Positions 1-45,992 of a stretch of 45,992 bases of DNA are shown piece by piece. A program made the position numbers and the translations under genes. Below the pieces are notes generated by a model that worked only from the letters and a program-made list of their open reading frames with translations, made no database searches and had not been told where the DNA came from. The stretch lies in NCBI GenBank assembly GCA_035653615.1, contig DASRBN010000029.1:1-45992 (forward strand), given 5' to 3'. Source of the stretch: Ktedonobacteraceae bacterium (GTDB taxonomy: Bacteria; Chloroflexota; Ktedonobacteria; Ktedonobacterales; Ktedonobacteraceae). Each line of letters starts with the position of its first letter. Within the stretch, counting starts at the first letter, position 1.

Positions 1-185
1 TGGGCTTCGTCGTACTGGTGGACATAGAAAGCGATCAGGCGTAAGAGTGGGGCCTCGTAGCGATGCACCAGCGCTTCGAAGGCGGCTTGATCGCCGGCCA
101 GGGCCTGTTGCACCAGCTGGCTATCGCTGCTCGTTGGGTAGTGGATCGATGTTGTAGGCGTTGTTTCCGGTGGTCGTGTTAGCAT
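1..185 (-). CDS. ECF-type RNA polymerase sigma factor, N-terminal fragment
   Basis: Only the first 61 or so codons lie in the window; the gene runs off the left edge. The translated start is a Pro/Thr-rich leader followed by DSQLVQQALAGDQAAFEAL and HRYEAPLLRLIAFYV, which is the sigma-70 region 2.1-2.2 pattern of ECF sigma factors (the helix binding the core polymerase clamp). The ATG at 185 has a purine-rich GAGGGAA Shine-Dalgarno a few bases upstream. Such factors direct polymerase to a small regulon, often under an anti-sigma factor, but neither the -10 and -35 binding regions nor a partner gene can be seen here. The family call is fairly secure; the subgroup is unknown. Confidence 0.8.
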   Translation of the reverse strand, partial: MLTRPPETTPTTSIHYPTSSDSQLVQQALAGDQAAFEALVHRYEAPLLRLIAFYVHQYDEA

Positions 186-295
186 GGCTCTTCCCTCGTA
201 AGTCATGGGCAGCTCGCGCTCGCGCGTTCAGGCAAGTCGAGCGGAGCAGCTGCAACGTTGAACTCACTCACTCAGTGTACTGGCCGTAAGCCGCT

Positions 296-325
296 ACTAC
301 ATCCCTCGAACACACTATCTTTCTG
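296..325 (+). repeat. Dispersed repeat, TTAGAAC-type, forward copy
   Basis: Contains CGAACACACTATCTTT, a divergent copy of the core TTAGAACRCRCTRTTTT found about eight times in the first 10 kb of the window. It faces an inverted copy at 648-674, and the two flank the MFS remnant. Apart from this copy I see no feature in 186-359. Confidence 0.5.
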
Positions 326-359
326 TCGCGGACGCACCGCGTCAAGCAGTGTAAACACA

Positions 360-623
360 CTAGAGCAGTGTACGTAAAGATTGAATTCGTGCCCAGATGA
401 GTCTTTTTTGCGTGCGTCTTTCCGCAAGCCTGCCCGCGAGAGCACCTGCGATCAGGATACCGATGGTGGTGGGGGTGAGCGCCAGGCCAGCCGAAATGGC
501 GTTGTAGTGATGTACTTCTTGCAGGTAGACGGAGATGACAAGGATCGTCCCGATGATATCGAATTTCGGCCTGGCGCCCTGTATCCTTGCATCAGGGAGG
601 CGACGGCTCAGCACCATAATCAA
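360..623 (-). pseudogene. MFS (DHA2-type) drug transporter remnant with internal deletion
   Basis: The 87-residue frame joins two pieces that are normally far apart in DHA2-family (EmrB/QacA-like) 14-TM transporters. The first, SRRLPDARIQGARPKFDIIG, resembles the cytoplasmic loop after TM6. The second, YLQEVHHYNAISAGLALTP followed by GILIAGALAGRLAERR, resembles a later helix pair near TM9-10. The helices between them are missing, and so are all N-terminal TMs and the C-terminal helices. An intact family member has about 450-500 residues. No good ribosome binding site precedes the ATG. I read it as a decayed gene with an internal deletion, lying between inverted copies of a short dispersed repeat. 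A functional short protein is unlikely. Confidence 0.65.
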
Positions 624-647
624 GACGACGATGTGCCCATTTCAAAT

Positions 648-674
648 AAAAAATAGCGCGTTCTAAGCATATAC
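648..674 (-). repeat. Dispersed repeat, TTAGAAC-type, reverse copy
   Basis: On the minus strand this reads GCTTAGAACGCGCTATTTTT, one of the best matches to the family core. It forms an inverted pair with the copy at 296-325. Confidence 0.6.
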
Positions 675-759
675 ATTCATTTCCAACCCGGTATAGTGAT
701 AACCTGACTATATGCTTGATGGATTTTGACAACCGAATGGGCAAGCAGTCTCTGGCCGT

Positions 760-940
760 GTCATTCTGAGCGCAGCGAAGAATCACGGCATCCCCCGATG
801 CAGATTCTTCGCTGCGCTCAGAATGACACAAACGGAACCCGTGTCTAGCGAGCCTGAGATTCTTCGCTGCGCTCAGAATGACACGAACGGAATCCATGTC
901 TAGCGAGCCTGAGATTCTTCGCTGCGCTCAGAATGACACG
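760..940. repeat. Palindromic repeat cluster with 55-bp tandem copies
   Basis: The motif ATTCTTCGCTGCGCTCAGAA occurs at about 803, 858 and 913 (period 55 bp), and once in inverted orientation at 761-785. The inverted copy and the first direct copy form a hairpin with long arms around a short loop. The spacer between direct copies (ACGGAATCCATGTCTAGCGA and similar) is also repeated, so the array is a true tandem duplication. The same palindrome recurs inside the NRPS gene at 28300-28367 and, degenerate, in the PKS gene at 39200-39226. It resembles REP/BIME-like elements; no transposase is associated. Confidence 0.85.
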
Positions 941-971
941 AACGGATTCGCCTTAATAGGGAGGCTTAGGT

Positions 972-2435
972 ATGAGCAACTGGTCTGTTGTCACCACCAT
1001 TATTGTTATCGTTGGCTGGCTCATCCCGTTCGTCATGTTGTTCATCGTGCCGGTGAATCGCAAGCCTTCCTCGGCGACTGCCTGGCTGATGCTTGCCTTC
1101 CTGCTCCCATATATCGGCGTACTCATCTTTCTGCTATTGGGTAGTCCCAGGCTCTCCAGGCGCCGCCGCGCGGAACAGCACACTATGAATGATTTTATAA
1201 GCAAAACCGTCATGGAAGCGAGTTCGAGGCCGGAGTTGAGCGATCTAGTTGATCCCACTATCCCCGCGCGCTATGACCCTTTCGTAAAACTCAATACCAA
1301 CCTGGGGTATTTGCCTGCGCTTGCCGGCAATGATGTCGAATTGCTGCCGGTGTATCAACGTATCTTTGAGCGCATTGCGGCAGACATCGACGCTGCTCAA
1401 AAATTTGTCCACATGGAATACTATACGGTGAGTAGGGATGATGAGACCGAGGGCGTCTTTGCTGCGATGGAGCGTGCCGTGAATCGAGGCGTCAAGGTAC
1501 GTATATTGATGGATCACCTGGGTTCGCGTGAATATCCCCACTTCAAGGAGTTGTGGAGGCGGCTGACGGATGCCGGAATTGAACATCACGTGATGCTGCC
1601 ATTACGCTTACCCGGGGCTACTTATACACGCCCGGACTTGCGCAACCACCGTAAGATTGTGGTGATTGATGGACAGACGGGCTATACGGGGTCGCAAAAT
1701 CTGATTCAGCGCAACTATTTTCGCAAAGATGACATCTACTACGATGAGTTGGTAGCACGCGTCAGAGGCCCGGTCGTTGCCGAACTCGAAGCCGCCTTTC
1801 TGACCGACTGGTATTCCGAAACCGGTGTTTTGCTCGACAGGCAGAGTGCGCCAGAAACTGCTATCGAACTCATGGCGTGCGGCGATATGCTTTGTCAGGT
1901 GTTGCCCAGTGGATCAGCTTTTCAGAACGAAAATAACCTGAAACTATTTACCTCGCTTATCCACGCTGCCCGGCACACGCTCGTGATTACCAATCCCTAC
2001 TTTGTGCCTGATGACGCGCTGACCACGGCCATCACCAGCGCGGCCCAGCGTGGGGTGCGAGTGACGCTCATGAACTCAGAAGCCTCAGACCAGTTTTTTG
2101 TCAGTCATGCCGAGCGGTCGTACTACGAGGAACTACTCAATGCAGGCGTGAAGATCTACCAGTACAGGGCGCCAATCTTGCTGCATGCCAAGCATATTAC
2201 CGTTGATAATGATATCGCCGTTATTGGTTCGAGCAATCTCGACATGCGCTCGTTTCAGCTCAATCTTGAGGTCACCCTGATCTGCTATGATACTCGTGTC
2301 GTCGCAGCATTGCGTCAAGTCGAAGCGAACAATCTGCTCAAAGCCAGGTCCGTGAACCCTGCTGAATGGGAAGCCCGCGCGCTTCGTGAGAAGTTCTTTG
2401 AGAATATTGCCCGCCTGGCTGCTGCATTGCAATGA
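972..2435 (+). CDS. cls: Cardiolipin synthase, phospholipase D superfamily
   Basis: The 487-residue protein has two N-terminal membrane segments (about residues 8-27 and 36-56), the PLDc_N region, then two phospholipase D catalytic domains. Both HKD motifs are intact: H226, K228, D233 in HRKIVVID, and H405, K407, D412 in HAKHITVD, each followed by GS. Length and layout match bacterial cardiolipin synthases, which condense two phosphatidylglycerols (or use related donors) into cardiolipin at the inner face of the membrane. The ATG at 972 is preceded by GGGAGG (about 959-964). The gene is followed after 10 bases by a convergent gene, so it appears monocistronic. The 55-bp repeat array lies directly upstream and may affect its transcript leader. 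Confidence 0.93.
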   Translation: MSNWSVVTTIIVIVGWLIPFVMLFIVPVNRKPSSATAWLMLAFLLPYIGVLIFLLLGSPRLSRRRRAEQHTMNDFISKTVMEASSRPELSDLVDPTIPARYDPFVKLNTNLGYLPALAGNDVELLPVYQRIFERIAADIDAAQKFVHMEYYTVSRDDETEGVFAAMERAVNRGVKVRILMDHLGSREYPHFKELWRRLTDAGIEHHVMLPLRLPGATYTRPDLRNHRKIVVIDGQTGYTGSQNLIQRNYFRKDDIYYDELVARVRGPVVAELEAAFLTDWYSETGVLLDRQSAPETAIELMACGDMLCQVLPSGSAFQNENNLKLFTSLIHAARHTLVITNPYFVPDDALTTAITSAAQRGVRVTLMNSEASDQFFVSHAERSYYEELLNAGVKIYQYRAPILLHAKHITVDNDIAVIGSSNLDMRSFQLNLEVTLICYDTRVVAALRQVEANNLLKARSVNPAEWEARALREKFFENIARLAAALQ

Positions 2436-2445
2436 GCAAGCCTGA

Positions 2446-3375
2446 TTACCTTTCTTGATTGACTTGATCTTTTAACCTGACTGATAGATTGTCTGTCGTA
2501 GCCGGAATACCTTCCCCAAAATAGGCATTGATCTCTGCCCCGATGAGGAGGATCAGCGCAAAGTAGTAAAAGAAAAATAAGAAAATGACCGCGAAACCGA
2601 GCACACCCGTGTAATCGCTTAAAAAGCGCGTCACGTAGAAAGGGAAGAGTAACAGGTAGGCCTGGATGGCTACGGACGCCAGGAGCGCTCCGAGCCAGCA
2701 GTGTCGGAAACGGATAGAGCGGTGAGGCACGACTATGTAAATGATTACTAACAAGACCCACCCGGCCACGATGCCGGTAAGGATGCCCAACAGGGTATTG
2801 AAGAAGCCCGAGCTGATAGGAGTTGTTTGCAGCAAAGAGCTTATCAGTGTAGAGAGTGTATCTGCCAGTAACACCAGTGGCGTGAGAACGACGAATAGAA
2901 AAATCATCCCTATTGCCATGATATAGCGCTGTAGTAGATCTCGTGTACGCGTCTGGTAGATGATCGCAAAATAGTCCTCTATGGCGAGGAAGAGTCCGGA
3001 GCCTGCAATTATCGCGATGCCGGTGGCAATTATTCCTAATAATCCTGCATTGCTGTTAAGCGTGTTCAGGGCAAGCCTCACGATTTCCGTAGAAGGTATA
3101 GGTGGTGGGAAGGAATGTTGAATAAAGGAAATAATTTCTTGCTGAATTGAGAGGTCCAGGCGCCCATAGATGAACCCGCTGAGCGCAATCAGAGCAATGG
3201 TAATAGGGATAAGCGTGACAATCAGGTTAAATGCAAGCCCCGATGCGAAGTTCATGACCCAATCGTTATTAAATTTGGTCCACAATTCCAGCAAGGATTT
3301 GAATCTCCCGCCAGGGGCCTGTGTTGATAGAGGAGTATCTTTATTCGTCGGTGGCCCATTTTCCTTCGCCCCCAT
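2446..3375 (-). CDS. YihY/virulence factor BrkB family membrane protein
   Basis: About 309 residues with six hydrophobic segments, in the YihY/UPF0761 (BrkB) pattern. Recognisable stretches are NFASGLAFNLIVTLIPITIAL near the N-terminus, FLAIEDYFAIIYQTR in the middle, and the C-terminal FALILLIGAEINAYFGE, the strongest family signature. The molecular function of this family is unsettled (older RNase BN claims are not supported). The frame is open up to 3474, but the first 33 codons are made of a dispersed repeat. The ATG at 3375 has AAAGGAAACC immediately upstream and begins MGAKENG, so I choose it. The gene is convergent with cardiolipin synthase. Confidence 0.88.
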   Translation of the reverse strand: MGAKENGPPTNKDTPLSTQAPGGRFKSLLELWTKFNNDWVMNFASGLAFNLIVTLIPITIALIALSGFIYGRLDLSIQQEIISFIQHSFPPPIPSTEIVRLALNTLNSNAGLLGIIATGIAIIAGSGLFLAIEDYFAIIYQTRTRDLLQRYIMAIGMIFLFVVLTPLVLLADTLSTLISSLLQTTPISSGFFNTLLGILTGIVAGWVLLVIIYIVVPHRSIRFRHCWLGALLASVAIQAYLLLFPFYVTRFLSDYTGVLGFAVIFLFFFYYFALILLIGAEINAYFGEGIPATTDNLSVRLKDQVNQER

Positions 3376-3394
3376 TGGTTTCCTTTCACCGGCT

Positions 3395-3470
3395 CCTGTA
3401 GGGATAGTGGCTTGTCCCTGTCCCCGCCCTGGATATGCAATCGTCCTGTAGGGACAGTTGGTCCCTGTCC
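3395..3470. repeat. Dispersed repeat of GTAGGGACAG type, two copies
   Basis: Two copies of TCCTGTAGGGAYAGT, each followed by a GTCCCTGTCC half, lie about 47 bp apart and can fold into hairpins. Related sequence (GGCCTGTCCCTGTCCCTACA) is found inside the PKS gene at 38378-38402. The repeat sits just upstream of the YihY-type gene start and creates a spurious N-terminal extension of its frame. Confidence 0.65.
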
Positions 3471-3505
3471 TCATTCCATCTGCCTCTAAAGTACTTACTG
3501 GGGAA

Positions 3506-3540
3506 CGAGGCTACATCCTTAGAACACGCTATTTTTTAAT
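3506..3540 (+). repeat. Dispersed repeat, TTAGAAC-type, forward copy
   Basis: Reads CATCCTTAGAACACGCTATT and continues into a T-rich tail; one of the cleanest copies. It lies in the divergent space between the YihY-type gene and the kinase regulator gene. Confidence 0.6.
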
Positions 3541-3602
3541 GGGTTTCCTCGCCGGGCGGAAATGGCTTGCATAATCTATTCGCGCTACTTTGTAGCCGTG
3601 AG

Positions 3603-3632
3603 TATACCCGGAACTATACCCTTTCTATACCC
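3603..3632 (+). promoter_or_regulatory. Three TATACCC direct repeats, possible operator
   Basis: TATACCC occurs at 3603-3609, 3615-3621 and 3626-3632, i.e. spaced 12 and 11 bp, close to one helical turn, in the leader region of the kinase-ATPase-LuxR gene. Phased heptamers of this kind are typical of operator sites, but no binding protein can be named and chance is possible. Confidence 0.35.
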
Positions 3633-3821
3633 TATGGGAAATTGTTTTCTTGTGTATCATCTGCTACAGTAATGCTTGTTGCTAATTCAGGCTTCTCAGG
3701 CCGGTTGTTGGATCTTGTAGTAGATCGCCGACCTGGCTCCAGTATGATGCTTGTACAGAGCGGTTACTTTATTTGCATCGATGCCATCAGAGCACCGGTA
3801 AAAGGAAAGGGGTGTACAAAG

Positions 3822-6494
3822 ATGGTGTGTATGATAGAACGAACAGAACAACGGCTGGGGAACTACCGTCTGCTTCGACTTTTGGGTAGAGGTGCCTTTT
3901 CCGATGTGTACTTTGGAGAGCATATCTATCTGAGTACTCCGGTTGCTATCAAAGTTTTGCGCGTGCAAGTGGATTCCCCCACGTTGAATGAGTTTCTTAC
4001 CGAAGCGCGTCACATAAGTCACTTGATCCATCCACATATCATTCGTGTGTTTGACTTCGATATGGAGGGTGAAGTTCCTTTCCTGGTCATGGACTACGCT
4101 CCTTATGGGAACCTGGGAGATCTATATCCCTCCGGCAGCGTGGTGCCTTTGTCGACCATCGTCTCCTACGTCCAGGCGCTCGCCTCAGCATTACAACATG
4201 CTCATGACCAGCACATCATCCATAGAGATCTCAAGCCGGAGAATGTGCTGTTGGGTCCCAAACACGAGGTTCTCCTGAGTGATTTTGGTCTGGCCTTGCT
4301 CACTTCAGGTAACGAGATTTTGCAGGTCAAAGAACATGTTGGTACCCTGGCTTACATGGCCCCCGAGCAACTTGGTGGCAGGCCCGGTCCCGCAAGCGAT
4401 CAATATTCGCTTGCCGTAATGGTCTATAAGTGGCTTACCGGTCGGCTTCCTTTCCAGGGATCGCATGCTTATCTCTCCATCCAGCACCTGGATTCCATAC
4501 CTCCTCTACGCGAGCGGAGTCCCGAGATACCCCTTGCTGTGGAATGGGTGCTTTCCAAAGCGCTCTCGAAAGAACCATCGCAGCGCTACATAGATGTACT
4601 CAGCTTTGCTGGGGCTTTTGAAGAAGCCTGCCAGACTGACTCCTCGTTATCGCAATTTCTCAGCTCACGTGTGGTCCTGACTGAAGCAAGTGAAGTGGGA
4701 GTAGGTTTACATGGCTTCTATGAGTCCATGCAGAATGTGCCGGCCTCCCTTACGCCAATGATCGGACGCGAACAGGAGCTTAAGGAGGCGCGTGCCTGGC
4801 TGTTGCGTCCTGAGGTGCGGTTGCTGACGCTAACAGGTCCAGGAGGAATCGGAAAGACGCGTTTTGCTACAGCCCTCAGTATCGAGATGTTGCCGGACTT
4901 TGCGCAAAATGCCTGTGCTGTATGGCTAGCTCCTCTGAACGATCCTGACCTGGTCATACCCAGCATCTTGCAGGCCCTTGGTCTGTCTGAGAGCAAAAAA
5001 AGCTCTCCTTTCGAACAACTCACCAGTGTTCTCGGTGAGAAGCCATTCCTGCTGTTGCTGGATAACTTTGAGCACCTGTTGCCGGCAGCGCCACAGCTCC
5101 TGGCGTTACTCGCCGCCTGCCCGCATCTCAAGATCATTGTAACCAGCCGCGCAACACTGCACCTGCAAGGAGAATTCGAGTTTGCCGTACCCCCGCTGGC
5201 CTTACCTGACCTGCACCAGTTATCGGATGTAGAGGAACTCGCTCAAGTTGAAGCTGTAGCCCTCTTTCTGCGATGCGCGGAGGCACGCAACCACAAGTTT
5301 AAGCTGACTCAGGATAACGCTGCTATTATTGCTGAGATATGCAACCGGCTCGAAGGCTTACCTCTTGCAATTGAACTGGCAGCGAGACGCAGCAAAGTAC
5401 TATCTTTGCCTGCCCTACTAGCACGCCTGGAGTATGGCTTAGAGGTTTTGACGAGTTGTCAACAAAATGTCGCGGCGCACCAGCAAAACCTGCGCAGTTC
5501 GATCACCTGGAGCTATGATTTGCTCTCAAGTGAGGAGCAAAAATTTTTCCGGCGACTGGCGGTCTTTGAAGGACCGTTCAGCCTCGGTGCGGCAGAGGCC
5601 ATCGGCCTGGCACTGGGTGGCATAACGCTGCCCATTTTAGATGTAGTGACTTCGCTGATAGATAAGAACGTACTCAGACAGGGAGAACAAGCAAGATGTG
5701 ACTGCGCGCTGAGCCTGTTGGGGCCGCTGCGAGCGTATGGGTTGGAGCGCCTGGCAGCTGCAGGAGAACTGGAAGGGGCGCGTGATGCGCATGCGCAGTA
5801 CTACCTGGCGCTGGCAGAGCAGGCGGAGTCCGCGCTGTCAGGGGATGAGCCGGAACGCTGGCTGGAGCAGTGGGAGTGGCAGTCTGGGAATCTGCGGGCG
5901 GCGCTGCGGTGGTTGCTCCAGCGGGGCCAGCGTGAGGAGGCCTTGCGACTGATGGTCGCGCTGGAGCAGTTCTGGCTGCGAACAGACCAGGGGAACGAGG
6001 GGCTCCGTTTGCTGGTACAGGCGTTGGAGACCCCGGCGACAGGTGCGGGGCCGATCTCGGCGCCGCTCAAAGCCAGGGCCATGCGGGTGCGTGAACGCCT
6101 GCAAGATCAGCAGCATGGCGAGAGGCCAGCGCCAGGGCTGGTCGAGGGAGCCGCCCAGGCAAGGACGCCCCTGCGACTGAAAAGTCGAGCTCAAGAGCGC
6201 GCGCGCGGTGGGAACCTGGAGGGGCAGCGACCGATCTGCGCAGTACCGGCGCGCGACGGGTTGGCGAGCAGGTCACAGGATGCAGGTGCTCCCCCCTGTT
6301 ATGAAATGTTGACGGCACGTGAAGTGGAGGTGATGCACCTGCTGGCGCTGGGGCTCAGGAATGCCGAGATTGCCGAGCGCCTGGTGGTAAGCCCGCATAC
6401 TGTGAATGGCCATGTGCAATCGATCTATGGCAAGTTGGGGGTCAATTCGCGCAGTGCGGTAACTCGCTATGCGCTGAAGTACCAACTGGTATAG
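3822..6494 (+). CDS. Serine/threonine kinase - NB-ARC-type ATPase - LuxR transcriptional regulator
   Basis: An 890-residue fusion regulator. Residues about 14-270 are an intact Hanks-type kinase: glycine loop GRGAFSDVY (22-30), ATP lysine in VAIKVL (about 44), HRDLKPEN (134-141), DFG (154-156) and MAPEQ (179-183). Residues about 314-620 are an AAA/NB-ARC ATPase: Walker A GPGGIGKT (339-346) and Walker B FLLLLDNFEHLL. The last 65 residues are a LuxR/GerE helix-turn-helix (LTAREVEVMHLLALGLRNAE, then PHTVNGHVQSIYGKLGV). The family, common in Ktedonobacteria, normally has a long TPR region before the HTH. Here only a short stub remains (to about residue 745), followed by about 80 Arg/Ala/Pro-rich residues without TPR character. 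The open frame extends upstream to 3567, but ATG 3822 has AAAGGAAAGGGG at 3801-3812 and directly precedes the kinase domain. Confidence 0.9.
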   Translation: MVCMIERTEQRLGNYRLLRLLGRGAFSDVYFGEHIYLSTPVAIKVLRVQVDSPTLNEFLTEARHISHLIHPHIIRVFDFDMEGEVPFLVMDYAPYGNLGDLYPSGSVVPLSTIVSYVQALASALQHAHDQHIIHRDLKPENVLLGPKHEVLLSDFGLALLTSGNEILQVKEHVGTLAYMAPEQLGGRPGPASDQYSLAVMVYKWLTGRLPFQGSHAYLSIQHLDSIPPLRERSPEIPLAVEWVLSKALSKEPSQRYIDVLSFAGAFEEACQTDSSLSQFLSSRVVLTEASEVGVGLHGFYESMQNVPASLTPMIGREQELKEARAWLLRPEVRLLTLTGPGGIGKTRFATALSIEMLPDFAQNACAVWLAPLNDPDLVIPSILQALGLSESKKSSPFEQLTSVLGEKPFLLLLDNFEHLLPAAPQLLALLAACPHLKIIVTSRATLHLQGEFEFAVPPLALPDLHQLSDVEELAQVEAVALFLRCAEARNHKFKLTQDNAAIIAEICNRLEGLPLAIELAARRSKVLSLPALLARLEYGLEVLTSCQQNVAAHQQNLRSSITWSYDLLSSEEQKFFRRLAVFEGPFSLGAAEAIGLALGGITLPILDVVTSLIDKNVLRQGEQARCDCALSLLGPLRAYGLERLAAAGELEGARDAHAQYYLALAEQAESALSGDEPERWLEQWEWQSGNLRAALRWLLQRGQREEALRLMVALEQFWLRTDQGNEGLRLLVQALETPATGAGPISAPLKARAMRVRERLQDQQHGERPAPGLVEGAAQARTPLRLKSRAQERARGGNLEGQRPICAVPARDGLASRSQDAGAPPCYEMLTAREVEVMHLLALGLRNAEIAERLVVSPHTVNGHVQSIYGKLGVNSRSAVTRYALKYQLV

Positions 6495-6656
6495 CGAGTC
6501 CTCTCCTCCACTCGATTCATGTCACGTGCATCTGCATCAATTTTGCAAGCAGGCGCTATGGTAATATTGAAACGGCGAGCTAGATGAGGTGAAGCGAGAT
6601 CATATCACAAATTGATCACATCTTTTACAAATCTTTACATAGGTAACGCTATGACA

Positions 6657-6686
6657 TTGTAGAAAGGATGCGGTATTTGGTATACT
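6657..6686 (+). promoter_or_regulatory. Putative sigma-70 promoter for the Trp-heptad coiled-coil gene
   Basis: TTGTAG (6657-6662), an 18-bp spacer, and TATACT (6681-6686) preceded by TGG, i.e. an extended -10. The -35 is weak (three of six consensus bases). The rest of 6495-6799 is AT-richer than the surrounding coding DNA and shows nothing else I recognise. Confidence 0.45.
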
Positions 6687-6799
6687 TGTGAATGGTTTCC
6701 CTCTCGTTCTCAGTTCGAATTGAAAGGCTATGTCAATAGAGGCGCCGTCGGGGTGAAAGGAGCTCTATCTCAGGGCGGATAAAAACGAAGGTGAAAAAG

Positions 6800-7594
6800 A
6801 TGCAGACTCCGGTTAGCTTACGTATTAGCGTTCATATCGAGCAACCAGATATTCAGTCCCTGGTCCAGACCATGCTCTCCCAGGCTGGGCATCACTGCCT
6901 ACTGGATCGTCCAGGTGAGCACTCCCTGGCAGTCTACTTGCAGACTATCCTTGACGAGCTGCGCCAGGAGCCCTCCTCTGCCTATGATGCACTGATTGTT
7001 GGGGCAGCAGAGGTGGAGACGCTCATCGATCCGGCGGTACTCTTAGCGCTGGTGCATCTGCAAGGGTCCAGGCCTGTTCCCATCCTACTAATCAGCAATG
7101 CCGGTAGCTGGCAGCTGCGCACCTGGCTGACCTTTGAGAAGGTGCTGCTGCTGCCAGAGAATCATTCCATGCATCACTTCTTCCTGGCGCTTGGCCGGCT
7201 CACAGAGACCTTTGCCGGAATGCCCAATCCCATCTTTGAACAGCTGAGTCCAGGCACGGCAGAGCGCTATGTCGCCATAATGGACGATTATGAACAGCTG
7301 GTGGCAGGGGAACGGAGTCGCATCGCGGTCCGTCATCGCTGGTTGGATCAGCGGCAGGAATGGTTGGAGCAGAGGCGAGCGTGGCTGGAAGAGAGACAAG
7401 TCTGGTTGGAGATCAAGGAGCGAGCGCCAGATCCCCAACACGAGTGGCTCCAGGAGCAGCACGCCTGGCTGGAGAAGCAAAAGCGCGAAGTCGAGATCGA
7501 GCTGAGAAAAGTGAAGGATCTACGCATGTGGCTGAAGCTGTATCAACAGCGGATTGACGAGGAGCATCCGCCTTACAAAAGTGCTGTCCAGTAG
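6800..7594 (+). CDS. Unknown protein with receiver-like N-terminus and Trp-heptad coiled coil
   Basis: About 264 residues and no family I can name. The N-terminal 140 residues alternate hydrophobic strands and helices (ISVHIEQPDIQSLVQTMLSQ, then YDALIVGAAEVE, then PVPILLISN), like a degenerate response-regulator receiver fold. I cannot point to a phosphorylatable Asp with confidence. From about residue 178 the chain becomes a long charged helix with Trp-Leu every seven residues: RWLDQRQEWLEQRRAWLEER, continued by QVWLE and, after a short break, HEWLQEQHAWLEKQ. Trp at one heptad position is unusual and suggests a self-assembling coiled coil. The frame also permits a GTG at 6791; ATG 6800 is better placed behind GAAGGTGA. 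It follows the kinase regulator on the same strand after about 300 bp and has its own candidate promoter. Confidence 0.7.
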   Translation: MQTPVSLRISVHIEQPDIQSLVQTMLSQAGHHCLLDRPGEHSLAVYLQTILDELRQEPSSAYDALIVGAAEVETLIDPAVLLALVHLQGSRPVPILLISNAGSWQLRTWLTFEKVLLLPENHSMHHFFLALGRLTETFAGMPNPIFEQLSPGTAERYVAIMDDYEQLVAGERSRIAVRHRWLDQRQEWLEQRRAWLEERQVWLEIKERAPDPQHEWLQEQHAWLEKQKREVEIELRKVKDLRMWLKLYQQRIDEEHPPYKSAVQ

Positions 7595-7744
7595 GCAGGT
7601 GGTGGAGAACGATGCTGAGAAATCCTCCCAGAGGCACAATCCACCCTCCTGCCTATCTACTGTGAAGATCGGATCGTCGAGGCGATCTCTATCCACATTA
7701 TTTAAGACCCCGACCGCTGTTTTTAACATACTCTTTTTGCATTC

Positions 7745-7897
7745 GAGATGACATCTTAGAACGCGCTATTTTATTGCGCATGATTTCTTTGGGCAACGAG
7801 TCCATCAGGATAAACACACCATAATGCCGGGCGCTATTGATGTGGCGCTAGCGGTGAACGCAATAGCTAAAGACAGTGCATTCTAAGGATGTATAGC
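7745..7897. repeat. Inverted pair of TTAGAAC-type repeats (about 150-bp MITE-like unit)
   Basis: Left end ACATCTTAGAACGCGCTATT; right end on the other strand CATCCTTAGAATGCACTGTC. The two imperfect arms enclose about 100 bp with no ORF. This structure takes up most of the 413-bp gap 7595-8007 and resembles a non-autonomous element or MITE; no target-site duplication was identified. Confidence 0.5.
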
Positions 7898-8005
7898 GGT
7901 GGTCAGGCAGGTAAACTAGAACCATGGTTGCAATACCATGATGCCCTGGAGAACTATGAACGACTCGATGAACGAAAGCGGTATGCAAAAGCAAAGGAGA
8001 TGTAG
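7889..8005 (+). CDS. Small ORF of 38 codons upstream of the LURP-one-like gene
   Basis: The reading frame from ATG 7889 encodes a hydrophilic helical peptide (ending YERLDERKRYAKAKEM) that stops three bases before the next start codon. The residue pattern looks protein-like, and the tail carries the ribosome binding site of the following gene. However, its own start lies within the end of a dispersed repeat and no separate Shine-Dalgarno is clear. It could be a coupled leader peptide, the tail of a decayed gene, or chance. Confidence 0.25.
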   Translation: MYSGGQAGKLEPWLQYHDALENYERLDERKRYAKAKEM

Positions 8006-8007
8006 AT

Positions 8008-8562
8008 ATGCGTGATAGAAGGGAACAACGGCGAGAAGCTCGCCAGGAGAGGCGTGATGGACCGTTTGGTGGTGGCCTGGATAAGGCCCACTATCAGATG
8101 CGGGAGAAGCTGGTATCCATGGGCGATGATTACTGGATCGAGAACGATCGCGGCGAACGGGTCTTCAAAGTGGACGGCAAAGCCTTGCGCGTCCGCCAGA
8201 CGCTGATTTTCGAGGATCGTAGCGGGCGGGAACTGGCTAAGATTCAGGAACGTATGCTTCGCGTCAAGGACAGTATGGAAATCGAGGATGCTGCCGGCCA
8301 TCAAATGGCGACGGTCAAGAAGGCCTTAATTACTCCCCTGCGCGATCGCTGGACCGTCAAGATCAGAGGCGGACCCGACCTCGAGGTAAAGGGCAATATT
8401 GTCGACCACGAGTACAGCATTGGCGAGGGCCGCGAAAAAGTAGCCGAGGTCTCCAAAAAGTGGTTCCGCATGCGCGATACCTACGGTGTGGAGATCGAGC
8501 CGGGGCAGAATGATGCCCTCATTCTGGCAGTCGCCGCCTGCATCGACCAGATGGCCCACTAA
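8008..8562 (+). CDS. LURP-one-related (LOR/YxjI-like) family protein
   Basis: 184 residues. After a basic N-terminus (RREQRREARQERR) comes a beta-rich domain with the LURP-one-related pattern: HYQMREKLVSMGDDYWIEND, GERVFKVDGKALRVRQTLIF, then repeated short strands alternating basic and hydrophobic residues. The fold is a tubby-like 12-stranded barrel around a central helix. The last part, DALILAVAACIDQM, is the expected hydrophobic C-terminal helix. Function in bacteria is not established; tubby-like folds bind phosphoinositides in eukaryotes, and membrane association is a reasonable guess. AAAGGAG at 7993-7999 supports ATG 8008. It heads a group of small stress or envelope-type genes. Confidence 0.82.
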   Translation: MRDRREQRREARQERRDGPFGGGLDKAHYQMREKLVSMGDDYWIENDRGERVFKVDGKALRVRQTLIFEDRSGRELAKIQERMLRVKDSMEIEDAAGHQMATVKKALITPLRDRWTVKIRGGPDLEVKGNIVDHEYSIGEGREKVAEVSKKWFRMRDTYGVEIEPGQNDALILAVAACIDQMAH

Positions 8563-8605
8563 CCTGTCAGCGGGGTCACTGCATCGGAGTAAAGGAGAAG
8601 CACAC

Positions 8606-8740
8606 ATGCGCGATCGCTTGAGTACCCAGAGCCGCCCGGCGCGCATTCCGCAGGCCTTTACTCATCTTGCTTTGATTCGAGCCTGCCATGCTTTGGATCC
8701 AGCCCTCGACGGCGCCTGGCCCTCCTTGGCCCAGGCGTAA
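8606..8740 (+). CDS. Hypothetical 44-residue peptide
   Basis: ATG 8606 follows AAAGGAGAAG with good spacing, which is the main reason to list it. The encoded peptide starts MRDRLSTQSRPARIPQ and is basic at the N-terminus, without a membrane segment or recognised domain. Its stop codon lies in the left arm of the hairpin at 8736-8763. It shares the start MRDR with the preceding LURP-one-like gene, so the ribosome binding site and first codons may be a duplicated remnant. Reality as a gene is uncertain. Confidence 0.35.
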   Translation: MRDRLSTQSRPARIPQAFTHLALIRACHALDPALDGAWPSLAQA

Positions 8741-8763
8741 GGGCCGATTGATCGGCCCTTACG
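8736..8763. terminator. Perfect 13-bp hairpin between convergent genes
   Basis: CGTAAGGGCCGAT (8736-8748) pairs completely with ATCGGCCCTTACG (8751-8763) around a 2-base loop. It is a member of the GGCCGATTSATCGGCC repeat family. No U-tract follows, but the position between a plus-strand ORF ending at 8740 and a minus-strand gene ending at 8848 suits a bidirectional terminator. The remainder of 8764-8847 has nothing visible. Confidence 0.55.
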
Positions 8764-8847
8764 ATGAACGGAATAATTTGTTAAAACTCATCATAGTTCC
8801 ATTCATATCAGCAGGCAGCTTCCGGGTATCCAGAAGCTGCCAACCGG

Positions 8848-9357
8848 CTATCTCTGTGCGACCGCTTCCTCACCAAACATTTCGCGCAGCTCATTTTCCT
8901 GCTCTTTGGACAGGTTGGTCTGCACGATCTGGAATTTCTGGCCCCTGACAGCTTCAATCAGCTTGTCAACAACGGCTCCGCTCGTCAAGAGGAAAAGCGC
9001 CGAGGTGCCAGGCGTCACCTTGGAACGCACCGAGTTGATGAAGTTCTCATCAATGCCATAGTGCGCAAAATGTCCGGCGAGCGCGCCTGCCGCGGCTCCT
9101 ACCGCCATGCCGAAGAACGGGACGAAGAAAAGCAGGCCAAAGAGCAGACCCCAGAACGCGCCGCCCAGGGCACCGGTTCCGGTGGCCAATCCCTGACTGA
9201 GTTGTTTGGTTTTGGGTCGCCTGGCTCCCTCGGGCCAGGTCACAATCGCACCATCTTCAATCTGGATCAACTGCTGCTTTTGCAGATTTTGTAGCGTAGA
9301 GAGCATCGTCGTGGCTCCCTCAGCCGTTGGAAACTCCAGTACCGTTAACGTTGCCAT
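8848..9357 (-). CDS. DUF1269 domain membrane protein
   Basis: 169 residues. The N-terminal part (ATLTVLEFPTAEGATTML, then LIQIEDGAIVTWPEG) is the ferredoxin-like region of DUF1269 proteins. The central stretch around GLLFGLLFFVPFFGMAVGAA is a glycine-rich membrane hairpin, and the C-terminal half (VTPGTSALFLLTSGAVVDKL) is the conserved second domain. DUF1269 proteins are membrane-associated and of unknown function. The frame also allows GTG at 9363, but ATG 9357 lies nine bases after AAAGGAG. The gene is oriented opposite to its neighbours on both sides. Confidence 0.85.
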   Translation of the reverse strand: MATLTVLEFPTAEGATTMLSTLQNLQKQQLIQIEDGAIVTWPEGARRPKTKQLSQGLATGTGALGGAFWGLLFGLLFFVPFFGMAVGAAAGALAGHFAHYGIDENFINSVRSKVTPGTSALFLLTSGAVVDKLIEAVRGQKFQIVQTNLSKEQENELREMFGEEAVAQR

Positions 9358-9506
9358 GCTCACTCACTCCTTTCGAGTTGTTACTAGACAAGTAGGTGAA
9401 ATCCAGAAGGCATGTCCTCTGGACCAGTAGCTGATAGAGAATGCGCTTCATAAGTTACGTAGCCCTTCCTATCGCTCAACCAAGTATAAGGTCTGAAGCT
9501 GACAAA

Positions 9507-9645
9507 GACATGCTTAGAATACACTGTTTTCGTTCATATGAACGGCGAAAGGCGGGCAACCGTAGAGTGCCGATTCATCCAGTACGTGCCAGGCCCCTAC
9601 GGGATTCGATAAAAAACAGTGTGTTCTCGCGATGTGTATGTAGCC
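9507..9645. repeat. Inverted pair of TTAGAAC-type repeats (about 140-bp MITE-like unit)
   Basis: Left end GCTTAGAATACACTGTTTTC; right end, read on the other strand, GAGAACACACTGTTTTTT, with CTACATAC flanking. The interior contains pieces of the GGCCGATTSATCGG family (GCCGATTCATCC and GGCCCCTACGGG), so one repeat may have inserted into another. It occupies much of the 425-bp gap 9358-9782 upstream of the 4-TM protein gene. Confidence 0.5.
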
Positions 9646-9782
9646 TTGGGCTTGTAGACTTAAGAGGAGTGGTGAAGTTTCTTGTGGCAGTTGTTGAGAT
9701 CGTTTCAACGACATTTTTTCCAGAAGGATACGACACACCGCTGTGTTTATCGTTTTCAGCATATCGAAAGGAGTCACTGCAA

Positions 9783-10190
9783 ATGAATGGGTTTGTTCAA
9801 GCGAAAGAACGTCCCCTGGGAGTCACTATTCTCGCGATCCTGGCCGGTATTGCTGCCGTTCTGGCCGCATTCCATACGCTTCAGTTTCTGGGGATCATTC
9901 CTTTCTTCATCGGCCCTGTTGCCATCCGATCGTTCAACTTCTGGTATGCCCTGATGTGGGGTCTGATGGTCTGGGTCTATGTCTGGCTGGTACGGATGCT
10001 CTGGCGAGTCGAGCGAGAAGCCTGGTTATTCCTGGTAATCATCACCACCTTCAATCTCATACTCGACTTTGTGGTGATGATTGGCGCAGCGAGATGGGAG
10101 GATGTTGCCGTCTCCTTCCTTTTTAATGCCGCTGTTCTGATCTATTGTATGTTGCCAGGGGTCAGGAGCGCCTTTGGTACCTATGTCTGA
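9783..10190 (+). CDS. Small membrane protein with four predicted TM segments
   Basis: 135 residues, about four hydrophobic helices: TILAILAGIAAVLAAFHTL, a second from WYALMWGLMVWVYVWLVRML, a third from WLFLVIITTFNLILDFVVMI, and a fourth from AVSFLFNAAVLIYCML. The open frame starts at 9441, but the first 114 codons cover repeat DNA. ATG 9783 is placed eight bases after GAAAGGAG. I cannot assign a function. The PLGVTILAILAGI motif at the N-terminus is common in small bacterial membrane proteins of unknown role. It lies in a set of small stress or envelope genes and may share their regulation. Confidence 0.75.
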   Translation: MNGFVQAKERPLGVTILAILAGIAAVLAAFHTLQFLGIIPFFIGPVAIRSFNFWYALMWGLMVWVYVWLVRMLWRVEREAWLFLVIITTFNLILDFVVMIGAARWEDVAVSFLFNAAVLIYCMLPGVRSAFGTYV

Positions 10191-10204
10191 TCGCGCAGGT
10201 GTCG

Positions 10205-10232
10205 CGCAAAATAGCGTGTTCTGAAGATGTAT
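10205..10232 (-). repeat. Dispersed repeat, TTAGAAC-type, reverse copy
   Basis: On the minus strand it reads CAGAACACGCTATTTTGCGC. It stands alone between the 4-TM gene and the DUF6325-like gene. Confidence 0.5.
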
Positions 10233-10295
10233 GTTCAGGCATTCCATTCTACACTTCAATGGAATGGGTATACTGCATGGTAAAGGAGAAAGCTT

Positions 10296-10760
10296 ATGGC
10301 CATCGGCCCGTTAGAATACATTATGATTGCCTTTGAGGGCAACCGATTTTCGGGACAAATTCTTGCTGAACTGCGTGCCGCGCAGGAAAAAAGCATCATC
10401 AGGATAATCGACCTGCTGGTGATCAAAAAAGACCAGCAGGGTAATGTGACGGCACAGGAATTAACCGACCTTGCCGAGGAAGAAGGGCGTCCATTCGGCT
10501 TTCTGGCCGGCAAGTTGCTGAAGGTTTTCGAGCCAGATGATGTCGAGGTAATAGCCGACCAGATGCCAGACAATAGCGCAGCCGGTCTGCTGTTGATTGA
10601 GGATACATGGGCGATTCCTTTAAAAGAAGCCCTCTTGAACGCAGGCGCTGTCGCCCGTACTGGTGGAATGCTGGCTCCAGAAGTGGTACAGTCGATAGAA
10701 GCGGAAATGGCGGCGCAAGCGACGGAAAAGAACCGGGCAGCTGCCAAAGCTGCCTGGTAG
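10296..10760 (+). CDS. DUF6325-like (DUF1269-related) protein
   Basis: 154 residues beginning MAIGPLEYIMIAFEGNRFSG, with LRAAQEKSIIRIIDLLVIKK and a DDVEVIADQMPDNSAAGLLL segment. These match the pattern I associate with DUF6325, a soluble relative of the ferredoxin-like half of DUF1269 proteins. The C-terminus is Ala-rich and charged (about residues 125-154). The ribosome binding site AAAGGAG lies at 10281-10287. It is followed after 16 bases by the SHOCT-domain gene, a common pairing in actinobacteria and Chloroflexota, so the two are probably co-transcribed. Function unknown. Confidence 0.78.
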   Translation: MAIGPLEYIMIAFEGNRFSGQILAELRAAQEKSIIRIIDLLVIKKDQQGNVTAQELTDLAEEEGRPFGFLAGKLLKVFEPDDVEVIADQMPDNSAAGLLLIEDTWAIPLKEALLNAGAVARTGGMLAPEVVQSIEAEMAAQATEKNRAAAKAAW

Positions 10761-10776
10761 AAGGAGAGGAACGACA

Positions 10777-11163
10777 ATGGTAGCAAGACGCATGGTGGCA
10801 AGGCGCACCGTGGGCCGGGCGGTAGTGCGAACCGCCGCTGTAGGCGGAGTGGCCTACGCAGCCGGCCATCATATGGCAAAGAAATCGTCCGAGCAGGAAT
10901 ATATGGATGAGCAGCAGAATGCCCAGCTTGAAGCGTTGCAGCAACAGCAAGCGCAAGAGGCTTATACGCCGCCTGCTTACCAGCAACCAGCACAGGTGTA
11001 CCAGCAAGCGACTGATGCGCCGCCTCAGAGTGCTGCGCCGGCAGCAAGTGGTATGACCCAGGAGAAGATTGACCAGTTGAAGCAGCTGGGGCAGTTACGC
11101 GAGTCAGGGATTCTGACCGACACCGAGTTTGAGGTACAAAAGCAGAAGCTGCTGAATGGATGA
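10777..11163 (+). CDS. SHOCT domain protein
   Basis: 128 residues. The N-terminus is basic with a short hydrophobic, Gly/Ala/Val-rich stretch (AVVRTAAVGGVAYAAGHHMA). The middle (about residues 45-90) is Gln/Pro/Ala-rich and probably disordered. The last 30 residues form a SHOCT domain: IDQLKQLGQLRESGILTDTE, then FEVQKQKLL. SHOCT domains are small oligomerisation modules at protein ends. AAGGAGAGG at 10760-10768 supports the start. It forms a likely two-gene operon with the preceding DUF6325-like gene, suggesting a joint role in an envelope or stress response, which is inference. Confidence 0.85.
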   Translation: MVARRMVARRTVGRAVVRTAAVGGVAYAAGHHMAKKSSEQEYMDEQQNAQLEALQQQQAQEAYTPPAYQQPAQVYQQATDAPPQSAAPAASGMTQEKIDQLKQLGQLRESGILTDTEFEVQKQKLLNG

Positions 11164-11340
11164 TAGGCGAATCATGCTCCAGTCAATCTTATGGCATTGA
11201 TCAGCGCGAAGAAGGATAGCTCACGCCCCAACATCTGACAATGTGCAAATGCGGACGTAAAATGTCCACATTGCATGTTACAATGGAATCATGACAACGC
11301 GAGATCAGCGACCACAAGATATTCAGTGCTGGAGGAATCG

Positions 11341-12021
11341 ATGACTGACACACTTCGGGTGACGCTCGAAATCGGCCCAAAAGGCAAGCAGGTGGCGGCG
11401 GTAGCGCCAGATTGGCCCGGCCTCGAGCGTGGCGCCAGGACCGCGGAGGCTGCGATTGCACGATTGCAAGCCTACCTGCCACGCTACGCACCGGTGGCGA
11501 ATCTGGCGGGGATGGGTGCGCAGTTCGAGGCCTGCGCTACTATTGAGGAGGTCGAGCGCTATCAGGGCACAGGGTCCACAGACTTCTGGGGTATCTCGTT
11601 CGCGTTCTCGGACATCGACCGGCAAGTCATGTCGAGCGCAGAATTGGAACGCGAACTGACGCTGCTGCAGGCGTGCTGGGCGTTTTTCGACGAGGTTCGT
11701 TCGCATGTGTCGGCAGAGATGCGGAAAGGCCCGCGTGGAGGCGGGCGCGATCGGGACCGCATCGTCCTGCATACATTGAGAGCGGAGCAGGATTGGGCTG
11801 CGAAGCTCGGGGTGCGCACCCCTGACACTACGATTCTGACCGACGAGGGCCTGAGAGCGCACCGTGAGGCCTATTGTCAGGCCATTCGGGCATTCCATGC
11901 CCAGGGCAAACTGGCCCGCACCTGGCCACTGCGGTATCTGATCCGGCACACTGCTTTTCACACGCTGGATCATGCGTGGGAGATGCAAGACAAGAACCTG
12001 CTGGCGGCTGGTTACCCTTAG
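11341..12021 (+). CDS. DinB-like superfamily protein
   Basis: 226 residues. The C-terminal part carries RHTAFHTLDHAWEMQD, a His-rich helix like the metal-binding helices of the DinB/YfiT four-helix-bundle superfamily, and an HTLRAEQDWAAKLG helix lies upstream. The N-terminal 60 residues (TLRVTLEIGPKGKQVAAVAP, then DWPGLERGARTAEAAI) resemble a small beta domain like those of HicB-type proteins. Members of this superfamily act in thiol or metal-dependent transferase chemistry, but the substrate cannot be told. GGAGGAATCG directly precedes ATG 11341; the frame is open from 11275 but that extension lacks a ribosome binding site. The last four bases overlap the convergent gene at 12018. Confidence 0.7.
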   Translation: MTDTLRVTLEIGPKGKQVAAVAPDWPGLERGARTAEAAIARLQAYLPRYAPVANLAGMGAQFEACATIEEVERYQGTGSTDFWGISFAFSDIDRQVMSSAELERELTLLQACWAFFDEVRSHVSAEMRKGPRGGGRDRDRIVLHTLRAEQDWAAKLGVRTPDTTILTDEGLRAHREAYCQAIRAFHAQGKLARTWPLRYLIRHTAFHTLDHAWEMQDKNLLAAGYP

Positions 12022-12749
12022 ACTTGAAACGGGGCAATCTCTCCAAATCCCGCTTTTTGAAAGACCCCATTGCAGGCCTGCTTTGCCTGAGTTCTTAGAT
12101 TCTCAGGGAAACTTCCCAAATGGGCGAGAAAGTCCTGTCCCATGTACACCATGAGCATCATGGCGTCCTGCTCTCGTCCATTGTTTCGAAGAAATGCAGC
12201 ACGATTCGCAGCTGCTTGCAACGCGTAAATCCATGCATCAAGGTCAGCATGCTGAGCCGCTTCACCAAATAGCACCTGGCTAGCAAGTACCTGCGTAACA
12301 TTTTGAGAATTGATAGCGCCAGTCCGTATTTGTGTGAGCGCGTTCACCATTGGACGGACATGCAGGAAAATCTCATGGTACAGGGCCGACTCCAGACGGG
12401 CCATCGGCCATCCTACCTGCGGATAAATTTGCAGCCAGATATGCGGGTTTCCTTGCCCCAACAAGTTCTTGACAAGCTCTGCTACTTGTGCCATGTCTTG
12501 TTTCTCGCCAATTAACTCATTCAGGCGCTGTTCACCAACTGCTCCCAGGGCGGTATTGGCATCTCCTGTTCCTTGCAACAGCAGGAGATCGAGATCGATC
12601 TGGTTACTCTGCCCCAGGTTCTCCAGCAGTTTATGACGCATCTTGAGCTCATTGATGATCTCGTTAAGTGCCTCAGAAAGTGAATCTCCGTCTTGTACAA
12701 TGAATCCGTTGTCAACTTTCAAACCAGACAGGTTCTGTCCACTGATCAT
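12018..12749 (-). CDS. Hypothetical protein downstream of the LanB-like gene
   Basis: 243 residues, mostly predicted helix, soluble, no Cys-rich or catalytic motif I recognise. It contains SLSEALNEIINELKMRHKLL (about residues 23-42), a central ALYHEIFLHVRPMVNALTQI helix and a C-terminal AWIYALQAAANRAAFLRNNG stretch. The open frame begins at 12980, but ATG 12749 has GAGAGG six bases upstream and starts MISGQNLSG. A candidate promoter with an adjacent palindrome lies at 12976-13020. Position 292 bases downstream of the dehydratase-like gene on the same strand makes it a possible accessory protein of that system, though the long leader and separate promoter argue for independent expression. Function unknown. 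Confidence 0.72.
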   Translation of the reverse strand: MISGQNLSGLKVDNGFIVQDGDSLSEALNEIINELKMRHKLLENLGQSNQIDLDLLLLQGTGDANTALGAVGEQRLNELIGEKQDMAQVAELVKNLLGQGNPHIWLQIYPQVGWPMARLESALYHEIFLHVRPMVNALTQIRTGAINSQNVTQVLASQVLFGEAAQHADLDAWIYALQAAANRAAFLRNNGREQDAMMLMVYMGQDFLAHLGSFPENLRTQAKQACNGVFQKAGFGEIAPFQV

Positions 12750-12975
12750 GAGTAGCCTCTCTTTTCTGGATGTTTGCGAACGAACGATAGGTGGAGACAG
12801 CGCTACAAATTTCATCCATGGCAGACCTGCCATGCAATTGATAGGACCACCAATCCATGCCGGTGGTGGTGCAACGACAGCTAGAGCACTTCTTGCCGGT
12901 TGTGAACAAGAACGAAAGGCAGCCCGGCTTTCCCGCTGCGTTGTTCCGCTGTTAAAAAGGAGGCCAACACAATCA

Positions 12976-13020
12976 GGCAACGCCGTTGCCAGTATACCAC
13001 AACAAGCTTGCTGTCCTCAA
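12976..13020 (-). promoter_or_regulatory. Putative promoter with overlapping palindromic operator
   Basis: On the minus strand, TTGAGG (13020-13015), an 18-bp spacer, then TATACT (12996-12991) preceded by TGG (extended -10). Immediately downstream is a perfect palindrome with 7-bp arms and a 1-base centre, GGCAACGGCGTTGCC (12976-12990), covering the expected transcription start. It would serve the hypothetical gene at 12018-12749. The rest of 12750-13040 shows nothing else. Confidence 0.45.
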
Positions 13021-13040
13021 ACAAGCAGTCTTGTGTTTGC

Positions 13041-15659
13041 TTAGTCCTGAGCGGGTCGTAGCAAATCAACGGCTACGAAGCGCAATTCGCTTGTATAGCG
13101 CCGCTTCTCTGCATCAGGCAACCATACCTCACCGGGAGCAGGCAGCATTTCCGACATCAGGATCGTCGCTTCTGACGGATTCGCGCGCATCGTCTGGCGT
13201 ACCAGTTTCGCGAAACTATCGACATAGATGGGGCTATCAAAATCAATGAAGCAAGGTTTGGGTTCGTCCGGCACCTTGACGAAGACAAAGCGGGGCAGTT
13301 GATGTAGCTGCATCCAGCGCCGGGCAGCCATGAAACGTTCCGCGGCATCCTTCTCATCGGCGAATGGTATCTCGACCGGCGCAAAGCGCCAGCTTTCACG
13401 TATCATCACCAGGCGATCAATCGTGACACGTGGCGTATGCCTGCCCGGACAAACAATCTTGAAGCAACTGCTTACCATCCACGAAAGGAATTCCGCAAAT
13501 ACCTCGATGATATCAAAGCACAACGCTCCATCGCGTGTGCGTACCACCAGTTCCTCTTCCCATTGCTCAACGACCAGGGCGCTGATCGGCAATGTCCGCG
13601 CATCGGAAGCACTATATGCATCAGGCGCGTATATCAGGCGGTAATCTTTAGGCGTGATGAGCGCGGGCCGCCCGCGCGAGATTGGAAAGGAGCGGCGCGA
13701 CATCACAGGTAGCACGCGCGGCTCAGGTATATCAATTGCGGCATCGCGTAGAAGAGCATCGCGGTCGGGATATTGTTCCAAAAAAGCCGAAGCTTGCAGT
13801 GTATTCATGGCGATATGCAGTTCGCCCAGGATGATTTGATAGTCACCTGCGCGAATAGCTTCAGGTCCTGATGCCTGGATTAACACGTCTGGTGAGTGAT
13901 AGCAGGCAGCTCTCCATCCCGGCCCGGGCGCGTCGAAGGTCGTCAGCACATCCAGCAGTAGCTCGTCACTGGTGAATACCCTGGAATGTTGCTCTTCGGA
14001 AATATTGAGAATGTGTAACCACCGTTGCTGGAAGTCGGCAATGAGCGCCTTCACCGGCATCACCTCTTCATCGATCAGCAGCGGTTGCACCCAGAGCCAG
14101 AAACTGGCGAAATCCACCGTGCGCGAACCTGTGTGTTCAACCATCTCGTCAAAGGCATCCCGCAAAGCCTGCCGGTAGATTGAGGCCGTCTGGTAGGTAA
14201 ACCAGCGCGCGCTGATCAGCAAGAGCGTCAGCGGTTCGCTAAAAGCCAGCAGAAAATCCGGCCCCAGCTCTACATCAATAGCACGCAGGCAATCCTCATA
14301 CACCAGCGTCCTGGCCGCGTAAGCCTTGCCTGCCGAACGCGAAGCATCCCTCCCGGTCAGTTCGCTAAAAGTCGCTTCTAAATGGGCCAGCGCTGCATCT
14401 AACTTCTCAGCGTTATGAGCTGCATGGGCCACGCCATCTCTGGCCGCCTCCAGCATATTGAGCATCGCCAGGCACTCTTCTCGTACCTGTGCATCATCTA
14501 TGCCTTCAAGAACCTGCCGGAGTACCTTTTCGGGATGCGCTCCATCCGCGGGCATTTCAAGCGACCACGCAATTCGTTTCATGGCCTGCAGTTGCTCAAG
14601 AACAGAGTAGACTTCTTGTTCGCTGTTCAAACTGTTGGAAGGCTTTCCGACCAGGTCAAGCGCCAGTTCCTTTGCTGTGCGCGTGCCATCGCAAGCCGAA
14701 AGCACAGCCGCCTCATCTCGACTCAATTGAACTGGCCTGGAAAATGGCAGCGAAAGCGTCGTTCCCTCCACATGTATTTGCGGCAGGCGACGCGGCGCTA
14801 CCCATGGTCTCAGCTGCTTTTCTTGCATGAGCTTCTCAGCAAAGGCATCGATGCACCATGTTTCAAAATACACGCTGCGCTTCGCCAGCAAGTCTTTCCC
14901 TACACGAACCGTCATCGCCTCCCCGGTAGAGGTAAGCGCGGCCAGACCAAAAGGACCAAAAAAACCAATCGTATCATTCTTCGTGCAGTATCGTTGTAGA
15001 TAGTTTGCTGCCAGCGCTTCGTGCTTGCGCCGGTTAGAAGTTGGTGGCGCGCTTTCTGACAGCGGTTGCATTAATGATGCGATTCCCGTTTGCATGGCGT
15101 GGCGATTTTGCCAGGTAATCGCCTCACGAAAACGTTCATCGTGCGCAATTGTGCGAATGGCCTGCGATATGTGAGAGGCTTCGCATTGATAAGCATGTTC
15201 AAAGTCTGACTGCATTCTCCGAACATGCTCCTGGGCTAGAAGATAGGCTTCCAGTTCCGCGCAAACAGGGGCTGTACTGAGCGAGGCATCAGGAACCTGA
15301 TTCTTTTTGATCGCTCGCTTGAGCTTGAGGAGTGCGATACGTTGTGCATCATTGACCAGGCTCAGTTTGCTGTTGATCGCCTGCAATAGCTCGTTTTTCG
15401 CCCTTACCGCTTCTGCTTCAGCGGAAATCAACGCATCGGCGGCAGCTGCGCACCCTGGCGCGGCCAGTTCGAGTACCTGCGTCACCGGAAATCCTGCCCC
15501 GCGCAGGCAGACGCAGCGCCACAAGGCCCATTCAGGATCGATCAGGCCGGTGAGATGGTCCGGTAGAGGAGTATCATCCAGGGCCGATACATCGGCGGTG
15601 TGCGCGATAAATCGGCCCTCACGTTCCTCCTCAACCATTGGAGAAAATTCTTTGCTCAT
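13041..15659 (-). CDS. LanB-type lantibiotic dehydratase family protein
   Basis: 872 residues. The body matches the LanB N-terminal (tRNA-dependent glutamylation) domain family: RYCTKNDTIGFFGPFG at about 223-238 is the counterpart of the conserved Arg/Lys...PFG core, and the C-terminus has the family ending FVKVPDEPKPCFIDFDSPI, then EMLPAPGEVWLPD and YTSELRFVAVDLL. I see no separate SpaB_C elimination domain. Known members use glutamyl-tRNA to dehydrate Ser/Thr in lanthipeptides; relatives (PEARLs) add amino acids to peptide ends. No LanC cyclase or SpaB_C partner is in the window, so a classical lanthipeptide is not supported. The start ATG overlaps the stop of the upstream 67-residue ORF (ATGA) and lacks a strong ribosome binding site of its own, so translation is probably coupled. 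Substrate unknown. Confidence 0.85.
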   Translation of the reverse strand: MSKEFSPMVEEEREGRFIAHTADVSALDDTPLPDHLTGLIDPEWALWRCVCLRGAGFPVTQVLELAAPGCAAAADALISAEAEAVRAKNELLQAINSKLSLVNDAQRIALLKLKRAIKKNQVPDASLSTAPVCAELEAYLLAQEHVRRMQSDFEHAYQCEASHISQAIRTIAHDERFREAITWQNRHAMQTGIASLMQPLSESAPPTSNRRKHEALAANYLQRYCTKNDTIGFFGPFGLAALTSTGEAMTVRVGKDLLAKRSVYFETWCIDAFAEKLMQEKQLRPWVAPRRLPQIHVEGTTLSLPFSRPVQLSRDEAAVLSACDGTRTAKELALDLVGKPSNSLNSEQEVYSVLEQLQAMKRIAWSLEMPADGAHPEKVLRQVLEGIDDAQVREECLAMLNMLEAARDGVAHAAHNAEKLDAALAHLEATFSELTGRDASRSAGKAYAARTLVYEDCLRAIDVELGPDFLLAFSEPLTLLLISARWFTYQTASIYRQALRDAFDEMVEHTGSRTVDFASFWLWVQPLLIDEEVMPVKALIADFQQRWLHILNISEEQHSRVFTSDELLLDVLTTFDAPGPGWRAACYHSPDVLIQASGPEAIRAGDYQIILGELHIAMNTLQASAFLEQYPDRDALLRDAAIDIPEPRVLPVMSRRSFPISRGRPALITPKDYRLIYAPDAYSASDARTLPISALVVEQWEEELVVRTRDGALCFDIIEVFAEFLSWMVSSCFKIVCPGRHTPRVTIDRLVMIRESWRFAPVEIPFADEKDAAERFMAARRWMQLHQLPRFVFVKVPDEPKPCFIDFDSPIYVDSFAKLVRQTMRANPSEATILMSEMLPAPGEVWLPDAEKRRYTSELRFVAVDLLRPAQD

Positions 15660-15859
15660 AGGCCTGATCTCTCGTGTTTCAAAAAAAAGCCACAGAAGCG
15701 CCAGATATATTGCCAGGAAACAAGCATGCCAACAGAGAAAAGCGTTTTACCGACCCCGTTCATTATTACAGTCATAAATCCGATCAAGAATCCTATAACA
15801 AGGCCGCATCTTCCTGCCGGATGCTGTACAATGCGCGAGATGTGCCGGAATTCGTCCAT
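15656..15859 (-). CDS. Small hydrophobic peptide, translationally coupled to the LanB-like gene
   Basis: 67 residues. The start ATG at 15859 is preceded by AAGGAGGG seven bases upstream, one of the strongest ribosome binding sites in the window, and the stop TGA overlaps the ATG of the dehydratase-like gene. The N-terminus is polar (MDEFRHISRIVQHPAGR). The centre is hydrophobic with Gly (CGLVIGFLIGFMTVIM and LFSVGMLVSWQYIWRFCGFF), and the tail is KHERSGL. It contains two Cys, several Ser/Thr and two Trp. It could be a precursor peptide for the dehydratase-like enzyme, a small membrane anchor, or only a leader that couples translation. No known precursor family is recognised. Confidence 0.55.
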   Translation of the reverse strand: MDEFRHISRIVQHPAGRCGLVIGFLIGFMTVIMNGVGKTLFSVGMLVSWQYIWRFCGFFLKHERSGL

Positions 15860-16118
15860 GGAACACCCTCCTTACGCGCAATTTCGCTATTGAATCACAG
15901 AAATGGGCAACTTGAATACAGTACTCCGCTTTAAGCATACAGAAGAACCCCTCGTTCGTCATGCCGGGCAAACAGTATTTTTCTTGCATTCGAAAGTGCA
16001 TATAGGCTGCTTGCCCTGGTGAAAGTAGAAAAAATACCGTGATGAGCGCATGACAGCGCCTGCTTTCTCAAGTACTCTTCTCTTGAGAAGGCAGAACTCG
16101 AGGAAGGAGTAACGCGAA
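15860..16118. promoter_or_regulatory. Divergent intergenic region between the LanB-like and ABC operons
   Basis: 259 bp separating divergent transcription units, so it should hold promoters for both. I see AT-rich stretches (near 15905-15945 and 15970-16010) but no -35/-10 pair good enough to place. A GGAAGGAG ribosome binding site for the ABC gene ends the region. Confidence 0.4.
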
Positions 16119-17117
16119 ATGGGAAGTGTATCTCAGCCTGCTGCCATTGAGATCGACTCTTTAAGTAAAACATACGTTAAACGCAAGAAGACGGCGATCA
16201 AGGCGGTAGAGGATGTAAATCTGCGCGTACCGGCAGGGCAGGTATTCGGCTTTCTTGGTGCGAACGGCGCCGGGAAAACAACCACTATCAAAATGATCTG
16301 CGGCCTCGTCACTCCAACTTCAGGGCGCATCCGTGTCAATGGATACGATGTGTTCCGCGAGCATAGTGCGGCGATGCGCCAGATTGGTGCGGTGTTGGAG
16401 GGAACTCGCAACGTCTACTGGCGACTCTCCGCCTGGCAGAACCTGGTCTATTTCAGCCACCTCAAGGGACATACCGGTAAGGAAATGCGCGTGCGTGCAG
16501 AACAACTGTTGCGCGAACTTGATCTTTGGGAGCGCCGCAACGACCCTGTACGTCTCTACTCGCGCGGCATGCAGCAAAAAGTCGCCATCGCCTGCGCCCT
16601 GATTGCCAATCCATCCATCGTGCTGCTCGATGAACCAACTTTAGGCCTTGACATCCAGGCTACGCGCACAGTCAAAGAATGGATAGCAAAACTGGCGCGC
16701 GAACAGGGCAAGACCGTGATTCTAACCACTCACCAGTTAGATATGGCCCAGGACCTCTGCGATCAAATCGCCATTATGCGCAAGGGGCGCCTGCTCACTA
16801 ACCAGCCACTCGCCGAACTGCTGCACCTCTTCCAGCAAGAATACTACCAGATTCGCCTCAAAGGTACGCTGGATGAAGAATATTCCGACTGGTTCGATGG
16901 ACTGACCCGCGAGATGGAAAATGGCGATACCATTCTTTCAGGCGCTATTAGCGATCAGGCCACCTTGCACGCATACCTGGCTCGCGTGCGCGATTTAGGC
17001 CTGCCCCTGCTTTCGGTAACGCAGGTTGAGCCGAATTTAGAAGATGTGTTTCTGCGCCTCATAGATGATAGAGCGAAAGGAGAAGCCAGTGAGGATCGCG
17101 CTCTTAGCCATATTTAA
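16119..17117 (+). CDS. ABC transporter ATP-binding protein (ABC-2 / DrrA-like)
   Basis: 332 residues: the ATPase of an ABC-2 type exporter. Walker A GANGAGKTTT (about 49-58), signature region YSRGMQQKVAIACAL (a variant of LSGGQ common in the DrrA/NatA group), Walker B SIVLLDEPTLGLD and the H-loop LTTHQLD are all present. The last 90 residues form the accessory C-terminal domain typical of DrrA-like subunits. GGAAGGAG precedes ATG 16119. It overlaps the downstream permease gene by 29 bases. As first gene of the plus-strand operon with MbtH, thioesterase and precursor genes, it probably exports the product or gives self-resistance; this is context-based inference. Confidence 0.92.
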   Translation: MGSVSQPAAIEIDSLSKTYVKRKKTAIKAVEDVNLRVPAGQVFGFLGANGAGKTTTIKMICGLVTPTSGRIRVNGYDVFREHSAAMRQIGAVLEGTRNVYWRLSAWQNLVYFSHLKGHTGKEMRVRAEQLLRELDLWERRNDPVRLYSRGMQQKVAIACALIANPSIVLLDEPTLGLDIQATRTVKEWIAKLAREQGKTVILTTHQLDMAQDLCDQIAIMRKGRLLTNQPLAELLHLFQQEYYQIRLKGTLDEEYSDWFDGLTREMENGDTILSGAISDQATLHAYLARVRDLGLPLLSVTQVEPNLEDVFLRLIDDRAKGEASEDRALSHI

Positions 17118-17877
17118 TGAGACGTACAAACGTCTGCTGGTTATGTGGGATTACAAGTTCAACGTTTTGACCCAGCTCGTCACCATAGGATTGATCTTCA
17201 TCGGCGCTACCTACTTCATTGGTGGTGGCCAGTTCAATCCATCACAGGTAACTTCCATATTCCTGGGATATATCGTCTGGTTCTACGCCCGCATCGTCAT
17301 CATGAATACCAGCGCCGACCTGATAAACGAAGCAGAGGGCGGCACGCTCGAGCAGATGTACATGACCCCTACCAGAACCGAACTCCTCGTACTGGGCAGG
17401 ATGCTGGCCACCCTGATTTCGACCTCGATCATGGTTTTGCTCACCGCCCTCGCCCTGATCTTCATCCTGGGCATCCATTTCCCCTTACGCTGGGATGGAT
17501 TGCTCGTCCTGTTGCTCACCCTGGCCGGACTGCTGGGTTTCACGCTCATCCTTGGGGGAGCGGCGCTGGTATTCAAACAGGTCGATGCACTGGCGGACCT
17601 GATGCAAAATGCGTTGCTATTCCTGACCGGCTCGCTGCTTCCCGTCAGTCACTTTCCGAACTGGTTGGCGGATATCGCGAAGACGCTGCCGATCACGCAG
17701 GGCATCATCGTATTGCGCAACATAGAATTGAATGGTCAATCCCTGGCCACCACCTGGGCCAACGGCAGTCTGCTCTGGCTCATCGTGCATTCCGCCATCT
17801 ACCTGAGTACCGGCTGGATCATCTTCAAATGGTGCGAACGGATTGCCAAACGGCAAGGCTCTTTGAGTCAGTATTAA
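17089..17877 (+). CDS. ABC-2 type transporter permease
   Basis: 262 residues with six hydrophobic segments in the ABC-2 permease pattern; GGTLEQMYMTPTRTELLVLG after the second TM is the characteristic coupling-helix region. The GTG at 17089 is chosen because AAAGGAG (17075-17081) lies seven bases upstream; the frame is open from 17065. It starts inside the preceding ATPase gene, so the two are translationally coupled and form one exporter, probably a homodimer of each subunit. The C-terminal helix is followed by KWCERIAKRQGSLSQY. Confidence 0.9.
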   Translation: MRIALLAIFNETYKRLLVMWDYKFNVLTQLVTIGLIFIGATYFIGGGQFNPSQVTSIFLGYIVWFYARIVIMNTSADLINEAEGGTLEQMYMTPTRTELLVLGRMLATLISTSIMVLLTALALIFILGIHFPLRWDGLLVLLLTLAGLLGFTLILGGAALVFKQVDALADLMQNALLFLTGSLLPVSHFPNWLADIAKTLPITQGIIVLRNIELNGQSLATTWANGSLLWLIVHSAIYLSTGWIIFKWCERIAKRQGSLSQY

Positions 17878-17905
17878 ATTAAATAAGGAAGAAAGGAACG
17901 TGTCT

Positions 17906-18676
17906 ATGCTCAGTTCAGAAATTTCGCCGCCGCGCACGCAGACAGAAGCACAGGTGCGCGTCGAGAACATCTCTAAAGTGATTGCGAACAAAGCGGCTCG
18001 GGCCGTTATTCTGGACTCGATCTCGTTTTCGATTCCGCCTGGCAGCCTCTTTGCCATCAACGGCCCATCGGGAAGCGGTAAGTCCACGCTGCTCAATATC
18101 CTGACCGGCATCGACCGTCCAACTTCGGGGCGCGTCGTGTTCGCGGGCCAGGAACTGCGCAATATGAGCGAGAATAAGCTGGCGAAGTGGCGTGGGCGCA
18201 ACGTTGGCATTGTCTTCCAGTTCTTCCAACTCCTGCCAACGCTGACGGCTCAAGAAAACGTCCTGCTGGCGCTGGAACTCGGTGGTCTGCTGCCGCGGCG
18301 TCAATGGAGCGAGCGATCATTAGCATGCCTGGAACTGGTCGGTTTGAAAGAGTTCGCGCGACGCCTGCCGGGCGAACTCTCCGGCGGCCAGCAGCAGCGT
18401 GTTGCCATAGCGCGCGCGCTGGCCAATGACCCGCCCGTACTGGTCGCCGATGAGCCGACCGGCAACCTGGACTCAAAGTCTGCCTTGCAGGTGTTTGAAA
18501 TCCTTGAATCAATGACCCAACGCGAAAAAACGGTCATCTACGTCACTCATGATCGCGACTTAGCGGCTCGCGCCCGGCATCGCATCGACCTGCTCGACGG
18601 CCGCATCGTCACGCCTGTAGGCCCCGATTTATCGTGGGCATCGCCGGTTCATCGGCCTGGGAGGGAAAACTCATGA
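17906..18676 (+). CDS. ABC transporter ATP-binding protein (MacB/LolD type)
   Basis: 256 residues. Walker [11 protein letters not shown]-loop [16 protein letters not shown], signature [15 protein letters not shown], Walker [14 protein letters not shown] and VTHDRDLA identify the MacB/LolD/FtsE-type ATPase group, which works with FtsX-like permeases. ATG 17906 lies seven bases after GAAAGGAA; a GTG at 17900 is also in frame but too close. The last 15 or so codons (after about 18617) consist of a dispersed repeat, so the C-terminus appears to have been extended by repeat insertion. The stop overlaps the start of the permease gene (ATGA), indicating tight coupling. Confidence 0.92.
18617..18661. 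repeat. GGCCGATTSATCGGCC-type repeat overlapping an ABC ATPase 3' end
   Basis: TAGGCCCCGATTTATCGTGG, then GCATCGCCGGTTCATCGGCC, matches the two-part palindromic repeat found intact at 21244-21287 and 33541-33609. Here it lies inside the coding sequence and encodes the end of the MacB-type ATPase. Confidence 0.6.
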
Positions 18677-21021
18677 CGGCGCTGACGAAAAAAGTCTTTA
18701 AGGATATTGGGCATCGCAAGCTGCGCACCATCCTGACCATCCTGGGCATTGCCATCGGCATCCTGGGCCTCTCGGCAATCAATATCGCCTCGAACCAGTT
18801 TCGCAGCAGCTTCGACTATAGCACCAACATCACGACGCAGCCCGATATCATCTTCTATACCTCTCCGACCAGCGCGTCGTTGGCGCAAACACTACAACAG
18901 CAGCCCAACGTCAAAATAGCGCAGGCCCAGGGGTACATCAATACTTCCTGGTATACCAACTCACTGCAACTGCCTTTGCGCATCATCGGCGTGGTCGATT
19001 TCCAGCATGTGCAGATCAACAAGTTCGAGCTGGTCGAGGGGAGTCTTCCCGGCCCGAATCAGATTTTGCTCGAATATAGTGATAAGGCGCTAAGCAACGT
19101 CGGCGTCGGCTCGCAAATAGCGGTGCAGATTGGTGGTTCGTATCGCAACCTGACCGTTTCCGGCTTTGCCCGCACAATGGGGCTGGCGTCTGCATCCATC
19201 GTGCAGCGCGCGCAGGGATATATGAACGAAAGTGACGTTGAAACGCTCTTCTCAACACCGGGCGTCACCTCGTTTCTCATCCGGCTGAATAACTACGACC
19301 AGCGGGACGCTACCGCGAAGCAGCTTGCGCAGGTCTTGAATGACCAGCACGTGCTGGTATTCGCCACCTATGTTGGCCGCGATACCAGCGTCTCAAGTGT
19401 CGCCGACGGTTTGTTTGCCATCATGAACGTCCTCTCGATTATCGCCATCTTGCTCAGCATCTGCCTGCTGCTGGGTACGGTCATGACGCTGGTCACGGAG
19501 CAGATTCCGTATATCGGCACCATGAAGGCTATTGGGGCGACGAGCGGCAAGGTGATGCGTCATTATCTGAGCCTGGTTGCCATCTATAGCGGCATCGGCA
19601 CGCTCATCGGCCTGGCCATTGGCACATTTGGTGGCTATGCGCTTGCCAACTACCTCGGTGGACTGGTCGGCCTGGATATGGGGCCGCTGCAAATTACTCC
19701 TTCGCTGATTATCGAAAGCGTATTGATCGGTATAGGTATTCCGCTACTGGCAGCAGCTATTCCTGCTTACATTGGTACGCGCATCTCGGTTCGCCAGGCC
19801 TTGAGCGGTTACGGAGTGGAGAATGGCGCCGGGCAAACCGGCGGCTGGTGGGCGGCTCTCTCACGTCGTGCGTTGGGCATGTTGCCACAGACGATGCAGT
19901 TTGGCGCGCGCGGCCTCTTTCGCAAGCGTATTCGTACCGTCCTCACACTGCTGATCCTGATCATCTCAGCAGCAGCATTTCTCGCCGTGCAAACGGCCAG
20001 CTACTCCTTTAATACGTTCCTGGATCAGATATCCAGCACCTATCATTTCGATGTGCTGGCTGCCACCGCCGACCCGCATCCGTTCAGCACGTTCCAGCAC
20101 GTCCTGAGTACCATACCCGGCATCACCCAGATTGAACCGTTGACCCAGGACCAGGTTTCGACGCAATGGGGCAATGCCGCGTTGACTGGTCTGCAAATCG
20201 ATACCCGGCTCTATCAAAAGCAACTGGTCGCCGGTCGCTGGTTTAACAGTAGCGATCAAAACGTCGCCATCATCAGCCAGGATGCTGCCGCTAAATCGGG
20301 CCTCAAGGTCGGCGATTCGATCACCATCAGTATCAACTCGGCCAGCGCGACCTGGCGCATCATCGGCATCGCCACCGACTACAGCGGCATCGGGCCGGGC
20401 AATCTTGGCGTGGTGATCGCTCCCATCGCGCAAATCGACGACTTCATGCACCTGCCGTCGGACTACAGCGAATTTGCCATGATAGCGTCCTCGAATCACT
20501 CGACAACTGCCGTCGATGCGCTGGCAAATCGTGTCAATACCACCATGAGCGCCGCCGGCCTGCAGCCGAATGTCACTACATCCAACCAGTTTGTGCAGCA
20601 GAGCAAGAGTACGTTTCAGATTATCTACACCTTGCTTGATCTCGTGGCGCTCATTGTCGCCATTGTTGGGGCCATCGGACTCGCCAATACGCTGGCGATG
20701 AGCGTGCTGGAGCGCAGACGCGAGATCGGCATCTTGCGTTCCATGGGAGCGACCGGCAGGAAGGTTGCGCAGGTGTTCTGGACAGAAGGGACGGCGCTAG
20801 GTACCCTTTCCTGGCTATTGGCGCTGATTATCGGCATACCCGCCGCCTACGGCTTCGTGCAGGTACAGGCGCATTACCTGGCCCCCGTACCATTCTCGTT
20901 CAACTTTCTGAACCTGGTATGGATGCTGGTCATCATTCTGCTGATCGCCTCGCTTGCGAGTATCGGCCCCGTATTCAGCGCCGCTCGCGTGAAAATCGCC
21001 CAGACCTTGCGTTACGAGTGA
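18673..21021 (+). CDS. FtsX/MacB-like ABC transporter permease (two FtsX domains)
   Basis: 782 residues. An N-terminal TM (KLRTILTILGIAIGILGLSA) is followed by a MacB periplasmic-core-like domain and a first FtsX domain (three TMs near residues 250-370). Then a second half repeats the plan: TM at VLTLLILIISAAAFLAVQTA, extracytoplasmic domain, and a C-terminal FtsX domain with MSVLERRREIGILRSMGATG, the most diagnostic stretch. The start overlaps the ATPase stop by four bases; GGGAGGG precedes it. Proteins of this type are mechanotransmitters or exporters rather than classical channel transporters. Being inside the biosynthetic operon suggests efflux or immunity toward the product. Confidence 0.9.
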   Translation: MTALTKKVFKDIGHRKLRTILTILGIAIGILGLSAINIASNQFRSSFDYSTNITTQPDIIFYTSPTSASLAQTLQQQPNVKIAQAQGYINTSWYTNSLQLPLRIIGVVDFQHVQINKFELVEGSLPGPNQILLEYSDKALSNVGVGSQIAVQIGGSYRNLTVSGFARTMGLASASIVQRAQGYMNESDVETLFSTPGVTSFLIRLNNYDQRDATAKQLAQVLNDQHVLVFATYVGRDTSVSSVADGLFAIMNVLSIIAILLSICLLLGTVMTLVTEQIPYIGTMKAIGATSGKVMRHYLSLVAIYSGIGTLIGLAIGTFGGYALANYLGGLVGLDMGPLQITPSLIIESVLIGIGIPLLAAAIPAYIGTRISVRQALSGYGVENGAGQTGGWWAALSRRALGMLPQTMQFGARGLFRKRIRTVLTLLILIISAAAFLAVQTASYSFNTFLDQISSTYHFDVLAATADPHPFSTFQHVLSTIPGITQIEPLTQDQVSTQWGNAALTGLQIDTRLYQKQLVAGRWFNSSDQNVAIISQDAAAKSGLKVGDSITISINSASATWRIIGIATDYSGIGPGNLGVVIAPIAQIDDFMHLPSDYSEFAMIASSNHSTTAVDALANRVNTTMSAAGLQPNVTTSNQFVQQSKSTFQIIYTLLDLVALIVAIVGAIGLANTLAMSVLERRREIGILRSMGATGRKVAQVFWTEGTALGTLSWLLALIIGIPAAYGFVQVQAHYLAPVPFSFNFLNLVWMLVIILLIASLASIGPVFSAARVKIAQTLRYE

Positions 21022-21046
21022 ATGAGAAAAAAAGGAGCTACGCATC

Positions 21047-21241
21047 ATGAACAGGGACGAGAAGGAAGATACCACCATCTATAAAGTGGTCGTCAATGCC
21101 GAGGAACAATATTCAATCTGGCCTGCCGACCGTGAGAATCCACGCGGCTGGCGGGACGCGGGCAAAACCGGCTCCAGGAGCGAATGCCTGGACTACATCA
21201 AAGAGGTATGGACTGATATGCGCCCGCTCAGTCTGCGCTAA
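21047..21241 (+). CDS. MbtH-like protein
   Basis: 64 residues with the MbtH signature: [20 protein letters not shown], then [20 protein letters not shown] and [11 protein letters not shown], including the conserved Trp residues. MbtH-like proteins bind the N-terminal subdomain of NRPS adenylation domains and are often needed for their solubility or activity. The only A domains in the window are the two in the convergent NRPS genes, so these are its likely partners. AAAAAAGGAG lies just upstream of ATG 21047, and the gene follows the FtsX-type permease by 25 bases. Confidence 0.95.
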
Positions 21242-21243
21242 CT

Positions 21244-21287
21244 GTAGGGGCCGATTGATCGCGCCCACCGCCGATTCATCGGCTCTG
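21244..21287. repeat. GGCCGATTSATCGGCC-type repeat
   Basis: GTAGGGGCCGATTGATCGCG, then CCCACCGCCGATTCATCGGC, in the 102-bp space between the MbtH and thioesterase genes. It is inside the operon and may form an mRNA hairpin that changes relative expression of the genes on either side. Confidence 0.7.
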
Positions 21288-21343
21288 AAAGGTAACAGAA
21301 CTCATTTGCCCCATAATTTGGGTTAAAAATATGGAGTAACGCC

Positions 21344-22114
21344 ATGCCATCTCTATCGACAACAGCTACAACCGCCTGGATTTTTGGAGCAAGGCCCAAT
21401 CCGCAGGCCCGCTTTCGCCTGTTCTGTTTCCCCTATGCTGGGGGCGGCGCGTCGATTTATCGCACATGGCTGAATGGATTGCAGGCCGAAGTCGAAGTCC
21501 TGCCGGTTCAGCTTCCTGGACGTGAGAATCGCCTGAAAGAGTCGCCTTTTGACCGGTTTGAGTCCTTGCTGGAGGCCCTTGTCGAGGCGCTGCATCCATT
21601 TTGTACCGTTCCTTTTGCGTTTTTCGGGCATAGCATGGGGGCGCTGGTCAGTTTTGAACTGGCGCGCTGGTTGCGCAGGCAGTATAGTCTCCTTCCGGTG
21701 CATCTTTTTGCCTCGGCCTATCGCGCCCCGCAAACACCGATTGTAGGGCCGCTGCTGCACACGCTGCCGGAGCCTGCCTTAGTTCAAAAATTGTTGCAAC
21801 TCAATGGCACGAGCCGCGAGGTTCTGGAGAACGATGAGCTGCGGCAATTCCTGCTGCCCATCCTGCGCGCGGATTTTGCCGTGTGTGAAACCTACCATTA
21901 TGAACCTCAAGAACCGCTCGCCTGCCCGATCACTGTCTTCGGCGGCTTGCAGGATACAAGGGTCAGTCGTTTTGAACTGGCTTTATGGCGCGAGCAGACC
22001 TGCAGCCGTTTCTCGCAGCGCATGCTCCCCGGCGACCACTTTTTCTTGCAGAGTGCCAGGGCCTCACTGCTGCAAATCATACGACAGGAACTGAATGCAT
22101 ACCTGATATCCTGA
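21344..22114 (+). CDS. Type II thioesterase (alpha/beta hydrolase)
   Basis: 256 residues in the GrsT/TEII family: N-terminal FCFPYAGGGASIYRTW, nucleophile motif GHSMGA (Ser about residue 95), acid in FGGLQDTRVS and catalytic His in PGDHFFL. The length is normal for the family. These stand-alone enzymes remove wrongly loaded or stalled acyl groups from carrier proteins of PKS and NRPS lines. Because the last NRPS module ends in a reductase and not a thioesterase domain, this protein is better seen as an editing enzyme than as the release factor. GGAG precedes ATG 21344; the next gene starts 13 bases after its stop. Confidence 0.95.
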   Translation: MPSLSTTATTAWIFGARPNPQARFRLFCFPYAGGGASIYRTWLNGLQAEVEVLPVQLPGRENRLKESPFDRFESLLEALVEALHPFCTVPFAFFGHSMGALVSFELARWLRRQYSLLPVHLFASAYRAPQTPIVGPLLHTLPEPALVQKLLQLNGTSREVLENDELRQFLLPILRADFAVCETYHYEPQEPLACPITVFGGLQDTRVSRFELALWREQTCSRFSQRMLPGDHFFLQSARASLLQIIRQELNAYLIS

Positions 22115-22127
22115 TAAAGGAGAAACC

Positions 22128-23090
22128 ATGTCGATACACATATCTGCGGAAGAAAATGCCTCGCTGGCCGAGTTGCAGCACACTCCGATTGATACGGTGC
22201 TGAACATCATCGACCAGGGGCTGGTGCATCTACCCTCGTACCGCGAATTATATTATCGCTGGGAACGCCAGCAGTGGCGCGCGCAGGATATCGACTTTGT
22301 GCCTGATCGCATTCAGTGGGAACTGATGCCGGATGAGGAGCAAGAGGAACACCTCTATAGCATCGCTTCCTTCTTCCAGGGCGAGGCGAGCGTCACAGAT
22401 GCGCTTGCACCCTACGTGATCGCCATGCCCGAAGAAGAGATGCGCATCTATGTCACAACGCAGCTGGTTGACGAATCGCGGCACACCATCTTCTTCGCGC
22501 GTTTTTTCAGCGAGGTGCTTGGCATTGACGAAGGGCTTCTAGAAGAATCCCTGGCCTTCGCGCGCCAATATATGAATGTGCAGATGCGCTATATTTTGAT
22601 CGACGCGCTTATGGAGATGGCCGACCGTATCCGCTGCCAGCCTGGCAATCTCCATCAATTGATCGAGGGCGTTACCCTGTACCACGTGATTATCGAAGGC
22701 ACCATGGCTCTGGCGGGCCAGCGTAACCTTTTGGAGACCTATCGCCAGGATAACCTCTTCCCGGCCTTTCGCAGCGGCTTCACCGCCGTCGCGCGTGACG
22801 AATCGCGGCACGTCATATTCGGCGTGAAGTTCCTGCGCGATATGCTCAAACGCGACCCTGAACATGCACACGTAGTACGCGCCGCTCTCGAAAAATATGC
22901 TCCCCCGGCCCTGGCTGCGTTGCGACCACCCGATGACGTGATTCCATCGATGCTGGCCATGAATCTCGACCCCTGGACGACGCAACGGTACGGCCTGGAA
23001 TCGCTGCGGAAAAAACTCAAAGTCATTGGTTTGTCTATGGAATTACCCGCTGTACCTGGATTCGAGGATGTTCTGTCAAAGAGTCAATGA
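22128..23090 (+). CDS. R2-like (ribonucleotide reductase small subunit-like) di-iron protein
   Basis: 320 residues of ferritin-like helical fold. All six metal ligands expected of the R2/R2lox superfamily are present: E86 (FFQGEAS), E116 and H119 (VDESRHTIFF), E190 (IIEGTMA), E225 and H228 (RDESRHVIFG). The first ligand is Glu instead of the Asp of typical R2. There is no class I large subunit nearby, so true ribonucleotide reduction is unlikely. R2lox proteins and related di-iron oxygenases oxidise small substrates. In this operon it most plausibly hydroxylates or otherwise oxidises a precursor or carrier-bound intermediate, but the substrate cannot be inferred. AAAGGAG precedes ATG; it is 12 bases from the sbnA-like gene. 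Confidence 0.85.
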   Translation: MSIHISAEENASLAELQHTPIDTVLNIIDQGLVHLPSYRELYYRWERQQWRAQDIDFVPDRIQWELMPDEEQEEHLYSIASFFQGEASVTDALAPYVIAMPEEEMRIYVTTQLVDESRHTIFFARFFSEVLGIDEGLLEESLAFARQYMNVQMRYILIDALMEMADRIRCQPGNLHQLIEGVTLYHVIIEGTMALAGQRNLLETYRQDNLFPAFRSGFTAVARDESRHVIFGVKFLRDMLKRDPEHAHVVRAALEKYAPPALAALRPPDDVIPSMLAMNLDPWTTQRYGLESLRKKLKVIGLSMELPAVPGFEDVLSKSQ

Positions 23091-23102
23091 GAGGAGCAAT
23101 CT

Positions 23103-24146
23103 ATGAATCCCATATTGATGGCTCCCTCGGATGTTGCCGATCTTACTACAGTCGAACTCCGGCAACTGGTAGATCAAATCGGCGGCACTCCTTTAAAGCC
23201 AGTAATACTTGTAATCGAGGGCAGAGCGCGCAAGGTCTATCTCAAACTTGAGGGCGCGAATCCAACCGGTTCGGTCAAGGATAGGACAGGCTCTGCCCTG
23301 GTAAGAGACCTGGAAGAGCGCGGCCTGCTCAAAAAAGGCTCGGTCGTGATTGAATCCACCTCAGGTAATCTGGGTGTGGCGCTGTCCATGCAATGTAAGG
23401 CCAGGGGCTATGATTTCATCGCCGTCGTCGATCCCAAGACTACACAGGAGAACATTACCAAAATGCAGTCGCTTGGCGCGCAGATCGATATGGTAAGCAC
23501 TCCTGATGCGAATGGCGGCTACCTGCTCTCGCGCCTGGAACGCATACGTCTTCTATGCCGGTGCTTCTCGCATTATGTCTGGACAGACCAGTACTCCAAT
23601 CCGGCAAACCCATTCATTCACTATACGACCACAGGGCCTGAGATGTATCGTCAGATGAACGGAAAAGTAGACGCGGTCTTCGTACCTGTCTCCACAGGTG
23701 GCACGCTTGCCGGTGTCGGGCGCTATTTTCGTGAATGCAGTCCATCGACCGCAGTTGTAGGAGTGGATGCTAAGGGGTCGGTCGTCTTCGGCACGCCACC
23801 CGCTCCACGCAGGCTGACCGGCATTGGTTCCTCGCGTCCTTCCAGCTTTCTCACGCGCGACCTGTATGATGTGCATATACTTGTGGGAGACGAAGAGGCT
23901 TTTGCCTGCTGTCGCGCCTTAGCTACCAGAACAGGCATTCGAGCAGGTGGCTCAAGTGGGGCGGTACTCGCAGCCTGCGCGCGCTATCTACAGCTTCATC
24001 CAGAAATACAGGACGTAGTCTGCCTCTGTGCGGACGATGGCAACAACTACGCCGCCTCGATTTTTAACGATGAATGGCTGCGGACGCATGGATTGTATGT
24101 TTCATCTGATTGCCCCTGGCCCATCCAGGATATACTTCGCGCTTAA
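23103..24146 (+). CDS. sbnA: SbnA-like 2,3-diaminopropionate synthesis enzyme (PLP-dependent)
   Basis: 347 residues of the cysteine synthase (fold type II PLP) family. The PLP lysine is K59 in NPTGSVKDRTG, and the phosphate/substrate loop is STSGNLGVAL. The region VSTGGTLAGVGRYFRECSP and the C-terminal AGGSSGAVLAACARYL complete the fold. It resembles SbnA in length and in having SbnB next door. SbnA joins O-phospho-L-serine and L-glutamate to N-(1-amino-1-carboxy-2-ethyl)-glutamate, the first step to L-2,3-diaminopropionate. A cysteine synthase role is less likely given the partner gene. AGAGGAG precedes ATG 23103. It provides a building block for the two diamino-acid-type A domains in the convergent operon. 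Confidence 0.92.
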   Translation: MNPILMAPSDVADLTTVELRQLVDQIGGTPLKPVILVIEGRARKVYLKLEGANPTGSVKDRTGSALVRDLEERGLLKKGSVVIESTSGNLGVALSMQCKARGYDFIAVVDPKTTQENITKMQSLGAQIDMVSTPDANGGYLLSRLERIRLLCRCFSHYVWTDQYSNPANPFIHYTTTGPEMYRQMNGKVDAVFVPVSTGGTLAGVGRYFRECSPSTAVVGVDAKGSVVFGTPPAPRRLTGIGSSRPSSFLTRDLYDVHILVGDEEAFACCRALATRTGIRAGGSSGAVLAACARYLQLHPEIQDVVCLCADDGNNYAASIFNDEWLRTHGLYVSSDCPWPIQDILRA

Positions 24147-24184
24147 AACACACTGTATGGACGCTATTCTCAAGGGAGCGAGCT

Positions 24185-25237
24185 ATGATAAAGCATCAAG
24201 ATGACCGGATTCTCTACCTGGCAAGCAGAGATGTGCAAGAGGTCTGTAAGGAAATCGATAGCGTGGCTGTGATACGCGAGGTGTTCAAGCTGCATGGTTC
24301 TGGCCAGACAATCCTTCCCGACGAGGCCTACCTGGGCTGGACAAACGCAAAAGGCGAGAGCGTCCGAAGCCTGAACATGCCGGCCTATGTAGGCGGCCCA
24401 TTTGGCATGGCCGGAACCAAGATCATCAACGGCAATATCGCCAATCCTGCGCGCGGCCTACCGCGTGCGAGCGGATTGACGCTGCTTTTCGATCCGGTCA
24501 CGGTGCGCGTCGTTTGTATGATGGAAGGCGCCTATATCTCCAGCCTGCGTACTGCCAGCGTCACTGCTCTCTCAGCAGACCTGCTGAAAGGCAGGGAGAT
24601 ACAGACCCTGGCCATCATTGGAGCAGGCGTGCTGGCTCGCGCGCACATCGAACTGCTCGTCATGCGACTTCCCGGCTTGCGGCACATACGACTATTCGAC
24701 CTGGAAGAGCAGCGAATCGAGACGCTACAGCAACAAGTGGCTTTCATACTGAAATCGAGAGGCGTAGAGATGCAGGCAACGAAAACTGCTGAAGAGGCCA
24801 TTCGCCCGGCGCAATTGATCGTCCCCGTAACCACGACGACCCAGGGCTACATCTCATATGACTGGCTGCAACCCGGCTCGCTGCTCGTCAACATCTCGCT
24901 TGATGACCCCTTGCCGGAAGTGGTACTTCGCGCCGATAAGGTAATCGTGGATGACTGGAACCTGGTGAAAAACGATCCTCGTCGCCTGGTCGGACGCATG
25001 TACCGGCAAGGGAAGGTCATCGGGCCTGACGATTCCATTGAAGCCACAGCAAGTGGCAGACGTCGCATCGATGCGCAGTTAGGCGAGATTGTCACCGGTG
25101 CGAAAGCAGGTAGAACCAACGAAAATGAGATCATCCTGGTCAATCCCTTCGGACTCGCCATCGAGGATGTCGCTCTGGCCATAGAAGTGTACCGGAAGGC
25201 GCGGAAAATGGGTATGGGCGTGGAGTTGGAACGATAG
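24185..25237 (+). CDS. sbnB: SbnB-like 2,3-diaminopropionate synthase (ornithine cyclodeaminase family)
   Basis: 350 residues of the ornithine cyclodeaminase/mu-crystallin family. The dinucleotide-binding motif is AIIGAGVLARAHIELL (about residues 142-157), preceded by SSLRTASVTALSADLL. SbnB uses NAD to cleave the SbnA product oxidatively into L-2,3-diaminopropionate and 2-oxoglutarate. The adjacent sbnA-like gene strongly favours this over a cyclodeaminase. The frame is open from 24110, but ATG 24185 follows AAGGGAG and starts MIKHQDDRILYL, the natural beginning of the family. It is the last gene of the operon, followed by a strong hairpin. Confidence 0.92.
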   Translation: MIKHQDDRILYLASRDVQEVCKEIDSVAVIREVFKLHGSGQTILPDEAYLGWTNAKGESVRSLNMPAYVGGPFGMAGTKIINGNIANPARGLPRASGLTLLFDPVTVRVVCMMEGAYISSLRTASVTALSADLLKGREIQTLAIIGAGVLARAHIELLVMRLPGLRHIRLFDLEEQRIETLQQQVAFILKSRGVEMQATKTAEEAIRPAQLIVPVTTTTQGYISYDWLQPGSLLVNISLDDPLPEVVLRADKVIVDDWNLVKNDPRRLVGRMYRQGKVIGPDDSIEATASGRRRIDAQLGEIVTGAKAGRTNENEIILVNPFGLAIEDVALAIEVYRKARKMGMGVELER

Positions 25238-25289
25238 TACGTACTTGTTTTCTAAAAGGGTACGTTCACTTTTGCAATGTTAATGGTGG

Positions 25290-25345
25290 GGAGCATACAA
25301 TAGGCTCATCTAAGCTACTGTTCAGATGAGCCTATTGTATGCTCC
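25290..25345. terminator. 22-bp perfect hairpin between convergent biosynthetic operons
   Basis: GGAGCATACAATAGGCTCAT (from 25290, continuing CT) pairs without mismatch with AGATGAGCCTATTGTATGCTCC (25324-25345) around a 12-base loop. No U-tract follows either arm. It lies 53 bases after the sbnB-like stop and 8 bases from the end of the convergent NRPS gene, so it can fold in transcripts from both sides. Confidence 0.8.
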
Positions 25346-25352
25346 TGGTGAA

Positions 25353-28300
25353 TCACACCCCGCTCCTCACCCCCGCAGCCTGCAAGAATCCCCTCTTCAC
25401 CATAAACGAGAGATACGTCTGTATCAGGCTGGCATCGCCGGGCGGGCAGGTGATCGACGTGCCAGATAGGCCGAGCTGCGTATTGCGGTTGTCGAATTCC
25501 AGTTTGGGAACCGGGGCCTGCTCGGTTGGCGCTCGCTTCGGGAAAAGTGGGGCCAGGGGAGCCAGCGCGTTATCGGTCGAACCTTGTGTGGCACGTTCCA
25601 GTTCCGCGAGCCAGGCCTCGTATTCAAGCTGCCGAACTTCGTAGCCAGAGTCATTGATCCACTTAATCAGGTCGCTGACCCTGGTTGTAGAAGTATTGAA
25701 GAGGTGGAAGGCCTGGCCCAGCGAGGCTTTGCGCTTCGAAAGTGCGACGATGGCCTGGCTGACGTAGTCCACCGGGGTCATTTCCAGCGTTTCGTCCGCG
25801 ACGAACATGGGAACGCTGCCAAGCTGGATACATCCCATAATCATGCGGCACAGCACATCGTCCGTTCTCCATGCTCCCGTCTTGCTGTGGCCCGTAATAC
25901 GACCGGGACGGTAAATGGCGACGGGCAATCCACGCGAACGCGCCGTTGTCACCATCTTTTCGGCCACCCATTTGCTCTGCGCGTAGCCCCCGCGCATATG
26001 GGCGCCATGCTCGTCGATAGGCTCCTGCTCTTTAACGCGCCGCACGGTTGGAGAATCCATATGAGAGTAGACGCTGAGGGTCGAGACGTAGTGCAGCGGC
26101 TTGATCTTACCGTGCGCTGCCAGCCGTATTACTTCCTGCGTGCCAAGCACATTTGACGCCTTTAGCTCCGAGTACGGGTAGAGCATGTTCACCAGCGCGC
26201 CATTGTGATAAATGACATCCAGCCGATTCGCGAGCTCCTCGAATGCGTGCCTCGAAAGGCCCAACAATGGTTGAGCCAGATCGCCGGGTATCGGTTTGAT
26301 GCGCTCGCGATAGGCCGGTTGCCAGAGCAATAAGCCGGTAAGGCTGCGTTCCAGTTTCTTCATGCCCTCCTCGGTATTGGCGGCACGCACAAGACAATAG
26401 ATATCCGCGGATGTCTGGCTCAGAAGTTCCGCCAGTAAAAAGGCTCCCAGGAAGCCGGTGGCGCCCGTCAGCAGGATGTGCGCGGGAGTGGCAGTCAGTT
26501 CGCCCGGCCAGACTTCAGGGCAGACCGCGAGATCGAGCGCGGCTTCGCTGTGCATATCGAAGGTGGGCAACTGCGTCTCCGCTGCCGGCGACCAGAGAGA
26601 GGCTTCATGTTGTTGGCGGCTCAACATCTCGGCCAGCGCCTCAATTGTCCTGCCCTGGAAGATGGCCGCCAGCGGCAGGCGTTTCCCGAACTGCTTTTCG
26701 ATCTGAGATACCAGGCGCACCGTCAAGAGGGAGTGACCGCCGAGGTCAAAGAAATCGTCATGCACTCCGATACGCTCCACACCCAGTATCTCGCTCCAGA
26801 TGGCTGCCAGTTCCTGTTCGATAGGTGTGCGTGGGGCCACGTATGCTACCGCCAGTACCGGCCTGGATTCATCGGGAACGGGTAGGGCTTTACGATCCAG
26901 CTTGCCATTGGGCGTCAGGGGAAGAGAGTGCATGAATACCCCCGCGGATGGCACCATATAATCGGGCAATTTCTCTCGCACGAAGTGCTGCAATTCCTCA
27001 AAGGAGATGGACTCTTCGGCGTGCAGCACGACGTAGGCTACCAGGCGCTTATCTCCCTCGACATCTTCGCGCGCCACCACGACCACATCGCGCACCGCTG
27101 GATGCTGGCCCAGTACGGTTTCGATCTCCCCCAGCTCGATGCGGTAGCCACGCAGTTTGACCTGGTGGTCGACGCGACCCAGGAATTCTAACGTGCCGTC
27201 AGGCCGGTAGCGAGCCAGGTCTCCCGTCTTATAGAGCCGCGTACCACCCTGAGATTGGGATGCAGTGAAATCGTTTGCATCGAAAGGATTGGGTATGAAC
27301 GTTTCAGCCGTGCGCCGGGGGTCTGCCAGGTAGCCGCGACCGACTCCCGCGCCGCCAACATACAATTCGCCCACCACGCCAATTGGCACCGGCCTCAAGC
27401 GGCGATCCAGCACATACAGCCGCGTATTGTTCACGGCTCGTCCAATCGGCATGTAGCCCTCGGACTCAGCAGGAACTTCATAAATCGAATGGTGCGTCAC
27501 GTCGTCGGAACACTCGGTCGGGCCGTAGGCATTCATGAGCGGGCAATGGGGATAAAGGGCCAGCCAGCGGCGGCACAGGTCGGTGGGCAGCGCCTCGCCG
27601 GTAGGAACGAGCCAGCGTAATTCACGCAAATTCGGGCGAGTTTCCGCACTGCCTTCGTAGATCTCCAGCATGGCGCGCAGCAGCGAGGGAACGGTTTCCA
27701 GAATGCTCACACTATCTCGCTCGACTTCGATGAGCAGCCGCGTGGGGTCGTGCGCGATCTCGTCGGGGTAAATGCGCACGCTGCCGCCGACCAGCAGAGC
27801 GGCCAGCATTTGCCAGACGGAGATATCGAAGCACTGCGAGGCTGTCTGGGCCACAATGTCGGTATCGGTCAATTCTAGCGCGTCGATTTTCGCGTAGAGG
27901 TGATTGATCATGCCGCGCTGCTCGACCATCACGCCCTTTGGCGACCCGGTCGAACCTGAGGTGTAGATGACATAGGCCAGGTGGCCAGGGGTATTGCGAA
28001 CCGGCAAGTTTTCCGTCATCTGCCCTTCTTCGCGGAAATCGTCAAGGTAGACGATTTCCGGGCGCGTCTCCGGCTCCATCTGCTCTATGACTTCTGAAAG
28101 CGTGGGGGCGAATTCGCGTGTAGAAAGGATGATGCCACACCTGCTATGTTCGAGGACGTGACGCAGGCGGGCCGGTGGATGATGCGGATCAAGTGGCAGG
28201 TAAGCGCCTCCCGCTTTGAAAACGGCCAGGATGGCGGTCAGCAGAGGGATGCCGCGTGGGGCAAGTAGAGCGACAAGTGTGTCCGGCCCAAAAGTACGTG

Positions 28301-30023
28301 TCATGCTGAGCGCAGCGAAGAATCTGGGTTGGGGTAGGCCGAGATTCTTCGCTGCGCTCAGCATGACATGAGCTACCGCGTTGGCTCGCCGGTTCAATTC
28401 GGCGTAGGTCAGCTGCTCTTGCCCGCACGTCACGGCTAGCGCTCCTGGTGTTTGTTCGACCTGCGCCTCGAACAATTCAGCGAAGCAGTACTGTGAAGGG
28501 TAATCGACCGCGGTATCGTTCCACTCGACCAGCAATTGCTGTAGCTCTTGCTGTGGCAGGAAGGAGAAGTCTGTGATGCGCTTTCCGGCATCGCTTATGA
28601 TTTCTTGTAGCAGCGTCAGATAATGCTGCTGCATGCGCTGGATGGTTGGAGTATCGAACAGGTCCGTGTTGTAGCGCAGTTCGCCGATAAGCTCATCGCC
28701 TCTTTCCCACATCGTCAGGTCCAGGTCGAACATTGCAGGCTCGTCGTCCAGAACTAAATTCTGCTGCTTGCTCGCTGCGATTGCATCCCCTTTCCTCAAG
28801 CCCGCTGTTTCGCTATCAAGTTTTAAGGCGCTCAAGGTCAGTCCCGGCAGGCTTACCTGGCCACGCGGGACGTTTTGCAGCGCGAACATCACCTGCGTCA
28901 GCGGATTGCGGCTCAAATCGCGTTCCGGCTGGAGTTCTTCCACCAGCTTTTCAAAAGGCAGGTCCTGGTGATCGTAGGCGCCGAGGGTGACTTCGCGTAC
29001 CCGTTGCAATACTTCACGGAAGGTTGGATTGCCGGAGAGGTCGGTACAAAGTGCCAGGGTGTTGATAAAGCAGCCGATCAGGCCCTCAAGTTTCCTATCG
29101 GTGCGCCCGGCGATAGGGATGCCAACGACGATGCGCTCCTGTTCCGTGTAGCGATAGAGCAGAGTTTTGAAGGCGGCGAGCAGGGTCATGAAGAGCGTGA
29201 CTCCCTCGCGGCGGCTGAACGCTCTCAATGCCTCGGTTAATTCTGCCGGCAAAACGACCAGTTGGGCCGCGCCACGAAATGTTTGTACGGCGGGACGCGG
29301 CCTGTCGGTGGGAAGTTGCAGAACAGGAAGACCGGTCAGTTGCGATTTCCAGTAATTCAACTGTTCTTCCAGCACTTCGCCCTGGAGCCAGTTCTGCTGC
29401 CAGATGGCATAATCGACATATTGGATGGGCAATTCCGGCAGCGGCGATGGTTGCCCGTAGACATTGGCGGTATAGAGTTCGCATAGTTCGTGAAACAGAA
29501 TCTCCATCGACCAGGCATCGGAGACGATATGGTGCATGGTGATCATCATGGCGTGATCGTCTGGAGCCAGCTTCAGCATCGTTGCGCGCAGCAAGGGACC
29601 GCGGCGCAGGTCAAAAGGCTTGCGAATTTCCTCTTTAATCAGGCGGCGCAGCTTGATCTTCTGCACGTCCTGTGAAAATCCCTGCAAGTCCAGTAGCGGC
29701 ATGCTGAAGGATATGCGGGGAGCAATGGCCTGTACGAGGATGCCTCCCACCACTCTGAATGTTGTACGCAGCACCTCGTGGCGGCGGATGATCTCGCGCA
29801 GTCCGTTCTCCATTGCCGCCACATTCATTTGCCCGGTCAGGCGTACCGTCATGGGAATGTTATAGACGCCTGGTTCCCATTCATTCAGAAACCACAGCCT
29901 GCTCTGGGCAAACGACGCGGGGAAAAAGGAGAGTTCCTCTTCCCGTACTTCAGATTCGTGCTGCCTGCTGTCACCATTATAGGTGCTGTTTGTGGCTGTT
30001 GTATCAGTGAAAGATTCCATCAT
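25353..30023 (-). CDS. NRPS terminal module: C-A-T-thioester reductase
   Basis: About 1556 residues. Condensation domain with intact HHIVSDAWS (about 164-172). Adenylation domain with YTSGSTGSPKG, code residues D733 I734 W737 E776 V806 T808 A832 D840 D841 and K1041, i.e. DIWEVTADDK. Carrier domain with phosphopantetheine Ser in FFDLGGHSLL (S1098). A terminal reductase follows, with NAD(P) motif GATGFLG (1187-1193) and catalytic Y1347-K1351 in GGYAQSKW. The code resembles those recalled for 2,4-diaminobutyrate, so Dap or Dab is the likely substrate. The reductase should release an aldehyde or alcohol. Of the near ATGs (30029, 30023, 30020), 30029 is too close to the GAAAGG ribosome binding site; 30023 is chosen. 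A palindromic repeat interrupts the A domain in frame between its first core motifs (about residues 553-578). Confidence 0.94.
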   Translation of the reverse strand: MMESFTDTTATNSTYNGDSRQHESEVREEELSFFPASFAQSRLWFLNEWEPGVYNIPMTVRLTGQMNVAAMENGLREIIRRHEVLRTTFRVVGGILVQAIAPRISFSMPLLDLQGFSQDVQKIKLRRLIKEEIRKPFDLRRGPLLRATMLKLAPDDHAMMITMHHIVSDAWSMEILFHELCELYTANVYGQPSPLPELPIQYVDYAIWQQNWLQGEVLEEQLNYWKSQLTGLPVLQLPTDRPRPAVQTFRGAAQLVVLPAELTEALRAFSRREGVTLFMTLLAAFKTLLYRYTEQERIVVGIPIAGRTDRKLEGLIGCFINTLALCTDLSGNPTFREVLQRVREVTLGAYDHQDLPFEKLVEELQPERDLSRNPLTQVMFALQNVPRGQVSLPGLTLSALKLDSETAGLRKGDAIAASKQQNLVLDDEPAMFDLDLTMWERGDELIGELRYNTDLFDTPTIQRMQQHYLTLLQEIISDAGKRITDFSFLPQQELQQLLVEWNDTAVDYPSQYCFAELFEAQVEQTPGALAVTCGQEQLTYAELNRRANAVAHVMLSAAKNLGLPQPRFFAALSMTRTFGPDTLVALLAPRGIPLLTAILAVFKAGGAYLPLDPHHPPARLRHVLEHSRCGIILSTREFAPTLSEVIEQMEPETRPEIVYLDDFREEGQMTENLPVRNTPGHLAYVIYTSGSTGSPKGVMVEQRGMINHLYAKIDALELTDTDIVAQTASQCFDISVWQMLAALLVGGSVRIYPDEIAHDPTRLLIEVERDSVSILETVPSLLRAMLEIYEGSAETRPNLRELRWLVPTGEALPTDLCRRWLALYPHCPLMNAYGPTECSDDVTHHSIYEVPAESEGYMPIGRAVNNTRLYVLDRRLRPVPIGVVGELYVGGAGVGRGYLADPRRTAETFIPNPFDANDFTASQSQGGTRLYKTGDLARYRPDGTLEFLGRVDHQVKLRGYRIELGEIETVLGQHPAVRDVVVVAREDVEGDKRLVAYVVLHAEESISFEELQHFVREKLPDYMVPSAGVFMHSLPLTPNGKLDRKALPVPDESRPVLAVAYVAPRTPIEQELAAIWSEILGVERIGVHDDFFDLGGHSLLTVRLVSQIEKQFGKRLPLAAIFQGRTIEALAEMLSRQQHEASLWSPAAETQLPTFDMHSEAALDLAVCPEVWPGELTATPAHILLTGATGFLGAFLLAELLSQTSADIYCLVRAANTEEGMKKLERSLTGLLLWQPAYRERIKPIPGDLAQPLLGLSRHAFEELANRLDVIYHNGALVNMLYPYSELKASNVLGTQEVIRLAAHGKIKPLHYVSTLSVYSHMDSPTVRRVKEQEPIDEHGAHMRGGYAQSKWVAEKMVTTARSRGLPVAIYRPGRITGHSKTGAWRTDDVLCRMIMGCIQLGSVPMFVADETLEMTPVDYVSQAIVALSKRKASLGQAFHLFNTSTTRVSDLIKWINDSGYEVRQLEYEAWLAELERATQGSTDNALAPLAPLFPKRAPTEQAPVPKLEFDNRNTQLGLSGTSITCPPGDASLIQTYLSFMVKRGFLQAAGVRSGV
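28300..28367. repeat. Palindromic repeat inserted in frame in an NRPS A domain
   Basis: Perfect inverted repeat: TCATGCTGAGCGCAGCGAAG continuing AATCT (28301-28325) pairs with 28342-28366 around a 16-base loop, plus further outer pairs. It belongs to the family tandemly repeated at 760-940. In the protein it gives LSAAKNLGLPQPRFFAALSM, absent from the otherwise very similar A domain at 30070-33513. Confidence 0.9.
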
Positions 30024-30069
30024 ATTCATCCTTTCGACAGTACAGCATCCAGATGGTCGTGTTCATCTC

Positions 30070-33000
30070 TTACTGGCCCTCTTCTTCTAAAGGTGATCGC
30101 TGGATACGATGCGCTTCCCTGGCAACCGCTACAAGCGAGGGCTTGCGCAATTCATCAGTGCGAGTCTTCATCTTTTCGATGGCTTCCGCGACTCCTGCAA
30201 TGGTGGGTGTCTTAAAGAGGACGCGCAAGGGCAATTCTACCTCGAAGGCATCGCGGATGCGCGCGACGACCTGGGTGATGAGCAGCGAATGCCCCCCGGC
30301 CTCAAAGAAGTTATCGTGAATGCCGATGCGCTCGACTTCAAGCACGTCGCGCCATATTTTCGCTAGCTCCTCCTCGGTAGGCGTGCGCGGCGCTACAAAT
30401 GCTGCCTGTGAAAGCGCATCGACCTGATCCGGCGCGGGTAGTGCCTTGCGATCCAATTTGCCATTCGCCGTCAGCGGTAGGGCGTGCATCATGACGAAGG
30501 CCGAGGGAACCATATACTCCGGCAGTATATCTTTCATATAGCCAGATAACTCGTCACTCTGAAGATTCTGTCCCGGCTGTGGAACGATGTAGGCGATGAG
30601 GCGCTGGTTGCCAGGAGTGTCCTCGCGTACCAGTACGGCGCACTCGCGAATGGCAACGTGCCGACTCAACACGGCCTCGATTTCTCCTAACTCGATGCGG
30701 TAGCCGCGCAGTTTGACCTGGTGATCGATGCGCCCAAGGAATTCCAGTGTGCCATCGCTGCGGTAACGAACCAGGTCACCGGTTTTATACAGGCGCGCGC
30801 CTGATTCATTGCTGAATGGATCGGGAATAAAGGCCTCTGCTGTGCGCGCTGCCTCTCCCAGGTAGCCACGTCCAACGCCTGCGCCGCCAACATACAGCTC
30901 CCCGCTGACTCCGACCGGCACCGGCTGTAACATCGCATCCAGCACATAAGTGCGCATATTGGGAATGGCGCGTCCGATGGGTATCGTTCTCTCCGTTTCG
31001 GCGGGTGGCCGGGAGATGGCGTGATGCGTCACATCGTCGGAACACTCGGTCGGCCCATAGGCATTCATGAGCGGGCAGTGAGGATAGCGTTCCAGCCAGC
31101 GGTGGCAGAGGTCTACCGGCAGTGCTTCGCCTGTTGGAATGAGCCAGCGCAGGGACGAGAGCGCGGGTTTGCCGGTTGCATCAGCTTCCGGTGCGTCCAG
31201 CATAGCGCGCAGCAGCGAGGGGACGGTTTCCAGAATGCTGATCTGCCATGATTCCACCTCGGAGAGCAGGCGCGCGGGGTCATGCGCGATCTCATCAGGC
31301 AAGATGTGTACCTGCCCACCGACCAGCAGGGCGGCCAGCATTTGCCAGACGGAGATATCGAAGCATTGCGAGGCCGTTTGCGCCACATCGTCTGCATCAG
31401 TCAGTTGCAGCGCGTCGATTTTGGCAAACAGGTGGTTCAGCATGCCGCGCTGCTCGATCATGACACCCTTGGGCGTGCCGGTGGAACCGGACGTGTAGAT
31501 GACGTAAGCCAGGTGGTGCGGCTCTGCCACTGGCTGCAAATTCTCCATACCTTGCCAATGCCGATCCAGCATATCTTCAAGCGTAAGTATCTGGGGGCGT
31601 TCAGCGAGTTCCGTTACGGTAGCGTTGATTTGAGCAACAAATGACTGAGAGGTAAGCACAAGGGCCGTGTGGCTATGTTCTATAATGTGGCGCATGCGAG
31701 CAGGCGGGTGATGTGGATCAAGTGGGAGATAGGCGCCGCCTGCTTTAAAGACGGCCAGGATAGCAGTCAGCAAGTCGATGCCGCGCTCGGCAAGCAGGCC
31801 AACGAGCGTATCCGGGCCGACTCCCAGCGCGCGCAACTCGTGAGCAAGCCCGTTGGCACAGCGGTTCAATTGCCGGTAGGTAAGAGCCTCCTGCTGGCAG
31901 ACGACAGCTATAGCGTTTGGGGTGCGCTCGACCTGGGCCTCGAAAAGGGCAGGGAAACATTGCGCGATGGGATAGGCCTTTTCAGTTGCGTTCCACTCGT
32001 TGAGCTGTTGTTCCAGTTCACTTTCAGAAAGCAGTGGAAAGGCAGTAATTTTCTGCTCGGGATTGGCGACTATCATTTCCAGCACGCGCTGGAAGTGCCC
32101 GGCCATGCGCTCTATCGTGGACGCTTCAAACAGGTCGGTACTGTATTCGATGAAACCGGTCAATCCCTCTGGTGTTTCTTGCAGACACAATGAGAGATCG
32201 AACTTGGCGGTGTTGTTTTCTAGCGCGACCTGGCTGATGGTGAGTCCGGCCAGTTCCTGGTCGGCCAGGGGCATATTTTGCAGGATGAACATGACCTGGA
32301 ATAAGGGATTATGGCTCAAGCTACGTTCAGGCTGCAAATCCTCGACCAGCTTCTCGAAAGGCAGGTCCTGGGAATCGTAGGCGCCCAGCGTGACCTGGCG
32401 CACACGTTTGAGCAGCGCACGGAAGCTGGGATGACCGGCCAGGCTGGTACGCAGCACCAGTGTGTTGACAAAACAACCAAGCAATCCCTCAAATTCGGGA
32501 CGGGTACGCCCGGCAATAGGCGTGCCGATGAGCAGGTCTTCCTGGCCCGAATAGCGATAGAGCAATACCTGGAAGGCAGCCAGCAGCGTCATGAACAGCG
32601 TGACGCCTTCCTGCCGGCTCAGGGCCGATAATTCCTGACTCAAAGATAAAGGCAGTCGCAAGGGCAGGCGTTTGCCCCGGTAGGTTGAGACGGCGGGCCG
32701 GGGATGATCGGCGGGCAATTCCAGGATGGGAAGATCGCCACTCAGTTGCCGTTTCCAGTAGGCCAATTGCCGGTCGAGGCGGCCAGATTCCAGTTCGCGT
32801 CTTTGCCAGCGCGCGTAGTCGGCGTATTGCAGCTTCAACTCTGGCAGGGGTGGTGTCTGCCCGGCAGCAAACGATGAATAGAGGACACCGATTTCTTTGA
32901 CGAAGACCTCTGCCGACCAGCCATCGGTGATGATATGGTGCATGATGGTGAGCGAGACGTGTTCCTGCTCGTCGAGTTGCAAGAGGACGGTGCGCCAGGG

Positions 33001-33513
33001 CATCTCTCTTTCGAGATGGAATGGGCGCTCCAGCTCTTCTTTCACCTTCCTCTGTACAGCGGCCTCGCGTTCTGCCGCCGGTATGCCGCGCAGGTCGATG
33101 AAAGGCAATGTCAGATTCAGGTGAAAGGTGGGATCGATGACCTGCACGGCCTGCCCATCGATCATCGGAAAGGTGCTGCGCAGGATTTCGTGCCGGCGCG
33201 TGATCTCTCTTGCGGTCTGCGTGAGCGCCTCGACGTTCAACTTGCCGCGCATATAGACGGCTATTGGCTCATTGTAGGCGGAACTTTCTGGCTCCAACCG
33301 CTGTAAGAACCAGAGTCGCTGCTGCGCGAACGATAATGGTGCCGGGCCGCGCTCTTTTTCCTGTGATGGCTCGATTTCAGGCGGTTCAAGGGTTGCTGTC
33401 CTGCCTGCGGGAGATGCCGGAACGCGCATATAGCGCAGGCGTTTTTCCAGCAGCGCCTGCTTCGCGGCGGAAAGCTCGGCGCGTCGTTTCAAGAAGGTAT
33501 CCTCTGTATTCAT
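30070..33513 (-). CDS. NRPS module: C-A-T, predicted diamino-acid specific
   Basis: 1147 residues. A short N-terminal linker (AELSAAKQALLEKRLRYM) precedes a condensation domain with HHIITDGWS (192-200). The adenylation domain has YTSGSTGTPKG and code residues D719 I720 W723 E762 I792 T794 A818 D826 D827 K1019 (DIWEITADDK). The carrier domain has FFEAGGHSLL (S1076). No epimerase or methyltransferase is present, so the incorporated residue should stay L. The A domain differs from that of the next gene mainly by the absence of the repeat insertion, suggesting module duplication. By position it accepts the polyketide from the second PKS module and passes the chain to the terminal NRPS, whose start lies 40-odd bases downstream. 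The ATG at 33513 has AGAAGAGAG upstream. Confidence 0.95.
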   Translation of the reverse strand: MNTEDTFLKRRAELSAAKQALLEKRLRYMRVPASPAGRTATLEPPEIEPSQEKERGPAPLSFAQQRLWFLQRLEPESSAYNEPIAVYMRGKLNVEALTQTAREITRRHEILRSTFPMIDGQAVQVIDPTFHLNLTLPFIDLRGIPAAEREAAVQRKVKEELERPFHLEREMPWRTVLLQLDEQEHVSLTIMHHIITDGWSAEVFVKEIGVLYSSFAAGQTPPLPELKLQYADYARWQRRELESGRLDRQLAYWKRQLSGDLPILELPADHPRPAVSTYRGKRLPLRLPLSLSQELSALSRQEGVTLFMTLLAAFQVLLYRYSGQEDLLIGTPIAGRTRPEFEGLLGCFVNTLVLRTSLAGHPSFRALLKRVRQVTLGAYDSQDLPFEKLVEDLQPERSLSHNPLFQVMFILQNMPLADQELAGLTISQVALENNTAKFDLSLCLQETPEGLTGFIEYSTDLFEASTIERMAGHFQRVLEMIVANPEQKITAFPLLSESELEQQLNEWNATEKAYPIAQCFPALFEAQVERTPNAIAVVCQQEALTYRQLNRCANGLAHELRALGVGPDTLVGLLAERGIDLLTAILAVFKAGGAYLPLDPHHPPARMRHIIEHSHTALVLTSQSFVAQINATVTELAERPQILTLEDMLDRHWQGMENLQPVAEPHHLAYVIYTSGSTGTPKGVMIEQRGMLNHLFAKIDALQLTDADDVAQTASQCFDISVWQMLAALLVGGQVHILPDEIAHDPARLLSEVESWQISILETVPSLLRAMLDAPEADATGKPALSSLRWLIPTGEALPVDLCHRWLERYPHCPLMNAYGPTECSDDVTHHAISRPPAETERTIPIGRAIPNMRTYVLDAMLQPVPVGVSGELYVGGAGVGRGYLGEAARTAEAFIPDPFSNESGARLYKTGDLVRYRSDGTLEFLGRIDHQVKLRGYRIELGEIEAVLSRHVAIRECAVLVREDTPGNQRLIAYIVPQPGQNLQSDELSGYMKDILPEYMVPSAFVMMHALPLTANGKLDRKALPAPDQVDALSQAAFVAPRTPTEEELAKIWRDVLEVERIGIHDNFFEAGGHSLLITQVVARIRDAFEVELPLRVLFKTPTIAGVAEAIEKMKTRTDELRKPSLVAVAREAHRIQRSPLEEEGQ

Positions 33514-33540
33514 AGCTGCTCTCTTCTCTTTTCAAACGCT

Positions 33541-33609
33541 GGCCGATCAATCGGCGATGGGCGCGATGAATCGGCCCCTACCTTGGCTGGCCGATGAATC
33601 GGCCCATAC
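33541..33609. repeat. GGCCGATTSATCGGCC-type repeat, two units
   Basis: GGCCGATCAATCGGCGATGG, then GCGATGAATCGGCCCCTA, and a further GGCCGATGAATCGGCCCATA. It fills most of the gap between the FkbH-like gene and the first NRPS gene and may form an mRNA hairpin inside the operon. Confidence 0.8.
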
Positions 33610-33638
33610 ACGACTGGACAGCGTGGACTGATGTTTGT

Positions 33639-34751
33639 CTATTCAACAATCACCCGCACGTAGGGTGGAAATGGCTGGATATGGCTCAGATCATTTTCGA
33701 AAATCACCAGGTTGCCGTTCTGCTCTACCTCTTTGAACCCACCAAATTTGTAGGTGATGTACATCATGCGGTTGCGGTCGGTTGGTACGAATTCGGCGCG
33801 CAGTCGCACGCCCGCGTCCTTTGCCTGGTGCAACAGGTAGTTGATCAGGATGGTTCCGACGCCACGCGACATGACGCGGCACGACATCAGCAACAATTTG
33901 ATGGTCCATACCTCCGGCATGCATTCCAGCAGAGCCAGCCCGATCTTGCCATATGTGCCGAATCGGTCATCGAGGCCGGCTATGAACAGTTTGTGCGTGT
34001 CCGATTGCCGGAAGGCGTTCAGTTCCTCGTAGGAGTAGGTGTAGCCGGTCGTGTTCAACTGGTGCGTGCGCACGGTCAGTTCTTCCGCGCGCCGCAGGTC
34101 CTCTTCTCGTGCTTCGGCGAGAGTAAAAACCATGTCCAGCGTGGCAAGGAACGCCTCGTTGGGACCGTTGAAGGCTTTTTCGGCCCTGTCCCGTTCGATA
34201 TCGCTCAGGTACATCAACCGCCGCTTGCGCGAGTCTTCAGTGATAAAGCGCGGATTCATTTCAGGCATAGCCAGTATCGTACCAATGTCCCGCGCATTGA
34301 TGCATAATACCTGGGGCAGCGTAAAAGCTATCTCTGCCAGTTCGAAATCCGAATCGTCAACAAATGCGAGCGTATCGATGCCGATATTAATCGACTGCGC
34401 AATCGATTTGAGCGAATCGGCCTTGGAATTCCAATGGATTTGCGGGTAGAGAAAATACTCGCGGATGCCAAGTCCCTCGAGCTTGCACATAGCTATGTCA
34501 TATTCGTTTTTACTGGCGATGGAGTTCAAAATGCCCCGTTCGTCCAGGGTCTTGATGACATGTATGACCTCGTCTCGCAATAAGACCTGTTCATCCTCTA
34601 ACAATGTCCCATCCCAGAGCGTGTTATCGAGGTCCCATACCACGCACTTGATCGATTGTTTCTTTGCCTGGCTAGAAGCCTTGCCCGGCATTTGCTCGCT
34701 GCTCTCGATTGAATCTGCCGCGGCAAGGTTCTGAACCGCGTTGCCCGCCAT
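33639..34751 (-). CDS. FkbH-like HAD-family protein (glyceryl-ACP formation)
   Basis: 370 residues. The HAD phosphatase motif WDLDNTLWDG is at about residues 39-48 after a polar leader, followed by SIASKNEYDIA and LAFVDDSDFELAEI. The C-terminal GNAT-like half contains LLMSCRVMSRGVGTILINYL, the usual FkbH ending. FkbH-type proteins take 1,3-bisphosphoglycerate, remove phosphate and load a glyceryl unit on a dedicated ACP. The other enzymes of that route (ACP, acyl-CoA dehydrogenase-like, 3-hydroxyacyl-CoA dehydrogenase-like) lie directly upstream on the same strand. Together they should supply hydroxymalonyl-ACP as a PKS extender unit. AAAGGAGCGAG precedes the ATG. Confidence 0.93.
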   Translation of the reverse strand: MAGNAVQNLAAADSIESSEQMPGKASSQAKKQSIKCVVWDLDNTLWDGTLLEDEQVLLRDEVIHVIKTLDERGILNSIASKNEYDIAMCKLEGLGIREYFLYPQIHWNSKADSLKSIAQSINIGIDTLAFVDDSDFELAEIAFTLPQVLCINARDIGTILAMPEMNPRFITEDSRKRRLMYLSDIERDRAEKAFNGPNEAFLATLDMVFTLAEAREEDLRRAEELTVRTHQLNTTGYTYSYEELNAFRQSDTHKLFIAGLDDRFGTYGKIGLALLECMPEVWTIKLLLMSCRVMSRGVGTILINYLLHQAKDAGVRLRAEFVPTDRNRMMYITYKFGGFKEVEQNGNLVIFENDLSHIQPFPPYVRVIVE

Positions 34752-34782
34752 CGTTCTCGCTCCTTTCTTAGTTGATCAGTCG

Positions 34783-35955
34783 CTATGCATTTAATTTGAG
34801 CATGACTGAGTTGCCTGTGAGGCCTGTTTCCTGGTAGCCATATCTGGCGATGGTGATCTGCTGGATTTGCGTACTGCCCTCGATAATCTCCATGACCCGC
34901 GAGTCGCGCAGGTATCTCTGCACGGAGTATTCTTCGCTGCAGCCGTTGGCGCCATGAATCTGTACCGCGTCGTTGGCGGCCCTGGCAGCGATGGTAGAGG
35001 CGAAGTACTTGGCAATCCACGTCTCCATGATGGTTTCCGGGTCGCCGCTCTCCTTTAGATACCCGGCCTTACAGCACAGCAGGCGGGCAGCTTTCACATT
35101 CGTAATCATATCCGTAATCATTTGCTGGATGAGCTGGTGTTCCTTGAGGTAGGCATCGAACTGCCTGCGAGTGCTTGTGTACTTGAGCGATGCCTCCAGG
35201 CAGGCTTGAGCAATTCCGACGCATCCCCACGCCACACTATACCTGCCTATATCAAGGGCCGAGGTCGCGACCGACGCCAGGCCGAACCCCTTGCCACCAA
35301 GGAGATTCTCACGCGGTATGCGGCAATCATTCAGGCGAAGTTCTGCCAGCATCGACGCCCTTGTACCCAGCATGCCCTTAATAGGCCTTCTTGAGAATCC
35401 CGGTGCGTTCTTATCTACCAGAAACGCGGAAACTCTGCCATCGCATTGCGCGAAAATCAGGAAGAGGTCGGCGATTTGCCCATAGGTTGTCCATTTCTTT
35501 GTGCCGTTGAGAACATAGTAATCGCCGTCGAGCCGCGCTGTTGTCTCGATACTTTTGGCATCGCTGCCGGCATTGGGCTCGCTCAGGCCAAAAGCTCCAA
35601 GCATTACGCCACTGGCCAGGTCCGGTAGCCAGCGTGCTTTCTGTTGCTTGTTGCCCCAGCGCAGTATCGCGTGTGATACCATGCTATGCACGGTCAGCAG
35701 GCTGCGGATGGAAGAACACCCGCGCCCCAGTTCTTCATTGAGCAGGCCGAAGGTAATCATATCCATGCCGCTGCCACCATACTCCGGTGGAGTGAGCGCC
35801 CCCAGAAATCCTTTCTGCGCTATCTTCTCAATCAAGCCAGGCGGAGTATATTCCTCCCGGTCGTTTTGATCGGCAATAGGGATGATCTCTTCTTCCACGA
35901 AGGCGCGAAATGTCGCCTGTGCCTGCTTCTGTTCGGGTGTGAGTTCGATTTTCAT
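34783..35955 (-). CDS. FkbI-like acyl-CoA dehydrogenase
   Basis: 390 residues, full-length acyl-CoA dehydrogenase fold: N-terminal helical domain (ELTPEQKQAQATFRAFVEEE), middle beta domain with FGLSEPNAGSDAKSIETTAR, and C-terminal domain with ANGCSEEYSVQRYLRDSRVM and EIIEGSTQIQ, whose Glu is in the place of the usual catalytic base. In the hydroxy/methoxymalonyl-ACP route this flavoprotein acts on the 3-carbon unit held on the small ACP encoded 12 bases upstream. Taken with FkbH, FkbJ and FkbK neighbours, a fatty-acid oxidation role is unlikely. Spacing to the FkbH-like gene is 31 bases, consistent with one transcript. Confidence 0.93.
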   Translation of the reverse strand: MKIELTPEQKQAQATFRAFVEEEIIPIADQNDREEYTPPGLIEKIAQKGFLGALTPPEYGGSGMDMITFGLLNEELGRGCSSIRSLLTVHSMVSHAILRWGNKQQKARWLPDLASGVMLGAFGLSEPNAGSDAKSIETTARLDGDYYVLNGTKKWTTYGQIADLFLIFAQCDGRVSAFLVDKNAPGFSRRPIKGMLGTRASMLAELRLNDCRIPRENLLGGKGFGLASVATSALDIGRYSVAWGCVGIAQACLEASLKYTSTRRQFDAYLKEHQLIQQMITDMITNVKAARLLCCKAGYLKESGDPETIMETWIAKYFASTIAARAANDAVQIHGANGCSEEYSVQRYLRDSRVMEIIEGSTQIQQITIARYGYQETGLTGNSVMLKLNA

Positions 35956-35967
35956 GATCGTTTGGCC

Positions 35968-36219
35968 TTATACCGTCATTTGTGTTGTCGTCTTGCGCTC
36001 AACCAGGTGTACGATAGCGTTGATGGTGCGGAAATTCTCGATATCCAGGTCTTCGTTTTCAACGCTGATGCCGAACTCGTTTTCTACGAACAGCACCAGT
36101 TGCATGGCGAACAAGGAGTTGACAAAGCCCATCGCGAAGATGTCCTGGTCATCTCCCAGGTCAATGTTTTGAAAAAAGCGTGCCAGGAATGCCTTTGTTT
36201 TGCTGCGAATGTCTTCCAT
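35968..36219 (-). CDS. FkbJ-like acyl carrier protein
   Basis: 83 residues. The phosphopantetheine site is in DIFAMGFVNSLFAMQLVLF, with Ser in the NSL motif, typical of the ACPs that carry glyceryl to hydroxymalonyl units. The following FVENEFGISVENEDLDIENF is the usual acidic helix. The frame extends up to 36315, but ATG 36219 begins MEDIRSKTKAFL with AAAGG nearby upstream and gives the normal ACP length. It should accept the C3 unit from the FkbH-like protein and present it to the two dehydrogenases, then to a PKS acyltransferase. Confidence 0.93.
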   Translation of the reverse strand: MEDIRSKTKAFLARFFQNIDLGDDQDIFAMGFVNSLFAMQLVLFVENEFGISVENEDLDIENFRTINAIVHLVERKTTTQMTV

Positions 36220-36236
36220 TGTGTTGCCTTTCTTTT

Positions 36237-37091
36237 CTATGAGTAGCTGTAAAAGCCCTTGCCGCTTTTGCGACCATAAAGCCCCGCATCTACCATCTTT
36301 TTGAGCAGGGGGCATGGACGATATTTGCTATCGTTGTAGCTTTCGTACAGCACTTCGATGGAGTAGAGGATGGTGTCGAGGCCGATCAGGTCTGCTGTTT
36401 CCAGCGGCCCCATTTTGTGGCCGAAACACGATTTGAAAATCTTATCCACGTCCTCTGCCGGGGCCACCTGGTCCTGTACGAGGAAAATGGCTTCGTTGAC
36501 CGTGAGCATCAGCACGCGGTTCGAGACGAAACCTGGCATATCATTGACGATTACGCACTCTTTGCCCATGCCTGCCAGCAGATTGCGCGCGGTCGCAATC
36601 GTCTCTTCCGAAGTGTGGTAGCCGCGAATGACTTCGACCATCGACTTCATCGGGACGGGGTTCATGAAGTGCATGCCAATGACCTGTGACGGGCGATGCG
36701 TTACAGAGGCGATGCGCGTGATGGAGATGGCGGAAGTGTTAGCGGCAAATACGCAGTGAGCCGGGCATACCGCGTCGAGTTGCCGGTGTACTTGCTGCTT
36801 GATCTCCCATTTTTCCGTCACATTCTCGATCACGAAATCCGCGTCGGCGAACGGCGCGTAATCGTGAGTATAGGTGATGCGCTCAAGGATGGTATCGATG
36901 CTCTCCTGGCCCGCGCCTTTATTGAAGAGCCGCGAGAAGCGCACATTCTTGGTGATTTCATCGCGTGCATGTTTCAGGATTTCGTCCGAAACATCCAGGA
37001 GAATCACCTTATAACCGGACTGGGCCAGGTTCTGTGCGACACCCACGCCCATCACCCCGCTTCCCACCACACCTACGATGCGTATATCCAA
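36237..37091 (-). CDS. FkbK-like 3-hydroxyacyl-CoA dehydrogenase
   Basis: 284 residues. NAD-binding motif [20 protein letters not shown] at the N-terminus, catalytic His in [20 protein letters not shown], and the C-terminal domain with [17 protein letters not shown]. It belongs to the 3-hydroxybutyryl-CoA dehydrogenase family and in this setting should oxidise glyceryl-ACP during hydroxymalonyl-ACP formation. The start is most probably TTG at 37091: AAGGAGGT lies six bases upstream and the protein then begins directly at the nucleotide-binding strand. The alternative ATG at 37127 would lie upstream of that ribosome binding site. It follows the second PKS gene after about 140 bases in which nothing else is apparent. 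Confidence 0.92.
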
Positions 37092-37232
37092 CTTCAGACC
37101 TCCTTCCAATAGTGAACTACTATACATCTTCTTATAGCCATTTGCTCCTGCCTCCTATCGCGGCAATTCATAGGGCGGATCAACGGGCAACAGGTAGCTT
37201 GTCCTTTCACAACCCATTCGAGGGTACTGAAA

Positions 37233-40200
37233 CTATACAAGGCTCTGTACCTCGTTTTCATCCAACTGTTCGATTTCTTCTATGAGTTTGAGCTTGATGG
37301 CGAGGGCCAGTTCGGCAACGGTTGGCGACTCGAAAAGCATTGCCAGCGGTAAATCGACCTGGAAGGCCGAACGCAGGCGCGAGATCAATTGCGTACCCAT
37401 CAACGAGTGCCCCCCTAGCTCAAAGAAATTGTCCTGGATGCCGACCTGCTCGATACCAAGTACCTGCTGCCAGACCTCGAGAATCTGCTGTTCAAATTCG
37501 TCGTTCGGCGGCACGTATTCTGTCGAAAGATGCGGCCTGGCCGCCCCTGATGGTCTGCCCGCGCTGCCTGCCTGGTTTGCATCGTGCTGGCCCTCCATGC
37601 GTATCCATTGCCGGATGCGCTCCTGCAAGTCTCCGGTGGAGTTGACCAGGTGACTCATGCCGCTTGCAATGACGCGCGTGAAGGCCTCCACCCCCTCCTC
37701 AGGTGTCATAGCATAGAGCGCGACTGTAGCGCCTAACATGCCGTGCGCGTCTTCCTTGACCTGCCACGTATCCCAGTTCATGCTGATCCATGGCGTTGTC
37801 GATAGGCGGTTGTGCCTGTGTACGAATGCATCCATAAAGATGTTTGCTGCCGTGTATGCTACGAAGCCCAGGCCACCCAGCACTGCCGAAAGCGAGGAGA
37901 AGAGCAGGCAGAAGTCGAGTTCCAGGCCGTCAAGCGCCTCCTCAAGGGCGAAAAGACCATGCACTTTAGGCCGGAAGTGCATCTCGCACTCGGTAGAGCT
38001 GATCTCGGAAACCGTCTTGAAGGCCGATTCTGCCGAGATACCGGCGGCATGAATCACGCCGTGCAGCATCCCAAAGCGCGTAATTGTGGCATCAATGACT
38101 GCCCGCATCTGCGCGCTATCCGCCACATCTGCCTGCCGTACCAGTATTTCAGCTCCCATAGCTTCTAGTGCTTGCAGGTGCCGGATCTTGCGACTGGTAA
38201 TATCCTCTGCTGCATGGCCGGCTAACCATGCGTCCCACGTATCTCTTGCCGGGAAATCGGAACGCCCCACCAGCACCAGTCTGGCCTGCACCTGCTTTGC
38301 CAGGTATTCCGCCAGTACTAATCCAATGCCGCCCAGACCGCCGGTAATCAGATACGCTCCCCCCACTCGCAGGGACAGCGGCCTGTCCCTGTCCCTACAG
38401 AACGCTGCTTCAGCGGCTTCCAGGCGTACCGGCTCAAATGCCTGCACCCAACGTTCGCCATCGCGATAGGCGACGATGAGATCGGTAGCCGGGGCCGCGC
38501 ATTCGGCCATCAACTGATCGACGAGCTGTGAGTCTAGTAAATGCTGGTAATCGGTAACTGCCAGGTCGATGCTGCGGCAGAGCATATTCAGGTTTTCCTG
38601 TGGGATGACCTTGCATGCTCCCAGGATGGTGGCCTTTTCCGGCTGCAAAGCCTCCTGGCCCGTTACTGATTGCATATGGTTGGAGAGGACGATGATTTGC
38701 ATTGATTCGTCGTAGACCTGCGCAGAAAGGGCTTGCGCAAGATATATCAGGCTATAAAAGCCCTCCTCCTGCCTGGCCTGAAACTGTTCTGAACGGGCAT
38801 AGGCCGGCGGTGTATCCAACGCCTGATTTTCGCGTGTGATGCTCCAGCAATGCAAAACGGTTTTCGGCATGCGCCCGCTGGCCTGCAATGTTTTGCAGAG
38901 GGTGATGTAGTCGGCCTTGTGCTGGGGCCGGATTGAGAAGAGGGCGCTACCAAGCTGCCGGAATTGCATCCCTGCCTGCACGCGCACGACCGTGTGTCCA
39001 TCTTGTTCTAACCGCCAGGCTATTTCCTCGGCAAGCCGGGTATTGTCGAGAAATATCAGCCATGGGTCGCGTATTTCCCCGGTGTGTGTTCCGGACAAGG
39101 GCGCCTGTTTCCAATAGGGCTTATAGAACCAGTCAGCGATGTCGGGCTTTTTGCCTTTTGCAGGCTCGGAGGGCCGATCAATCGGCGATGAGCGCGCGGG
39201 ATTCTTCGCTTCACTCAGAATGACATCGAAGGCGCGCCTGGGAGTTGGTTCGATCCAGTATCGCTGGCGTTCGAAAGGATAGGTGGGCAGGGACAGGCGC
39301 TGGCGGCGCTCACCGGCATAATAGCCCGTCCAGTCGATGTTCACTCCTGCCATCCAGAGCTTGCCGAGCGTGTGCAGCAAGTATGCCTGGTCGGACTGCC
39401 GCTCGTAAATCGATGGCAGCGTGGCATGCACCAGGGCTATGCGTTCGTTGTTGCATTGCTGCCTGGCAAACGAAGCCAGCGATTGACCGGGGCCGATTTC
39501 CAGCAGCGCGTGTTCTGTTTCCTCGAGTAAGTGTGCGATGCCCTCTGCAAACTGGACGGTGCCACACATATGCTCGGCCCAGTATAAGGGACTGGTTGCC
39601 TGCTCGTCCGTGATCCATGTCCCTGTCACATTGGAGATATACGGAATCTGAGGCGCGTGCAGTCGTATGCTGCGCGCGATCTCTGTCAGGGGCTGCTTGA
39701 GCGATTGCAGCATTGTGGAATGAAAGGCGTGCGTCGTCTCCACGTGGCGGAAAGCGATTTCCTGTTCCTCCAGGCGCTCTGTTAACATCTCGATAGCTTC
39801 TAGCGGCCCGGCAAGCACGCAGGTATTGGGGGCGTTGATGGCGGCCAGGCAGATCTGCTCATCCAGGAAGAGTTGCACCGTCTCCTTTGACATCGCAACC
39901 GCCAGCATCGCCCCAGCCGGCATTTCCTGGATAAGCTGTGCCCGCCGCGCTACTAGCAGCAGCGCATCCTCAAGCGAAAGGACGCCTGAGAGGCACGCCG
40001 CCACGTACTCACCCAGGCTATAACCGATCATCGCCCTGGGTTGGATGCCCCATTGCATCAATAGCTGGGCCAGCGCGTACTCGATCACGAATATGGCAGG
40101 TTGCGCCAGGGCCGTTGACTTGAGCCGTTCGGAAGCATCAACAGCATTTTCGGCCCGCTGCTTCCGGCTATAGGAGGTGTAGGGGCTAGATTGTTCGCGA

Positions 40201-42125
40201 CCTGGGCGAGGCCAACTTTCAATCCTCTCGCGTCCCGGGTGGGGCTTACCCGTCATTGCTTGCGAGGATGCCGATCCAGTATGCCGCCCGTTGCGCCCCA
40301 GCAGCGACCGCAAATCAGGTGCGTGTTGTCTTTGCGCTAGTGAGCCATTTGATCGCTCTGCTTCCCATCCTGCCGGGTAGATCACCTCTCGCAAATCAAT
40401 ACCCATCAAGGGCTTAAGAATATCCGAGCAGCGATCCACCGCTTCACGAAAGGTTTTTTCGTTTAAATAGAGTTCGTGTGCCATGCCTGCGTATTGCTCG
40501 CCTAACCCCGCGAACATGAACATGACGCCGCGATCTTTGAATGCCTGATAGGTTGATTGAGTGCTTTGCAGGGCTTTTATCGCCCCGGCGGAATCCTGGC
40601 ATACGGCTATCTGCCGGTAATTAAAGGCGCTGCGACCCACCTGTAGCGTGTAGGCGATATCCGCCAGATTCGCCTCCGGGTGCTGCTCTAAGTAGTGCTG
40701 GAGATTGCCAGCGGCCGTTTTGAGTGCCGGCGCCGTTTTTGCGGAGAGCAGCAGCAGTTGCCATGGTCGCGACTGGCTGACCGGCGCGAGGGCCGGAGCC
40801 TCTTCCAGCACCACGTGCGCGTTGGTGCCACCAAGTCCAAAGGAACTGACTCCGGCACGCCTGGGAGCGCCATGAGCAGGCCATTGCGCGAGCTGCGTAT
40901 TGACATAAAACGGGCTGTTTGCCAGGTCGATATCGGGACTGGTGCGCTCGAAGTTCAGGCTGGGTGGGAGCTGCTTATGGTGCAGGGCCAGGCTGGTTTT
41001 GATCAGTCCGGTAACGCCGGAAGCGCGGTCGAGGTGTCCAACGTTGGGTTTGACGGAGCCGATGGCGCAGAAGCCTTTTTTCTGCGTGTTCAGCGCGAAG
41101 GCTTTCTGCATGGCCGCCAGTTCCACGGCATCGCCCAGCATGGTTGCCGTCCCGTGTGCCTCGATGTAGCTGATGGTTTCTGCCGGTACGCCTGCATTGC
41201 CGATTGCTTCCGCGATAACCTCGGTCTGCCCGTCAAGTCCCGGCGCCGTATAACTGACGCGCACGCTGCCATCATTATTGACCGCCGAACCGCGAATCAC
41301 GGCATAGATGTAGTCGCCATCCTCTATCGCCTCATCCAGGCGTTTGAGTACGACGACACCGGCTCCGTTACCCATCACGCTGCCCTGCGCCTTCGCATCG
41401 AATGTGCGACACTCGCCGTCGGGTGAAACGATGCCGCCTTCCTTATAGATATAGCCGCTGACATGCGGCACCTGGATGGCAACACCCCCGGCCAGCGCCA
41501 TATCGCATTCATAATTCAGCAGGCTCTGGCAGGCTAGATGCACGGCCACCAGCGAGGTAGAACAGAACGTTTGCACGCTGATGCTGGGGCCTTTGAGATT
41601 GAATTTGTAGGAAACCGTCGAGGCCAGCGCGTCCCTATCGTTGCCAATCGCTACCTGCAAGGGGTCGATGATATCCAATAATTCGGGGTTGCCGTACAGG
41701 TTGTTCAACATGTAGGTGCTGAAACCGGAGCCGGCGAATACCCCCACCAATCCACGATAGCGTTCAGGGTCGTATCCGGCGCGTTCCAGGGCTTCCCAGG
41801 CGCATTCAAGGAAGAAACGCTGCTGGGGGTCGGTGATCTGTGCCTCGCGCGGCGCGTAGCCGAAAAAGGCTGCGTCGAACAGGTCAATGTCTTCCAGCAC
41901 TGCCCCCGCTTTGACATAGTTCGGCAGCTTGAGCAGTTCGGGGTCTACACCGGCTGCCAGCAGCTCGTCATCAGAGAAGGAGCGAATGGACTTCACGCCG
42001 GAAGCCACATTGTGCCAGAATTGCTCGATATCACGCGCTCCAGGAAAACGGCCCGACATGCCGATGATGGCGATACCCGCGAATGCTGGCGTGTTGTTTG
42101 TCGTATCCATTTCATGTATGCTCAT
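37233..42125 (-). CDS. Type I PKS module: KS-AT-KR-ACP
   Basis: 1630 residues. Ketosynthase with C188 (QTFCSTSLVA), H324 (EAHGTAT) and H364 (NVGHLDRASG). Acyltransferase about 530-900 with GYSLGE (S703) and THAFH (798-802), the malonyl-type motif. Ketoreductase with TGGLGGIG (about 1261-1268) and catalytic Y1424 in AYTAANIF. ACP with S1574 in FELGGHSLMG. No dehydratase or enoylreductase is seen, so a beta-hydroxy unit is expected. Odd points: a polar insert of about 80 residues in the AT (590-670); repeat-derived stretches at about 966-990 and 1242-1255. It starts 11 bases after the stop of the preceding PKS, behind GGGGGAG, and by order passes its chain to the first NRPS. Which extender the AT selects, malonyl or hydroxymalonyl, cannot be settled by eye. 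Confidence 0.95.
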   Translation of the reverse strand: MSIHEMDTTNNTPAFAGIAIIGMSGRFPGARDIEQFWHNVASGVKSIRSFSDDELLAAGVDPELLKLPNYVKAGAVLEDIDLFDAAFFGYAPREAQITDPQQRFFLECAWEALERAGYDPERYRGLVGVFAGSGFSTYMLNNLYGNPELLDIIDPLQVAIGNDRDALASTVSYKFNLKGPSISVQTFCSTSLVAVHLACQSLLNYECDMALAGGVAIQVPHVSGYIYKEGGIVSPDGECRTFDAKAQGSVMGNGAGVVVLKRLDEAIEDGDYIYAVIRGSAVNNDGSVRVSYTAPGLDGQTEVIAEAIGNAGVPAETISYIEAHGTATMLGDAVELAAMQKAFALNTQKKGFCAIGSVKPNVGHLDRASGVTGLIKTSLALHHKQLPPSLNFERTSPDIDLANSPFYVNTQLAQWPAHGAPRRAGVSSFGLGGTNAHVVLEEAPALAPVSQSRPWQLLLLSAKTAPALKTAAGNLQHYLEQHPEANLADIAYTLQVGRSAFNYRQIAVCQDSAGAIKALQSTQSTYQAFKDRGVMFMFAGLGEQYAGMAHELYLNEKTFREAVDRCSDILKPLMGIDLREVIYPAGWEAERSNGSLAQRQHAPDLRSLLGRNGRHTGSASSQAMTGKPHPGRERIESWPRPGREQSSPYTSYSRKQRAENAVDASERLKSTALAQPAIFVIEYALAQLLMQWGIQPRAMIGYSLGEYVAACLSGVLSLEDALLLVARRAQLIQEMPAGAMLAVAMSKETVQLFLDEQICLAAINAPNTCVLAGPLEAIEMLTERLEEQEIAFRHVETTHAFHSTMLQSLKQPLTEIARSIRLHAPQIPYISNVTGTWITDEQATSPLYWAEHMCGTVQFAEGIAHLLEETEHALLEIGPGQSLASFARQQCNNERIALVHATLPSIYERQSDQAYLLHTLGKLWMAGVNIDWTGYYAGERRQRLSLPTYPFERQRYWIEPTPRRAFDVILSEAKNPARSSPIDRPSEPAKGKKPDIADWFYKPYWKQAPLSGTHTGEIRDPWLIFLDNTRLAEEIAWRLEQDGHTVVRVQAGMQFRQLGSALFSIRPQHKADYITLCKTLQASGRMPKTVLHCWSITRENQALDTPPAYARSEQFQARQEEGFYSLIYLAQALSAQVYDESMQIIVLSNHMQSVTGQEALQPEKATILGACKVIPQENLNMLCRSIDLAVTDYQHLLDSQLVDQLMAECAAPATDLIVAYRDGERWVQAFEPVRLEAAEAAFCRDRDRPLSLRVGGAYLITGGLGGIGLVLAEYLAKQVQARLVLVGRSDFPARDTWDAWLAGHAAEDITSRKIRHLQALEAMGAEILVRQADVADSAQMRAVIDATITRFGMLHGVIHAAGISAESAFKTVSEISSTECEMHFRPKVHGLFALEEALDGLELDFCLLFSSLSAVLGGLGFVAYTAANIFMDAFVHRHNRLSTTPWISMNWDTWQVKEDAHGMLGATVALYAMTPEEGVEAFTRVIASGMSHLVNSTGDLQERIRQWIRMEGQHDANQAGSAGRPSGAARPHLSTEYVPPNDEFEQQILEVWQQVLGIEQVGIQDNFFELGGHSLMGTQLISRLRSAFQVDLPLAMLFESPTVAELALAIKLKLIEEIEQLDENEVQSLV
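38378..38402. repeat. GTAGGGACAG-type repeat within the PKS ketoreductase region
   Basis: GGGACAGCGGCCTGTCCCTG continuing TCCCTACAG matches the repeat at 3395-3470. It encodes the stretch CRDRDRPLSL just before the ketoreductase nucleotide-binding motif, adding about seven residues relative to the neighbouring PKS. Confidence 0.6.
39171..39226. repeat. Two repeat families fused in the PKS AT-KR linker
   Basis: GGGCCGATCAATCGGCGATG (39171-39190) belongs to the GGCCGATTSATCGGCC family and GATTCTTCGCTTCACTCAGA (from 39200) to the ATTCTTCGCTGCGCTCAGAA family. Together they encode DVILSEAKNPARSSPIDRPS, in frame, in the linker after the acyltransferase. Confidence 0.75.
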
Positions 42126-42136
42126 CTACTCCCCCT

Positions 42137-45100
42137 TTACCTTGCTCTTCTTGCGCCGGTCATCATACGCTGCTTGAGGTTTTCCCGGCGGCGTTCCCCG
42201 CGCTCGTAACGCTCTTCAACGACCTCGCCTGTTTTGTTCTGCTCCACGTATTGCGCCATCGCGCCGACGGTGGGCGCCTCGTAGAGGACATAGGACGGCA
42301 GCGATTCGATCTGCAGCGCTTTTCTGAGGCGTCCGATCAAGTCGATACCCACCAGCGAGTTGCCACCCAGTTCGAAGAAATTATCATCAATGCCGATCTC
42401 GGCGACTCCCAGCAGTTCCATCCAGACGCTGGCGATGCGCCGTTCGAGATCGTTCCTTGGCGCCGCGTACTCGCTTGCCAGGGCCGGTCGTGGATGGAGT
42501 TCTCGGGTTTCCTGGCTCCTGCGCGTGTTCTGCAACATCGTTGCCGCCGTATACGAACGACTCAGTTCGACCAGCGCGCGGAAGTCCTGCGTTGAGACGA
42601 TCACCTGCGGGAAGCGCCGCGATAGCACACGTCGTAATGCCTCGGTTCCGCGCTCGAAATCGATGCCGAAGCGCCTGCGATTCTCACGGAAGAACGCCTG
42701 TGCTTCAGGATCATAGCCACTCAGGCCGGCTTCCCAGGCATTCCATTGCCACTCGCCCCAGTTGATGGCAACCGTCATACCATGCCACGCGAAATGACGA
42801 TGCGCGTAGGTATCGAGGAAGGCATTGGCGGCGCAGTAATCCACCTGTCCAGGCCCACCGCCTGTGATTGAGGTAATCGAAGAGAACAGCACCAGGAAAT
42901 CAAGCGAGAGTCCTTGCAGCACGTGCTCCAATACTCTTGTACCCTGTATTTTGGGAGCCAACACCTGTGCTGCCTGTGCTGCCGTCTTGAGCTGCATCAG
43001 GCCCACGCCTGGTACTCCGGCGGCATGCAGGACGCCATGAATGGCACCGAAGCAGCTGATTGCCTGCCGGATCACGGCCTGCATCTGCGCCTCGTCTGTG
43101 ACATCAGCCTGCATGACCAGCACCTCGGCCCCGAGTGCTTCAAGTTCCTGCACCTTGCGTATCTGTCGCCCAACTCCCTCTGTGTCTCCCCGTGTTTCAA
43201 GGATGCTGGCCCATTCGCTGCGCGGCGGCAGCCCTTTGCGCGCCGTTAAAATCAGCCTTGCCCGCACGGTACGCGCCAGGTATTCGGCCATTGCAAGCCC
43301 GATGCCGCCCAGCCCACCCGTGATGAGGTACACGCCGGCCTCCCGCAGTCTGCCAGGTTGTATCTGCTGCTCGGCCAGTCGCACGGGCTCGAAGCTCTGT
43401 ATCCAGCGCCGGTTGCCACGTAGCGCAACGACCGTTTGTTCTGGCGCGGCCAGCAGTTCTGTCGTCAATAATTGCAGCAACTCTTCTTCCTGCCAGCTTC
43501 CCGGCTCTGGCAGTGTAATATCGATACTGCGGCAGCTGATATGCGGGTATTCCTGGGGAATGACCTTGCAAGGGCCGATTACTGTGGCCTTCTCCTCGCA
43601 CAGTTGTTCGTTTCCGGTCACATCCTGCATATCATTGGAGATCACGTTGATCTGGCAACCCTCTATGTCCTGTTCTCCCAGGGCCTGTGCCAGGGCCAGC
43701 AGGCTATAGAAGCCGCGCTCCAGGATGGTTGCGAATCGCTCATCTTCCTTTTGCTGTTTTTGCGAGGGTACTCCGGTTTGTGTCTCTGTGAAGACAGTCC
43801 ATAGATGCACGATTCGCCGCGGTAATTTCCCTTCGGCGCGCAGGGCTTTCAGCAGCGCCTCGTAATCGCCTTTTGTCGCCGGGTGTACCATATATGCCTG
43901 CTCGTCCAGCCGGCGGAATCCCTCGCCGGGTATAACCGTGATGACTTGCTGCTCGTGTTCTTGAAGCTGGTGCATAATACGCCTGCCGGCGCCATGGTCA
44001 TCGAGGAACAGCAACCAGCAGTTGTTTTCCTTGCTCAAGTCCGCGCTTTCGGGCGGGGGAGCATATTTCCATCCCGGCAGGTAGAACCAGTCCTGCAGTT
44101 CTTCCATTTTCAAATTACTGAGCATTGCTCGCGGATCGTCTGAATCGATATGCTCATTGCGAGCCTGTCCTAAACGCCTGCGCGGCTCGATCCAGTAGCG
44201 TTGTCGCTCAAAGGGATAGGTGGGCAGGGCCAGCCGATGGCGCGATTCGCCGGCATAGAAGCCTTTCCAATCAATCGTGACACCTGTTAACCAGAGCTTG
44301 CCCAGTGTGGTGAGCAGCAGCGCCTGTTCGGATTGGCGCTCGTAGAGGGCTGGCAGAGTCGAGACCACGACCGGCATACGCTCGCTGCTGCCGGCAACCA
44401 CCTGCTGCTTGACAAAGGAACCGAGCACCGCCCCCACGCCAATTTCGACCAGTACCAGCTCGTGCTGTTGGAGGAGATGTGCGATGCCGTCGGAGAAGCG
44501 CACAGTCTGGCACATGTGCTGCCTCCAGTAGCCGGGATCGGTCGCCTGCTCGGCTGTGATCCAGGTGCCGGTGACGTTGGACACATAGGGAATCTGTGGC
44601 TCGTGCAGGTGTGCCTGTCGTGCCAGCCGGGTCAACTCTTCCTGAAGTGGTTCCAGCATCGAGGAATGGAAAGCATGGCTCGTCTCCACTCTGCGTGCCG
44701 CGATGCCCTGCCGGTTGAGACGCTGCTCGACCTGGGTGAGAGCCTCTGCAGGCCCGGCCAGCACGCACGTGTTGGGGGCATTGATGACGGCCAGGCAGAC
44801 CTGTTCATCCAGGTAGGGCTGGATGTCTTGCTCGGAGAGGGCCACCGCCAGCATCGCTCCTTCGGGCAGGTTCTGAATCATCTGCGCGCGGCGAGCTACC
44901 AGCAGTAAGGCATCCTGGAGCGAAAGCACTCCCGCAATGCAGGCGGCAACGTATTCGCCCTGGCTATAGCCAAGCATGGCCTGGGGATGCACTCCCCATT
45001 GCATTAAGAGTTGGGCCAGCGCGTACTCGATCACAAACATCAGTGGCTGCGCATAGCGGGTCTGTTTGAACGGCTCGAGAACAGGCGAGTTATTTCTGGG

Positions 45101-45992
45101 AGCATGTCCATTGCGTCCCATCAAAACTCGCAAATCCATTCCTGCTGCGCTGGCATGCCCGTTTTGGTGTTCGGACTGGTGGCCTTCAGGCTTTGGGTAA
45201 AGCAGTTCGCGTATATCCAGTTCCAGCAAGGGTTTGAGGATGGCGGCGCAGCGATCAACACTCTCACGGAAGACTGGCTCCTGTTCGTAGAGTTCCTGGG
45301 TCAGTCCAGGATATTGCTCGCCTACTCCCGCGAACAGGAAGGCCACCGGACGGTCACTGCGCTGCTCCACATGGCTCATCAGCGCATTATTTTTGTTGGT
45401 CTCCAGTAGATCAATAGCTTCCTCGCGGCTGCGGCATAGCAGCATGCGTCGCTGCTCGAAACGGCTGCGTCCCACCTGCAAAGTGTAGGCGATATCTGCC
45501 AGCGCGCTGTCTTCGTGTTCTTGCAGGTATTGCTTCAGGTTAGCTGTTGCTGTATCGAGAGCTGTGGCTGTGCGGGCCGAGAGGAGCAGGAGTTGCCAGG
45601 GACGCGAAGGGCCGGAAGGCGTTCGTGTCGGCGCCTCCTCCACGATCACGTGGACGTTCGTTCCGCCCAGCCCCAAAGAGTTGATTCCGGCGCGGCGAGG
45701 TGCGCTGCTCTGACGAGGCCAGGGAGCGAGTGCCGTGTTGACATAAAATGGACTATGTGCGAAGTCGATCTCTGGATTGGGCGACTGGAAATGCAGGCTG
45801 GCCGGAAGCTGGCCATGCTCTAAAGACAGCACGGTTTTGATCAACCCGGTGACCCCGGCGGCGCGATCCAGGTGGCCCAGATTGGTCTTGACCGAGCCGA
45901 TGGCACAGAAGCCGGTCTTGTTGGTCTGGCTGGCGAATGCTTTGGTCAGGGATGCGACTTCGATGGGGTCGCCCAGTTCGGTAGCGGTGCCA
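42137..45992 (-). CDS. Type I PKS module: (KS)-AT-KR-ACP, 5' end outside window
   Basis: About 1284 residues are visible; the frame stays open to the right edge. It starts within the ketosynthase (GTATELGDPIEVASLTKAF, then NLGHLDRAAG with the third catalytic residue). Acyltransferase follows with GYSQGE and SHAFH (malonyl-type), interrupted by a polar insert of about 50 residues rich in His/Asn/Gly. Next come a ketoreductase with TGGLGGIG and DYCAANAFLD (Tyr of YxxxN) and an ACP with FELGGNSLVG. The C-terminal tail is strongly basic (KQRMMTGARRAR). Domain content and order equal those of the next PKS gene. Whether this protein has further modules or a loading domain upstream cannot be seen. 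Confidence 0.95.
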   Translation of the reverse strand, partial: GTATELGDPIEVASLTKAFASQTNKTGFCAIGSVKTNLGHLDRAAGVTGLIKTVLSLEHGQLPASLHFQSPNPEIDFAHSPFYVNTALAPWPRQSSAPRRAGINSLGLGGTNVHVIVEEAPTRTPSGPSRPWQLLLLSARTATALDTATANLKQYLQEHEDSALADIAYTLQVGRSRFEQRRMLLCRSREEAIDLLETNKNNALMSHVEQRSDRPVAFLFAGVGEQYPGLTQELYEQEPVFRESVDRCAAILKPLLELDIRELLYPKPEGHQSEHQNGHASAAGMDLRVLMGRNGHAPRNNSPVLEPFKQTRYAQPLMFVIEYALAQLLMQWGVHPQAMLGYSQGEYVAACIAGVLSLQDALLLVARRAQMIQNLPEGAMLAVALSEQDIQPYLDEQVCLAVINAPNTCVLAGPAEALTQVEQRLNRQGIAARRVETSHAFHSSMLEPLQEELTRLARQAHLHEPQIPYVSNVTGTWITAEQATDPGYWRQHMCQTVRFSDGIAHLLQQHELVLVEIGVGAVLGSFVKQQVVAGSSERMPVVVSTLPALYERQSEQALLLTTLGKLWLTGVTIDWKGFYAGESRHRLALPTYPFERQRYWIEPRRRLGQARNEHIDSDDPRAMLSNLKMEELQDWFYLPGWKYAPPPESADLSKENNCWLLFLDDHGAGRRIMHQLQEHEQQVITVIPGEGFRRLDEQAYMVHPATKGDYEALLKALRAEGKLPRRIVHLWTVFTETQTGVPSQKQQKEDERFATILERGFYSLLALAQALGEQDIEGCQINVISNDMQDVTGNEQLCEEKATVIGPCKVIPQEYPHISCRSIDITLPEPGSWQEEELLQLLTTELLAAPEQTVVALRGNRRWIQSFEPVRLAEQQIQPGRLREAGVYLITGGLGGIGLAMAEYLARTVRARLILTARKGLPPRSEWASILETRGDTEGVGRQIRKVQELEALGAEVLVMQADVTDEAQMQAVIRQAISCFGAIHGVLHAAGVPGVGLMQLKTAAQAAQVLAPKIQGTRVLEHVLQGLSLDFLVLFSSITSITGGGPGQVDYCAANAFLDTYAHRHFAWHGMTVAINWGEWQWNAWEAGLSGYDPEAQAFFRENRRRFGIDFERGTEALRRVLSRRFPQVIVSTQDFRALVELSRSYTAATMLQNTRRSQETRELHPRPALASEYAAPRNDLERRIASVWMELLGVAEIGIDDNFFELGGNSLVGIDLIGRLRKALQIESLPSYVLYEAPTVGAMAQYVEQNKTGEVVEERYERGERRRENLKQRMMTGARRAR

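Follow-up and report, generated by a model that had tools for sequence, protein, structure and literature searches.

A probable PEARL-like amide ligase of the SnaE family, encoded with a PKS-NRPS locus of a Ktedonobacteraceae bacterium, and its overlapping small ORF

What is the role of a gene that would be annotated as a lantibiotic dehydratase beside a PKS-NRPS locus, and is the small ORF that overlaps its start the peptide on which the enzyme acts? Both genes lie in a 45,992-nucleotide stretch of DNA from a Ktedonobacteraceae bacterium, here called the window (contig DASRBN010000029.1, assembly GCA_035653615.1). The window spans an entire contig of a Ktedonobacterales-type genome, and shared contigs point to kinship with Dictyobacter and Tengunoibacter. 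The original prediction, made from the letters alone, had offered three answers: a new RiPP-type pair, a PEARL-like aminoacyl-tRNA ligase, or a tRNA-dependent tailoring enzyme of the PKS-NRPS product. The evidence below makes it likely that the enzyme belongs to the SnaE family of NRPS/PKS-associated PEARL-like amide ligases, and that the small ORF overlapping it is not the substrate of the enzyme or a partner of the family. The gene pair has the following features.

13041 to 15659, minus strand: PEARL-like enzyme, 872 amino acids, ATG start
13080 to 13088, minus strand: E858-x-R860, counterpart of Glu813-x-Arg815 in the PEARL BhaBC-Trp and of Glu801-x-Arg803 in TglB
13887 to 13889, minus strand: D591, proposed by position as counterpart of Asp558 (BhaBC-Trp) and Glu542 (TglB)
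14562 to 14801, minus strand: PqqD/RRE-like winged-helix region, residues 287 to 366, VIA-align Z about 7-8 to RRE and PqqD domains
14991 to 15002, minus strand: Y220-x-x-R223, proposed from motif spacing as the CCA-end binding pair (Tyr205 and Arg208 of BhaBC-Trp)
15501 to 15503, minus strand: R53, proposed counterpart of Arg34 (BhaBC-Trp) and Arg10 (TglB)
15656 to 15859, minus strand: small ORF, 67 amino acids, ATG start, a second copy, diverged in sequence, of a small hydrophobic protein of Ktedonobacteria (HMM E=5e-10)
15866 to 15873, minus strand: Shine-Dalgarno sequence AAGGAGGG of the small ORF, 6 nt before the ATG

Pfam detected Lant_dehydr_N as the sole domain of the enzyme (E=3.1e-33) and did not detect the SpaB_C elimination domain (PF14028), and neither LanC nor a protease was found by Pfam among the scanned genes of the window, in agreement with what had been read from the letters. 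Structure prediction against LanB enzymes, which the original prediction had proposed, gave an AlphaFold model (pLDDT 81.7) whose best solved match was the TbtB glutamylation domain (Z 22.6, rmsd 4.5, 711 residues); the LanB glutamylation domains of TbtB, NisB and MibB matched at Z 18-23. ATP-grasp glutathione synthases matched much more weakly, at a Z of about 6 that unrelated folds also reach, a result that would agree with the proposal of an ATP-grasp-like site in PEARLs. The gene downstream of the enzyme (12018-12746, also on the minus strand) matches no Pfam family and lacks homologues near other members of the enzyme family, and for these reasons it was not counted as part of the system. 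A promoter and terminator scan gave scores no better than those of shuffles.

The small ORF itself is as first described, with 67 codons, a strong ribosome binding site and a TGA stop that overlaps the enzyme start as ATGA (15656-15659, a 4-nt overlap). When a profile was built from 17 relatives with the window copy excluded, the small ORF matched it at E=5e-10, and no other of the 28,123 ORFs in the enzyme loci did. The match shows the small ORF to be more than an accidental reading frame. The relatives (L044-L060) are proteins of about 50-60 amino acids with the motif HPAGR-x-G and represent an unannotated Ktedonobacterial family; the small ORF had no significant match in Pfam, NCBIfam or PHROGs. 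One copy per genome was found in 16 other genomes of the bacterial family, in every case beside a GH15 gene and with no PEARL-like enzyme alongside. The genome studied here has both a canonical GH15-side copy (G000:C7) and the window copy, which belongs to the family by profile, does not lie beside a GH15 gene and has diverged from the family in its C-terminal third. Substitution is biased towards third codon positions: relative to its relatives the small ORF has 9-14 differences at second and 20-32 at third codon positions, of 38 codons. The bias would be as expected for a gene coding through most of its history, in a comparison that cannot isolate the window branch.

Pairing of the small ORF with the enzyme was predicted to show as conservation beside homologues of the enzyme, and there the prediction failed. 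The profile found the small ORF at none of the 77 other homologue loci, tblastn against those loci returned chance matches only, and no small ORF was shared upstream of the homologues besides carrier proteins and compositional frames. A conserved adjacent gene for a scaffold peptide, as would mark a RiPP-type PEARL, was not found. It is possible, though on balance doubtful, that the small ORF is a functional local partner, either as a small membrane protein anchoring the enzyme or exporter complex or as a leader that sets the enzyme level, and such a role would be compatible with a SnaE-type ligase. The descent from a real gene family, the hydrophobic protein with its helical model (of low confidence), the 4-nt overlap behind a strong Shine-Dalgarno sequence and the third-position bias are consistent with a local partner, but the small ORF occurs in no homologue locus, its C-terminal third is unlike the family and the junction could be viewed in the one genome available for the genus. 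A second, diverged copy of the small protein probably landed upstream of the enzyme in this lineage. We conclude that the small ORF is a real gene that is neither the substrate of the enzyme nor a family-wide partner, and that it at most couples translation or has a local, non-catalytic role. The case also cautions against reading a small ORF as a precursor peptide from a strong ribosome binding site and a stop that overlaps the next gene.

Glu813, Arg815 and Asp558 of BhaBC-Trp are the residues with which PEARLs bind ATP and the acceptor carboxylate; their counterparts Glu801, Arg803 and Glu542 were tested in TglB, and the Glu-x-Arg motif is needed for carboxylate phosphorylation in TglB; the CCA end of the tRNA is bound by Tyr205 and Arg208 of BhaBC-Trp (PMC11962472). 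With equivalences to TglB, BhaB and Amm assigned by motif and order rather than by direct alignment, the E-x-R motif (E858, R860) is kept in 77/77 homologues, as is R53, and SnaE has E, R and R at the three positions. Within the enzyme family D591 and R223 are each conserved in 78/78 and Y220 in 77/78. By contrast, the motif reads E-x-V/I in 13 LanBs of the same order, which are also without E613, a residue invariant in the enzyme family and SnaE; at the position of D591 the LanBs have D or E. The overall fold is common to the enzyme and the LanB glutamylation domains of TbtB, NisB and MibB, but these pair with an elimination domain, whereas the window enzyme has none in cis or in an adjacent gene, and the examined LanBs are without the ATP-site Arg that it carries as R860. 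The RiPP-type PEARLs TglB, BhaB and AmmB, like the window enzyme, have Lant_dehydr_N only, and they share with it the E-x-R motif and the Arg/Tyr positions proposed for ATP, carboxylate and CCA end; they differ in using a ribosomal scaffold peptide, a gene for which was not found beside members of the window enzyme's family. Elsewhere in the genome there are two other LanB systems, one split and one full length (G000:C41:108171-111493 and G000:C6:64875-67907). The only PF14028 domains of the genome are found at C41 and C6, and a trans-acting elimination partner for the window enzyme was rejected as both have LanB partners of their own.

A non-ribosomal precedent exists for such an enzyme. Genes for "lantibiotic dehydratases" are present in about two thousand NRPS/PKS clusters, and in-frame deletion showed that SnaE is needed for the addition of Thr to an NRPS-PKS ureido peptide, the bond being an amide and the acceptor the carboxylate left by a ureido-forming C domain (PMC11212132). 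One locus recovered here has the order A, C with EHHLVHDG, A, KS-AT, thioesterase, acyl-CoA dehydrogenase and enzyme, which is the sna order, and by this match it is almost certainly the published sna cluster (threopeptin, Stackebrandtia nassauensis). SnaE from that locus is 34% identical to the window enzyme over 766 positions and agrees with it at 24 of 25 sampled conserved positions, and in the tree it falls inside the same clade of 32 rows as the window enzyme (support 100/99), with the LanBs outside. Both systems have a stand-alone Lant_dehydr_N protein in an NRPS-PKS cluster and no precursor gene. Judged from sequence, the window enzyme is a further member of the SnaE kind. The predicted PEARL-like ligase, favored by the E-x-R motif in 77/77 homologues and by the homology and clade shared with SnaE, and the predicted tRNA-dependent enzyme of the PKS-NRPS product, favored by the NRPS/PKS linkage and the relation to SnaE, are supported as one answer, a SnaE-type enzyme.

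A glutamylation-type reaction, in which a tRNA-derived aminoacyl group would esterify a hydroxyl (for example of a hydroxymalonyl-derived polyol) without ATP, would account for TbtB as the best solved structural match and for the hydroxymalonyl-type extender set of the pathway, but is improbable given that R860 and E613, invariant in the family and SnaE, are absent from the 13 LanBs and that SnaE makes an amide (PMC11212132). Least likely is a RiPP or pearlin-type pair with the 67-residue peptide as precursor or scaffold and an enzyme that modifies it or adds a C-terminal amino acid, as the overlapping genes with their strong ribosome binding site, the RRE-like region of a fold that binds leader peptides in RiPP enzymes and the ribosomal scaffolds of RiPP-type PEARLs (PMC11962472) are set against a small ORF missing at the 77 other loci, relatives (the one in its own genome included) that adjoin a GH15 gene without such an enzyme, an enzyme grouping with SnaE, whose product is non-ribosomal, and the lack of a protease or other RiPP gene nearby.

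A SnaE-type reading places the enzyme in a non-ribosomal pathway, and the predicted PKS-NRPS locus is indeed present at 25353-45991 on the minus strand, cut by the contig end. The enzyme is encoded in this NRPS/PKS cluster, with nine kilobases of opposite-strand genes between it and the NRPS genes. The features beyond the gene pair are as follows.

16119 to 21021, plus strand: divergent ABC exporter genes, DrrA/B-like and LolD/MacB-like (Pfam, NCBIfam)
21344 to 25237, plus strand: type II thioesterase, R2-like diiron oxidase, SbnA-like and SbnB-like genes
25353 to 33513, minus strand: NRPS C-A-T-thioester reductase and C-A-T
33639 to 37127, minus strand: FkbH, acyl-CoA dehydrogenase, ACP and 3-hydroxyacyl-CoA dehydrogenase, a hydroxymalonyl-ACP-type extender set
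37233 to 45991, minus strand: two PKS modules KS-AT-KR-ACP, the first cut by the contig end

The SbnA-like gene, which scores just below the NCBIfam cut-off, and the SbnB-like gene suggest a predicted supply of 2,3-diaminopropionate. Unlike sna, the window adds hydroxymalonyl-type, Dap-type and reductase-release genes.

Linkage to NRPS/PKS genes extends across the enzyme family. Full-length homologues in the same order are 37-44% identical to the window enzyme, and 7 of their 8 loci have NRPS/PKS domains; in Dictyobacter kobayashii the homologue comes after an AMP-ligase gene. An alignment-based scan of genome contigs, where a single-sequence scan gave nothing, found homologues in six other phyla among the best 80 of 322 matches: Acidobacteriota, Cyanobacteriota, Actinomycetota, Gemmatimonadota, Myxococcota and Pseudomonadota. 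Among 69 loci drawn from those best 80 of 322 matches, a set from which duplicates with the own order had been removed, 59 have a C, A or KS domain, compared with 0/17 control loci of the own order, and in 47 of the 69 such a domain is co-directional with the enzyme and no more than 3 kb away. The enzyme family spans Chloroflexota to Cyanobacteria, Acidobacteria, Actinobacteria and Proteobacteria.

In some genomes the association is physical. A C-A-T module carries the enzyme at its C-terminus in Salinispora and Saccharothrix, and eight loci show an apparent C-terminal fusion to an NRPS module (L085, L091, L093, L096, L102, L103, L105 and L109), the C-A-T-enzyme fusion being verified by Pfam in L085 and L093 and indicated by tblastn in the other six. 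In the fusion loci the next C domain starts within 50 nt after the enzyme part. A further candidate, L104, was rejected when Pfam found no NRPS domain in that frame. At three actinobacterial loci (L116, L125 and L132) the small gene directly upstream of the enzyme encodes a free-standing carrier protein.

By analogy with PEARLs and SnaE, the enzyme would use ATP to phosphorylate a free carboxylate on an intermediate or product of the assembly line, an aminoacyl-tRNA would attack the phosphorylated carboxylate through its amine, and hydrolysis of the tRNA ester would release the extended product; the reaction, the amino acid and the acceptor are all proposed on this basis. The acceptor in particular may differ from that of SnaE. 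The two C domains visible in the window have the motifs MHHIVSDA and MHHIITDG, neither of which is the ureido signature EHHxxHDG, such that no ureido-forming C domain is found in the visible part of a cluster cut by the contig end. The signature was detected in sna by the same method and otherwise in 1 of 54 loci with an alignable C motif (L075 only; window included, sna excluded), a count made with flanks of at most 10 kb in which some may be missed. Should these two C domains be the ones that matter, we infer that the acceptor cannot be a SnaE-type ureido carboxylate. Moreover, the window synthetase ends in a reductase, with no obvious acceptor carboxylate in the visible part of the truncated cluster.

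A cluster of Cyanosarcina (G400:C50:116485-141233, L154-L157) has a comparable arrangement, in the order fatty acyl-AMP-ligase-like protein (FAAL), NRPS modules, hydroxymalonyl-type set (63-70% identical to that of the window), KS-AT and thioester reductase, and it ends in a homologue of the enzyme followed by an exporter. As a lipid-capped chain released by reduction would be the product, there is again no evident acceptor carboxylate. The absence of the ureido domain at nearly all sampled loci, together with the fusions behind carrier domains, raises the question of which carboxylate these ligases extend, and the missing ureido chemistry is a point worth following across the family. As a tentative proposal, held at somewhat less than even confidence, most NRPS-associated PEARL-like enzymes, the one in the window included, may operate without ureido chain reversal. 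They would then be amide-forming units of the assembly line that are coupled to carrier proteins, depend on tRNA, are in some cases fused as C-A-T-ligase and act on an undescribed acceptor carboxylate.

Members of the enzyme family were found in 147 of 355 genomes of the Salinispora family. A tandem pair of PEARL-like genes was observed at G401:C87:6832-12075 and also in many Micromonosporaceae.
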